Shown here: piece after piece, positions 1-64,000 of the stretch
How the letters are laid out: every line of letters begins with the position of its first letter
How positions within the stretch are numbered: the first letter of the stretch is position 1
Origin: Bolinopsis microptera
Taxonomy: Eukaryota > Ctenophora > Tentaculata > Lobata > Bolinopsidae
Direction of reading: 5' to 3'
Assembly (NCBI RefSeq): GCF_026151205.1
Contig: NC_087082.1
Span: 3,128,001 to 3,192,000, forward strand
Length of the DNA stretch: 64,000 nt
Program-made: the position numbers and the translations under genes
The notes under the pieces: generated by a model
What the model was told of the DNA's origin: nothing
The model's database searches: none
Seen by the model: the letters and a program-made list of their open reading frames with translations, nothing else

Positions 1-2
1 TT

Positions 3-458
3 TTTACGGATATTTTTACTTCTTTCTCAAATAACTTCAAACTTATTCAGTACCAATATAAGCTCCTTCACCGGATTAGTACTTGTCGGTACATGAGATA
101 TAAAATGAAGATTGAAAAAGATAGTCCAAATTGCTCGTTATGTAATCACAACCTCGAAACTATCTCTCACATATTTATTGACTGTCCAGCCACAAGCTCT
201 TTCCTACAGGGAGTAAATCTGTTTATTAGATCGAATATTGACGCAAATTATGACGACCCAGATCGCCACTATTTGATTTGCTTAAATCACAGAGATAAAA
301 GTGTTAACTTCATAAATTCGGTTTGCTGTTGGTTTATTGGAAGGAGTTTCCAGAACAAGGAACCCCTATTCTGGGAGCGATATCTTAAACATCTTAAGCT
401 TTTCTTATTAGGTGAAAAACCGGATATTATACGGTGCCTTAAAGACGTTATACCTTGA
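3..458 (+). CDS. LINE reverse-transcriptase protein, C-terminal zinc-finger region (partial)
   Basis: The frame is open from base 3 to the stop at 456-458, so there is no real start here; the ATG at 93 is internal. The first residues contain IQYQYKLLHRISTCRY, typical of the segment after the RT thumb (Q-Y-K-x-L-H-R-I), followed by C-S-L-C-N-H-x5-E-x2-S-H-x2-x-D-C-P. This C-x2-C...H...C pattern is the 'zf-RVT' C-terminal finger of many non-LTR retrotransposons. No frameshift is visible over 151 codons, so the copy may be young. The product would be the C-terminus of the endonuclease/RT protein that drives target-primed reverse transcription. Confidence 0.75.
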   Translation, partial: FTDIFTSFSNNFKLIQYQYKLLHRISTCRYMRYKMKIEKDSPNCSLCNHNLETISHIFIDCPATSSFLQGVNLFIRSNIDANYDDPDRHYLICLNHRDKSVNFINSVCCWFIGRSFQNKEPLFWERYLKHLKLFLLGEKPDIIRCLKDVIP

Positions 459-956
459 TGACCATTTTATACCCAAAGTTCTGGATCCACTATACACTCT
501 TGTTTATTATTCTCTCGAAATTACAGCCGTGCCTTACCTTTACCCTTTATTTCACAAGTTGTAGCCAGTGGAGTTATCTCCACTACTAGTATTGATATAG
601 AGTCATATTTAAAACCAGTAGTATCTCTCCTTTTTCTCTCCATCTTATGTGCATTTTATTACTCTATATCCACTGACTTTATTCGACGTATTATCAAAAA
701 GAATAAAAAAAATTGTGTGCGTGTGTTTTTATATTTATTTTGCTACGGCGCATGTGAAACCCCAGGGCATCCAGCACCGGAGAAGCTGAAATGACACTCT
801 CTGAACCCTTGGTGCCGCTCAGATTTTGCCTCTTGGCTGGCAAGCCGAGTCTTGATCGATTAACTCAGCTTCTTCGGTACAACACAGACCGGAGGGTACT
901 ATTAGCCGCTTTGCCGGTGGTATCCTCCTGGTGTCCTGGGGTTTGGCAGGTTCCTC

Positions 957-960
<4 letters not shown>
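459..960 (+). other. Probable LINE 3' UTR
   Basis: About 500 bp between the LINE stop codon and the A tract. The second half (720-960) is GC-richer than its surroundings. The short frames here, including those running through the A tract on either strand, are poly-Lys or poly-Phe artefacts of the homopolymer. Confidence 0.55.
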
Positions 961-1016
<56 letters not shown>

Positions 1017-4000
1017 TTCTGCTGTGGGCTTCCTCCGACAGAAATCAAACTTCCAGCACCTCAATCGTGTCATATGGCATCTTAAGTTGACTTACTAATT
1101 GGTTTATGGTGACAAAATCTGTTGAAACTGTAAAATTTCGGTCCTGGAAATTTCATCTTCAAAAACTGAAAATGGGACAGAGATTTGGAGAATATGATTT
1201 TGCAATTTTATTCGGGATTTTGACTTCCAGTACCTCAATTTGGTTTCGTACCATCATCAATTAACTGACTAATTGGTTTCTGGGCAAAAATTTTATCTTA
1301 TCTGTAAAATTTGTCTTCAGAAAATTTCACATTTGAAAATGGGACAGACTTTTGAAAATACAACTTTTCGTTTTGTTAAGCTTTCTGCTGTGGGCTTCCT
1401 CCGACAGAAATCAAACTTCCAGCACCTCAATCGTGTCATATGGCATCTTAAGTTGACTTACTAATTGGTTTATGGTGACAAAATCTGTTGAAACTGTAAA
1501 ATTTCGGTCCTGGAAATTTCATCTTCAAAAACTGAAAATGGGACAGAGATTTGGAGAATATGATTTTGCAATTTTATTCGGGATTTTGACTTCCAGTACC
1601 TCAATTTGGTTTCGTACCATCATCAATTAACTGACTAATTGGTTTCTGGGCAAAAATTTATCTTATCTGTAAAATTTGTCTTCAGAAAATTTCACATTTG
1701 AAAATGGGACAGACTTTTGAAAATACAACTTTTCGTTTTGTTAAGCTTTCTGCTGTGGGCTTCCTCCGACAGAAATCAAACTTCCAGCACCTCAATCGTG
1801 TCATATGGCATCTTAAGTTGACTTACTAATTGGTTTATGGTGACAAAATCTGTTGAAACTGTAAAATTTCGGTCCTGGAAATTTCATCTTCAAAAACTGA
1901 AAATGGGACAGAGATTTGGAGAATATGATTTTGCAATTTTATTCGGGATTTTGACTTCCAGTACCTCAATTTGGTTTCGTACCATCATCAATTAACTGAC
2001 TAATTGGTTTCTGGGCAAAAATTTATCTTATCTGTAAAATTTGTCTTCAGAAAATTTCACATTTGAAAATGGGACAGACTTTTGAAAATACAACTTTTCG
2101 TTTTGTTAAGCTTTCTGCTGTGGGCTTCCTCCGACAGAAATCAAACTTCCAGCACCTCAATCGTGTCATATGGCATCTTAAGTTGACTAACTAATTGGTT
2201 TATGGTGACAAAATCTGTTGAAACTGTAAAATTTCGGTCCTGGAAATTTCATCTTCAAAAACTGAAAATGGGACAGAGATTTGGAGAATATGATTTTGCA
2301 ATTTTATTCGGGATTTTGACTTCCAGTACCTCAATTTGGTTTCGTACCATCATCAATTAACTGACTAATTGGTTTCTGGGCAAAAATTTTATCTTATCTG
2401 TAAAATTTGTCTTCAGAAAATTTCACATTTGAAAATGGGACAGACTTTTGAAAATACAACTTTTCGTTTTGTTAAGCTTTCTGCTGTGGGCTTCCTCCGA
2501 CAGAAATCAAACTTCCAGCACCTCAATCGTGTCATATGGCATCTTAAGTTGACTTACTAATTGGTTTATGGTGACAAAATCTGTTGAAACTGTAAAATTT
2601 CGGTCCTGGAAATTTCATCTTCAAAAACTGAAAATGGGACAGAGATTTGGAGAATATGATTTTGCAATTTTATTCGGGATTTTGACTTCCAGTACCTCAA
2701 TTTGGTTTCGTACCATCATCAATTAACTGACTAATTGGTTTCTGGGCAAAAATTTATCTTATCTGTAAAATTTGTCTTCAGAAAATTTCACATTTGAAAA
2801 TGGGACAGACTTTTGAAAATACAACTTTTCGTTTTGTTAAGCTTTCTGCTGTGGGCTTCCTCCGACAGAAATCAAACTTCCAGCACCTCAATCGTGTCAT
2901 ATGGCATCTTAAGTTGACTTACTAATTGGTTTATGGTGACAAAATCTGTTGAAACTGTAAAATTTCGGTCCTGGAAATTTCATCTTCAAAAACTGAAAAT
3001 GGGACAGAGATTTGGAGAATATGATTTTGCAATTTTATTCGGGATTTTGACTTCCAGTACCTCAATTTGGTTTCGTACCATCATCAATTAACTGACTAAT
3101 TGGTTTCTGGGCAAAAATTTTATCTTATCTGTAAAATTTGTCTTCAGAAAATTTCACATTTGAAAATGGGACAGACTTTTGAAAATACAACTTTTCGTTT
3201 TGTTAAGCTTTCTGCTGTGGGCTTCCTCCGACAGAAATCAAACTTCCAGCACCTCAATCGTGTCATATGGCATCTTAAGTTGACTTACTAATTGGTTTAT
3301 GGTGACAAAATCTGTTGAAACTGTAAAATTTCGGTCCTGGAAATTTCATCTTCAAAAACTGAAAATGGGACAGAGATTTGGAGAATATGATTTTGCAATT
3401 TTATTCGGGATTTTGACTTCCAGTACCTCAATTTGGTTTCGTACCATCATCAATTAACTGACTAATTGGTTTCTGGGCAAAAATTTATCTTATCTGTAAA
3501 ATTTGTCTTCAGAAAATTTCACATTTGAAAATGGGACAGACTTTTGAAAATACAACTTTTCGTTTTGTTAAGCTTTCTGCTGTGGGCTTCCTCCGACAGA
3601 AATCAAACTTCCAGCACCTCAATCGTGTCATATGGCATCTTAAGTTGACTACTAATTGGTTTATGGTGACAAAATCTGTTGAAACTGTAAAATTTCGGTC
3701 CTGGAAATTTCATCTTCAAAAACTGAAAATGGGACAGAGATTTGGAGAATATGATTTTGCAATTTTATTCGGGATTTTGACTTCCAGTACCTCAATTTGG
3801 TTTCGTACCATCATCAATTAACTGACTAATTGGTTTCTGGGCAAAAATTGTATCTTATCTGTAAAATTTGTCTTCAGAAAATTTCACATTTGAAAATGGG
3901 ACAGACTTTTGAAAATACAACTTTTCGTTTTGTTAAGCTTTCTGCTGTGGGCTTCCTCCGACAGAAATCAAACTTCCAGCACCTCAATCGTGTCATATGG

Positions 4001-4857
4001 CATCTTAAGTTGACTACTAATTGGTTTATGGTGACAAAATCTGTTGAAACTGTAAAATTTCGGTCCTGGAAATTTCATCTTCAAAAACTGAAAATGGGAC
4101 AGAGATTTGGAGAATATGATTTTGCAATTTTATTCGGGATTTTGACTTCCAGTACCTCAATTTGGTTTCGTACCATCATCAATTAACTGACTAATTGGTT
4201 TCTGGGCAAAAATTGTATCTTATCTGTAAAATTTGTCTTCAGAAAATTTCACATTTGAAAATGGGACAGACTTTTGAAAATACAACTTTTCGTTTTGTTA
4301 AGCTTTCTGCTGTGGGCTTCCTCCGACAGAAATCAAACTTCCAGCACCTCAATCGTGTCATATGGCATCTTAAGTTGACTAACTAATTGGTTTATGGTGA
4401 CAAAATCTGTTGAAACTGTAAAATTTCGGTCCTGGAAATTTCATCTTCAAAAACTGAAAATGGGACAGAGATTTGGAGAATATGATTTTGCAATTTTATT
4501 CGGGATTTTGACTTCCAGTACCTCAATTTGGTTTCGTACCATCATCAATTAACTGACTAATTGGTTTCTGGGCAAAAATTTTATCTTATCTGTAAAATTT
4601 GTCTTCAGAAAATTTCACATTTGAAAATGGGACAGACTTTTGAAAATACAACTTTTCGTTTTGTTAAGCTTTCTGCTGTGGGCTTCCTCCGACAGAAATC
4701 AAACTTCCAGCACCTCAATCGTGTCATATGGCATCTTAAGTTGACTTACTAATTGGTTTATGGTGACAAAATCTGTTGAAACTGTAAAATTTCGGTCCTG
4801 GAAATTTCATCTTCAAAAACTGAAAATGGGACAGAGATTTGGAGAATATGATTTTGC

Positions 4858-5373
4858 AATTTTATTCTTACCATTCTGACCTATGGAAGTGAGATATGGA
4901 ACACGACTCAAGTGCAGACAAGAAGATTAGAGTCTTTCCATCAGTACTGCTTACGCAGAATCCTGAGAGTGAGGTGGTTCCATCGAGTAAGAAATGAAGA
5001 TGTTTTAAGAAGGGCTTCAATAACTGCTCTTTCTGACATAATAGCAACAAAACGGCTACGTTGGTTTGGACATGTCAGTAGAATGCCTGAAGATCGGTTA
5101 CCTAACTATCTACTTGAATGGAAACCCAAGCATGGGAAACGATCAAGAGGCAGGCCTAGGAAGAGCTTAAATGATGTATTTATTGAAGATGCTGAGCAGA
5201 GATTGGATCGTAATGGACTCACGATTGATTGTATGAGAAGATTGGCTGCAGATCGAAAAGGATGGAGAAATATTACCCGCCGAAGTTGTATAATACAAAG
5301 TAATGACGCAGATGACGCAGACTAATCCTTTTGGATGGAGATCTCGCCATGTAACATGTATGTAATTTTATTC
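4858..5373 (+). mobile_element. 5'-truncated LINE inserted in the satellite, with target-site duplication (copy 1)
   Basis: The satellite sequence is interrupted after AATTTTATTC (4858-4867) and resumes with the same 10 bases at 5364-5373, so the 496-bp insert (4868-5363) is flanked by a 10-bp target duplication. The insert ends in CATGTAACATGTATGTA, a short simple tail rather than poly(A). This fits a 5'-truncated, non-poly(A) LINE such as an RTE-like element. Nearby satellite monomers supply the empty site. Confidence 0.9.
4868..5325 (+). CDS. LINE ORF C-terminal fragment (copy 1)
   Basis: In frame from the insertion junction to the stop, it reads L-T-I-L-T-Y-G-S-E-I-W, the conserved end of the RT thumb, then RLRWFGHVSRM and GRPRKSLND, the usual C-terminal motifs of LINE proteins in this group (W-x-G-H-V-x-R-M and G-R-P-R-K). 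The 3' end of the frame is intact, but the EN and RT core are missing through 5' truncation. The frame has no true start codon, because it opens at the insertion point. It should be treated as transposon debris, not as a host gene. Confidence 0.85.
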
Positions 5374-6098
5374 GGGATTTTGACTTCCAGTACCTCAATT
5401 TGGTTTCGTACCATCATCAATTAACTGAGTAATTGGTTTCTGGGCAAACATCTCATCTAATCTTTCAAAGTTGTCTTCAGAAAGTTTCACATTTGAAAAT
5501 GGGACAGACTTTTGAAAATACAACTTTTCGTTTTGTTAAGCTTTCTGCTCATGTGGGCTTCCTCCGACAGAAATCAAACTTCCAGCACCTCAATCGTGTC
5601 ATATGGCATCTTAAGTTGACTAACTAATTGGTTTATGGTGACAAAATCTGTTGAAACTGTAAAATTTCGGTCCTGGAAATTTCATCTTCAAAAACTGAAA
5701 ATGGGACAGAGATTTGGAGAATATGATTTTGCAATTTTATTCGGGATTTTGACCTCCAGTACCTCAATTTGGTTTCGTACCATCCTCAATGAACTGATTA
5801 ATTGGTTTCTGGGCAAAAATTTTATCTTATCTGTAAAATTTGTCTTCAGAAAATTTCACATTTGAAAATGGGACAGACTTTTGAAAATACAACTTTTCGT
5901 TTTGTTAAGCTTTCTGCTGTGGGCTTCCTCCGACAGAAATCAAACTTCCAGAACCTCAATCGTGTCATATGGCATCTTAAATTGACTTACTAATTGGTTT
6001 ATGGTGACAAAATCTGTTGAAACTGTAAAATTTCGGTCCTGGAAGTTTCATCTTCAAAAACTGAAAATGGGACAGAGATTTGGAGAATATGATTTTGC

Positions 6099-6614
6099 AA
6101 TTTTATTCTTACCATTCTGACCTATGGAAGTGAGATATGGAACACGACTCAAGTGCAGACAAGAAGATTAGAGTCTTTCCATCAGTACTGCTTACGCAGA
6201 ATCCTGAGAGTGAGGTGGTTCCATCGAGTAAGAAATGAAGATGTTTTAAGAAGGGCTTCAATAACTGCTCTTACTGACATAATAGCAACAAAACGGCTAC
6301 GTTGGTTTGGACATGTCAGTAGAATGCCTGAAGATCGGTTACCTAACTATCTACTTGAATGGAAACCCAAGCATGGGAAACGATCAAGAGGCAGGCCTAG
6401 GAAGAGCTTAAATGATGTATTTATTGAAGATGCTGAGCAGAGATTGGATCGTAATGGACTCACGATTGATTGTATGAGAAGATTGGCCGCAGATCGAAAA
6501 GGATGGAGAAATATTACCCGCCGAAGTTGTATAATACAAAGTAATGACGCAGATGACGCAGACTAATCCTTTTGGATGGAGATCTCGCCATGTAACATGT
6601 ATGTAATTTTATTC
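6099..6614 (+). mobile_element. 5'-truncated LINE in the satellite (copy 2, duplicated with the array)
   Basis: This is the same insertion, at the same phase of the 366-bp unit and with the same AATTTTATTC flanks (6099-6108 and 6605-6614), exactly 1,241 bp after copy 1. The two copies differ by only a few substitutions, for example S to T in TALSDI/TALTDI. Two independent insertions at the same base would be unlikely. The pair is therefore a segmental duplication of two satellite dimers plus the LINE. Confidence 0.9.
6109..6566 (+). CDS. LINE ORF C-terminal fragment (copy 2)
   Basis: Near-identical to the frame at 4868-5325, with the same thumb-end and GRPRKS motifs and the same stop. The intact frame in both copies shows that the duplication is recent. 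It does not imply selection. Confidence 0.85.
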
Positions 6615-7125
6615 GGGATTTTGACTTCCAGTACCTCAATTTGGTTTCGTACCATCATCAATTAACTGAGTAATTGGTTTCTGGGCAAACATCTCATCTA
6701 ATCTTTCAAAGTTGTCTTCAGAAAGTTTCACATTTGAAAATGGGACAGACTTTTGAAAATACAACTTTTCGTTTTGTTAAGCTTTCTGCTCATGTGGGCT
6801 TCCTCCGACAGAAATCAAACTTCCAGCACCTCAATCGTGTCATATGGCATCTTAAGTTGACTAACTAATTGGTTTATGGTGACAAAATCTGTTGAAACTG
6901 TAAAATTTCGGTCCTGGAAATTTCATCTTCAAAAACTGAAAATGGGACAGAGATTTGGAGAATATGATTTTGCAATTTTATTCGGGATTTTGACCTCCAG
7001 TACCTCAATTTGGTTTCGTACCATCCTCAATTAAACTGATTAATTGGTTTCTGGGCAAAAATTTTATCTTATCTGTAAAATTTGTCTTCAGAAAATTTCA
7101 CATTTGAAAATGGGACAGACTTTTG

Positions 7126-10100
7126 AAAAAAAAACTTTTTTTTTTGGGGTTAAAGTTTTCCCTGCGTGGGGTTCCCCCGACGAAATCAAATTTCCAGCAC
7201 CCGGACGTGTTATATTGCATCTTAATTTGACTAACAAATTTGGGTTTTTTAGGGTGAAAAAATTCTTTGAAACTTTAAAATTTGGGGCCTGGAAATTTCC
7301 TTAAAATTTACTAAAAGGGGGGAAACCCAGGATTTGGAAATTTGTTTTTTGAAATTTTTATTCAGGATTTTGATTTCCCAGTACTTAAAATTTTTTTCTT
7401 CCTCATCTTTTAAATAAATTAATTTGGGTTTCGGGGAAAAAATTTTTAATCTTATCTTAAAATTTGTCTTCAGAAAATTTCACTTTTGGAAAATAAAAAA
7501 AACGGGATTTTTAAAAATACAATTTTCCCCGTTTTTTTAAGCTTTCTGCAGTGGGTTTCCCCCGACAGAAACCCCAAACTTCCAGAAACCTAAAAGTGCA
7601 TATGGCATTTTTAAGTTGCCCAAAATTTTGGGTTTTAAAGGGTGAAAAAAAAATTGGTTGAAACTGAAAAATTTTTCGGTCCTGGGGGTTTCATCTTCAA
7701 AAACGGAAAAGGGGACAGAGATTTGGAAAATTATGATTTTGAAATTTTTAATTCGGGATTTTGACTTCCGGGCCCAATTTGGTTTCTTTAAAAATCATAA
7801 ATTAACTGCAATTTGGGTTTTTCTGGGCAAAAATTGTATTTTAAATCGGAAAAATTTTTGTCTCAAAAAAAATTTCACTTTTTGAAAAGGGGAACAGATT
7901 TTTGGAAAAACAATTTTTTGTTTTGGGAAAGCTTTCTGCTGTGGGTTTCCCCTCCGACAAAATAAAATTTTCCAGCCCCCGGGTCGTGTTATATTGAAAT
8001 CTTAATTTGGCTAACATTTGGTTTATGGTGAAAAAATTGTTAAAAGGGGGTAAAATTTTCGGTCCTGAAATTTCTTCTTAAAATACAAAAATGGGAAGAG
8101 ATTTGGGAAAAGTTTTTGCTTTTTTTTATTCGGGAATTTGACTTCCATACCTCAATTTGGTTTTCGTACCTTTCATCAATTAACTAACAAATTTGGGTTT
8201 CCCGGGGCAAAAATTTTTAAATCTTATCTGAAAAAATTTGCCCTTCAAAAATTTTTCTTTTTTTTGAAAATGGGAAAACCCTTTTTGAAAATAAAACTTT
8301 TCGTTTTTTTAAGCTTTCTACTGGGGGCTTTTCCTCCGACAAAAAAATTAAAATTTCCGCCCCTCTTTTCGTGTCAAAAGGGCATTTTAAAGGGTTGGAC
8401 TTCTAATTGGTTTATGGTGAAAAAATCTGTTAAAAAAACCGTAAAATTTTGGTCCTAAAAAATTTATCTTCAAAAACAAAAAATTGAAAAGGTTTTGGGG
8501 AAAAATATGTTTTTGCAATTTTATTGGGGATTTTGTTTTCCCAGTCCCTAAAATTTGGTTTCGTCCCCTCATAAATTTAACGGGCCCAATTTGGGTTTTT
8601 TTTATGGGCAAAAATTTTTTTCTTTTTTTGAAAAATTTTTGTCTTCAAAAATTTTTCCCCTTTTTGAAAATTGGGGACGATTTTTTAAAAAATTAAATTT
8701 TTTCGTTTTTTTTAAAGTTTCTGCTTTTGGGCTTCCCCCCGACAAAAATCAGACTTCCAGCACCTAAATGGGGTCATTTGCTTTTTAAGTTGATTTACAA
8801 ATTTGGGTTTTTGGGGGGGACAAAATCTTTTTGAAACGGTAAAATTTGGGGTCCAAAAAATTTCCCTTAAAAAAACTAAAAAAGGGGCCCCAGGGGTTTT
8901 TGGAGAATATGATTTTGAAATTTTTATTGGGGTTTTTTGATTTCCCAATTTCCTCAATTTGGTTTCGAAACCATCATCTTTTAACTGATTAAGGGGGTTC
9001 CTGGGAAAAAATTTAATTTTTATCGGTAAAATTTTCTTCAAAAAATTTTAATTTGAAAAGGGGAAAGGGGCCCTTTTGAAAAACAACTTTCGTTTTTTTA
9101 AAGCTTTCGCTGTGGGCTTCCTCCGACAAAAAATCAAACTTCCACCCCCTCAATCGTGTCAAAAGGCTTTCTTAAGTTGACTAACAATTGGTTATGGTGA
9201 CAAAATTTGTTGAAACTGAAAAATTTGGGTCCGGGGAAATTTTTCATTTAAAAAAACCCTTGAAAAGGGGCCCGAAATTTGGAGAATATGATTTTCCCAT
9301 TTTATTCGGTTTTTTGATTCCAGTACCTCAATTTGGTTTTCGTACCTCAAAAATTTAAACGGACCAAATTTTGGGGTTTCTGGGCAAAAATTGTATTTAT
9401 CGGGAAAAATTTTGGGTCTTCAAAAAAATTTTTACATTTGAAAATGGGACAGATTTTTGAAAATACAATTTTTTGTTTTTTTAAGTTTTCGCTGTGGGCT
9501 TCCTCCGACAGAAATAAAATTTCCAGCACCTCAATGTGTCATTGGCATCTTAAGTTGCTAACAAAAGGGTTTTTTATGGTGAAAAATTTGTTGAAACTGT
9601 AAAATTTCGGTCCGGGAAAATTTTTTCTTCTTCAAAAAAAAAAATGGGACAGAGTTTGGGGGAATTTTTTTTGGGGCAATTTTTTTTTCGGGAATTTTGA
9701 CCTCCATACCCCCTTTTTTGGTTTCGTACCATCACCATTAAAACTGATAAGGGGTTTTTCTGGGAAAAATTTTTTGTATCTTATCTGTAAAATTTGTCTT
9801 CGAAATTTTCCCACTTTTAAAAATGGGCGGGATTTTTTAAAATACAACTTGTCGTTTTTTTAAAGCTTTCTGCGGGGGCCTTCCCCGACAAAAATTTCAA
9901 AACTTCAGCCCCTTCAATCGGGGTTTAGGGCATCTTAAGTTGACCTCCCTAATTGGTTTAGGGTGACAAAATCTGTTGAAACGTAAAATTTCGGTCCGGG
10001 AAAAATTCATTTTCCCAAAAACTAAAAGGGGGACAGAGATTTGGAAAATATGTTTTGGGAAATTTTTAATTCGGGATTTTGACTTCCAGTACCTAAATTT

Positions 10101-13100
10101 GGTTTCGCCCCAAATAAATAAATTTAAACCCTGACTTTTTGGGTTTTCGGGAAAAAAATTTTATTTTTATCTGAAAAATTTGAAATTCAGAAAATTTAAA
10201 CATTTGAAAAGGGACAGACTTTAAAATAAAAACTTTTCGTTTTTTAAATTTTTGCTGTGGGTTCCCCCGACAGAAATCAAACCCCCGCCCCTAAATTCGT
10301 GCATATGGCTCTTAAGTTGCCCTTTCAAATTTGGGGTTTATTGACAAAACCCTTTGAAAGGGAAAATTTCGGCCCGGGAAATTTTTCATCTTAAAAAAAC
10401 TGAAAATGGGACAGGTTTTGGAAAATTGTTTTTGGGCAATTTTATTGGGGATTTTGACTTCCGTCCCTAAATTTTTGGTTTCGCACCAATAAATTTAACT
10501 GAAAATTGGTTTCTGGGCAAAAAAGGGTATTTTATCTGTAAAAGTTGTTTTTCAAAAAAATTTCCCCTTTTGAAAAGGGGGACGATTTTTGAAATACAAC
10601 TTTTGGGTTTTGTTAAAACTTTGCGTGGGCTTCCTCGCAGAAATAAAACTTCCAGCCCCTTTCAACGTGCCCTTATGGCTTTAAGGGTTGATTTACAATT
10701 TGGGTTTAGGGTGACAAAATCTTTTTGAAATTTAAAAATTTCGGTCCGGGAAAATTCTTTCTTCAAAAACTGTAAAGGGGACAGAAATTTGGAGAATATG
10801 TTTTGGGCAATTTTATTGGGGTTTTTTGATTCCCAACCCGAAATTTTGGTTTTTGTACCATAATAAATTAAATTTGGACAATTTTTTTTCCCCGGGGCAA
10901 AAATTGACCCTTATCTGTAAAATTTTTTTTTTTCAAAAATTTACATTGAAAAGGGGAAAACCCTTTTGAAAAACATTTTTTTCGTTTTTTAAGCTTTTGC
11001 TGTGGGCTTCCTCCACGAAATCAAACTTCCAGCCCCCAAAATCTAAAAAGGGGGAACTTAATTTTGACAAAACAAAGGGGTTTATGGTGCCCAAAAATTT
11101 GTTGAAACGGGAAAAAATTTGGGTCCTGGAAATTTTTCAAAAAACTGAAAAGGGGACGAATTTGGTGAATATGTTTTTTGCAATTTTAGTGGGGATTTTG
11201 ATTTCCCCGTACCTCAATTTGTTTTGACCCTCAATAAACTAAATAATTGGTTTTTGGGAAAAAATTTTTTTTACTGAAAAATTTTTGGGTTTTTCAGATA
11301 AGAAAAATTTTTGATTTTTCTTTTAAGACAAATTTTTTTTGATTTCCCGAAACCCAAATTTGGGGTTCTTTACCATCATAAATTTTAACTGAAAATTGGT
11401 TTCGGGGCAAACATTTTATCTTATCTTTTTAAAATTTGCCCTTAAAGAAAATTTCACATTTAAAAAATTGGACAGATTTTTGAAAATAAAAACTTTTCTT
11501 TTGTTAAGCTTTCCCTGCAGGGGGGTTTCCCCCCGACAGAAACCCAAATTTTCCAAAGGCACCTAAATTTCGTGTCTTTGGCATCTTAAGTTGATTTTTC
11601 TGGGGGGGTTTTTATGGTGACAAAACCTTTTTGAAAACGGGAAAAATTTTGGGGGTCCTAAATTTCATTTTTAAAAAAATGAAAAGGGGGGAACAGAGTT
11701 TTTGGAGAATATGTTTTTGAAATTTTTTTCGGGATTTTGACTTCCAGTACCTCAATTTGGGTTCGTACCATCATCAATTAACTGACTAATTTGTTTCGGG
11801 GCAAACATTTTATCTTATCTGTAAAATTTGTCTTCAGAAAATTTCACATTTGAAAATGGGACAGACTTTTGAAAATATAACTTTTCGTTTTTGTTAGCTT
11901 TCTGCTGTGGGCTTCCTCCGACAGAAATCAGACTTCTCCAGCACCTCAATCGTGTCATATGCATCTTAAGTTGACTTACTAATTGGTTTTGGTGACAAAA
12001 TCTGTTGAAACTGTAAAATTTCGGTCCTGGAAATTTCATCTTCAAAAACTGAAAAATGAGCAGAGATTTGGAGAATATGATTTTGCAATTTTATTCGGGA
12101 TTTTGACTTCCAGTACCTCAATTTGATTTCGTACCATCATCAATAAACTGACTAATTGGTTTATGGGCAAAAATTTTATCTTATCTGTAAAATTTGTCTT
12201 CAGAAAATTTCACATTTGAAAATGGGACGAGACTTTTGAAAAACAACTTTTTCGTTTTGTTAAGCTTTCTCGGGGGGTTTTTCCCCCGACAAAAATCAAA
12301 TTTCCGAAACCTAAATCGGTCATAGGGGCATTTTAAAGGGTTACTTACAATTTGGGTTTTTTTGGGGGACAAAAATTGTTGAAAACGGTAAAATTTGGTC
12401 CTGGAAATTTATCTTAAAAAACTGAAAAGGGCAGATTTTTGGAGAATATGATTTTCCCAAATTTTTTTTCCCGGGATTTTGATTCCAGTCCCCCCCTAAA
12501 TTTTGGGTTTTTCGTCCATCATAAATTTAACTGTTTTTTTTGGGTTTTTGGGGCAAAAATTTTAAAATCTTATCGGGAAAATTTTGTCTTGGGAAAATTT
12601 TCACATTTAAAAAAATGGGCAGATTTTTTGAAAAAAAACTTTTCGTTTTTTAAAGCTTTTTTCCTGGGGGGCCTTCCCCCGAACAGAAATCAAACTTCCA
12701 GCACCTCAATCGGTCAAAAGGGGGGGGGCCATTTTTAATTTGACTACTAAGGGGTTTTATTGGTGAAAAAATTTCTTTTGGAAACGGAAAAATTCGGTCC
12801 GGAAATTCATTTTAAAAAAAGAAAAGGGGACTTAGATTTGGGGGAATTTGATTTTGCAATTTTATTCGGATTTTAAACTTCCAGTACCTAAATTTGGTTT
12901 CGTCCATCACTTTTAATACAAATTTGGGGTTTCTGGGAAAAATTTGGGATCTTATCTGTAAAATTTGGTCTTCAAAAAATTTTTCAATTTAAAAATTGGG
13001 ACAGACTTTGAAAAAAAAACAACTTTTGTTTTGTTAAGCTTTCTGCTGGGGCCTTCCTCCGACAAAAAATTAAAAACTTCCACCCCCTGACGTGTTATAT

Positions 13101-15895
13101 TGAAATTCTTAATTTTGACTAAACAAATTTGGGTTTTTATGGTGAAAAAAAATCTGTTGAAACTGAAAAATTTTGGGCCCGGGAAAATTTTCCCATCTTA
13201 AAATACTGAAAATGGGACAGAGTTTTGGGAGAAAGATTTTGCAATTTTATTCGGGTTTTTTGGCTTCCAGTACTTCAATTTGGTTTCTTTACCACTAAAA
13301 TTTAACGGGAATTTTTTGGGTTTTCGGGGAAAAATTTTTAATCTTATTTTTAAAAATTTTGTTTTCCCAAAAAAATTTCACATTTGAAAGGGGACAGACT
13401 TTTAAAAATACAACTTTTTTTTGTTTTAAAAAGTTTTCCCGCAGTGGGTTTCCCCCGACAAAAATTTCAAACTTCCGCACCTAAAATGGGGGTAAAGGGC
13501 ATCTTAAGTTAAACAAAACAAATTTGGTTTAATGGTGACAAAATCTTTTTAAAAACTGAAAAATTTTTGGGGCCTGGAAGTTTCATCTTAAAAAACGGAA
13601 AAGGGGAACAGGTTTTGGAAATATGTTTTTTGCAATTTTTTCGGGATTTTGATTTCCATTTACCTTAAATTTTGGGGGTTTCGTACCATCATAAATTAAA
13701 ACGCCCAAATTTGGTTTTTTTGGGCAAAATTTTTAAATTTTGGGGGGGAAAATTTTGGGTTCTTAAAAAAAATTTTAAACATTTAAAAAAGGGGAAACAG
13801 ATTTTTTGAAAATACAACTTTTTTTTTGTAAGCTTTCTCCCTGTGGGCTTCCCCGACAGAAATCAAATTTCCCAGCCCCCTGACGTGTTATATTGCATCT
13901 TAAGTTGACTTACAAATTGGTTTTTGGGGGACAAAATCTTTTGAAACTGAAAAATTTGGTGGGGGAAAATTTTTCATCTTCAAATATGAAAAGGGGACAA
14001 AGGTTTTGGAGAAATGTTTTTGAAATTTTTTTTCGGGTTTTTTTGATTCCAGTCCCCAAAATTTTGGGTTTTCTTTCCACACCAATTTTAACTGACTAAT
14101 TGGTTTTCGGGGAAAAATTTTAAATTTTTAATCTTTTAAAATTTTGGTCTTCAAAATTTTTTTTAAACTTTTGAAAAGGGGAAGACCTTTGAAAAACAAC
14201 TTTTCTTTTTGGGAAAAGCTTTCTATTTTGTGGGGCTTCCCCCAACAAAATTTAAACTTCCACCCAATGGGTCATTTTGGCCCATCAAAATTTGACTTAC
14301 TAATTGGTTTTGGTGAAAAAAAATCGGTTGAAACGGGAAAATTTTCGGCCCGGGAAATTTTATCTTCAAAAACTGAAAATGAGCAAAGTTTTGGGAAAAA
14401 TATGATTTTCCAATTTTTGGGGTTTTTGGATTTCCATACCTCAAGGGGGTTTTTCGTACCATCATAAATTAACGGGGACAAATTTGGTTTATGGGCAAAA
14501 TTTTTTTTTTTCTGTAAAATTTTCTTCAAAAAATTTTTAAAATTTAAAAATGGGACAAAACTTTTAAAAATTTTAACTTTTCTTTTTGTTAAGTTTTCGG
14601 GGCTGTGGGTTTTCCTCCACAGAAAAGTACTTCCAGCACCTCATGTGTCATATGGCATTTTAAAATTGACTTACTAATTGGTTTTGGTACAAAATCTGTT
14701 AAAAAACTGAAAAAATTTTCGGCCCCTGGAAATTTCATCTTAAAAATAAAAAATGGGACCGATTTTTGGAGAAAAAGTTTTTTGCAATTTTTTTTCGGGT
14801 TTTTGGGATTTCCCCGAAACCTAAATTTTGGTTTCGTACCATCTTAATTAACTGTTTAATTTGGGGTTTCTGGGGCAAAAATTTTTTTTTTTAATCTGAA
14901 AAATTTTTGTCTTCGAAAATTTTTACTTTAAAAATGGGACAACTTTTGAAAATAAAACTTTTCTTTTTGGGTTAAGTTTTTCTGTGTGGGTTCCCCCACA
15001 GAAACCCAAACTTCCAGCACCTCAATGGGTTTTCATTTGGCATCTTAATTTTGACTAACTAATTGGTTTTGGTGCAAAATTTGTTGAAAACTGTAAATTT
15101 TTTGGGCCCCCTGGATATTTCATCTTAAAAAAAATGAAAAGGGGAAACAGAAATTTGGAGAATATTTTTTTGGGAAATTTTATTGGGGATTTTGTTTTCC
15201 CCAGACCTAAATTTTGGGGTTTCGTCCCAATCATAAAATTAAAATAAACAAATTTGGTTTCTGGGCAAAAATTGATTTTATCTGAAAAAATTTGTCTTCA
15301 AAAAAATTTTTAACTTTGAAAATGGGACAAACTTTTAAAAATAAAATTTTTTTTCGTTTTTTTAAGCTTTCGGCTTGGGCTTCCTCCACAGAAATCAAAC
15401 TTCCGGGCCCCTTTAAAATCGTGTCTAGGGCATTTTAAAGTTGACAAACAAATTTGGGTTTTAAAAGGGGGAAAAAAATTTGGGTTGAAACTGAAAATTT
15501 TTCGGTCCTGGAAATTTCATTTTAAAAAACTAAAAAATGGGCCCGGATTTGGAAATATGATTTTGAAATTTAAATTTGGGTTTTTTGGGACCCTCCTTAC
15601 CTAAATTTGGGGTTTCGAAACCATCACCCAATTTAAAATGATTTTTGGGTTTCCGGGGAAAAAAATGGGTTTTTTCTTTTAAAATTTGGGTTTTCAGAAA
15701 GTTTCCCCATTTGAAAATGGGACAGACTTTTGAAAAAAACAATTTTTTCGTTTTGTTAATTTTTGGCTTTTGGGGGCTTCCCCGACAAAAAAACCCAAAC
15801 TTCCAGCACCTCAACGTGTCTTTGGATTAATTTTAAATTTCAAATTTGGTTTATGGGGAAAAAAATCTTTTTTGAAACGGAAAAAATTTTTCCGG
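7126..15895 (+). repeat. Degraded, probably mis-assembled middle of the satellite array
   Basis: The same 366-bp units continue, but with abundant homopolymer expansions and recurrent identical miscalls, such as AAAAGGGG for AAAATGGG and ACAAATTT for ACTAATT, in many units. The edges of this block are abrupt: the 5' break lies within one unit at about 7,126-7,140, and units return to near-consensus at about 15,896. The recurrent, systematic errors fit poor consensus calling in a collapsed repeat better than ageing of the satellite. Open frames in this block have no coding meaning. Confidence 0.75.
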
Positions 15896-17890
15896 TCCTG
15901 GAAATTTCATCTTCAAAAACTGAAAATGGGACAGAGATTTGGAGAATATGATTTTTGCAATTTTATTCGGGATTTTGACTTCCAGTACCTCAATTTGGTT
16001 TCGCACCATCATCAATTAACTGACTAATTGGTTTCTGGGCAAAAATTGTATCTTATCTGTAAAATTTGTATTCAGAAAATTTCACATTTGAAAATGGGAC
16101 AGACTTTTGAAAATACAACTTTTCGTTTTGTTAAACTTTCTGCTGTGGGCTTCCTCCGACAGAAATCAAACTTCCAGCACCTCAATCGTGTCATATGGCA
16201 TCTTAAGTTGACTTACTAATTGGTTTATGGTGACAAAATCTGTTGAAACTGTAAAATTTCGGTCCTGGAAATTTCATCTTCAAAAACTGAAAATGGGACA
16301 GAAATTTGGAGAATATGATTTTGCAATTTTATTCGGGATTTTTGACTTCCAGTACCTCAATTTGGTTTCGTACCATCATCAATTAACTGACTAATTGGTT
16401 TCTGGGCAAAAATTGTATCTTATCTGTAAAATTTGTCTTCAGAAAATTTTACATTTGAAAATGGGACAGACTTTTGAAAATACAACTTTTCGTTTTGTTA
16501 AGCTTTCTGCTGTGGGGCTTCCTCCGACAGAAATCAAACTTCCAGCACCTCAATCGTGTCATATGGCATCTTAAGTTGACTAACTAATTGGTTTATGGTG
16601 ACAAAATTTGTTGAAACTGTAAAATTTCGGTCCTGGAAATTTCATCTTCAAAAACTGAAAAGGGGACAGAGATTTGGAGAATATGGATTTTGCAATTTTA
16701 TTCGGGATTTCGACCTCCAGTACCTCAATTTGGTTTCGTACCATCATCAATTAACTGAGTAATTGGTTTCTGGGCAAAATTGTATCTTATCTGTAAAATT
16801 TGGTCTTCAGAAAGTTTCATATTTGAAAATGGGACAGACTTTTGAAAATACAACTTTTCGTTTTGTTAAGCTTTCTGCTGTGGGCTTCCTCCGACAGAAA
16901 TCAAACTTCCAGCACCTCAATCGTGTCATATGGCATCTTAAGTTGACCTACTAATTGGTTTATGGTGACAAAATCTGTTGAAACTGTAAAATTTCGGTCC
17001 TGGAAATTTCATCTTCAAAAACTGAAAATGGGACAGAGATTTGGAGAATATGATTTTGCAATTTTATTCGGGATTTTGACCTCCAGTACCTCAATTTGGT
17101 TTCGTACCATCATCAATTAACTGAGTAATTGGTTTCTGGGCAAACATTTCATCTAATCTTTCAAATTTTGTCTTCAGAAAATTTCACATTTGAAAATGGG
17201 ACAGACTTTTGAAAATACAACTTTTTGTTTTGTTAAGCTTTCTGCTGTGGGCTTCCTCCGACAGAAATCAAACTTCCAGCACCCCAATCGTGTTATATGG
17301 CATCTTAAGTTGACTAACTAATTGGTTTATGGTGGACAAAATCTGTTTGAAACTGTAAAATTTCGGTCCTGGAAATTTCATCTTCAAAAACTGAAAATGG
17401 GACTGAGATTTGGAGAATATGATTTTGCAATTTTATTCAGGATTTTGACTTCCAGTACCTTAATTTGGTTTCGTACCATCATCAATTAACTGACTAATTG
17501 GTTTCTGGGCAAAAATTTTATCTTATCTGTAAAATTTGTCTTCAGAAAATTTCTCATTTGAAAATGGGACAGACTTTTGAAAATACAACTTTTAGTTATG
17601 TTAAGCTTTCTGCGGTGGGCTTCCTCCGACAGAAATCAAACTTCCAGCACCTCAATCGTGTCATATGGCACCTTAGTTGACTTACTAATTGGTTTATGGT
17701 GACAAAATCTGTTGAAACTGTAAAATTTCGGTCCTGGAAATTTCATCTTCAAAAACTGATAATGGGACAGAGATTTGGACAATATGAACTTTGTAGAAAA
17801 ATGTACTACACGAGACTGCTTTGATGTCTCTCAAATGTTCAAATGTTATTAATATTTGGTTTGATAAAACAATTAAACGTGGTCCATGAG

Positions 17891-17937
17891 CTACGTCATT
17901 AGTTACGTCATTAGCTACGTCATTAGCTACGTCATTG
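17891..17937. repeat. 12-bp tandem repeat, four TACGTCATT units
   Basis: Four tandem copies of TACGTCATTAGC (small variants). Each carries TACGTCA, close to the cAMP/ATF response element core TGACGTCA. Confidence 0.8.
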
Positions 17938-18450
17938 GTACACGACCACATGCAACAAGATATCAACAGTTATTGTTGAGTGTTGCACAAAGCACGTTTA
18001 TACCTGGAAGTGCCGGGAGCTGAGCTGCCTTCCAGTTAAAGAGTTAAAGAAGAAACTGCTGTTGAAAAACATAGAGATTTAAGGTTATTACTGTTTTGAT
18101 TTTCCCAATGACTTCTAGTTCGAAACATAAATTTGAATGTAGAAAATGATAAAATGGAAAATGCGAATTTGATTTGGTAATGAAATGTGATGAGAATATG
18201 TTTAACATGTTACACAGTATTAATTAAGAATGATCGTCGTATCAATTGTTATCAAAAATCTGGTTAATCAACTTCATTCATCTGTCATCAACACATTTTC
18301 AAAACAAATATTAATACTAAAACTTTGATCAAAAATCCATGAATAAAAATCAAATTGTCGAAACAGAAATTGCCTTACCTGATGAGATTATTAACATTCA
18401 TTAATAAAAGCAGCTGTAAAATACAATTATTGTTCGAAAGATTGAACAAC

Positions 18451-18456
18451 TTTATT
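18451..18456 (-). other. Candidate PIEZO polyadenylation signal (AATAAA on minus)
   Basis: TTTATT on plus reads AATAAA on minus, about 470 nt downstream of the PIEZO stop codon. It is a plausible but unproven transcript end; AATAAA arises often by chance in AT-rich DNA. Confidence 0.35.
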
Positions 18457-18861
18457 GAAATTTGTCTTTCAGTTCAACAAATATTAAATTTCTGTCCTGA
18501 ACACAATTAATGGTTTTTTAAATAATTCCGTTGACATTTTTTAGTTTTTACACCTACAGTTGAGAATAATTGCTGCACAGAATCTAAAGACGTACGAATA
18601 TAACTGAGTAACTACATTAAACCTCAAATTTACCATCAGTATAGGGTAAGGAAAATATTACGGTAAATTAGGGTTTTGATCGGTGTTTTGCTGTAATCAC
18701 CCTCATCGAACCCATAATAACAATAAGTAGATAATTAACTATCGTCATTAATTAATTATCATTAATAAACATTACAAGACATGATAAAAATTCTGAACTT
18801 TCCACAGGTCCTAACCAGAGGACTGGAGTCTCTACACGGCAGTTATAGTAGGAGGATATAT

Positions 18862-18925
18862 AAACAGTAACCACGTGACCTGGTTGGTCACCATGGTCAC
18901 GTGGTTACCATGGTCACGTGGTCAC
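18862..18925. promoter_or_regulatory. E-box cluster (CACGTG x3) overlapping the PIEZO stop
   Basis: Three CACGTG hexamers lie within about 60 bp, in a near-palindromic GGTCACGTGGTTACCATGG context that touches the PIEZO stop codon. CACGTG is the bHLH-ZIP (USF/MYC/MITF-type) binding core. Any regulatory role at a 3' end is inference. Confidence 0.5.
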
Positions 18926-19032
18926 TCCTCCTTGAGGTGCCTGTGTCGTCCGGTCCACACTATCAGGGTCTCCGGGGAGCGGTAAAGGAGGAGGAGCTTC
19001 CTGTATAATACTTGCTCCAGTACAAACTCTCC
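18922..19032 (-). CDS. PIEZO: PIEZO terminal exon (end of C-terminal domain, stop)
   Basis: The acceptor CTTCCCCAG is followed in phase 0 by GEFVLEQVLYRKLLLLYRSP, then ETLIVWTGRHRHLKEE and TGA. It aligns without gaps to the vertebrate end ([24 protein letters not shown]). The S-P-E pair corresponds to the constriction-neck residues of mouse Piezo1 (P2536/E2537, from memory). Confidence 0.95.
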   Translation of the reverse strand, partial: GEFVLEQVLYRKLLLLYRSPETLIVWTGRHRHLKEE

Positions 19033-22000
19033 CTGGGGAAGGAGGGGTTATCAGCCAATCTTGGAAAACTTTTGAAACCTTGTAACTTGTAAAAGACAAA
19101 AATAAGTACGTTCATATGCAGTTGTGTCGAGGCTTTATCAATTGACTACTAAGCAACAAATTGTCAATATAAACCGGTTTATACTGTAAGTGAAAGTGAA
19201 ACTAGCAGGTGAAAGTGAAAGTGAAACTAGCAGGTGAAAGTGAAAGTGAAACTAGCAGGTGAAAGTGAAAGTTACCTGAGCGCGAACCATCTCAGTACTA
19301 GACACGAGACTCATAATGAGATCGGGACAAGGCATCTCTTGGAAGATAATCCGAGTATGTGAGTCAGCCAACGTTAATCTGGGGGGTAATATGAAATTAA
19401 ACTTCTTGTAAAGTTTTCGCAGCGAGGTATGTTTTTAAAATCTTCGAATTTGCAAAAAATCGTTCAATCTATATAATTGATAATATGCAATTTCATAAAG
19501 AATCATCAAAGATAACACTAACCGGACGAATTTGAAGATGACAAGGACTACAGATATGTAAAGGCCGATAATACCATAACTAGCAATCAGCTGATATTGA
19601 CTGCTAACTATCCTATCAGAGAAGATGTAGAATTGAACTTTGTTTGGATTATCACCCATAGGAACTGAAGATAAGGATTTGTTAGATACATTAATTCATA
19701 CACTCGTTGTTAAAATATAACTTTACAGCTTTCATAAATAAATAGATAACGAAGTGGGGCAATGTCTAATATAAATAAGCAGTTCTATTATACATCAGAT
19801 GCTATTTGAATTTCGCAGATTCTCATAAAAAAGTTTCTATTTATTTACCCGAGTTATAAAAGGTATTGTTGGGTACAAATTTAGAATTCTGGTTAATACT
19901 CCAGTAGTAGCCGTCCCATATCGGACAATTTCTGCCCTGTATCACCTTATCTGGATCCTGTATAGAAATGTAATGTTAACAGCAAGCAACCTTGAAAGAA
20001 AGTTTTGATTTTACTCCTGATAACAACATCTTACTTAAACACCACTTGCTAGGCGATCGACGAGCGTGATGAACACATTTTCCTGACACAAAAAGATAAC
20101 GGTACGATGCTTATATCACACATTTTCTGATGAAAACGTACCGCATAATGCTGCAGTGAGAGGTCGACATTTTTGTTATTTCTAGGGTCGACACTTCCGA
20201 CTGGGTTTGGATACAATCTACGTGAGTCACTTCCTGGGATGAAGATGATTTTTAATAATCAAATTTAATCTAATCGAATTATAATTTAATAACAATATTA
20301 TAGAATAACTAATAATAATCTAATACATTGTACATAGTAATTTTATAATGTAATGATAATCTAACAATAATATTATAATGATCTTACAATATGGGGACAT
20401 TACTATTAATTTCGTGATATATTTTGGCATTTTGAAAAATTATTTCATATATCCTTGAATAATGAAAGGACGACACTAATATTGAAATATTACAAACTTA
20501 TAAGTTCTAAATAGTCATAATTAACCACAGAAATATAATGATAATTTAAGCAGTGTCACTGCTAAGTATTTTTACTAACCGATTCTCTGGCCCAAAGGAA
20601 GGTCGGTATGAGACCGCTGACGTTGAGTTTTGTAGATGTATTACAATTTTTAACCACGTTTAACAGTGCCTTTCTGTTAACGTATGGATTGCCAAAATTC
20701 AGCTCTGAAAGAATTAAAGGGTTAGTAGAGGAACTTTTTCACCAAACTAAAAAATATATTTTGGAGTATATAACGACAAAAACATCAATTATTCATCAAT
20801 ATGTCATAATATTAATATTTGTTCTACAAGATATTGTTGACAGTTAATGAATAACATGTATTGTGTATATCATATCCCAGGCACCACCACCCACCGGCAT
20901 CACCCTCGTTCAGTACCGCTATCTCCGACACCCCAGACACTATCTTCTGAGCAGTGGTAGACTCAGGTTCCCGGAGTATCGTCCACTCAAACCTCATTGT
21001 TAGGTTGAAGCCTAGCTTTTCGTTCGTCTCGTCTAGCACCGTCGTCAGGAAATTAACCGCTGAAATAAAGGTGTGTTAGTGAGACTGCAGAGAGGGCAGT
21101 AGCGAGTAGCGAGGGGAAATTGTTACCCCTGTGGAGTGAAATGATAAAAACATTCGTTAGGGTTAATCAAGATGGCTTCTGCCGTTCAGTTGACAAATTA
21201 GATTAAATAACATATTTTTACAGTTCACGAACCTGCGGGTGATATCTCCCACAGCGTCATACTATCAGAATACACGTCCAGCCGAGCAATGTCCGCAGCT
21301 TTAAACCTGTTCACAAACTCGGTGTAGTTGTTGAGTTTCATGTTAAGTGTGTCGTTACCTCCCCCTCTCCGTACATCAGCTTTCAGGTCGTTTAGAGAAT
21401 CCTCAGAGAGGCTTGGTATTTGGGTAAACTTCATGCTCACCATCGGCTGGGAAGGAATGTGTTTGTTGCAGAGCTGATATGAAACAATCAACAAATATCA
21501 TTTTGTCTCGGAACAATTTAGAATGAAAATAAAGCAGGATAATATTTTGCAGTTTCCCCAAAATAACGACAACTTATCCCAACAAATACAAAAGGTTAAA
21601 AACTTAAAAAGGAACTAAACGCTAAAATACCAAAACTTTAACACACAATACCTCCAGGCCTCCCACGGATAGAGAACAACTGAAGCCAGTGGGCGGATTA
21701 GGGATGGAGTTGGTGGTAATAACACTCATGAAGAGGAGTGGGAACCAGATGATGAGGATGAGGAGCAGGACCAGGAGCCCACCTATACCGTACTTCATGT
21801 ACGCGGGCTGCTTCTCTCCCAGGTAGTACGCTGATTCATACGTAACCTGGACAGTGGACAATTGTTAATTAAAGTGATTTTGTCTCGGTTGTTTATTTAC
21901 TTGCTGCCGTATTTGTTCAATTGCACAGTCAATTTGGTTGTTGCAGTTCAATATTGGTAAGTATCATTTAAGGACCAAAGAAAATCGCGGCGAAAGATTA

Positions 22001-25000
22001 TGTATTTGCAGAGCTTAGTTAGATGCCATATATTCGTTAACTAGCTCGTTAGTCTAGTTAGATTAGGGAGCGATAGGCGCGCCTAGCAATATATCATCTT
22101 AAACAATAATCTCAGAGTGTGTGTCTGTCTGTGTGTGTGTGTGCGCGTGTAATTTCCGAGCGGCTTAATCAAGAAAACGGTTACGGGGCTGGTTTTTTCG
22201 GTATACGGGTAAATGCCTCACAGAATGGCTAGCCTCACAGAATGGCCAAATTTGTAAATGTTTTTGTAACTAATTTTTTATAAAAGACTGGTAGGTTTTG
22301 TGGATACCATATGAAACAAAAGTCTTCTGGCAACACTTCCTGTGGTGAAATGGCCAAAATATGCCTCACAAAATTTGTTTTCAAATTTTTGAACTAAGTT
22401 TACATTTTGGTGAGAACTTCTGGCACCAGTATGACAGAAGATGTTCAAAGAATAGTATTCATCAAAAAAAACGAACATTGTTCAATATAGGAAGAAAAAA
22501 ATGCTAAAATGGCTACACGCCTCACAAAATGGCCAAAATATGCCTCACAAAATTTGTTTTCAAATTTTTGAACTAAGTTTGCATTTTGGTGAGAACTTCT
22601 GGCACCAGTATGACAGAAGATGTTTAAAGAATGGTATTCATCAAACAAAACGAACATTGTTCAATTTAGGAAGAAACAAAATGTTAAAATGGCTAAACGC
22701 CTCACAAAATGGCCAAAATATGCCTCACAAAATGGCTAAAATTTAAAACTCCTTTTATTCAATGAAACCATAAGTCTAAAGTATTCACGAGCTATTTATT
22801 ATACAATAACACCCCAGATGGAGTGTTTTTACAGCCGAATGAAGGTTATAAATCATGAAATCAGGGAATATGAACAACGCCACACAAAATGGCCATTTTT
22901 GGTGTAGGAAATTACGCCCTTTTTATTCAGTTCTAAGAAATTTCACCTATATGGGGGTGTTAACAAGGCATATTAATACCAGCAGCATGCCTGAAACAAG
23001 AGCCAAAGGTTTTAGAAAAATAAAATTTTCTCGTTTTCTTTTTTTTTGCCATTTTGTCAGGCATTTTTTCTTTTTTGTGAAATAATTTTTCACAGCTCAG
23101 TTTTTTCGTGAGTTTTAGGTTATTACCCCATTCCTTAATAGGTTTTCTAAGAACGTGTGGTGATAGAAATTTAAAAAGTATCTCCATCAACAAAATTATA
23201 GAAATTCAGATTTGGCCATTCTGTGAGGCATGTTTTTTTCGAGGAAGATTTTCCGGCCAATTTTTCTCAAAGAAAAAATGGTTATGAGATTAAATGAACC
23301 CCCGGGAAGAAAAATATGAGTGTGGGGGGGGTGTAACCCAAAAAAACCCAATCCCAGTATGACCTTTTTCAGGGTAGGAGTTGGGTTTTTTTGGGTTTTT
23401 TTTGGGTTTTTTACAAATTTTTCATTTGAAGGAAATAAAATCATGTAGGCACCTAGCAAAACAATTATCAGTACAACATCACTGTTGTGGTTCATCACTA
23501 CAACGTTACAATAGATATAATCGCTTAAATATCACCCAAAAGCAGTATTTTATTCACTGATGTGCTCAGAAGAAGTTGGCCATCCAGATATGATATCAGC
23601 CATATGTAATGCTCAGTTCGATGGCCATGGCAAATTGAGTTAGTAGGGACGCAACTCACTGATGACCTCAACCCTGACCGCAACCGGTACGAGAGGAATA
23701 AAGCCTTTCTTCTCACCTTCACGATCTCTGTTTCCGTTTTCCTGATCATCCGCTTAACGAGAAACCATGCTCTATCTCCAACTGAAAGAATCTTGCAGTT
23801 ACCATCAGCTGCATGATCACATGTGATATTAAGTGATATCTTCGCTTGTTTATGGCCCTGGAGTCGCTAAAATCTTGACTGGGATGGCATTCGATCTCGC
23901 CCTCCATTGAGGCAAACCTCAACAGCCGTATCATGATGCAGACTGCAGAGCATCACCATACACAGTTACTATTTTCGCCCATTCCTCTGATGAGTCAATA
24001 TCCTCCACTTCCTCTTCTTCATCATCTGTTCCGCTTCGTCACTCTCTGCTCCGTCAGAAGATGGTTGGAAAGCCTCTCCTTCAAAGTTACAGTGTTCTTG
24101 AAGGAGTTCTCTACCCCTTGAGACTCCCTTCTTCATAGCTTGTAACAATCTTGGGATTGAAGTATCTTTACCTCTAAATAGTTTCTCTGCCTTCGGATGC
24201 GGTATAACAAGCTTGTTGCGAGAGTGGGCAACTGTTACAGGGATCAAACTTTTGCCGAGTGCATCAAGCTCGAGGGAACGGTTTGATTTGCCCATGCCAA
24301 CCAACATATCCTTAGAACACAGATTAGTTCTAATGCCTGCATGGAGGCCTATGCGCAGGAAAGCATAAAGTTTGGTCGCAGGCATCGGATGTAAACAGCC
24401 GGGGCATAAAGTGTTGATAACTGTTGTCAGCTGTTACACTGAGAATGTACAGCATCAGACCCTCGACTGTAATAATCGCATCATCAAAATTTTTACATGT
24501 AGGCAGGTGGTCTTTCAATGGTTGTGTATAGCTTAGGTGGCCCAAGGCGTCACCGCTGGATAGAAGCTGGGTGGAAGCCCTGGCCTGATGTGAGGCTCCC
24601 AGAACTTTGAAAAGGGGTATCCTGCTGGTGCTCTCTTCCAGACACTCATCGGACAGCATGATGAAAGCCACTACCTCCGCGTGGTGAAGACTGGATACTG
24701 GACAGGGGGTCCAGGCTAAAGGCAGGACGGTCGACGGGAGACATTGAGCCCCGGAAGTTCAATAATTTGATCTATTGACTCCTTAACTCTTGGTCTACAA
24801 GAGGCTTTGAGACTCGTAAATCTTTACTGTGGATTGCACAGTAGCTTAAGAGGTGTTGGCTGTTACCCTGTTCAACCTAGTCTACTATGACCCAGCTAGA
24901 CTGGACCACACACTGGTAGTAAGGATACGGCTCCCTATGCCCGGGGTACCGGGTAACGGGGTAGTCAGGGGAAGGCCAAGGGTTAGTCCCCGCTAAAGTG

Positions 25001-28000
25001 TGGCTATGTTCTCACTCTAACCTCCTTATGCTTTGGGAAAAAATCGGACAGTCCCACACTTGAGCAGGTGATGATTGGGTAAGGATTACAACTGATGCTG
25101 TTGGGTAGAAAAAGGAAGTGTCACATTTGTCTTGTATAGCATATAATATGTTCGTGCAATTACATGCTCAAGATATCCAAGATATTATGGTGAGAGTTAA
25201 AGATGGCTATTGTTTAATAGCCAGAGAACAGCACAAACGCATCGAACATGCAGAACTATTTTCTCAAAGCAAGCTGCACATCCTTGGCCTGCAAGAACAT
25301 CATGTAGTGCATTCTGAGCCTACCAGGATAGAAAAGATGAACAAAGGGATTCATCTAGTGACCTCATCTGCGTGGAGAAATGCAGCTGGCGCTTCTAATG
25401 GGAGAGTAGGAATCATCTTGACGAGGACAGCATATGAGGCTATTTAAGTCTTATAAAATCTTACAGCGCAAGGATCCTCACCAATCACCATGTCTTTTAA
25501 TGGAAAGCGCAGGCTCACTGTCATCACATGCTACAGTCATACAGAAGCCTCATCTGATGAGGAGGCAGAAAATCTCTTTTGTCTAAAACCAAGCATCTTA
25601 CTGTTAATTTAGTAGAAGAGGAGCCACACACAATAACTCCTAAAGACGGACATGCCTTAGAGAAAGTTGAGGATTTTTTCTACCTAGGAGCCTGGACAAG
25701 TACAACGGAGCACGACTTTAGGGTACGCAAGGCCAAGGCATGGGCTGCATACCACAAAATGAAGGCTATATGGAGGTCCAATTTGCGCCGAGATTTAAAG
25801 ATCCGTCTGTTTCAAGGCTACAGTTGAATCAATCTTCCTGTATGGAACGGAAACGTGGACAATGACAAAATCTTTGAAAACAATAGACGGATGTTACAGT
25901 AGAATGCTTTGGATGGCCCTAAACGTGGACTGGAGAGAACATCGCACCAACAAAGAGGTCTTTGGATCACTCCCAAGAGTTAGTTCGAAGATACAGGCCA
26001 GAAGAATGAGGTTGGCTGGGCACATCCAGAGATCCAGCGATATGATGACCTGGCAGTACACCAACTTCTCCTTCGGGAACCTAGCCATGGGACCAGAGGG
26101 AGGGGCAGACCACCGCTCACCTTCGTCGATAACCTAATAAGTGACACCGTACTCAAGAACACTGGGGAGATTAAGGAGCTTCTGGCGGACAGAAAGCTTT
26201 GGAGACACATCATTGAGACTCGGACTCTGAAGCCGCCTTAAGTCAAGTAATTTAAGTCATGTGCTTTGACCTTCGTCATAGCCTCTTTCAATGACAGGAG
26301 AACACATTTGCCACATTTGGCACATTTCCACTTTCTGCATTCATATGGATTATATCTCGATGAACTAGACATCCTCTTTGCTATCGTGATAACATTATTT
26401 TATTATAAACACACTTATATACTATGTAAACTATCTATTAAGTTAAGACATGAGAACAACACGTAGGTAAGACTCAGTGGGAAATAATTCACATTCAATA
26501 CAACAAATGAAATGGCTAGAATTTTGTTTAAATTTTGTTTAAAAACCCAAAAAAACCCAAAAAAACCCAATCCCAGTATTACCTTTTCTTGGGTAGGAGT
26601 TGGGTTTTTTTGGGTTACACCCCCCCCCCGAGTGTCAACTTAGCTTCTTATGAGATAAAAACTGGAATAAAGTGTGTTTTGTGACTTTGAGAGACCTTCC
26701 TTTTTTTTGGCCATTCTGTGAGGCAAATACCCGTATAGTAGTGCCGACAAAACTCTGAAGAAGTCTAATACAATCCCAACAGGATGCAGTACGTACAAAA
26801 TAGCATTAAACAAAGTCCTAAGCACCGAAGAACGGAACCAGCGAACGGCACTTTGTCTTCACCCTTAGCTTGTACTAGTACTACAAGTACAAGTTGTATA
26901 CAAGTTGCATTTTCAAGTTGTAGATGCAATACTGCGATAGATACAACAAAGATACAAGGGCAGGTCTCTCCCGAACGTTGGGATGGCCTGAGGTGCTTAT
27001 CTCCTTTTCAGTAATCCTAAGCCACTCTGTGCCGAGGCACTATACTAGCTGTAGGGGGGTTAGTCCTACGAGCCAGAGAGTGTGTATCACCAGCCGAAGC
27101 TGTACCAAATCACAGCTTGGTAACTGACCGACTTGCATCCGACCGGATTTGAACCCGGGTCTTCTGCTTGGGAGGCGATCGTGTTACCACTACACCACTG
27201 CGATAGATTGGTTCATAATTTGTCTTGGGCAACTAAAGCATCATGTCATTTATTATTATCAGCTATTTCCTCGATTTTAAATTCATAATTGTTATCGTAA
27301 AGTAAAGCAGCACTTTTCTTCAAGTAAACAAGTTGTTCTTAGGCACGTGGTTCTGGAACAAGTAGTCCTATGGTATATTATGGCTATATGGTTATCAGAC
27401 AGAATGAGGATTAAATCACTTTAAATCTTTAATTCTATCGAGTAGTGGCAAAATATTGCAGCTCAGTGGCTTTTTGTGGTAAAAAATCGCGAATTGTCGC
27501 GGAGAATGGGAACAATTGCGAAACAAATATTGATTTCTACATGACCGGATCTTAATTAAAGATAAGAATAAATTAAAACTTAAAAAATAAATAAAAACTG
27601 AGAATCATATATTATAATGATTTTCAGTTTTATTCTTTTCTTTAAGAATAAGATCCAGTCATGTAGAAATATACCTGCCAACATTTAAGTTTGAAGAGGT
27701 AAGCCTTGATGTCACTGAGTTTAACCCAGTAGTCGAGAGTTAGAGTTGTTTCTGTACAGACCCAATTTAGAAGTACTTCCAACTCCCACAGAAACGGAAC
27801 AGCCTGAAAATATGATATTTGTTAGATTGATTTCATCAAATCTTGTTGATTTGTAAACTGATTTGTAAACTGAAGACGTAAATACATACAATTTTAAATT
27901 TGATGTTTTAAATTGCAGTATTAACATATCTTAATATAATAGTTCTGTACAAAGATATTTCATGGTGGATACTACTAGTTTATTAATTATCATATCAGAA

Positions 28001-31000
28001 TATTATTACAAATGTTGTAATTTTAACAATCTGCACCCTCCCAGAGTCAGATGCAGAGGACGGTATGTGTGGCCACGTACCCTAGAGTGTTCATTAGTCG
28101 TGAGTGTTAGTTCATTGTTACCGTACTTAATGAGTATTAATTGTTGTAATTTTACTTTGTCTAATGGAGGAGTGTCCAGATGTTACTGATCACAGTGCTG
28201 GCAAGCACACCCGTGCAAATTTATTCCCCCTCCCCAGTTTCCATTTTTTCCAGAAGTAAACTTGCCATTACGAGTCGCCGTTGGTTTGAATGTGATTTGG
28301 TTGTAGATCATTTCATATTTTGCGCGGTGTTTTGTTTCATGTAAATAATGCGTACATCATGTCACGTCATATTATTGTATCGTATGGCGCGGCGTATGCC
28401 AGCTCTATTGACTGTTATTCTGTCTCATCTTAATTATTATTTGTAACTAACATTCATTAATAAACTCTGATGCTTACTCGACACTCGTACAGCACTATCG
28501 AGTCCTTGATTTTGTATAAGATTCTTAATAAATAAAGGTGCACACCGCGAATTTTGCAACTTTGGCTAAAATAGTAATAGGGCGTGATACAGAAACATAC
28601 TGCTATGTTTCGCAGCGTGGGTCCAATTAGATCACCCTCAAATTAGCGGCTAAAGTTTTCGCTCCCTATTATAGATATATATAGAGTGCCAGCATACAGC
28701 AAAATCGAAGAATGTAAACAGTGCGGAGTGTGGCTTGGACATTGCTAATTTTCTCACTTGTTTTGTGAACTGCTAGTTTCTGATCTTATCGGCCAAAAAA
28801 AGGTGTTTTTTGGGTCCAGGTTAATTTATGTCGTCAAATTTTCCGAATTTAGGTAAAACCCCCTTTTTTATTTGGTAGAGATGGGTTTTGGGATACAACC
28901 CGGGTTGTTTTTTTATAGGAATAGGCATACATAGATATGAGGGATTTACAAAAATAAATTACAAGTGGGAGAGGGTAATGCAAAGGGGTAAGAATAAACA
29001 ACGTTTGCTATATCATGTCCAACGCTCCTGCCCCACTGCACTGCTCTGCTCATGCTAAAGGGTCACTGTATATACTCCCATAAATTTATTAAACTTTTAA
29101 TTTCAAAACGCGCCTTTTCTAAAATAAATTTGGGCTCCTTTTTAGAAACTGAGATAATTTGAAAAATTTTAGGATTAAATGAAAATAAAAATTAAAAACC
29201 CAACCAAAAACCAAAACACTACAATTATAAACTTTCCCAATTTACTTTAAGGCTTCTTTAAGGTCATTATACTACCTGTACCCCCGGCAGAAACCCAAAT
29301 TTAAAACCTTTATCAAACCCTGGCTTGCTCGAGGATTTTGGGTATAGTATTTTTAGCTTATAGTAAAAAAAGCACGGTTTGTTCATTTTTTCCCAATTTT
29401 ATATTGTTAATTTGGTCGTTTTTAGCCCAATTCAAGCAAATCACCATTCTTTCTAAAAATTGTTTATTATGAAACCGGGATGTAACATGGTATCATTGAT
29501 TGGAAACCCTTCCATATCAAGGCAGCCTTCGTTACAGAGTTAATTTAGTTCGGAACAGACTTGTACGTGTACCCTAATTCTTGAACTTGCCAGTTTGTTT
29601 CAGTTTTCCCGGGGGTGGTAAGTTTGACTTTTTGGACTAGGAGCGTTTTAAAGTACAGCCCCTTTTTTGTGCTCCCAAGTTTCCCCACTCAAGGGGAGTT
29701 TCAATTTTTCAGCTTTAATGTTTCCCAATGCCCTTTAACTCGGAAAATTTGCAGTCAAACTTTTGTATTTTTTAACGGTTATGTTGTTTATATTTTATTA
29801 TTTAAAATTTTTGCTTTAATAATGTACGTTTTTGGGGTTTATAGAATTTTTTCCTGTGTTTCTCTTTTGGCCTACAATTCAATACCCAAGCATTATTCCT
29901 CTGTCTTTGTCTTCCTTCTTGAATGTTTAGTTTTGGTTACTTTTTCAAACTATTAAATAACAGGACTATTTAACTTGAAACCCTTAAATTCATCGTTTAA
30001 ATTAACCCTTTGGAGTGTTTTTTTTAATATCGTTTCTAATATAAAAATTTGGCTTTTTGGGGGTTTTAAAAACCCTTCAAGTCAAAAATAAACATGTGAT
30101 GCGTTTTAAAAAGTTGAGATCTAGCCTCGAAGCTGATCAAATTCCATTACCAAATTAATTGGCGTGTCCACAGGGGGGGTCTGAAATTTCGATTTATTAA
30201 TCGTTATATGGATACAAATTTTTTATTTAAGGGTTGTAAAATTGGGGGGTTCCATTTTATTTTTCCTAGAAGTTTTACCGTCCAGAATAATCGGTTTTTG
30301 TTATTTTCCAAAAATCGGGGCCCTTTATAACATTCAAGTCAAAATAAAATTTGCATGCGGGTATTTTAAACCTTTAATATAAAAAATTTTCCCTTTTAAT
30401 TTGGATGGTTGAAACTTAGAAACTTTCAATTTAATTTTTATGCTTTAACACGTGAAAAACGCCGATTATTTTCGTTATCCATAAGTCCTTTTTTCCGCTC
30501 AAAAAAATTCGTGGCTTTTTTTCAGAGAAAATTGAACAAAAATCGTAACTTCCGAAAAAACCCAAAAGTAATTAATTTGGTTGGGTTCCTAATTGATTAT
30601 AAAATGCATTTGTTTCCAATTTCAAAATTTTTGGTTCTGGGCCCCAATTTACCAGATCCCCATATTTAAATGATTCGGAAAACAAACCATCATTTTTCCC
30701 ATTGAGGAAGCCCTTTGGCATTTTTTGTTCGATTCGTTTAATATGTTTAATGCCGGTTTTTTGACGGGTTAATAATTTACTATCCTTGAAAATGGTAAAG
30801 CACCAGCCCAAAATGGTTTGGCGATTTCCGGGAAATAATTTTTGGCCATGTGTTGCTCAAAAACCCTTTAAAACCGGGAAAGGCTTTTTGCCTTTTGGAG
30901 GCCTTCGATTCAAAAGAAGGGGGGTGAGTTTTGGGCTCATAATGGCGCCGGACCTTCCGGGTTGGAAAAATTCCCCCGGAAAAACTGTTTTCAACTTGGG

Positions 31001-34000
31001 TTTTTCATACCTCGGAAGTCCAAATTCTAAGGTTTGTAATTTGCTGGTTTTTTCAATAATGCCTAAAGATGGCCTACAAACCTTTAGAGTTAACGTTAGG
31101 AAACCCGTTTTTACCAAATAAGTTTTGTGTCCGTAAGGGCGAAAGTAAGTGGGTAAGACGGAGTAATATAAATTTAAACTAGTTAAAGGCGTATAGGCCG
31201 ATGGTTAGAAATTTGGCCGTTTAGCCATATACTCGATGGCGAAATATATGGCCGGAAAAAAGGGGGCCACCTATGTTTTCCCTGGTTTGAACGCAAAAAT
31301 AAACCCGGGAAAAAAATAGTGCCAATCCTCCCTTTTGGACGTTAAATCCCGGGACCCCAATTTTAAAGACTTTTTTTGGGAACGGCTTAGGAAGATCACA
31401 AGGCCCAAAGAAGAATTAAAATTTTTTAAAAGACGGAATTTTTTACGGAATTAGAATGAAGATAAGGTCCGGATTTGTAGAAACAAAGCACGGAGAAGTG
31501 ATCAATGGGGAATTTCTTTGAGGATGAAAGGATAGGAGACCTAAGTTAATATCAAAAGGGTTTTTTATGGGTAATTTGCTATCAGTTTGCATTGATTTAA
31601 ATTCCCAGTTGTTTAGGGAATTGATTCCCGGTGATAATAAAAGGGAAAACCGAAAGCCGTATCTATTAAAACACACCTGCCCTCACTCAATCATTTCATA
31701 CTTTTTCCCCCCAAACCTATTCGTAATTCTTTCCACGGCTTTTTGTTTGGTATTCCTAAAGGGTTCGGGGACCTTAAATAGCCGATTCTGTTCTGAAATT
31801 GACAACTATGGGATTGAAGAAAAAAAAAATTTGCAGCAAATTAAACCCGTTTAACAAATCTTATTACTAATCCTTCTAAACTTAGATTTTTATGGCTGGG
31901 AAAAAATTTGGTACATCTCCCGTACTGCGTGAATTAACATTAAAACAATAAAAATTATCAAATTGACTAAGTTTTTTTCCAGAAATTTTACCTTTTAATT
32001 TAATACCCGCCATTTAAGATTTTTCATTTTAAAATATATTAAAACTTAAATATCAGCATCAAGTTAAACATGCAAATTCTTAAATTTTTTAGAATGGTTA
32101 TTCATAACAAAATGATGATTTAAAGTGTTTTTATTCAGAAAACTTTGCAGAGTTTACGTACAGGGAACAGGGATTTAAACCCGTACAGGGCCTAACCTTT
32201 AATTCTGTAACCGCGTTACAGTACGTAGAGATTTTCCCCGGCATAGTTCACCAGTTTGTCACCTAAAGGTTTTTGGGCAACTTAGCTCCAAATTTTCTTA
32301 ACGGGTCCTTTACTTTCCTTAGCTTTGTTCATTATTCAAACCTTTAATGTTTCCCTAAATAACTCGTAATTGAAAAGTTATTTTTAGTTAAAGTGTTTAA
32401 GTTTTTGTTTTAGAATTGTATAATTAGAAAGTTGTTTTACCATTAAAATCGATGTGCGGTATTAGGGCAAATAGGGGTCTTGGATTTAAGGTTGGGGTCA
32501 ATTATATGAATCGTTGCCATTTGGTCTTTTTAAACTTAGTAGTTTTTTATATGTTTGTACTTATCAATTTGATTGGGAATACAAGGAACCTAGTTTAATT
32601 AACACCCACCTTACACCAATCATTATAACTTATTTAGAGTAGTTTTTTGCGGAATTCTTTTTTCGGAATTTCAAAAAAGCTTTTACTAAAAAACCCATGA
32701 AACCTGAAAGTCCCCAATTTTTCTTTATGGCTGGTTAAATTTAAAAAAAATTTCCCCTATGATATAAATATAAGGGCCTGGCAATTGAAAACTTACTTAA
32801 TAAATCTTTTTTTTAATTTCTGGATAGAAAACTAACGGACGCTCCCTGTTTGGAAATTGGGATGAAACAATCAAAAATTCACATAATTTAATAATTTTTT
32901 ACCTTTCCCCAAGAAAAATTTTCCGATTTTCAAAAATTATTGTTAAAATCATGATACATGTCTTTCCTCATATCCTTTTGGTATACCAATACATCAGGAT
33001 TTGGAATAGGTTCAAAATTCCTAAAATTAAATTGGAGTTACGGGTTTTAATGCGAGATAACATTTGAATGTTTCTATGTACCCCCATGAGGGATTTACGT
33101 CCGAGCACCTTATATTGAATCACGACTAAACTCGCTGGAAATTGGTTTTTCCCCTACATTCTTTAATTTGTCAATATTTAATCTTACCAATTAGTACAAT
33201 TTTTAGTTAACTGGTTTTAATCTTTAGTTTTGCTTAAGTAAATATATTCGGCAAAATCGCACATTTAATTTTAAATTACTCTAAAAGTTGGGATACGGAA
33301 CAAAGTAATTCTATTTACTACTTTTGCCTTTTCAATAATACAAAACTTTATACTTCAATGAATTAATTTTTCTATTTGGGTTTACTCTTAACATTTTTTT
33401 GGTTCGGGGCTTTTTTCTTTTAACCCAATAACTTTCTCGACGAGCCTTTTCATATTTTTCTACAAAAAATTAAATTGGACATTCCGGCAAAAAGTAATTT
33501 TTTTTAAACAATTGCAAATAATATTACATTTATACGTCAAAGGAATGAGTTATTAAAATTTTGTCTACTCCTTTCAAAAATTTTTTTAACAAAATTAACT
33601 CCTCTTGAATCTTCCTCCCGGGGGCATCCTGCGGATTTCCGGAAGAGGGTTTGTTTTGGATCAATTTTCGTAACAGCTTTACTGGCCCCAAAAAATTTTT
33701 AAAAACTAAGTTTCCAACATTTCAAATTAAAACCCATTTTTGAGGAGTTCCAACAATTTAATTATATTATAAATTCCCAACTTTTCCCAAAAACGAAATT
33801 TTTTCTTGTTTAAATAAACTGCCAACTAGAATTTTATTGAGATACGCGCCAAGGTAAACTTTGAGTTTTAAAATTAAAAATTTTCCGTATTCAGTCGCGA
33901 AGAAACTTCTAAGATTTGGTTTAGTTATTTTCCAGCATTCATTTTTTTCTACCCTTTTTGGTGATGTATCCATTGCGTGGGCACTGGTCAGGTGCCATTA

Positions 34001-37000
34001 CACATCACGATTTGTTGATGGCTATTGTTATACAAATTTAAACCTGTACTTCACATCTCAACTAATGACTCACTTTATAATGCAAGCACCAGTAAATTAC
34101 TGTGATTAACAGCAAACACGCAACACAGTGATAGCAATTTGCACGTTATACAGGGTGGCCCATAAACACTATATACTACCCATCGCACATTCTCTCTATA
34201 TTTTAACTGATAAGATATTTTAACTGATAAGGACTATCACAGATGATCCTTCCTGCTTGTTTATATCGTTTTTCTCATATGGAATGTGCGATGGATCATG
34301 GTGAATAGAATTGGTAAAACATAAATAAATCGGTGGTTTTTTAATTTTTTACCCAGGATTTTTTGTGGTTCCTATTAACCAATGTAAACAGTTTTGGGTG
34401 AGAAATTAAAGCTAGCACTGCACGCTCAGGAGCTAACTTTGTCACACAACCTCAGACTCACACAAAACTTAGCACGAAGTTGTGTCTAATTATGATTGAT
34501 ATTCTCTAAAAATTCGAAGCAAAAATATTAATCAGAACGTAAGTTATGGCGCTTTTCCATTCTGAAATAAAATAATTAGCAAGATCTCAGCGAGCTGTAA
34601 CAATTTTAAGAGATAAGGATGGGTATTGGGTAGTGTTTTATGGGCCACCCTGTATAATATGATACAAAGAAAACCCCATTTACGGACGTGAGGAGAGTTT
34701 AAAACTAAAATATTATCCCTACGTCAGTCAAGCTCTCACATTTTCAGCCTTGTAACTGTGTGCAACACTCAACAACTCTCAACAAGTCAACAGCTTGAAC
34801 TTCAAAAGCACATTTTTCTGTTTTCCACAGATTTGTACGAATCTACTAGTACTATTACAAGTTGATATACTATACTATGTACATGTAACATGATTGGCTA
34901 ATATACTACATTCTCAATATGTATTGTAACCATTGTAACCATTCTAGTCGCCCACGTGTTCACCACGTGTTCACCACGTGTCCACCACGTGTCCACGTCC
35001 TTATCTCCTCATTAGGATTAATCAATAAATTTCCATAATGGTTCCTCCCCGTCAACCCTAACGTAGAGGCTTATTGTTTGAAACTTGCAGCTCTGTCCGC
35101 AGCCCTTACTGCAACTTTACAGTCACTTATTTGTATTTTCGTTTATATATCCGTCTTAGTAAGTTGATATTATGTTATCTGATTTTAAATCTACACTGTA
35201 TAACGTGAAATGATGACTGGTCAGCAGTGTCTTTGTGGCTACTTTACTCTAAGTACTACTGTACTCTAAATACTACTTAAAGTAGTGTATAATTGTGCGG
35301 ATTCATTATATTATATTAGGAGTTATATATATTAGGAGTATGGGTGGAATATATGGGATATAATAATTTTTGGTACCCCTTATTACCCAACCTCAAAATA
35401 AGGCGCACCTTGGGAATTTGTGTGAATTCCGGGAATTTAAACCCTTAATTGGGAATTTTTGGGGGGCCCCAAATTGCTAATTGTGACATAAAAAGAGAGG
35501 TTTCCCTTTCATTAACCATTTTTGCCAATGGGGGGGAGATCCATATTTACAAAATGAGGCTAACCTTTAAAAAAAATTAATATAGTGGAAATTTATTGAA
35601 CACTCTAGTTCCCATAAAAAGTTTCAATTTTGTTTTGCCAAAGCTAAATTTAAGAACCTTTTTCTTTTTATGGGCGTTGGGGACAATTTTTTGGCAAAAA
35701 ATTCAATTAAACTTATAATTTACTTCTGGAAAATATTTTTTTAATACGGGAGTACCCTAAGTACTTTATCTGTGAACAACAGAAAATTTTTCTATAATTT
35801 AAAAGCTTCCAATAAGGAACTGAAAAAGTTTTACCCAACCAAGGATATTTCTACAGTTTTCAGACCGTGAACTAAGAAAATAATACCGAAAACCCAATGG
35901 ATTTTTTTAGTAACTGAAAAACTCCCAGGACGGGGATAAAGGGCCAAATTGTTTTCCCAAAGCCAAATTTTTTTGGATAGAATTAAGTTTTGGAATACTG
36001 AATTATTTATTTATACTCAAAAAACACCCATATTGAAAAAGAATTTACCAGTTTTTATGGATTTCACTTGAATTTTTTTTTGTCATTTGAAATCTACCGA
36101 ATAAAAAAAAAATTTTAAATTAAATTTTGTGTAAAAGTATACTATAACACATGCAGTTGGTGAGCGTTTTCCAATCGTGTTAAATGAAATTTACATCATA
36201 TTAAAAATGTGAAGATCAAAAAACGTATTTAAACCCCAAAAATAGGGGTTTGGAACCAAAAAACGGACATTCCCAAAACGCGCTACAAAAGTAAAGCTTT
36301 ATTGTTTTAGACAACTATTAATTTTGTGAAAAAATCGCCGTAAAACAAAACAAAAAAAAGGTACCCAATATAAAGATCAAACAATTAATTCTTTCACCCT
36401 TGGAATTTCTGGGGTCACGTGGTCCTAGGTATAGCGTTTCAAAGGGCCTGGGTAACTGTCCGAAAGGGGATGTGTCAACGAGTACTAAAAGGGGCCTGAG
36501 TCACGGTCTCAAAAGCGGCCCGACTTTTAAAAATATTTTGGTTTTAACTCCTCGAAATTTATTAATAGCGAAAATTTCAAGATTATGCGAAATTAGCGGA
36601 AAAAGCAAGATTATGCAGGAAATATGCAGGAAAATTACAGAAAATGTGCGGAAGTGTGCGGAAACAATGAAATTTATGCGGAACATGCTGCGGGAAACAG
36701 TAAATTGTGCGTCCCGCAACCCATCGCACCTATATGTGACTCTGAAGCAGTACACTTATATTATTAGTGTGATTTAGTTGCAATAAGTTCGTCCCATAGG
36801 CCATCAATGAGATTTGATTGCAGTCTCCATGAATTGTACCTCATCCTCATATATCCCTCTAAAGGTGTCTCCTAACCTGATTGGACTAGAGCGGGAGAGT
36901 TAACGTAGGTCTTGCGTCCAGATAGACCATAGAGAACTTGTTGAACATGTTGAGTGAGCACTGACTGTAGGACTGAGTAGGGAAGGTTTTCTTACTGTGT

Positions 37001-39777
37001 TCTATAGGGTCTCTAACTCACTACTTTATGATTATTAGTAAGGATGAAGATGTAGTGGTAGAAAATTAATCTGAATAGAAAAAGTAATTTTCATTAAAAA
37101 TTTCAATCGTTTCAGAGAATGAGGGATCGTGTTATAAAAGTTAAACCACCGTACGCGCTGGTAAATGTACCATTGATAATTAAATGTTACAGATTCCTAT
37201 TTCTAATTAAAATTGAGAAAGATACGTGGTACCGAGCAGTTCAATACACAATTGTATAAAGCGCAGTTCGATGTAATATATAATGTACAATGTATTAAAT
37301 TGAGAAATAATAACGCAAGCTGAGAGTACACAGCAGAGAAAGTAGTGTTTTTACTTCTGCTTATCTGAAATAACAAATATTTCAAGTATGAACGGAGGCA
37401 GTGAAAACTAGGATGTAACTGGCTTCCTGGTCGAATTTAATACCAAATCTTTAAACGTCAGAGATTACAAGATTGACTGTCTAACACAAAAATCAAAATT
37501 CAACATAAGTAAATTTGGCCTAAGTTAGGCTCCAGACGTGTACTAACCGGTGCATATAATCAGCTGATAGTCCGTAGTCAATATTGTTAGCTTGTTGAAG
37601 CTAAACTGAGTTTAGATTGAACGGGAGAGATTTAAAAACAGATGGACTGTATGACACTGTATATAACAATCTGCTCTAATGGTGCAAAGATATTGCTGGA
37701 GGATTTGTAATTTGATAGGTGTGTGAACTGGAGTTTAGATCATTTTTAACTATACCAGAAGGTCCAGTTACGTTTGCTATTAAATCAACATCGGATACTT
37801 TAAAGAGAGATATTGCCCATTTGCGATACGGATAGGAATAGACAAAAATAAATAGACGTCTTGGCCAAGTCATATTAGTGGAAATAATTGCAAGTAAATG
37901 TGTTAACAATTGAGCAATTAATATATACTCCAAAACTACAGAAAACTTGTGATACGTTATGAAAATTACGAGCTGGAAGATTGACACGGAGTATCGTTAA
38001 ATGTTAATGAGAGAAGTTAATCGGGAAACAAAAAACTAGGAAAATGTTTGCAAAATGATCGGTCAAAGACCGCAAATAAAACTTCTCGCAACGCACAATT
38101 CTGACTATAAGTGTAAAAACTAACTACTTTCCTAAAAAGGTAAATTGAAGTGTGTTGCAATGTGATCTTGTACCATTGTAACTGTTACTTATGTTATATT
38201 GCCTATTACCACGAGCTCATTTATTAAAAACGTGAACTGATGTCACAAGTATGAAAAACATGACGTCAGTCTGGTAATCACGCCGACGACACGTTATTTA
38301 ACGAATAGTGAGATTAATGATCAGGCACTGTTACTAATGCTTTTTTTGTTTCTTAAATGACATGATGTCAAATACCGAATTTGAAAGGGACGTCACAGTC
38401 TGGTAGTCAAATGTATCAAAAGTGTTATTTGGCAGGATGGTTATTAATTTACTGCAATAATCAGTAGAGGTTCGCGTGTGGTGGAAATGGTCAATGATAA
38501 TTACGTATTGTATTTGTATAATGATTCTTCACTTTGCTGAGTCTTGTATACGTTATTGTTTGTATACTGTGTGCGTAGTTGCTTTACAAAAGAAGACAAG
38601 TCACGTGTTATGAGGATATGTTTAACGATACAGAGAACTGGAAACGAACAATGGAATATTGGTTGGGATTTAAGGTACAGTGATAAAGAGATGTCTATGA
38701 CGTAGTCTCAATGGAATTCAACAGCAAATGTTCACAAACTTTGTAATAAATCAACAATATGTCAATTAATCAGGAAGGATTGCTCATTGCACAGTGCCAG
38801 TAGTCATTGATTAAAAATATTATAAAAAATCAAAACTCTGCCAGAGTATAATGGACCAACAAGGCACAAGACACACCAATGACACTTAACACTATACTAC
38901 TAACAATAAATTTCAAATAATACCTTTCAAATTGGGTTGAAATTGTAACCTTGTGCACCACAAAAGAGAGATGTATTGATACAGGCCCACTCCCGATTGA
39001 GGAGACCTCTCATGTAGCTTGTATGTAACAACGCGGTCTAAAACCCATTTGTATATTATGTTTCACTCCCAACACAATCAACTTACACGCCGCAAATGGT
39101 ATAAAAACAATTCGGACTAAACGCAAAGTATTGTAACGTTATTTTGTTCGACTGACAAAGTGCTAATCAAACAAATTATTTACTTAAGGTTAGGAAAGCC
39201 GAAACTCAAAACTTACTGTTGAAACCTACTCCATAATACAATAAAAGAAGTGAATTTTACCATCACTACGATGGATGTTACATAAAGTGATGACCTACCT
39301 GTGCAATATACAGGGTTTATAATACGATATTTTATGAGATAAATATCATCGCTGATAAAAATGTTTTAAACTCTCTGTGGTCAACTAAACTAGAAGCTGC
39401 ACGCTTTAGTAGAAGCTTTAGACATGATCACTTGCTTTAGATCTTTCTTAAAGTAACAGTTGATGAATTGAGTTGTTAATAGAGAAGCAGACACAAGCGA
39501 AAACAAAGGTTCAAGTTTTAAAACAAGTTACATTCAAATGAGGAACTTATTATGTAGGCTAAATTAACCTGTGCATTCAATACAACCAATACCTTCATGA
39601 GGAGTAATTACACAACCTTCATTCCTACACTGAAGAAACATTGACTAAATATGTGAAGGGCCACATACCGGCAAATGGCTCGAAATAGAAATTAAAAACA
39701 TGAACAGAAGGAGGAATAACAAAGTGGACGTAAAGCGTAATGACTAAATACCATATTACAGTATCAGCATAAGTTAT
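18922..39777 (-). CDS. PIEZO: PIEZO mechanosensitive ion channel, C-terminal part of gene (13 exons seen)
   Basis: PIEZO proteins are trimeric, mechanically gated, non-selective cation channels of the plasma membrane. Ten exons (27675-27803, 21652-21846, 21233-21473, 20895-21059, 20576-20704, 20142-20233, 19849-19957, 19523-19664, 19276-19378, 18922-19032) join with consistent phases and GT-AG borders into 471 residues plus a stop. In order they encode the family signature P-F-x2-E-x6-W (PFLWELEVLLNW), the outer pore helix (KYGIGGLLVLLLILIIWFP), the extracellular cap, the inner pore helix (SYGIIGLYISVVLVIFKFVR) and the C-terminal domain with RSPETLIVW. Upstream, 36928-37010, 37548-37605 and 39669-39777 extend the alignment N-terminally, with one phase break between the last two. 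The N-terminal blades (most of a roughly 2,500-residue protein) are not seen and should lie further right or be lost. The family assignment is secure. PIEZO1/2 orthology does not apply outside vertebrates. Confidence 0.95.
19187..19275. repeat. 25-bp minisatellite abutting a PIEZO 5' splice site
   Basis: Units of ACTAGCAGGTGAAAGTGAAA plus 5 bp start at 19,201, 19,226 and 19,251, with partial units at the ends. Read on minus, the repeat begins within the first intron bases after the donor CAG|GTAACT at 19,275. Each unit gives a CTTTCAC-rich tract ending in CACCTGCTAG, which looks like a 3' splice acceptor. Confidence 0.85.
19276..19378 (-). CDS. PIEZO: PIEZO penultimate exon (C-terminal domain)
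   Basis: One base (A) completes the split Arg codon CG|A of KFVR, followed by 34 codons from LTLADSHTRIIFQEMPCPDL to EMVRAQ, then donor GTAACT. It aligns gap-free with vertebrate S-I-M-F-E-E-L-P-C-V-D. At the acidic pair of the pore portal (mouse E2495/E2496, from memory) this protein has Q-E, so one acid is replaced. Confidence 0.93.
19523..19664 (-). CDS. PIEZO: PIEZO exon: inner pore helix
   Basis: The acceptor TTATCTTCAG starts the exon with 2 bases of a split codon. It encodes FYIFSDRIVSSQYQLIASYG, then IIGLYISVVLVIFKFV and CG of the Arg codon, then donor GTTAGT. This is the inner pore-lining helix plus the end of the cap (vertebrate V-I-F-S-D-K-V and G-Y-G-I-M-G-L-Y-V-S-I-V-L-V-I). The open frame that continues past the donor to 19,435 is intron. 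Confidence 0.95.
19849..19957 (-). CDS. PIEZO: PIEZO exon: end of cap domain
   Basis: The acceptor TTCTATACAG is followed in phase 0 by DPDKVIQGRNCPIWDGYYWS and on to NNTFYNS plus one base, then donor GTAAAT. The G-Y-Y-W core corresponds to the E-W-W-V segment of the vertebrate cap. Phases fit both neighbouring exons. Confidence 0.88.
20142..20233 (-). CDS. PIEZO: PIEZO exon: cap domain
   Basis: A 92-nt exon with acceptor CATCCCAG, starting with 2 bases of a split Arg codon, encoding SDSRRLYPNPVGSVDPRNNK and NVDLSLQHYA, then donor GTACGT. N-P-V and V-D-L-S-L match vertebrate N-P-V...V-R-I-Q-L. The frame is fixed by the phase of the next exon. Confidence 0.82.
20234..20575 (-). other. PIEZO intron, AT-rich
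   Basis: A 342-bp intron of simple TAATAATCTAA-like sequence. I see no element in it. The flanking splice sites GTAAAA (donor) and CATCCCAG (acceptor) define it. Confidence 0.8.
20576..20704 (-). CDS. PIEZO: PIEZO exon: cap domain
   Basis: The acceptor ATTCTTTCAG is followed by LNFGNPYVNRKALLNVVKNC, which continues to FLWARESV. The donor must be GTAAAA at 20,574-20,575: a closer GTTAGT four bases upstream would break the phase of the next exon. It aligns with the vertebrate stretch ending S-L-L-E-G-T-S-D-Q-S-V-V-I-P-N. Confidence 0.88.
20895..21059 (-). CDS. PIEZO: PIEZO exon: cap domain
   Basis: The acceptor CTTTATTTCAG starts with 2 bases completing an Ala codon, then VNFLTTVLDETNEKLGFNLT, then MRFEWTILRE and SEIAVLNEGDA, with donor GTGGGT. 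L-T-M-R-F-E-W-T aligns with vertebrate I-T-L-R-F-T-W-N. The exon is 165 nt and consistent in phase at both ends. Confidence 0.92.
21233..21473 (-). CDS. PIEZO: PIEZO exon: start of cap domain
   Basis: The acceptor TTCATATCAG is followed in phase 0 by LCNKHIPSQPMVSMKFTQIP and on to SDSMTLWEISPA plus one base, then donor GTTCGT. L-W-E-I-S-P matches vertebrate L-W-R-I-S-P. N-N-Y and N-D-T are potential N-glycosylation sites in this extracellular domain. Confidence 0.93.
21652..21846 (-). CDS. PIEZO: PIEZO exon: outer pore helix
   Basis: The acceptor TCCACTGTCCAG is followed in phase 0 by VTYESAYYLGEKQPAYMKYG, IGGLLVLLLILIIWFPLLFM, then SVITTNS to SLSVGGLE, and donor GTATTG. I-I-W-F-P-L-L-F-M-S is one of the most conserved strings in PIEZO and marks the outer pore helix leading into the cap. 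Confidence 0.97.
21847..22203 (-). other. PIEZO intron, start, with (GT)n tract
   Basis: No coding signal. A GT/CT-rich simple repeat at about 22,118-22,151 precedes the TIR element. The 5.8-kb intron from 21,847 to 27,674 is mostly transposon sequence. Confidence 0.7.
22345..22735. repeat. Two tandem ~179-bp subterminal repeats of the TIR element
   Basis: The block TTGAACTAAGTTT...GAGAACTTCTGGCACC...GACAGAAGATGTT recurs after about 179 bp (for example 22,392 and 22,571), each copy bordered by CCTCACAAAATGGCCAAAAT. The small frames here are in this repeat on both strands and are not genes. Confidence 0.8.
23525..23934 (-). other. Possible continuation of the transposon-borne frame
   Basis: Two short minus frames (23934-23746 and 23749-23525) continue in the same direction as the frames above, without recognisable motifs. 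They may be the frameshifted 3' part of the same gene. Confidence 0.2.
23969..24671 (-). CDS. Two overlapping unrecognised frames, transposon-borne
   Basis: A 113-codon frame (24671 to 24330, start MAFIMLSDECLEESTSRIP) overlaps a 138-codon frame (24385 to 23969, start MPATKLYAFLRIGLHAGIRT) on the same strand in another frame. Together they read like one protein broken by a frameshift. The second ends in an acidic Ser-rich stretch (SSDGAESDEAEQ) followed by KKRKWR. There is no ATP-, zinc- or DDE-type motif I can point to. Their position inside a nested inverted-repeat insert suggests transposon cargo or an unfamiliar transposase. I do not assign a function. Confidence 0.35.
25118..25447 (+). 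pseudogene. LINE endonuclease domain fragment
   Basis: SKLHILGLQEHHVVHSEPTR carries the L-G-L-Q-E motif that supplies the metal-binding Glu of APE-like endonucleases of non-LTR retrotransposons. It is followed by GRVGIILTRTAYEAI. The frame ends early at 25,447, and related sequence continues in other frames (ITCY-like motif near 25,530). Confidence 0.75.
25579..26240 (+). pseudogene. LINE ORF C-terminal part, frameshifted
   Basis: Readable in three successive frames: EKVEDFFYLGAWTSTTEHDF, VRKAKAWAAYHKMKAIW, LYGTETWTMTKSLKTIDG, RRMRLAGHIQRSS and GRGRPPLTFVDNLIS. These are the usual RT-thumb and C-terminal motifs (Y-L-G, L-Y-G-x-E-x-W, R-L-x-G-H, G-R-x-P). At least two frameshifts, near 25,825 and 26,070, break the gene. 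Confidence 0.8.
26943..27196 (-). mobile_element. tRNA-derived SINE with 12-bp target duplications
   Basis: Read on minus from 27,196, the head has a pol III A box (TGGTGTAGTGG region) and a B box (GGGTTCAAATCC), in a glycine-tRNA-like context (GATCGCCTCCCAAGCAGAAG). It is followed by about 180 bp of tail ending in CTTGTATCTTTGTTGT. Identical 12-bp direct repeats ACTGCGATAGAT flank it at 26,931-26,942 and 27,197-27,208. The acceptor-stem 5' strand is missing and the T stem is imperfect, so this is a SINE and not a working tRNA gene. Perfect target duplications suggest a fairly recent insertion. Confidence 0.85.
27130..27196 (-). pseudogene. tRNA-like head of the SINE
   Basis: The tRNA-like part lacks about 7 bases of the 5' acceptor strand, has mismatches in the anticodon stem (ATCGC against GCAGA) and has a shifted T stem. 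It would drive pol III transcription of the SINE but should not be annotated as a tRNA. Confidence 0.7.
27532..27672. repeat. Foldback (hairpin) element next to a PIEZO splice donor
   Basis: ATTTCTACATGACCGGATCT (27,534-) is the inverted copy of AGATCCAGTCATGTAGAAAT (ending about 27,670). The match extends about 45 bp with small gaps around a short AT loop. The right arm ends four bases from the donor of the 27,675-27,803 exon, so the 5' end of the intron would be part of an RNA stem. Confidence 0.8.
27675..27803 (-). CDS. PIEZO: PIEZO exon with the PF-x2-E-x6-W signature
   Basis: The acceptor ATATTTTCAG is followed in phase 0 by AVPFLWELEVLLNWVCTETT, LTLDYWVKLSDIKAYLFKLK and CWQ, then donor GTATAT. 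P-F-x2-E-x6-W is the family signature (P-F-L-W-E...W), followed by the T-D-T-T-L-S-L-like stretch and I-K-C-W. The exon is 129 nt and joins the outer-helix exon 5.8 kb away. Confidence 0.95.
27804..28900 (-). other. PIEZO intron, unique AT-rich sequence
   Basis: No coding signal on either strand beyond short chance frames. Ordinary unique-looking sequence that passes into the noisy block after about 28,900. Confidence 0.55.
28900..33955. other. Low-quality sequence block within the PIEZO intron
   Basis: Homopolymer-inflated AT-rich sequence (runs such as AAAACCC, TTTTGGGG and CCAATTT at high density) with the same error signature as the middle of the satellite. No frame here has recognisable motifs. 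If a PIEZO exon lies here I cannot see it. Confidence 0.6.
34151..34652. mobile_element. 502-bp mariner-type MITE
   Basis: Starts CAGGGTGGCCCATAAA (34151-34166) and ends with its exact inverse TTTATGGGCCACCCTG (34637-34652). TATA (TA target plus) lies on each side, and GTAGT-like sequence extends the inverted match inward. There is no coding capacity. The terminus closely matches that of the mariner-like copies in the palindrome (56,015 and 57,767). Confidence 0.9.
34951..34998. promoter_or_regulatory. Tandem 10-bp CACGTG (E-box) array
   Basis: Four CACGTGT units spaced about 10 bp, CCCACGTGTTCACCACGTGT onward, ending in a CCACGTCC variant. It places E-box cores on one DNA face per helical turn. 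It lies in clean intronic sequence between two low-quality blocks. Confidence 0.55.
35380..36540. other. Low-quality sequence block
   Basis: The same homopolymer-inflated signature as 28.9-33.95 kb, with abrupt borders. The 125-codon plus frame at 36,400-36,777 runs out of this block into a low-complexity ATGCGGAAA-like stretch. I see no domain in it and do not call it a gene. Confidence 0.5.
36928..37010 (-). CDS. PIEZO: Probable PIEZO exon upstream of the signature exon
   Basis: The acceptor GAGTTAGAG is followed by two bases and PIEHSKKTFPTQSYSQCSLN, then MFNKFSM. It aligns with vertebrate N-F-L-T-K-K-Y-N-H-L-N-L-F-L-F-Q-G-F directly before V-P-F-L. The 3' border is uncertain: GTCTAT after ATG (used here) or a GC donor after 36,916, both phase 0. 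The 5' phase agrees with the exon at 37,548-37,605. Confidence 0.6.
37548..37605 (-). CDS. PIEZO: Probable PIEZO exon (transmembrane segment before signature)
   Basis: Encodes FSFNKLTILTTDYQLIICT plus one base, with a good donor GTTAGT. Together with the exon at 39,669-39,777 the spacing from F-N to Y-Q is 24 residues, the same as in vertebrate PIEZO1 (F-N...S-A-Y-Q-I-R-C). Its best acceptor (AAACTCAG) gives phase 0, whereas the upstream exon ends in phase 1. Confidence 0.5.
37606..39668 (-). other. PIEZO intron
   Basis: Unique AT-rich sequence. The hydrophobic minus frame at 37,987-37,676 has no PIEZO similarity that I can see. No transposon ends are recognised. Confidence 0.5.
39669..39777 (-). 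CDS. PIEZO: Probable PIEZO exon (transmembrane segment, most distal seen)
   Basis: The acceptor TTTTATCTCAG is followed in phase 0 by ITYADTVIWYLVITLYVHFV, then IPPSVHVFNFYFEPFA plus one base, with a strong donor GTATGT. It aligns with vertebrate L-A-I-H-L-W-M-F-F-I-L-P-A-V-T-E-R-M-F-N. The further upstream PIEZO sequence (D-R-A-L-Y-L-R-K region) is not found between here and 44.9 kb. Confidence 0.65.
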
Positions 39778-40049
39778 CTGAGATAAAAGTACAATAAAAC
39801 GTCTTGTATACATAATTACAATTATATATGTGAATATTATGGCAGACAGTTACTTACGGACGAGATGTAGCTGATACTTTAGTTTCCCTTTGAGTTGTTC
39901 AGCGGAGGTTTAGCGTCCTGTAACTTATTACTCTAGTGTAGTGGTAGTGTCTCTCACTATGTACTCAGTTACTAGTAGGAATTGTCGTGTGTGTATATGA
40001 TACAGGCTTATTTCTGACACGTTTCTCACTCCGTAATAAGGGGCTGTTG

Positions 40050-42600
40050 TTGTGAGACCTGGTAATGTAAACATCGAACACTACCTATATAGTGAGAAGG
40101 GTGTGCAACTGGTGACACACCTGCTTGGCAGAACACCCGACAAGCTGCTATGGTGGAGTAATTTTATTTTTGGGTTTATGCTGACCAAGCAGGCCTTACA
40201 AAGCAGTGCGTCTCATGAAATACGTTCGGGAAAGCGAATTTTCTCTCATATCCCTTTGATGGAAAACCACGGCTTCAGTAATAACGGTGTACAGTCCACT
40301 GAAAGAGAACAAATGAAGAGCAGAGGACTTTCACGAGGTACTAAGATCTGCATTAGGCGCGTGCAGCCATCATCTGCTAAAGGTTGTTGGTGATCTTAAC
40401 GCCCATCTTAGCAGATTGAATGAGGAGGATTCAGGTGGTCTGGCATCGAGTATCCACAGAAACGATCGCTTCTCAGGGGATACTTTGTTGGAGGGACTTG
40501 CAGGCAATAACCAACGATTCCAGAACGTCCAGTAAACTATGGACGTATCTCTCTGACGGAAACATGAGCAGAGTCAGATGATTACATCACTGTAAAGGAA
40601 GAAGTGGCGTAACTCAGTCATGGACATGTTGTCATCCAATTCTTATACCTCTCTTGGGTCGACCACGTCTAGTAGTTAGTCAGGTAAACTCAGCCTGCGA
40701 AAGTTTCCAGGCATGCACCAGAGTAGTATAGATTGTACAGACTGCTCAAAGGATAGGAGTTGCAAGCCTTGTATTCTGTGGAGGTGAAAAACGATCTCTA
40801 TGCTATGGAGGAAGAATCTAGTGAGCAGACGATCACACGATCAGTACGGAAAGTTATGGATGCCGTGAATAGCAACCAATCATATGTTGCTTAAGCCATC
40901 CAAGAAGACACGTAACAAACCTCCAGATCCTTAGGGTAACGGAGAGGGGAGAAACTCTGTTTCAGGCAAAGACGCATATCATGAGAATCCTACGAGGAGA
41001 GTTAGAGATGTAGTTAAGGAGTGTAAGGATGCACTAGCAGTGAGTACAAAGAGGTAGAGGAGGAGACTCTTGTTCTCTCGGATCAGGCGGGGTGGATGCT
41101 TTGTCAGGTGCAAGAATTAAGGAAAGTTGGGACCTTATAAGACATAAATGGCAGTGAAAAGCAAAGCCATGCAGCTGGTTGCTGGAGGTAGTGCAGAAAA
41201 AACAGGGAGATTGAAGAGATGGACAGGACCACATCACAGCGCTGGTTTGATGGAAAACTCCCTGATCAATGGGGCAACTCACATGTGCCTGTGCCAAAGA
41301 AAGGAATCTAATCTATAGTGGTTAACTACAGAGAATCGCTCTTACGTCCATTGTTGAATAAGACCTGAATCTTATGATCCTAACAGAAATCAAAACCAGC
41401 GATGATAAATCAGAGGATCAACCAAAAGGATTTCGGGAGGGGACGAAGTACCACCAGCCACATACTGTGTCTAAGGAGGATCTTGGAGCGGGGCTAGAGA
41501 CAAAACCTGCCGCCTTCTCTTGTTCATCGATTTTAAGAAGGCCTTTGATTGATTCATGGGTATATTGATGAAGTACTCACTGGCATATGGGATACCGAGC
41601 CCTTGTTAGGATGTAGAAGCTATGTACAGGTCACCATGGCACGAGTATCAGGAGGATGGTCTGCACTGACGCTTTCCTTATATTGCATGGAGATATGCAG
41701 GGAGATGCACTGGCGCATCCTCTTCGGTGATTGTCATTGACTATTGAAGACAAACAGCACTTAGAGGCCAAAGATTGGGGCTTCACTGTCAACCCAGAAG
41801 AAGCAGGAGATACCCAGCAGTTAAAAGACAGATGTCGACTTTGCTGACGATCTTGCACTGTCCACCGACCACCGCAGAGCAGCGCAGATCTTCTCCTCAG
41901 TGTGGAGCTGGCTGTAACTCACGTTGGACTGCACCTCAACGAGAGGTAAGACAAAGTACATCAGAGTCAATCTCTCTGAGTCTGACTCTACGTCATTAAA
42001 GCAGCAAGTGGGCAGGAGATAGAGCAAGTAGATGACTTTGTCTATTGGAAGCAGAAAATGGAGTGCGGAGAAGGAGTTTGAAGTTAGGAAAGCAAAGGCA
42101 TGGGGGGCCTCTAATCAGTTAAAGAATAACGGGAGTCTGGACTTGCCGCAGGGACTTAAAGATCCGTGTCTTGCGAGAACGGTTGAGCAGTACTCCATGT
42201 CACACGGATCTGAAGCTTGGACGATAGCCAAGCCATGAATAGCGGATCAATGATGATACACTAGAAATGCTCCGGATGGCCTTTAACATTACGTTGGCAC
42301 AAATCATCAATACAGTGATTTTACGGCACATCCCCAAGCATCAGCGTGATGCTCAGAGAATGAGACTGGTGGGATGTAGCAGGCATGACGACCTTTGGCA
42401 AACCACTTCTTTCGAGACCCTCAGCATGGATACAGGAGACCGGGAGCCCACCTTACGTTTCTGGACATGTAAGAAGGACCCAGCCTTTCCTGTGTTGAAG
42501 GAGATAGAATCTGTTATGCTTGGACGCGACGATGTTGGCGAGGAATATTGTTGTGCTCGGACCAAGAAGCGACTTAAGTCCGTAAGTCACTACCTTATTG
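40050..42600 (+). mobile_element. Broken LINE with endonuclease, RT and C-terminal remnants
   Basis: The same family as the copy at 24.7-26.24 kb, oriented + and longer. In order: endonuclease remnants (VVGDLNAHLS near 40,390; LWTYLSDGN near 40,535), an RT motif LFIDFKKAFD at about 41,520-41,550, then EFEVRKAKAWGASNQLKN (about 42,073) and HGSEAWTIAKP (42,200-42,235), then a C-terminal tail to about 42,590. Frames shift repeatedly and stops interrupt every domain, so it is dead. It lies upstream of the distal PIEZO exon and is probably intronic. Confidence 0.8.
41374..41568 (+). pseudogene. Reverse-transcriptase palm fragment of the LINE
   Basis: The frame shift at about 41,515 switches to LFIDFKKAFD followed by a stop. 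F-x-D-F-x-K-A-F-D is RT motif A and holds the first catalytic Asp. The Y-x-D-D box is not recognisable downstream. Confidence 0.7.
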
Positions 42601-44160
42601 GTCATGTAACCATAACAAACACCACCTTATATACGGTAATGTAACCATAACCAAACACTGCAGCTGTCTAGTACACTACTGAATAGGACGCCTGTTTGTT
42701 GGCATTTTGTTTTTTTAATTTGTGTTACCAAAATAAATTAAATCAATGGAATTTATTTAACATTGTGTTCATCATAAATGAAGCAGATGTGTAACCAACG
42801 AACCAATTCAAACAATCTTTGAGATTTTAGAAAACTAAGTATCGACAAACATTTAACAATTTTATTCGCTATGTAGATTGTGATGCGGTGTTACGGCTTC
42901 AATTGGAATATTGCTGAAGCGTGGATGTGGATCTGGATTGACCACTGATTGAAACTACTATAGTATATAAACGTAATTACTAGTGATACTCCACATCAGA
43001 TCAGCAAAGCGAATGTAAACGAAAAAGTGCTGCAATGTAAGCTTATTTAAGAGCAGTTTTCAAATTACATCATGCGAATACATTTGTTGCTGTAAGTTAT
43101 ACGCTAATTATTACCAATTCTTAGTCTTAACAAGTTGAGTACAAGCTACGGCGAGCAGCTGAGCACGGACTGGAAACTGCTTTAGTCGGGATGCATTCAT
43201 CCTTACATAAAATTCCCATACGTGATTGCAGTAATTTTATTGTATATTATAGATATACAATATAAATTACTGCAATGCAGTAATTTATATTGTATAATAT
43301 AATTACGTGAGGTAAATAGTACCAAAACTGATTAAATTGTCTATTACAATCAGAATTGACAAACACTACAATTATACTTAATAGTGATAGTAATAGTATT
43401 ATACCCTGTAGAGCTAGGGATCAAGTCGGTGACTCGATTGAAGAAAACACGACCCATGGATAAATTGTTAGTTTCCATTATCATACCATAACCCTATTTA
43501 AGTAATAGAGACAAGGTCAATAGGAAAGTATTCATTCTATCCACTGGAGTGATCAAACTGACTAATGTTAGATTGTCTTGACTAGGGAAATTAATTTTAA
43601 TTATGTAATATTTCTGTAATTATTATGAAATTCGGATTAACTCACAGAAAAATTTCATGATTAAGGTTGATGACCTTTATATGAAGCAGAGAACCAATAT
43701 AAAAAACAGATAGATACGTAGAATCTCAAAGTTACCCAATTTCATAAAAAATACGCCAAGTTTATATTTTAAGCGTAGCTTGTGTATCAACTTTTCACAG
43801 TGAGGTACAATTTCAATATGATTGTGTGGGCAAAGAAACAAAGGACAAATGATTTAGCGAGATGGTCACGGTACTAATTCTTTGTCTGACTGTGGGAACC
43901 TATTGATTTTGGTCACGTAGTCCTGTATCAGTTCATACTTGACATGGATAAGGACATCAGTCTGCATTTCAAACTTCGACAAAATGAATTTACCCAGCAA
44001 ACGTCCACGAATCAGCCTGATCTGTAGTTACCACAGTTACCTAGTTACTGATCTAAATTGAGAGCAGGTGGCTGAACGGTCACATGATCAATGAGTCCAA
44101 TTCCTTAGCTTGCTCACTCCGACATATAAGTGTCTCTCTCCACTTCGACTTCTCTATCTC
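42601..44160. other. AT-rich unique sequence with one hairpin
   Basis: No coding signal. A hairpin is noted separately at 43,225-43,276. Confidence 0.5.
43225..43276. repeat. 52-bp perfect-ended hairpin plus a third copy of its arm
   Basis: ATTGCAGTAATTTTATTGTA pairs with TACAATATAAATTACTGCAAT around a short TATAG loop. The arm GCAGTAATTTATATTGTA is repeated immediately after (43,278-43,310). No target duplication is evident. Confidence 0.75.
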
Positions 44161-44228
44161 CTCTAAAGTTTTCCCAGTGTGATTCCACATATATGGTAAT
44201 CAGATGGTTTCGTAAGTACATTTTTCAG

Positions 44229-44307
44229 CGCTTGGATAGCGATGTTCGGAGGCTTGACCCTGCGCCGCCACAGAAGGCTGATGTACCATGATAGGGAGAT
44301 GTGCGAA
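44229..44307 (+). other. Exon-like segment, unassigned
   Basis: A pyrimidine-rich acceptor (TACATTTTTCAG) is followed by 1 nt and 26 codons, AWIAMFGGLTLRRHRRLMYH and DREMCE, then a strong donor GTGAGT. The GC content of 44.2-44.7 kb is higher than around it. On the minus strand, CTCCAAG|GTGAGC near 44,490 is another good donor, so the strand is uncertain. I do not recognise the peptide. Confidence 0.25.
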
Positions 44308-44899
44308 GTGAGTACCTCATACGGGTGCGCCCGCGCACAACAGTAGAGATTGCAGCGCTCATTGCTCGTCCTATACACAATGTGCTGAAGGGGGCTGTAC
44401 GTACAGGCATGGTGTCGTATATAGCCAGACCAGCGCTGACCAACCACCAGGACTGTTGATGTACATACTGATAGGTTCAGTGTGTTGCTCACCTTGGAGG
44501 TGCAGCAATGTCCTATAACTTAGTCCTGCTCGAGGTGGGTCCTCTATTGTGCATTATTACAGATATCCTCTCTGCCAAGGAGGCCTGGAGAAGAGATCTA
44601 CGCGCGCTCTCCCCACCTGTATTCTCTACAATACAGGACCAAAGTGAACGTTTCTAGATGGAGTAGTCTGGGAGAGGGAGGTCTGGGAGGGGAAATCGAG
44701 GGGAGCTGGGTCTGTGGAGAGGTGTGGAGTTTCTGCATGCTAGACCTTGGTCTGATTAGATGTTTTAACATTGCTACTGAATGATGTCGTAGTATACCAG
44801 CTATTGTGTGGTACGTTTTTACATTGAAACGATTTCAAGACAAATAACAAATATGGCCGAAGTTTATGGTTTATAAGAAATAGTTTTGAAGAATGGATG

Positions 44900-47800
44900 T
44901 TTGAACTCAGCATACTTATAATTGATAATGATATCCAGAATCATACTTGGATCATGGAGTTGAAGATATTACTCATGAGTCATTAATTATATTGAGCTCT
45001 TAACAAATAAATCACAAAGTTATTAACATAAATTATGCTTATATGTAGATTATATATAAATGATATTCCAAATAATTAATTTTTATAACCAAAGCATGTC
45101 CCATTTCAAGCAAATAACCATTCAAATTAAAAGCTCCTTTAAATCAAGATTAACCTAACATTAGAATAGCTCCAATAGCAAAATCGTGCTCAAAAATAAT
45201 ACTTATTATACATAATAAACCTATCTAAATCCCCACATAAAAAAAGTTGACACAACAAAAAAAGGCAGAATAACAGCAAAGTTAACGGCTGCATAAATAA
45301 TAATATAATATTTCCCACGCTAATCATAATTAATGATATGATATATCTGTCAATCGGTAATCGCCAAAATTTAAGTCAATAAATTAAACCTCCTTATTTT
45401 GGGGATAGTTAATCTTTACAGATTCACCCCTTAGCAAACAGATTGTAATGATACTCTTTACAAGATCACCCTATATCTTGACAAGAAATGTCATCCAGAA
45501 CTTCTGGGAAATTTCTTGAAAAGGTTTCCTCTCCGATTTTTTCATGAATAAAGTTCAGATCCCAATAGAGCTGCTCTGTAACCGGATATGACCTTCTCCA
45601 CAGAGAGAAGAAAAGTAGAACTCTTTGGACAGCTCAACTTGGTTCTCTCTCCACAATTGCAGTAGGATTTTCAGACGAAACAATGCTGTCAGTAAGCTCC
45701 TAGACAGCGCAGAAAGCTGCGATACATCTGTTGGACTGTGGCTGCATCATTAGATTTCCATCCGTTGGCAGAAGATCTAGTATAATAGTATAAGCAAGAC
45801 CTTTTCCACGATTTCTCTCCCAATAACCCATCAAGGTTCCAAACAATTCTTGAAAACTCTCATTTTAAAATGGTTTTCCCCCCAAAAAAAGAGGGTGTAC
45901 AGACGAATGAGATATTGGAACGTGGATGCCATGTAACTTGTTCCTCGCCTGGTAACCTTAAACAAACCATATCCTCTCAATTCTGTTTGTCAAAATCGTG
46001 CATAGAACGATTTAAGCTGAAGAAGTGAGCTTATCAGAGGAGAGCCGTCTAGTTGATTGAGAGATCTGATTAGGAAGTTAGAGTTTTAAGTAACAATTCT
46101 GGGTTGCCCTTATATGCAAGCAGAAATCGGAGTGAACAGCTCTTTGAAACATGATTTGTAGGGAGGAACAGGCATTTCTAGGACTAACAGGACTCCAGGG
46201 AATGCTCTGACAAAAAGAGGCACTTTTAGCTGAAGTACTGAAGGATAAGGTGCTTTGTATACAAGAGACTGCACACTTTCATAGGCCACATCGTTTGCTT
46301 GCTTTGTCAGTGGACTGAGGTTTTGTATATACTAGATGATCTTCTTCGCCTATCGACAACTTAGATAGAAAAAAAAAAAAAAAATAAAAAAGGAGTGTGG
46401 AGAAGAACTATACCTTCCTCTAACTATTTATGAAGTGTGTATTACAGACAAATTTGTTCTTCTGACAGCGAGTGATACACCATGGTTGAGAACAGTTCTC
46501 ACACTGGGATGTCACCTCATCGCATCAATCGATCAACAGCTTCATCAGCAATAGGAAGGTTTCAACAAGCCTCAAGATGCAGTGAACTAATGACTTCTCT
46601 TGATCGGAACACCTTATCGTGTCTTTGATTGAATACGAAGCGGTAGAAACGAACTGGTATGTATGGAGGAATAAATTGGGACAAGAATCTGCCTGGCTTG
46701 AAGCGGTACTGATTCGTAGGCATCAAACTGACTTAGATTCAGGTTCTTGATTGCGCAAATAACTCAGGTGAAATACTGTTGTTATTGAATCCTCAGCTTG
46801 TGCAAGGATTTCTCCGTATTCTCTGTTTTATTCACCAAGTTCATCGATTCGCTATTCTATTCGCCTCTGTCCTCTTATTCCATTGAAGTCAAAAGGCTCT
46901 GAACTTGGCCCAGAGCAGCAAACCACGTAACAAGTGATTCATAAATCTGATCAACACCTGCAGAATCCTGACTTCTTTCAAGAAGCTCATGATCGTAAGT
47001 ATCCATCTTAGAGTTGTTCTTAGCAAATTGGGACACTCAGCTCAACAATTGTCCACTAATAGCATAAGATACCGCTATGAGATCGTTTCTTCACGATTTC
47101 CAATTGCTTTCAAGAAGTCTGTTCGTAACAACGAGTAAATCTATCAGATCATTAGAACCCGTCCTAACTTTTTAATAGAATACAGTGAAACAGCTCTTTT
47201 AATCGGTATGCCTTTTCAGAGTTAGTTTCCTCTTGTATTAGTGAACTACTGTAGTTGGATAGTGTATTGTGGTAGGACAAGGACGGCAAAAGGGTTCCGG
47301 AATGTGAGCAAATCTTTGGTACAGAGAGATGCCGATGTGTAATCAATATTATTTGTTTATGTATTCGCGCCTTATTTCTCTTTATTCTGGTTCAAGGGCA
47401 AACTCTTAAAACCAAAAAGCATACAACCGGGTCTTCATCCTCTGCGCATGGAAAAGCTGCAGTTTCAAGGCTGATGGACGAGAAACTGTGAGTTTCAGCA
47501 GCAATGATTTATCCTTAAAATCTAGACAATCAGTCTGCTTTAAAGTTTGTTGATTTGTCTTTCAGTATTTTATTGATAACTTCAGTGATAGCTGCTGTTA
47601 AATTCCTCAATGGATATCTTACCGCAAACTGACTGATATTCATTTTTTTCAGGCTGTAAGCCTGACCATGAAAACTCTATACACTTCTAACATACAGCTT
47701 GTTCTCATTCATGTAGCATACACCTGTTTCAACACCATATGGACTTCCCCCCCCACCCTCCCCCCATTCCAAAAAACTGAGTGTGAAAATTGCTCTATCC

Positions 47801-49784
47801 TGCAATACAAAATAGTATTCTCCTAGTTCTGCATTTTCCAGTAACGACTCACCATCTGTCCGTCACATTAACATGATAACATCGTGACAAACCCTTCGTC
47901 TGTAAAAAGCGGGAAGAGGATGTGGTTCAGAAAGCGCGGCAGAAAACGTTAGGAACCCTCTGTTCTGGCACAACTCACGGAGTAGGCAGTGTGGTCCCTG
48001 ATCTGTCCATGCATTTGTCCGTTCGATAACAGCGGTTTGCTGCAAGTCCAAAAATCTTTAGGTAATAGAAGAGCCATGAAGCCAAGTGCTTCTAGAGTAT
48101 GAGGCAAGCATGTCATCACAATAGAGTCTTTAAAGGCTATATTAGCGCCATAATAGGACCGCCAAGTTCAAATAGTTACACTTAGTCCAGTTGAAAGACT
48201 CTGTACTTCTTGAACTATGTTGTTCCGAAGAACAGCCCCTCGCTTAAAAGCTTCTACTTCATGCTGTACCTGTAATTGTTTTTAATTTAACAAACAAAAC
48301 TTGTAGGACGAAGGTAGGACGTACAGGTAAAAAAAGGATTCAATAACAAGCATAGTGAAGTATTATACTGAAAATCTTTTACCTGATACGATTTCACGAA
48401 CATAATCGATCGTGGTCAGGAATCTAATGAAGTTTTGGCAGAAAGCTCTAGAGATTAAATTGAATTTAGGAAAGAAAAAACACCGCAGGTTTGGGAACAA
48501 TATTTGGCTGATGCAAAAAATTGAGACAATAATATGACATTGATTAGATGTCCTCAATAATTTTGTATGTGTTCGTCAATAGTACTGCTATAAACTCAAT
48601 AAAATTATCACTTAGTTAAACACGTAAGAAAGTCCAGATGCTTGAATCAAACATTCACTCAAACTTCAATAGACAAACTTCTCAAACACTTTTACTGTTA
48701 CTTTAAAACCCTCAGAGTCTCCTGGCAGGATCCTCAAAATATTAACATCACAATCTATAACTACACACACAATTAAGCCCAAAATATCTTAAACGACTCT
48801 CTTCCTCGATAACATGAGCTAACCACCATCAGTCCCCAAAATCAACACTGAATAAGTAGACACTGAGGAACAGATTTTCCTCATGATTTGTGTCGTGTGT
48901 CTCATGGTTATTGTTCTGAGCCACTCCACGTCAAACGTCTAGAACTAGATTCTTAAAGTTAAGCTGGCAACAAAGTAAAATCTCTATAGACTGAAACATC
49001 AGTCAATACAGTGTGACGTCTCTGCCCTAATCTTTGGGCACTATCGAGGAGACGGCATCAATTCTTTGTGGCGACATTTCTAGAAATTGATGATTTTAAC
49101 AGTTCTGAGCTCCTCCCAAAAATTCTTTCAAACTCCGTTTACTGATGCAATAATATGATTGACTGGTACAAATTGACAATGATATGTTGCAAGTGATTTG
49201 TATATCGGCACTCTGATGTACCTGTTTTTCCAATTAAATAACAATTTATCCTTAAGAACATTCTTCATGCACATTGACATGATTCCCAGCCGTTTATGCT
49301 ACTTTTGGCTCTGAGATTTCATTCGGTAGCATCATTTAGTTGCAGTTGACTTTTCATGGCTATATTGGATTCAAACATTTCATCAATAGTACAGTATTGT
49401 CTATACAGATGGACATCTTGATAAGTTTGCCCGGCATATTTCATGAACAGGCTGATCTTGTCCTATTATGTTAATGTATTTTTCTTCTTGAAGAAGATCC
49501 AGTAAATCTTTTCGTTATGTCAATCCGGGAAATATTTGTCTCTCTCGACGGGAATCATCATGAGTTTTTACTATCTTCTCCATTCATTCGGTTCTTTACC
49601 CTATCAGTGGTTGATTATGTCAAGTTAACAGGAGCGGAGCATTGCCTTTAGAATATGTTTTCGTTAGTAAAATTCGTCTTCTCTGACAGAGGGTTTACTT
49701 GAGGACTGATTTTCATAAGCTTTTTGTCTTCATTCCTTCTAACTTTGTGTTTAAATTTGTAACCTTTTCAGCATTACCCGAGAT
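44900..49784 (-). pseudogene. Frameshifted coding-like region, unidentified protein(s)
   Basis: Minus-strand stretches read as ordinary protein for 40-66 codons before jumping frame: VAYESVQSLVYKAPYPSVLQ and VPLFVRAFPGVLLVLEMPV (about 46,320-46,120), ELFGTLMGYWERNRGKGLAY (about 45,870-45,720) and FFSLWRRSYPVTEQLYWDLN then EKIGEETFSRNFPEVLDDIS (about 45,620-45,455). The composition suggests a helical, HEAT-like protein, but I cannot name it. Breaks every 100-200 bp fit either decay or unpolished read sequence. The Arg/Ser-repeat coding of the left palindrome arm also continues somewhat below 49.8 kb. A stretch of 15 A lies near 46,370. Confidence 0.35.
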
Positions 49785-50440
49785 TCCGCTTTTAGAATCC
49801 TAGCTGAAGTTGTTCAAGCTTCTTGGTAATTATTTTTACTCTGTAATGATTTGTCATTCGACAGAATCAGTTGTACTTGCGATGCCTCTTTTTCACTGCC
49901 CTTAGTCATATCCTATTCTTTAGACCAATACGGATTCCTTTTTCGTCTAAATCCGCAGGACTTTTAATCTACTAATTTGTCTGACTTCTCTGTTATCATT
50001 CTGGGACACTAATCTTTTATATGCTTAATTTCGGGACTTTTGATCGAGATCTTTGTCTGTCTTCTTTGTTATCACTTTTGGACACTGAATCTTTTCTATA
50101 TTTATATTTTCCGGACTTTTTGATCGTGATCTACTGCTTTTTTTCTTTGCGTGGACTGCTAGATACAGTTGCCGGACGAGGTCTATAGATCAATTCGGAA
50201 GTGGCAGATTTTTCGAGGACTTTTTGATTTGATCATGAGGACTCTTTTCGATTTTGATGGGAGTTAATTTCTTTAAGTAGGTGCTCTAAAATGAGAAGAA
50301 TTTCCTTTGGGTCTTTATCACTGGACGAGTGATCTTTGATTTGTTGTTCTTAAATCTTGCTTTCATTTTATGAAGTGCTTTCGAGTCATCAATCGAAGAG
50401 CTCTCCTTATGACTTGAAAACAGTCTATTGTTCTTTAGAG
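49785..50440 (-). pseudogene. Arg/Ser-repeat coding region, left arm (broken)
   Basis: Reverse-strand reading gives repeated S-R-S-R-S-K-S-P-E-like units (GATCACGATCAAAAAGTCCG and variants, spaced about 75-90 bp) in shifting frames. This is typical of an RS domain, as found in splicing-related proteins. Its partner is the right arm at 63,360-63,960. It continues below 49.8 kb to about 49,700. Confidence 0.5.
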
Positions 50441-50453
50441 TCGATTTTTTTCA

Positions 50454-50714
50454 ATGAAGTGCCAGGTGCGAATAGTCATATTCAGGTGTTTTCTCTATTT
50501 TATTTTTAGCTTCCCTTCTTTTCATAAGTATTCGTCCCAGAAATTAATGAATCAGAATCTTGCAATCCACGATCTCTTGCAGAAGGTTGTGTTAGTATTT
50601 GATGATTCATTGAGGGTGGAAGAGATGGGCCAAATCGACTCAGACTGCTTGATGATGTATCTAGCTTTTTCCATCGAATTCTATCTTTACCATGCTGATG
50701 AAAAGTCTGTTTAG
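50454..50714 (-). pseudogene. Left-arm copy of the Ser/acidic segment upstream of the RS region
   Basis: Inverted counterpart of the right-arm frame at 63,091-63,351. On this arm the minus-strand reading is broken; the plus-strand frame over the same bases is a shadow. Confidence 0.45.
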
Positions 50715-51849
50715 ATCTTACCGATTCTTTATCCTGGGGAATTTAGATTGATGAAAATTGTAAATTTCACTCTGAATATGTTTAGAACATTAAAATAATT
50801 ACACATTCAGTACTAATGATTTCTTATAAACATCTTATACTTTATGAGAGCTTGTGATAACTTGTGATAGGCTCATAATGTGATAGGATCCCTAGATGAT
50901 TGAATTGAAAAGGATAATTTCAAATTTGTTAGTGAATTGCCTATTACTATTATATCAGGCCTAATTTAATATAAGGAGGTTAATAACCTATGAATCGCCG
51001 TAATGTTTGAAAAGAAAATAATTAGTCAACACTGAATTTCATAAATCCTTAAAGTCTGCAGTGAATAAGAGTCAGTTAAATACATACTTTTAAAGATTTT
51101 GATTGACGAATGCAAATAATACTCTTCATTGTAAAAAACTTTCATAAAAAATCATCAAAAACGACATAATAAAAACAATACTTATTATTATTGTTTGATA
51201 CAACAGATTACATTCCCGTTATTTTCACGTAACCTCATTTAATCACGTTTAACAAACATTATTTTAATCTCTATACGAGTTCATATAAATGAAATAGTCA
51301 TATTAGTTTTAACGGTACCCTAACTTAAATTGTTCCATATCCCCCTAGCAGGAAAGTTTAACTTCCCAATTCATTAAATTACACACTAGATGGATTAGAG
51401 AAAGATACCACTTCACAAAAAATTCTTTATAATTTGTTCATAAATACCTAATTTGTTAAACTGTACCTGCCCACATGTTCCTGTATATATACTTAAAGGC
51501 CTGTTCAATTAATTTCAATTAATTAACCATCACAAAAAGAAAGGTATCCCAGTATAGGTTGGAGAAATTATTGAATATTGGCAATGCATTCTTTAATATA
51601 AGGGTGCTAGACTTATTTAAATGTCCCGATGTCTGGAGGTGAGAAATTAAGAGCAGTCCTGGAAAAACAATTTCAATCCAGGAATCCTCTCATTTTCAAG
51701 AAATTGCAACATTTATCATTATATCATCGTTGAAAATCAGTCATCCTCGACTCAGTGTCTGTATCTCAAACACATAGGTTTTAACAAGTCACCAGCGTCG
51801 AATGAGAATAGGGATCCATTAGGTTGAATTCTCAGTCCAACAAGACCTC

Positions 51850-53000
51850 GAAATATAGGTTGATGAACAACGAGCACTTTATCTTTTACAGCCCATCAAC
51901 TGAGAGTACTGGAGTCATTACAGAAGGACAATGGTTTTGTGTTGGTTTTAAGCCAATCGGATGAATCTATGTCTGCAAACAATCCTTAAACATTCGCTCT
52001 TCCGTACATTTTTATACATTGCTTCTGCCAGCCTCATTGGCTGCCTTCCATGACTATATTACATTTCATTGTATTTTGAGCTACGAATTTCACACGGGGG
52101 TATGTTCTCCATGCCAGTTTTATCACACGACACACAACGATGAAATTACAACTGTTAAACATGCAGCCCATATTAGAGTCAACATCTTTCCAAGACAGGA
52201 ATTTTGACAAACTTACTGTGAGATCTTCAACATCTGACATTTGGCAGAGTCCTCCTGCAATAAAAATCGTTCATATTTCTCGTACAAAGACACTTTCAAC
52301 ACAAGTTCCTTAACTTGAGTAGGGAAGCGCTAAAGATTTCCACATTTGTCATTAGGGCAAAGCAACTGGTTTTATACATTCTTCAGTGTTGATCAATACC
52401 TCACAAATAGCTTTTCATGCATCTTTGCAGCAAGACGTGATCACAGTAAAAATTGCATACAAAGAGATCCTTTGTATTCATCAAAACATACATTACATTG
52501 ATGAGGAGACTGGCTGAACACTGACAATCTCTTTTCATAGTCAAAATAAGCATAAATGCCCAATTATATCTTTGAAATAAATTCAGGACAAAACTAATTT
52601 GTTGGGAAGTTGAAGATAGTTCCAAATGGTCATTCACAAGAAATGAAGTTCCAAGAAATACAAAAATAACATCTTTTGTATCCTCACAATCGGATTTAGG
52701 TGTTCTTGACTTGTTGCAACATATTATCGGGCAACCGATACCAAGAAGAGTTAGCTTTGGAATTGCTGAAGATGGAATACCCGGAGGATTCTCAATTTCA
52801 ATACAATAGGAGGAAGATGCTTGACACTTATAGACAAATTGTATTGTCTGGTTCGTACAAAGATGCGTAGACTATTGGGTATGTGAGAGTCCTCTTGATT
52901 ATCAGTTCCCACTAAATCAAGAGAGGTTGAACATTGGCATTGAACTACCCTGATTTTCATGTCAGTTCCTGAATTCTTTACTATCATATATGCTCTGATG
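51850..53000 (-). pseudogene. RNF14: RNF14-like RBR E3 ubiquitin ligase, left-arm copy (broken)
   Basis: RNF14-type proteins combine an N-terminal RWD domain with a RING1-IBR-RING2 catalytic module that passes ubiquitin through a RING2 cysteine. On minus, frames shift between recognisable pieces: RWD with VKHLPPIVLKL (vertebrate L-P-P-F-V-L-N-F-E), a RING1 region CNVCFDEYKGSLCMQF (about 52,505-52,430), and an IBR-like SNMGCMFNSCNFIVVCRVIK at about 52,155-52,115 after Q-M-S-D-V. A good acceptor TTTATTGCAG precedes Q-M-S-D-V, so introns are retained and this is not a processed copy. RING2 is not clear on this arm. Confidence 0.75.
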
Positions 53001-56000
53001 TGCCATAGTTAATTATTGTTGGGTAATCAAGATCTTCTTAATTCATCTGCTGAATTGATTAGTAATAAATTATACATCCATGAAATTATTATTGTTACAA
53101 ATACATTGTAAGATGTAATGAGAAAACGAGAAAGTAACATTAAAGTAGAAAGTACCAGAAATTAAGCTTTAGATTGAAAGAAAATGATATTATTCAATCG
53201 AATCAAGGGACACAGGCAAGCGGAAATTAGGTGGAAACAATTCATATGATCAACAATGATATTTTAGAAAAATTGTAAAACGATATAACTTTAACTTTTA
53301 TACTAATATATATTTAATATAATCTATATAATCATATGAATTAGTATATACATATAATTAAATAATGAGATGCAATTGACTGACACAATTATAACCAAGC
53401 AACGAAAATGTCAACTATTAGTGATGCAATCAGCAGAAGAACAATAAACAAGTAAGTAAATGTCAATAATATGTACACTTTAACTGTACAATAAACAAGT
53501 TTTAACTCTGCTTGGAATGGCCAAGAACGCAGGTAATTCTCAAGTGCTACCAAGAATCAAGAACAATACAATTTCGATGAAAACAAAACCCTGGCAGAGT
53601 GGCTTGATAAGTGTTATCTTTAAAGCTTTATTGGTTATTAAAGCGGTTTGTAAGATTATTCAGCTGTTCTATTTGGAATAGCGCATTATATGACGGGTAA
53701 ATCTGAGGTGTAAGAGGAGTACTAGTGTTAAAAAAATCTCCAGAGCTCCCATCGCGCCGGGATGGCAAGAGTCTAAAACTGTTTTAAATTTTAAAGTTGA
53801 ATTAGAAGGATTTAAGAGAGATTCATTCTAAAAGTTTTGTTAATGAATGTTTTTTTTAGACAGTTTATTATAATGTTATAGAATAATTGAGAAAGTTATA
53901 AAGGGGAACCAATTATTAGTTATAATCATGAATTAGGTACGTGGTTTAGTTTTGGGTGGACACTGATTTTACTTTAAATTTAAATATCAAGTATAAGCTC
54001 AAATCTGCTTAAACTCCTAATGAAAACCAATGTCATGGTCACTGGCTCTATTAAATTTCAGACCATCCTCCCCATCTCATTAGCAAGAAGCGTATCAAAA
54101 AAAGCTTTTACTTGAAACCCTGCAATTGGCAACACCTGGGCGTGAAATAGAGTGGCTCCCCCTAAATAGTCGGGGCATTGAACCAGCTTAGTCACTCAGC
54201 ATCCATACATTGCATACAATTATTTTATAAAGCGCTAATTATAACTGTTTCAAAAGCATCTGTCTGAAGTTTCCTGACTGCCGTGTGCTCTTTGGGATTT
54301 ATTTTTGGATTCTATTTTTACATAGATATTGATTTATATTTACCTATAATAGATAATATGCATCGCTATTTTCCATGTCCGCTGAACAAACCTGGCACAC
54401 ATCAAATCTTACTCTAGAAAAACAGAACTCATCAGCCTGTCTGAATCATAAAACTAGTTTACCAGCTACGTTACAGTTTTCATGGGACATCCTTTGACAT
54501 TTGGCCATCACTATCCACTAGGACAATGTATATTTATGGTCCGGAAGGGGGGTCTCCTTGTCCTTGGATCTGTGTATTGATCGTTTTCATAAAATTTCAT
54601 TTGATCACTTGACTACACGTAGGACTCACTTAGAATCACTTAGACTCATCCTATTAAATGTTCAATCCTAACACCACTGGTCATAGTAGGATTTAGCATG
54701 GCACGACTGCTCAAACATAATGTTAAATAGTGTGACATACTATTATATTCTTATAATTATATCATATGCCATGGTGTTTTCTTCATGGAAACGAAAAGTT
54801 TTCAATGAAACGAAAAGTTTTATTTTACATTCCTTAAAGCTGGGAAAAACACCATGCTGCTAGACCTAAGTGGAAAATCCTTATTTACAACGACAAGATG
54901 AGCCTTAACTCTTTCTTAAGTTCACCTCAATGCATCCCATGACAGTTGAAAATTACTACAGCAAAACAGAGCCTTGGTGAAATATGCTGATACAAAAGGG
55001 ACACTGTCCCAATTGAGGATGGAATACAATGCCATCATTAAGCACATTGTGGTAGCTCGCAAATCTCGCTGAAACACAGTTAACAAAAATACAGTAACTA
55101 AATATTCAATTTCATGCCATTTATTTCAGAGAAACAAGTCTACAATAAATCAATTTAATATTTAAGGAATCCTAATTCAATGGGTAGGATGGTTGTCACT
55201 CTTTTAAATAGATCTAGATATAGGTTGACGGGCAAAGAGTGTTAGTGCTGTTCGCTAGTGCTCACACCAACGGCAACCCTAGTTAATTTTTGTATGGACA
55301 CCGGTCGCCATCGCCCCAACCGAAACAAAATTAGGTTGTAGAATTTATTGTAGACTTTTAGTGCAGTGGAGAAGCGGTGTGGTGCATTAAATAGTCGTGA
55401 CAGCATACTGATTTAGGAGTTTTTTTTACGTGAGATAAGGTGTGATATTTTTGGACCTAAAGGCTTTACTAATGGAAACTTTAAATATGGTTATTTTAAT
55501 CATTCATTAATATCAATTAAAAATATATAAATCTGGAATCTGTTCACACTGTGAACCAGTCCTATAAAAATAAAATAAAAAACCTCTTAAATCAAATATT
55601 TAAAACGTATCAATAATGGAATAGCATACAAACGACCAATTGGAGGCATGAGAAGTGCGGCGGGTCATTGCAAAATCAATAATGGAATCAAATATATATA
55701 TATATATATATATTTAAATCTAAAACTATGAGCAAATGAGCAACTGCCTAAACGATGCAGAAGTGAAAACAAACTAATAAATATAGCAATTTCCCTTTAA
55801 ATTCGCAATAAATAAGGAAGTTCAATGTCATTTATAATTCTAAAAAACTTATATGTGACCAGTAAATAAGTTAACTTGGTCGATAGACCCTTACTGTATA
55901 AAATTCTCAATCTAACTTCTTAAACAATAATTAAATTAATTAAAAAACAACAACAACCTTTGGTGTGTAACGAATTGATTAAACAGCCTCATTTGACACA

Positions 56001-56010
56001 AATATCTTCA
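53001..56010. other. Left palindrome arm, non-coding part
   Basis: AT-rich sequence mirrored at 57,770-60,800. It holds a (TA)n tract at 55,691-55,712, and I see no gene or element ends. It probably represents the 5' flank or an intron of the RNF14-like gene. Confidence 0.6.
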
Positions 56011-56014
56011 TAAT

Positions 56015-56828
56015 ACGGGTGGCCCATAAAGTGTTAACCAACACGCAACCTCTTAATAACTCACGTAATTCGTCTCCAATTGCACTAAATATTGCAGAGA
56101 TTATAGATATGGTCAAACTTAGATTTCCTGAAAAGTTTCGTAAGCAAAGAACAATCTACAGTGGGGCGTGGCGTAGACACTCCATCCTTTTTCACTATTG
56201 TCTTCATAATATGAGAAGCGATTTAAGCTAAGAACTCCAAATTTTTTGCACACATTTGCTTGATATTTAAAACCTTTCACAAGTTTCAATTTCATTGTTC
56301 AAAATTTGGCTGAGTTATGACCATTTCAAATTATCGGAAACGTGATCCGCAGCCCTCAGTCAGTGATCTTCTGCACTCAATCAGTGATCTCGTCACCCAT
56401 TCTGATCAAGAGTAAGGAGTTAGCTGTAATAATGAGGTTCTTTAGCTTTACCAAAACATACTGAGGGAGATGAACGACATGATCATGATTGATTGGATAC
56501 GATAATGACTTGATAGAAGGAAAACACCAAATCTTCGTAAAAGTATGGTCCTAGATTCCACGAAGATATGATGGCGCACCAGATCGTGACTTTTTCAGGA
56601 AATCAGGAATCACGGGTCTAAAGTTGGTGTTTCTTTGTGATCCGATAGCCCGGTTAGAAGATCTCGCTTAGGATCGTTGACGGATGTTCTGCTGAGGTCT
56701 AAGGCAGGAGCTGTTTTCGGGTGCAATATAGTGTATCACAAGTCACAAACAACATGGTGATGTTTTATTCGGTCCTCGCAGTTGGTCTTCTGCGACTCTT
56801 CGCCCCGATCGTTTGACAGAATAAGTGA
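56015..56828 (-). mobile_element. Mariner-like element, left-arm copy (5'-truncated at the palindrome centre)
   Basis: The outer terminus ACGGGTGGCCCATAAA (56015-56030) matches the MITE terminus at 34,151. Minus-strand reading from the centre outward gives broken transposase sequence, including a segment resembling the mariner W-C-A-I...G-P-Y-F-F-E-D block (readable here as WCAIISSWNLGPYFYEDLVF across a frameshift, about 56,600-56,530). The catalytic aspartates cannot be verified in the broken frame. The inner terminus is absent, because the element stops at the inversion centre. Confidence 0.65.
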
Positions 56829-56929
56829 AACTTGTTATGTACTCAGCTTTTAAACGACAATTTCAAATGAAATTCAACCATCCCCTTGCGAAAAAGCTGC
56901 TTTTGATATGCATCACAAGAATCAAGTAT
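56829..56929. other. Centre (spacer) of the inverted duplication
   Basis: About 100 bp at the turn-round point. Its two halves still share short inverted matches (GTGAAACTTG with CAAGTATCAC; CAGCTTTT with AAAAGCTG), so the unpaired loop may be only about 50 bp. Confidence 0.6.
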
Positions 56930-57767
56930 CACTTTTTCTGCAAACGATCGGCGATGAGTCGGCGAGACCAAACTGCGAGGACGAAGAAATCATCACCATG
57001 GTTGTTCTGTGACGTCGGTGGGATAAACCTAAAATTTTGCCCCGAACAACGAGCTCCTGCCTTAGACCTCAGCCAGACATCCCTTCAACGAATCCTAAAG
57101 CGAGATACTTTCTAACCGGGGCCTATAGGGATCACAAAGAAACACCTACTTTTAGACCGTGAGTCCTGATTTTCCTGAAAGTCAAGATCTGGTGCGCCTT
57201 CCGTTTCTCGTGCGGAATACTAGGACTTACTTTTACGAACGGAATTTGTGTTTTCTGTCTAGCAAGTCAATTATCGGTATCCAATCAATAAAGATAAGGG
57301 TCGTAATCCTCCTCAGTTATGGTTGGTATAAGCTAATGAAACTAATTAATACAGCTAACGCAATTACTCTTGATCAGATTGGGTGACGAGATCACTGAAG
57401 AGTGCAGAGTTCCAATGATGGTGCTTCGGATCTCGTTTCCGATGATTTTGAAAATGGTCATATATCAGCCAAATTTTTGAACAATGAAACTATGAAACTT
57501 GGGGAAAGGGATTTTAAATATCAGCCAAATGTTGCTGCAAAAAATTTGGGTTCTTTGCTTAAAGCGTTCTATTTTATGAAGGACAATAGGAAAGCGGAGT
57601 GTCACGCACGCCACTGTAATTGGGCGTGTGGCTTACGAATTTCAGAAATCTAAGTTTGACCCATAATCTATAATCTCTGAAATTTTTGTGCAAATAGAGA
57701 GACGAATTACTCGTGAGTTTATTCAAGAGGTTGGGCTTTGTGGGTAGTCAATTTTGGGCCAACTGTA
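56930..57767 (+). mobile_element. Mariner-like element, right-arm copy (5'-truncated at the palindrome centre)
   Basis: Reads outward from the centre. At about 57,050-57,110 APALDLSQTSLQRILKRDTF is a helix-turn-helix segment of the mariner transposase N-terminal domain (S-x2-S-V-x-R-I-L-x-K-D pattern). At about 57,180-57,260 a frameshifted V-K-I-W-C-A-F...G-I-L-G block corresponds to the catalytic core. The outer terminus TTTTGGGCCAACTGTA ends at 57,767. Stops and frameshifts make it non-functional as given. Confidence 0.65.
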
Positions 57768-60700
57768 TTATGAAGATATTTTGTGTCAAATTGTAGGCTG
57801 TTTAATCTTCTTACACACCAAAGGTTGTGTGTGGTTTTTAATTAATTTATTATTGGTTTAAAAGAGTTGTATATTGAGATGTTTATTTCAGTAGTATTTA
57901 GACCAATTAAATAATGTACTCGTCACATATATGTGGTTTTAGAATTATATAATGACATTGAACGAAACTTATTTATTTGCGAATTTAAAGGATTGCTAGT
58001 ATTTTATTTATTTGTTTCACTCTTTTGGGCACCCCGGGGGGGTTTAGGCAGTGCTCTTGTGACCTGAGTTTAGAGTTATATATATATATATTTTATATTT
58101 GATCCAATAGGGATTTTTGCATGACCCGCAGCATCGTTACTCTTGCCTCCATTTGTATCGTTTGTTTGACTTTGCCATTGAGACGTTTTAAATATTTGAT
58201 TTAAGAGGTTTTGTTGTATTTTTATAGGACTGGTTCACAGTGTGAAACAGATTCAGATTTATATATTTTTTAAGTGATCATTTAATGAATGATTAAAAGA
58301 CCAATTTTCCAGATGCCATAGTTACAAGCCTTTAGGTCCAAAAATTATAACCCATTTTGACTCACGTAAAAAACAAACTATAAATCAGTAGGCTTGTCAC
58401 TCTATTAATGCACCACACCGCTTCTCCACTGCACTAAAAGTTATACAATAAATTCTACAATCCTAATTTTGTATCGTGATGGAGACGGGTGTCCATACAA
58501 AATTTTACTAGGTTGCCGTGGTGTGGCCATAGCGAACAGCACGAACACCCCTTTGCCCGTCAACTAATATCTAATCTATTTAAAGAGTGAAAAACAATAC
58601 TGCAATGAATCTAGGATTCCTTTAAATATTAACATTGATTAATTTTAACTTGTTTACTCTGTATAATGGCATGGAAATTGATTTTTTGTTTTAAACTGAT
58701 TTTTGTTTAAACTGTGTTCAGCGGAGAAGTTGCTAGCTACCAAAATGTTGTTAATGTTGCAGTGTTTCCTTCGCAAAAGTGAGACAGTTCCTTTGTCAGC
58801 ATAGTTCCCACGTTGGCTCAATGTTTGCTGAGTATTTGCAACGTCGAATGGGTTGCATTGAGGTGGAACTTAGAAGAGCAAGGTCATTTGTAGTTGTAAA
58901 TAAGGTTGTTACATCTTAGGTCTAGCTGCATGGTGTTTTCCCACGTTCAGAATGTAAATAAAACTTTTCGTTTTCATTGAACACTTTTCGTTTCATGTAA
59001 GATAAACACCATGCATAGATATTAATTATAAGGTTATATAATAGTCTGTCACACTATTTATGTTATGTTTGAGCAGTCGTGCCCATGGGCTAAATCTAAA
59101 TACGGACCTCGTGGTGTTGATTAACATTTAATAGCGTGAGTCGAAAGTGAGTCTAACGTGGAGGTCTAAGTGAGTCTAAGTGATCCAAATGGAAATATTT
59201 ATGAAAAGACGGTATCAAAAACACAGATCAATGGACAAGGGAGGACCCACTGCAGGACATTCAATGTACATTCTAGTGGTAGTGCATGGCCCAAATGGTC
59301 AAAGGATGTCCAGGAAACTGTACGTAGCTGGTAAACTAGTTTGAATTCAGGACTAGGATTGATTGAGTTTGGGGTTTTTCTAGAGGTAAGATTTGATGGT
59401 GCCAGTATGTTCAGGCGGACATGGAAAATGATGCGAGGAATATTATTTTTTATAGGTTTATAAAAATCATATCTATGTAAAAATAGATCCAAAATAAACG
59501 TCCAAAGATTCACACGGACAGTCAGGGAACTTTCCAGTACAGGTTGCTTTTGACTACAGTTAATTAGCGCTTTGTAATTAATTGTATGCAAGGGGTTGGA
59601 TGCTGATTGACTAAGCTGGTTCAATGCCCCAGCTATTTAGGGGGAGCCACTAAATTCACGCAAAGGTGTTGCCCATTGCTGGGTTCAAGGTAAAAGCTTT
59701 TTGGTACGGCTCTTGATAATTGAGATGGGGGAGGAAGGTCGGAAAATTTAATAGAGCAGGACATATGATCATTGTTTTCATGTGGAGTTTAAGCTGATTT
59801 GAGCTTATACTTATAGTTATAGTGAATGAAATCTAGTGTCCACCAAAAACGAAACTACGGGGCCTAATTCTTGATTAGTACATATATATGGTTCCCTTAT
59901 TCTTTCTAAATTATCATAGTTCATTTAGAAACATTTCTAAAAATAAATTCATAACAAACCCTTTTAGAAATGATTTATCTCTTAAATCTTCTTAATTCAA
60001 CTTTAAAATTTAAAAACTGTTTTAGAGCTCTTGCCATCCGGCGCAGAGGGAAAAGCTCTGGAGATTTTTAAACCAATAGTTATCCTCTTTATACATCTGT
60101 TTCTCGGTCTGATATAATGCTATTCCATATAGATCCTGCTGAAAATCTGACAAACCGCTGTAAATAACCATGAAAGCTTTAAAAGATTACCACGTGCAAG
60201 CACTTCTGCCAGGGTTTTGTTTCATCGAAAATGTATTGTTTCTTGATTCTTGTTAGCACTGAGAAGTACCTGGTGGTCTTGGCCATTCAAGCAGAAGTTG
60301 AAACTGGTTTTTGTACATTTAATGTGTACATATTATTGACATTTTCTTTATTGTTTATTGTTCTATGCTGTGTGCATCACTATTATTGACATCTTCGTTG
60401 CTTGGTTATAATTTTGGTCTGCCAATTGCATCTCTTGATTCTAATTAAATGTATTTATTTGCAATTTCAATTATAATATTAAACTTATATTATTTTACTT
60501 ATACTCTTAATATTATATCGTATGACATTTTTTATATAATGCTTGTTGAGCTATGAATTGTTCACTTATTTCCGTGCTGTGTCACTTGATTCGATTGATA
60601 TATCATTTTCTTTCAATATAAAAGCTTATTCTGTACTTTCTACTTTAATGGTACTATCTCGTTCTCTTTCAATCTTTATCATGCGATTTGCCAACAAATA

Positions 60701-60800
60701 AATACATTTTTCATGGATGTATGTTCTTTAAGAATCAATTCAGCAGATCTGAATGAGAAGATCCTTGTGTCCAACAAGATTAAATATTGGCACTTCACGA
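57768..60800. other. Right palindrome arm, non-coding part
   Basis: Mirror of 53,001-56,010, with a (TA)n tract near 58,078-58,092. The minus frame of 141 codons at 59,624-59,199 has no counterpart on the left arm and no domain, and I regard it as chance. Confidence 0.6.
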
Positions 60801-62120
60801 GCATTTATGATAGTAATGAATTCAGGAACAAACATGAAAATCAGAGGTGATTTCAATGCCAATGTTCAACCAGCTCTTGATTTAGTGGAAACTGTTATTC
60901 CAAGATGACTCTCACATACCAATTGTCTTACGGCAATCTTTGTACGAAAGCAGGACACTACAATAGTCTTATGTCAGCATCTTCCTCTATTGTATTGAAA
61001 TTTGAGTATACTCCGGGTTATCCTCTTCAGCATTTCAAGATATCTTTTATTGTATCTGGTTGCCCGCATACTATGTTGAAAAAGTCAAAGAAACACCTAA
61101 TATCGATTGGAGAGGATACTAAATATGTTATATTGTTTTCTTGGACTTCATTTCGTGTCAATGACATTTTTGGGAACTATCTTACTTACCAACCAAATTA
61201 GTTTGTCCTGAATTTATTTCAGAAGATAAAATTGGGCATTATGCGTATTATTTGACTATGAACAGAGATTGGTCATTGTTCTGCCAGTTCCTATAAATGT
61301 AATGTATGTTTTGATGAATACAAAGGATCTCTTTGTATGCAATTTTTACCTTGTGATCACGTCTTCTGCAAAAGTTATGCATGAATAAGCTATTTTGAGG
61401 TATTGATCAAATATGGAGATGTAAACATCGTTGCTTTGCCCTAATGACAAATGTGATTCTTTAGCGTCCTACTCATGTTAAGGAAACTTGTTGAAAGTGA
61501 CTAGTAGAGAAATATGAACTATTTTTATTTGCAGAGGCCTCTTGAACAAATGTCAGATGTTTGTAAGATGTCCCAGGAAGGTTTGTAAAATTCTGTCTTG
61601 AAGGATGTTGACTGAATATGGACTCAGTGTCAACAGTTGGACTTTCATTTTTGTGTGTTGTGTGATAACAACTGGCATGGAGAGAGAACATTACCCGTGA
61701 GAAATTCGTAGGCTCAAAAATACATTGAAAGTGTATGATAAATGGAAGGCAGCCACTGAGGCCTGGGCAAGGGTAGCAATGATATAAAATGTACGGAAGA
61801 GCACGATTGTTTTAAGGTAGTTGCAGAATAGATTCCGCCGATGGTGAAAACAACAAACAAAACCATGTCCTTCTTGTAATACTCATTACTCTTAGGGATG
61901 GGCTGTAATAAAGATAAAGTGCTCTGTGTGCAGCAACTATATGTGCTGGCTCTGTGGACTGTGAATTCACCTAAAGATCCCTATTCTCATTTTCGACTGG
62001 TGGGACCTTGTGAAAACAGATTGTTGAGAATACAGACACTGGTTGTCGCGGCTGACGGATTTTCAAACGATGATAATATTGATAATGGAGGGCAATTTCT
62101 GAAAATGAGATGATGGACTG
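60800..62120 (+). pseudogene. RNF14: RNF14-like RBR E3 ubiquitin ligase, right-arm copy (broken)
   Basis: In order on plus: RWD segment SIVLKFEYTPGYPLQHFKIS (60,985-61,045); RING1 YKCNVCFDEYKGSLCMQFLP then CDHVFCKSY (61,290-61,380), with the same C-x2-C-x8-C-x5-C-x-H-x2-C spacing as vertebrate RNF14 but Tyr where the last Cys is expected; acceptor TTATTTGCAG, then Q-M-S-D-V and RCPRKVCK (61,560-61,600); IBR CQQLDFHFCVLCDNNWHGE (about 61,627-61,690); RING2 start GCNKDKVLCVQQLYV and SPKDPYSHFRLVGPCENRLL (61,900-62,030). Pieces lie in different frames. Introns are kept, so this is a genomic duplication. Lesions differ from those of the left arm. Confidence 0.8.
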
Positions 62121-63090
62121 GATTGAATTGTGTTTATGACTGATCTTATTTCTCACCTCGGAAATCAGGGAATTTAAATAAGTCTTGAACCTTAGATTAA
62201 AGTATGATTTGCCATATTCAATAAATTTCTCCAACTATACTGGGAATACACGTTCTTTGTTGTTGGTTACTTATAGAAATAATTTGAACTGCCTTTAATT
62301 TTTAATCAGGACTTGTGGGCAGGTTACAGTTTTTACAAATTAGTTTTTTATGAAACTAATTATAAGAATTTTTTGTGAAGTGGGTATCTTCTCTAAATCC
62401 CATCTAGTGTGTATTAATGAATGGGGAAGTTAACACTTCTGATAGGGGGATATGGAACAATATAAGTTTCGGGATACCTTAAATATTATGACTATTCATT
62501 TTATGTGAAACGTTTAGATTAAAATAAGGTTTGTTAACGTGATCAGAATGAGGTCTACTGTAAATAACGGGAATGTAATCTGTTTGAATTCGTATAATAA
62601 TTTGTCGTTGTTTTTATGATTGTAGTTTTTGATGATTTATGAAGTTTTTTTACAATTGAAGTGTTTAATTTGCATTCGTCATACAAAAACTTTTAAACGT
62701 AAGTTTTACTGACCTCGTATTCCACTGCAACTGTAAGGATATATGAAAAATTTCAGTGATGACTAATTATTCTTTTCACATACTTTACGGCTTTCAATAG
62801 GTTATTATCTACCTTATATTATAATTGGGCCTGATATATAGTATAGGCAATTTCATAACAAATTGAAATTTATCCCGTTTCAATTCAATCAATATTAGGG
62901 TAGGCCTATCACATTAGGAGCCCTATCACATAGTTCAAATGCATCTCAAAAGTATAGATGTTATAGACAATCATATAGTACTGAATGTTAATTAATGTAA
63001 TGTTCTATAAACTTATTCAGAGGAATTACATTTCATCCAATCTAATTCCCAGGATAAAGATCGTTAAGATCTAAACAGACTTTTCAGCGC

Positions 63091-63351
63091 ATGGGTAAAG
63101 AGAGAATTCGATGGACAAAGCTTAATACATCAACAGCAGTCAGAGTCAATTTGGCAGCTCTTCCACCCTCAATGAATCAGTCAAATACTACTCAACCTTC
63201 TGCAAGAGAATCGTGGATGCAAGATTCTGATTCATTAGGATTTTTCTGGGATCTATACTCTGATAAGGAAGAAGCTAAAAATAAAAAAGAGACAAACACT
63301 GAATATGACTATTCGGCACATGGCCTTCATGTGATAAAAAGTCGACTCTAA
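63091..63351 (+). CDS. Unrecognised Ser/acidic segment upstream of an RS-repeat region
   Basis: An 86-codon frame with STAVRVNLAALPPSMNQSNT, then SDSLGFFWDLYSDKEEAKNK. It is followed in the same direction by Arg/Ser-repeat coding (63,360-63,960), so it may be an exon of an RS-domain protein. The left-arm counterpart is broken. I do not recognise the protein. Confidence 0.35.
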   Translation: MGKERIRWTKLNTSTAVRVNLAALPPSMNQSNTTQPSARESWMQDSDSLGFFWDLYSDKEEAKNKKETNTEYDYSAHGLHVIKSRL

Positions 63352-63359
63352 GAAAAAAT

Positions 63360-63960
63360 TGGGAAAGTTTTCAAGTATAAGGAGAGCTCTTCCGATTGAT
63401 GACTCGAAAAAGCCAGCTCATAAAATGGCAAGCAGATTTTAAGAACAACAATATCAATGATACACTCCAGTGATTAAGCAAAAGGAAATTTCTCTCCATT
63501 TTAGATCACCTACTGAAAGGAAATTACTCACATCAAATCCGGAAAAGAGTCTCAGATCAAGATCAAAAAGTATCTCGGAAAATCTGCCTCTTCTCGAAAT
63601 GAGCTAGGGACCTCTCCGGAGATCGGGATCTAGCAGTACAGCAAAGAAAAAGCAGAGTTTCGCTCAATAAGTCCGGAAATTATAAAGTATAGATAAGATT
63701 CAGTTTCCAAAGTGAAAACAAAAGAAGCAGACAAAGATCTCGATCAAAGTCCGGAAAATAAAGTATAGAAAAGCTTCGCTCAGTGTCCAGATGTGATTTA
63801 ACTGAGAAGACAGACAAAGGCTGTAGATCAGAAAGTCCCAAGTTAGACAGAAAAGAGGATTCCCGGTATTGGTCATAAAGAAATAGATATGACTAAGGCA
63901 GTGAAAAAGAGGCTTAAGCAAGTACAACTGAGTCTTCGGGAAATTGTCAAATCATCGAGG
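63360..63960 (+). pseudogene. Arg/Ser-repeat coding region, right arm (broken)
   Basis: Repeating S-R-S-R-S-K-S-P-E and K-x-R-K-D-S-V-S-K-S units (AGATCTCGATCAAAGTCCGG and variants) occur in changing frames with stops. This is consistent with an RS domain disrupted by indels. It runs to the window end and lies in the same orientation as the RNF14-like gene, 1.2 kb downstream of it. Confidence 0.5.
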
Positions 63961-64000
63961 AAAAACTAATTTACCATGATGACTTGAACAAGCTTTCAGC

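Follow-up and report, generated by a model that had tools for sequence, protein, structure and literature searches.

Does a giant inverted repeat in the assembly of the ctenophore Bolinopsis microptera reflect the chromosome or the way in which it was read and assembled? The window, a 64,000-nucleotide stretch of contig C11, gives a single colinear minus-strand alignment with itself across 49,810-63,991 at 79.9% identity (E = 0, far beyond chance; 14,882 columns, 1,585 mismatches, 1,400 gap positions), confirming the mirror-image arms around one centre described in the initial annotation. The mirror is real, but its reported size, arms of at least 7.07 kb in a 14-kb duplication, was too small: with flanking sequence added, the palindrome runs from 36,412 to 77,659 (window numbering), 41.2 kb at 80.6% identity, with the right arm cut by the right edge of the window and 13.7 kb of palindrome lying past it. 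The proposed centre near 56,890 matches the apparent centre at ~56,900, but not the actual turn (~56,826-56,852), because one arm has ~60-90 nt extra relative to the other.

The arms are colinear and no large block has been lost or gained, as had been noted. Across their window part, identity is even, with 196-242 matches per 300 columns in all but the first and last bins; the largest arm-versus-arm gap is a single one of 100 columns, followed by one of 28, and 231 of 284 gap events are 1-2 bp long. The left end of the left arm sits within a dispersed 1.24-kb repeat, present in full in the right arm (77337-78575), as expected of a read end. Features of the locus are collected in Table 1.

Table 1. 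Features of the inverted duplication and its left flank (positions in window numbering)
Feature	Position	Strand	Remark
Clean left flank	22219..28810	+	Inverted copy of C11 88,719-91,726 (window numbering)
3.3-kb element in clean left flank	23324..26629		Terminal inverted repeats of ~100 bp; 6-bp direct repeat at ends
Left neighbour of palindrome	28811..36411		No alignment to mirror at E 1e-15
Left arm	36412..56845	+	Noisy, unpolished; self-alignment 36412-77659
LINE-like stretch, left arm	41236..42593	+	87-89% identity to the genomic copies listed
554-bp repeat, left-arm copy	55077..55631	+	87.9-89.5% identity to five genomic copies
1,753-bp block across turn	55365..57117	+	Letter-for-letter identical to C7:17755364-17757116
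Dispersed element, two noisy partial readings around turn	56010..57768		~1.48 kb; terminal inverted repeats of ~365 bp
Turn point	56826..56852		Centre aligned to element copy at C8:17735144
Right arm, window part	56846..64000	-	Same sequence read a second time, independently and noisily, on the other strand; runs on to 77,659

The initial annotation suggested checking for an intact locus elsewhere in the assembly, and a polished original of the arms does exist, at C2:13,600,625-13,627,889. Both arms are ~89% identical to this one locus over 16.6 kb (88.8% and 89.1%); positions 36,746-53,310 of the left arm align to the C2 reverse strand, at 88.8% to C2:13611269-13627889. In a three-way count over 16,621 shared columns (blastn default gap costs), 1,099 differences are private to the right arm (701 substitutions, 398 deletions) and 1,258 to the left arm (717 substitutions, 541 deletions), and in only 53 (37 substitutions, 16 deletions) do both arms depart from C2 alike, compared with ~27 coincidental matches (15.0 substitutions, 12.4 deletions) expected if the arms were independent. 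The C2 branch is nearly zero, as expected if both arms derive from one locus and differ only by independent read error.

The spectrum of the differences was recomputed with low gap costs. Relative to C2, the arms carry 3.3-3.4% substitutions, 3.1-4.0% deletions and 3.7-4.4% insertions, giving 7-8% indels, and the transition:transversion counts are 53:498 and 65:506, one for each arm (~0.1). This ratio shifts with the aligner (145:647 and 138:656 with blastn; 497:917 for arm versus arm with MAFFT) and contrasts with 19:9 in the adjoining clean diverged sequence. Across 20 error classes, the arms correlate at r = 0.975 when each is taken in reading direction and at r = 0.249 when the left arm is complemented into the ancestral-strand direction. 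The spectrum is fixed by reading direction, and the arm differences look and behave like sequencer error.

The C2 locus holds six stop-to-stop frames of 252-970 aa (RBR ligase-like, CwfJ, M16 peptidase, ClpP and two LINE frames), each of which bears 44-250 indel bases per arm; no stop-free stretch longer than 160 aa is left in either arm. Substitutions fall on codon positions 1/2/3 in 95/105/103 cases in the right arm and 89/104/124 in the left, and their rates in C2-coding versus non-coding columns are 3.15 versus 3.55% (right) and 3.31 versus 3.61% (left). There is little sign of selection on the arm differences, and the combination of a transition:transversion ratio well above 0.5 with clearly fewer coding changes, expected of an old genomic palindrome, was not found in the arms. 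The slightly lower rates in C2-coding columns and the slight tilt of the left arm toward third positions are points against an artefact.

Repeats within the arms are outliers from tight families. Six genomic copies of the element at the centre are 96.2-98.4% identical among themselves, versus 83.8-84.8% to the left arm and 79.4-80.8% to the right arm (eight copies were compared; the figures come from six, without the oppositely oriented L013 and L016). The five genomic copies of the 554-bp repeat, whose right-arm copy lies at ~58162-58710, agree with each other at 98.2-99.8%. In the C2 locus matching the LINE-like stretch, open frames encode reverse transcriptase and endonuclease domains. Other families were compared using eight copies of a 0.44-kb repeat, five of the 1.24-kb repeat and five of the 554-bp repeat; all repeat counts are lower bounds.

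Up to the turn, the letters run along the forward strand of the terminal-inverted-repeat element; past it they match its reverse strand, starting ~60-90 nt further along. Only genomic repeat was seen there, and the case against an adapter rests on this lack of foreign sequence. The block across the turn that recurs on C7 begins and ends within repeats, the 554-bp repeat on one side and the central element on the other, away from their borders. Finding these raw letters on two contigs fits a single raw read having been used to fill two gaps, the gap on C7 being presumed.

Together, these data lead us to conclude, with a probability of roughly 0.92, that the giant palindrome is an error-rich long read over both strands of one molecule, pasted in uncorrected, and thus an assembly artefact rather than biology. 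The initial annotation leaned the same way, and the C2 locus, the 1-2 bp indels and transversions, the near absence of C2-private differences and the C7 letters all support it. Of the two mechanisms it offered, template foldback fits better, because only genomic repeat sequence lies at the turn, with an offset of ~60-90 nt. A read through an unrecognised hairpin adapter would yield the same arms and leave the verdict unchanged, and missed or missing SMRTbell adapters are reported as one cause of palindromic reads (PMC6218980); given a strand switch within the element and solely genomic sequence between the strands, we disfavour it and assign it only a minor share of the artefact reading.

The foldback reading would work as follows. 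The stretch that starts at 36,412 and extends past the window's right end by at least 13.7 kb would be a single unpolished read, or several raw reads chained together with one foldback read making up most of them, placed in C11 as a bridge over a gap. The sequencer would have read one strand for ~20 kb, turned within the repeat (~60-90 nt offset) and returned along the complementary strand for at least 20.8 kb. The DNA that was read would probably be another haplotype of the C2 locus near 13.60-13.63 Mb, differing by some SNPs and several insertions. The molecule, rather than the chromosome, would then be folded; the platform appears PacBio CLR-like, and gap filling presumably did the pasting. 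Two hallmarks of gap filling with raw reads are present, namely raw-read identity to the true locus (88.8%, 89.1%) and the reuse of raw letters on C7. No N occurs in the C11, C7 and C2 stretches checked.

The match to C2 is imperfect, which is a point against the artefact. A 2.1-kb piece (C2:13,600,625-13,602,705) matches at just 84.7% and 86.0%, stretches within 78,955-83,943 (window numbering) align to C2 at 84% and 78%, and the central element had no match within 13,575,001-13,675,000, the part of C2 that was examined. The single-copy status of the C2 locus applies to the regions searched, and the genome searches score best candidates only. Genome-wide queries were window 18,000-27,500, 28,000-37,500, 40,500-49,800 and 49,785-64,000 (both arms) and L028:3000-10000; window 37,501-40,499 and 64,001-77,000 (window numbering) were compared with the C2 stretch alone.

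Noise goes on beyond the mirrored part, so the ends of the read are uncertain. In the left neighbour of the palindrome, A/T runs occur at 2-4 times the expected number, and it is probably another unpolished patch. The 0.44-kb repeat is no guide to whether 28.8-36.4 kb is raw sequence, since its family is loose (92.9-97.9% internally; 92.1-93.3% for the window copy). Further left, the clean flank and its inverted counterpart differ by 1.0% substitutions and 1.3% indels (transitions:transversions 19:9; 2,719 bases), and the 3.3-kb element is missing from the counterpart. This clean pair may represent two haplotypes placed head to head or a genuine inverted repeat. In view of it, C11 may have a real inverted structure here.

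Such a structure could underlie the artefact itself: C11 may carry a real satellite-flanked inverted duplication, with the clean pair as its outer arms (1.0% substitution divergence, the 3.3-kb transposon insertion in one of them), and a foldback read may have been chosen because the site has a real inverted junction, perhaps able to fold into a hairpin. We regard this as very unlikely. Also very unlikely, in our judgement, is a real recent palindrome with near-identical chromosomal arms and a genuine inverted join, spanned by one unpolished read. A single raw read crossing a young palindrome would give equally noisy arms, the inverted clean flanks, with their 3.3-kb insertion difference, are compatible with such a join, and satellite macro-dyad symmetries are reported from Tribolium (PMC13081366). 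However, the arm sequence is that of C2, and the clean C11 flanks do not align to its 13,575,001-13,675,000 stretch at E 1e-20; a truly duplicated locus should have drawn reads and been polished like C2; the left arm breaks off inside a repeat that is whole in the right arm; and the same raw letters stand on C7. An old genomic palindrome with arms diverged by mutation, the other reading initially proposed, could explain colinear arms without large gaps and slightly fewer substitutions in coding columns, but has next to no chance of being correct, as the three-way count with its near-zero C2 branch, the spectrum shared in reading direction with its ratio of ~0.1 and the nearly flat codon-position counts reject it, and the outlying arm repeats and the C7 block also stand against it.

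The patch and its flanks share traits with known artefacts. Like reported foldback or palindromic reads, the patch holds one locus on both strands in arms that differ by read error, often with no searchable sequence between them (PMC12870357, PMC6218980); unlike these, it lies within a chromosome-scale assembly, not in raw data. At 89%, its identity to the polished locus comes near the accuracy published for inserts from raw-read gap filling by LR_gapcloser, PBJelly or TGS-GapCloser (PMC8848313, PMC7476103), with ~87.7% identity given for LR_gapcloser inserts from simulated reads (PMC8848313). The outer clean pair, with 1.0% substitutions and a transposon insertion, resembles the haplotypes that flank a gap in false heterotype duplications (PMC9516828), but may be a real repeat. 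Reported foldback rates are ~0.55-0.6% for nanopore genomic DNA and 0.03% for Iso-Seq, with PacBio HiFi and Mas-Seq virtually foldback-free (PMC12870357); the low PacBio rates are a point against the artefact.

On the artefact reading, tens of kb of this assembly are read sequence that was never corrected, where conserved genes (RBR-type ligase, M16 peptidase, ClpP, CwfJ-like) show up as extra, broken, inverted copies that would lead gene-family counts and surveys of pseudogenes and palindromes astray. Both the three-way test against a polished copy and the reading-direction spectra are cheap and reference-internal, and they separate read noise from old divergence.

Across the window, Rfam matches at gathering thresholds and tRNA genes by scan both numbered 0. 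Among telomere repeats, a plant-type pattern turned up only once, in the interior of C10, whereas an insect-type pattern had 33 matches, every one on contig C125, compared with 3 for its reversed control. An 8.6-kb stretch found only in C2 is flanked by a 450-bp direct repeat (99.1%). The idea that it is an LTR element, represented in the read by a solo LTR, was abandoned; its 1,273-aa frame carries endonuclease and reverse transcriptase domains, and the stretch looks LINE-bearing.

The inverted duplication described in the initial annotation is borne out by the letters: inside the window, the sequence pairs with its own reverse complement in a single piece, at an identity that is even over the whole length. 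The arms had been put at at least 7.07 kb; the duplication itself stands, and its true span is larger once the flanks in C11, the contig that carries the window, are included, with about two-thirds of the right arm out of sight beyond the window edge. The source genome comprises 264.65 Mb in 232 contigs. We consider it very probable (about 0.92) that this palindrome, whose letters are confirmed, is an unpolished foldback read and not biology; the main remaining doubt is a real young palindrome lying beneath a single raw read.

Coordinates of the palindrome, its counterparts and neighbouring features (window numbering, continued into the C11 flank, unless a contig is named)
Feature	Coordinates	Match
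Window	C11:3,128,001-3,192,000	
Self-alignment, window only	49,810-63,991	79.9% identity
Mirrored part, flanks added	36,412-77,659	80.6% identity
Turn from left to right arm	~56,826-56,852	
Block spanning turn	55,365-57,117 = C7:17,755,364-17,757,116	1,753 bp identical
C2 locus, first genome searches	C2:13,611,264-13,614,782 and 13,600,625-13,602,705	
C2 locus, further comparison and search	extends to C2:13,627,889	
C2-only stretch (~8.6 kb)	C2:13,602,706-13,611,268	
Host-type genes	C2:13,611,512-13,615,911 and 13,616,294-13,620,521	
Outer clean inverted pair	22,219-28,810 and 88,719-91,726	99.5, 97.8, 96.4% identity (pieces)
Clean satellite	1,012-4,867 and 5,364-6,108	99% and 94% matches; 0% indels
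Noisy satellite rows	6,607-17,787	68-77% matches; 9-14% indels
Right-hand noisy satellite	99,866-108,217	76-83% matches; 9-12% indels
Smaller noisy inverted repeat	91,746-95,133, centre near 93.45 kb	74-86% identity

Both arms match one polished locus on another contig, C2, so that an intact version elsewhere in the assembly, which the initial annotation had proposed to look for, does exist. Along the long C2 piece the right arm is 89.1% and the left arm 88.8% identical to it, and the arms are only ~80% identical to each other, as expected if one sequence had been read twice, independently and with noise. Apart from dispersed repeats, no second genomic place was found among the matches listed in genome-wide searches, which covered window 28,000-37,500, 40,500-49,800 and 49,785-64,000. 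Identity to the shorter C2 piece is lower (86.0%, right; 84.7%, left), so read noise does not seem to account for the whole difference between C2 and the source DNA there. The C2-only stretch, missing from the read, is flanked by a 450-bp direct repeat (99.1%), encodes a 1,273-aa endonuclease/reverse transcriptase frame and is likely an insertion polymorphism between haplotypes.

When gaps are cheap in the alignment to C2 (low gap costs), the rates of substitution, deletion and insertion are 3.3%, 3.1% and 4.4% in the right arm and 3.4%, 4.0% and 3.7% in the left. Transitions:transversions are 53:498 (right) and 65:506 (left), an aligner-dependent ratio that is less extreme with blastn (145:647 and 138:656); MAFFT gives 497:917 arm against arm. 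For comparison, the clean diverged sequence nearby has 19:9. We take the transition-poor, indel-rich spectrum of the arms to be closer to PacBio CLR than to nanopore. Along the reading direction, C is the base most often deleted and G the one least often deleted in either arm, and A>T and C>A are the preferred substitutions. Across 20 error classes the arms correlate at 0.975 in reading direction versus 0.249 with the left arm complemented to the ancestral strand, which a sequencer explains more easily than mutation.

The block spanning the turn recurs in contig C7, where identity stops sharply at both ends and a tandem repeat (period ~366 bp) makes up the left flank. Error-laden letters common to two contigs without one change point to a single read used twice. 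Around the turn lies a dispersed ~1.48-kb element; the left arm tracks a copy up to position ~832-861, and past the turn the reverse strand is taken up from position ~922. Alignment to this copy revealed only genomic sequence between the strands, which speaks for template folding rather than a missed adapter as the origin of the palindromic read. Foldback reads are reported at ~0.55-0.6% in nanopore genomic DNA, fewer than half with searchable sequence between segments, and were nearly absent from the three PacBio sets described there (HiFi, Mas-Seq, Iso-Seq; PMC12870357). Palindromic PacBio reads are described after amplification; an unamplified control had 0.5%, false positives and missed adapters combined (PMC6218980). 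One unpolished read over both strands, the artefact reading of the initial annotation, is backed by the C2 original, the error spectrum and the C7 block.

Both arms cover 16,621 C2 positions. Of these, 14,140 are identical in all three sequences, 1,099 differ only in the right arm, 1,258 only in the left, and 71 are unlike in all three. The arms agree against C2 at only 53 positions (37 substitutions, 16 deletions; 15.0 and 12.4 expected by coincidence alone). Transitions make up 14 of the 37 shared substitutions versus 1.2 expected, an excess that real SNPs of another haplotype would contribute. The initial annotation's old genomic palindrome fails here, since C2 would then count as a separate lineage and should have gathered private changes, of which it has almost none.

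The six stop-to-stop frames at C2 (465, 692, 970, 252, 472 and 418 aa; Pfam domains RWD/RING/IBR, CwfJ C-terminal, M16 peptidase, ClpP, reverse transcriptase and endonuclease) each carry 44-250 indel bases in each arm. Substitutions at codon positions 1/2/3 number 95/105/103 (right) and 89/104/124 (left), and their rate is slightly lower in coding than non-coding sequence (3.15 vs 3.55%, right; 3.31 vs 3.61%, left). The repeats point the same way as the disrupted frames: for a 554-bp repeat, the five genomic copies compared are 98.2-99.8% identical mutually versus 87.9-89.5% to the arms, and six of eight fetched central-element copies, omitting two in opposite orientation, 96.2-98.4% versus 83.8-84.8% (left) and 79.4-80.8% (right). 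The RBR ligase-like, CwfJ-like, M16 peptidase and ClpP genes are conserved and host-type; being long single open frames close together, they make introns look sparse in this region, judging by sequence.

Gap filling would have pasted the raw read into C11. Gap fillers can insert raw reads, and the ~87.7% mean identity reported for LR_gapcloser inserts with simulated reads (PMC8848313) is near the 89% of the arms versus C2. Over 2,719 bases, the two copies of the outer clean pair differ by 1.0% in substitutions and 1.3% in indels (transitions:transversions 19:9). The left copy contains a 3.3-kb element bounded by a 6-bp direct repeat, and the corresponding site in the right copy is empty. This pair would be explained by two haplotypes set in head-to-head orientation on either side of a gap and bridged by the foldback read. 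False heterotype duplications, in some cases with both copies on a single scaffold and gaps separating them, provide a documented precedent (PMC9516828). A true inverted repeat is a tenable alternative, with satellite macro-dyad symmetries reported in Tribolium (PMC13081366) as its precedent.

Nearby stretches support a patchwork assembly. Against clean monomers, the noise in the left satellite lies mostly upstream of ~15,500, and 6,607 to ~15,500 forms another unpolished patch, whose error profile differs; the right-hand satellite is similarly noisy. The left satellite is a 365-bp array, clean up to 6,108 and with inflated homopolymers in the noisy patch. The smaller noisy inverted repeat may stem from a further foldback read within the right-hand patch.
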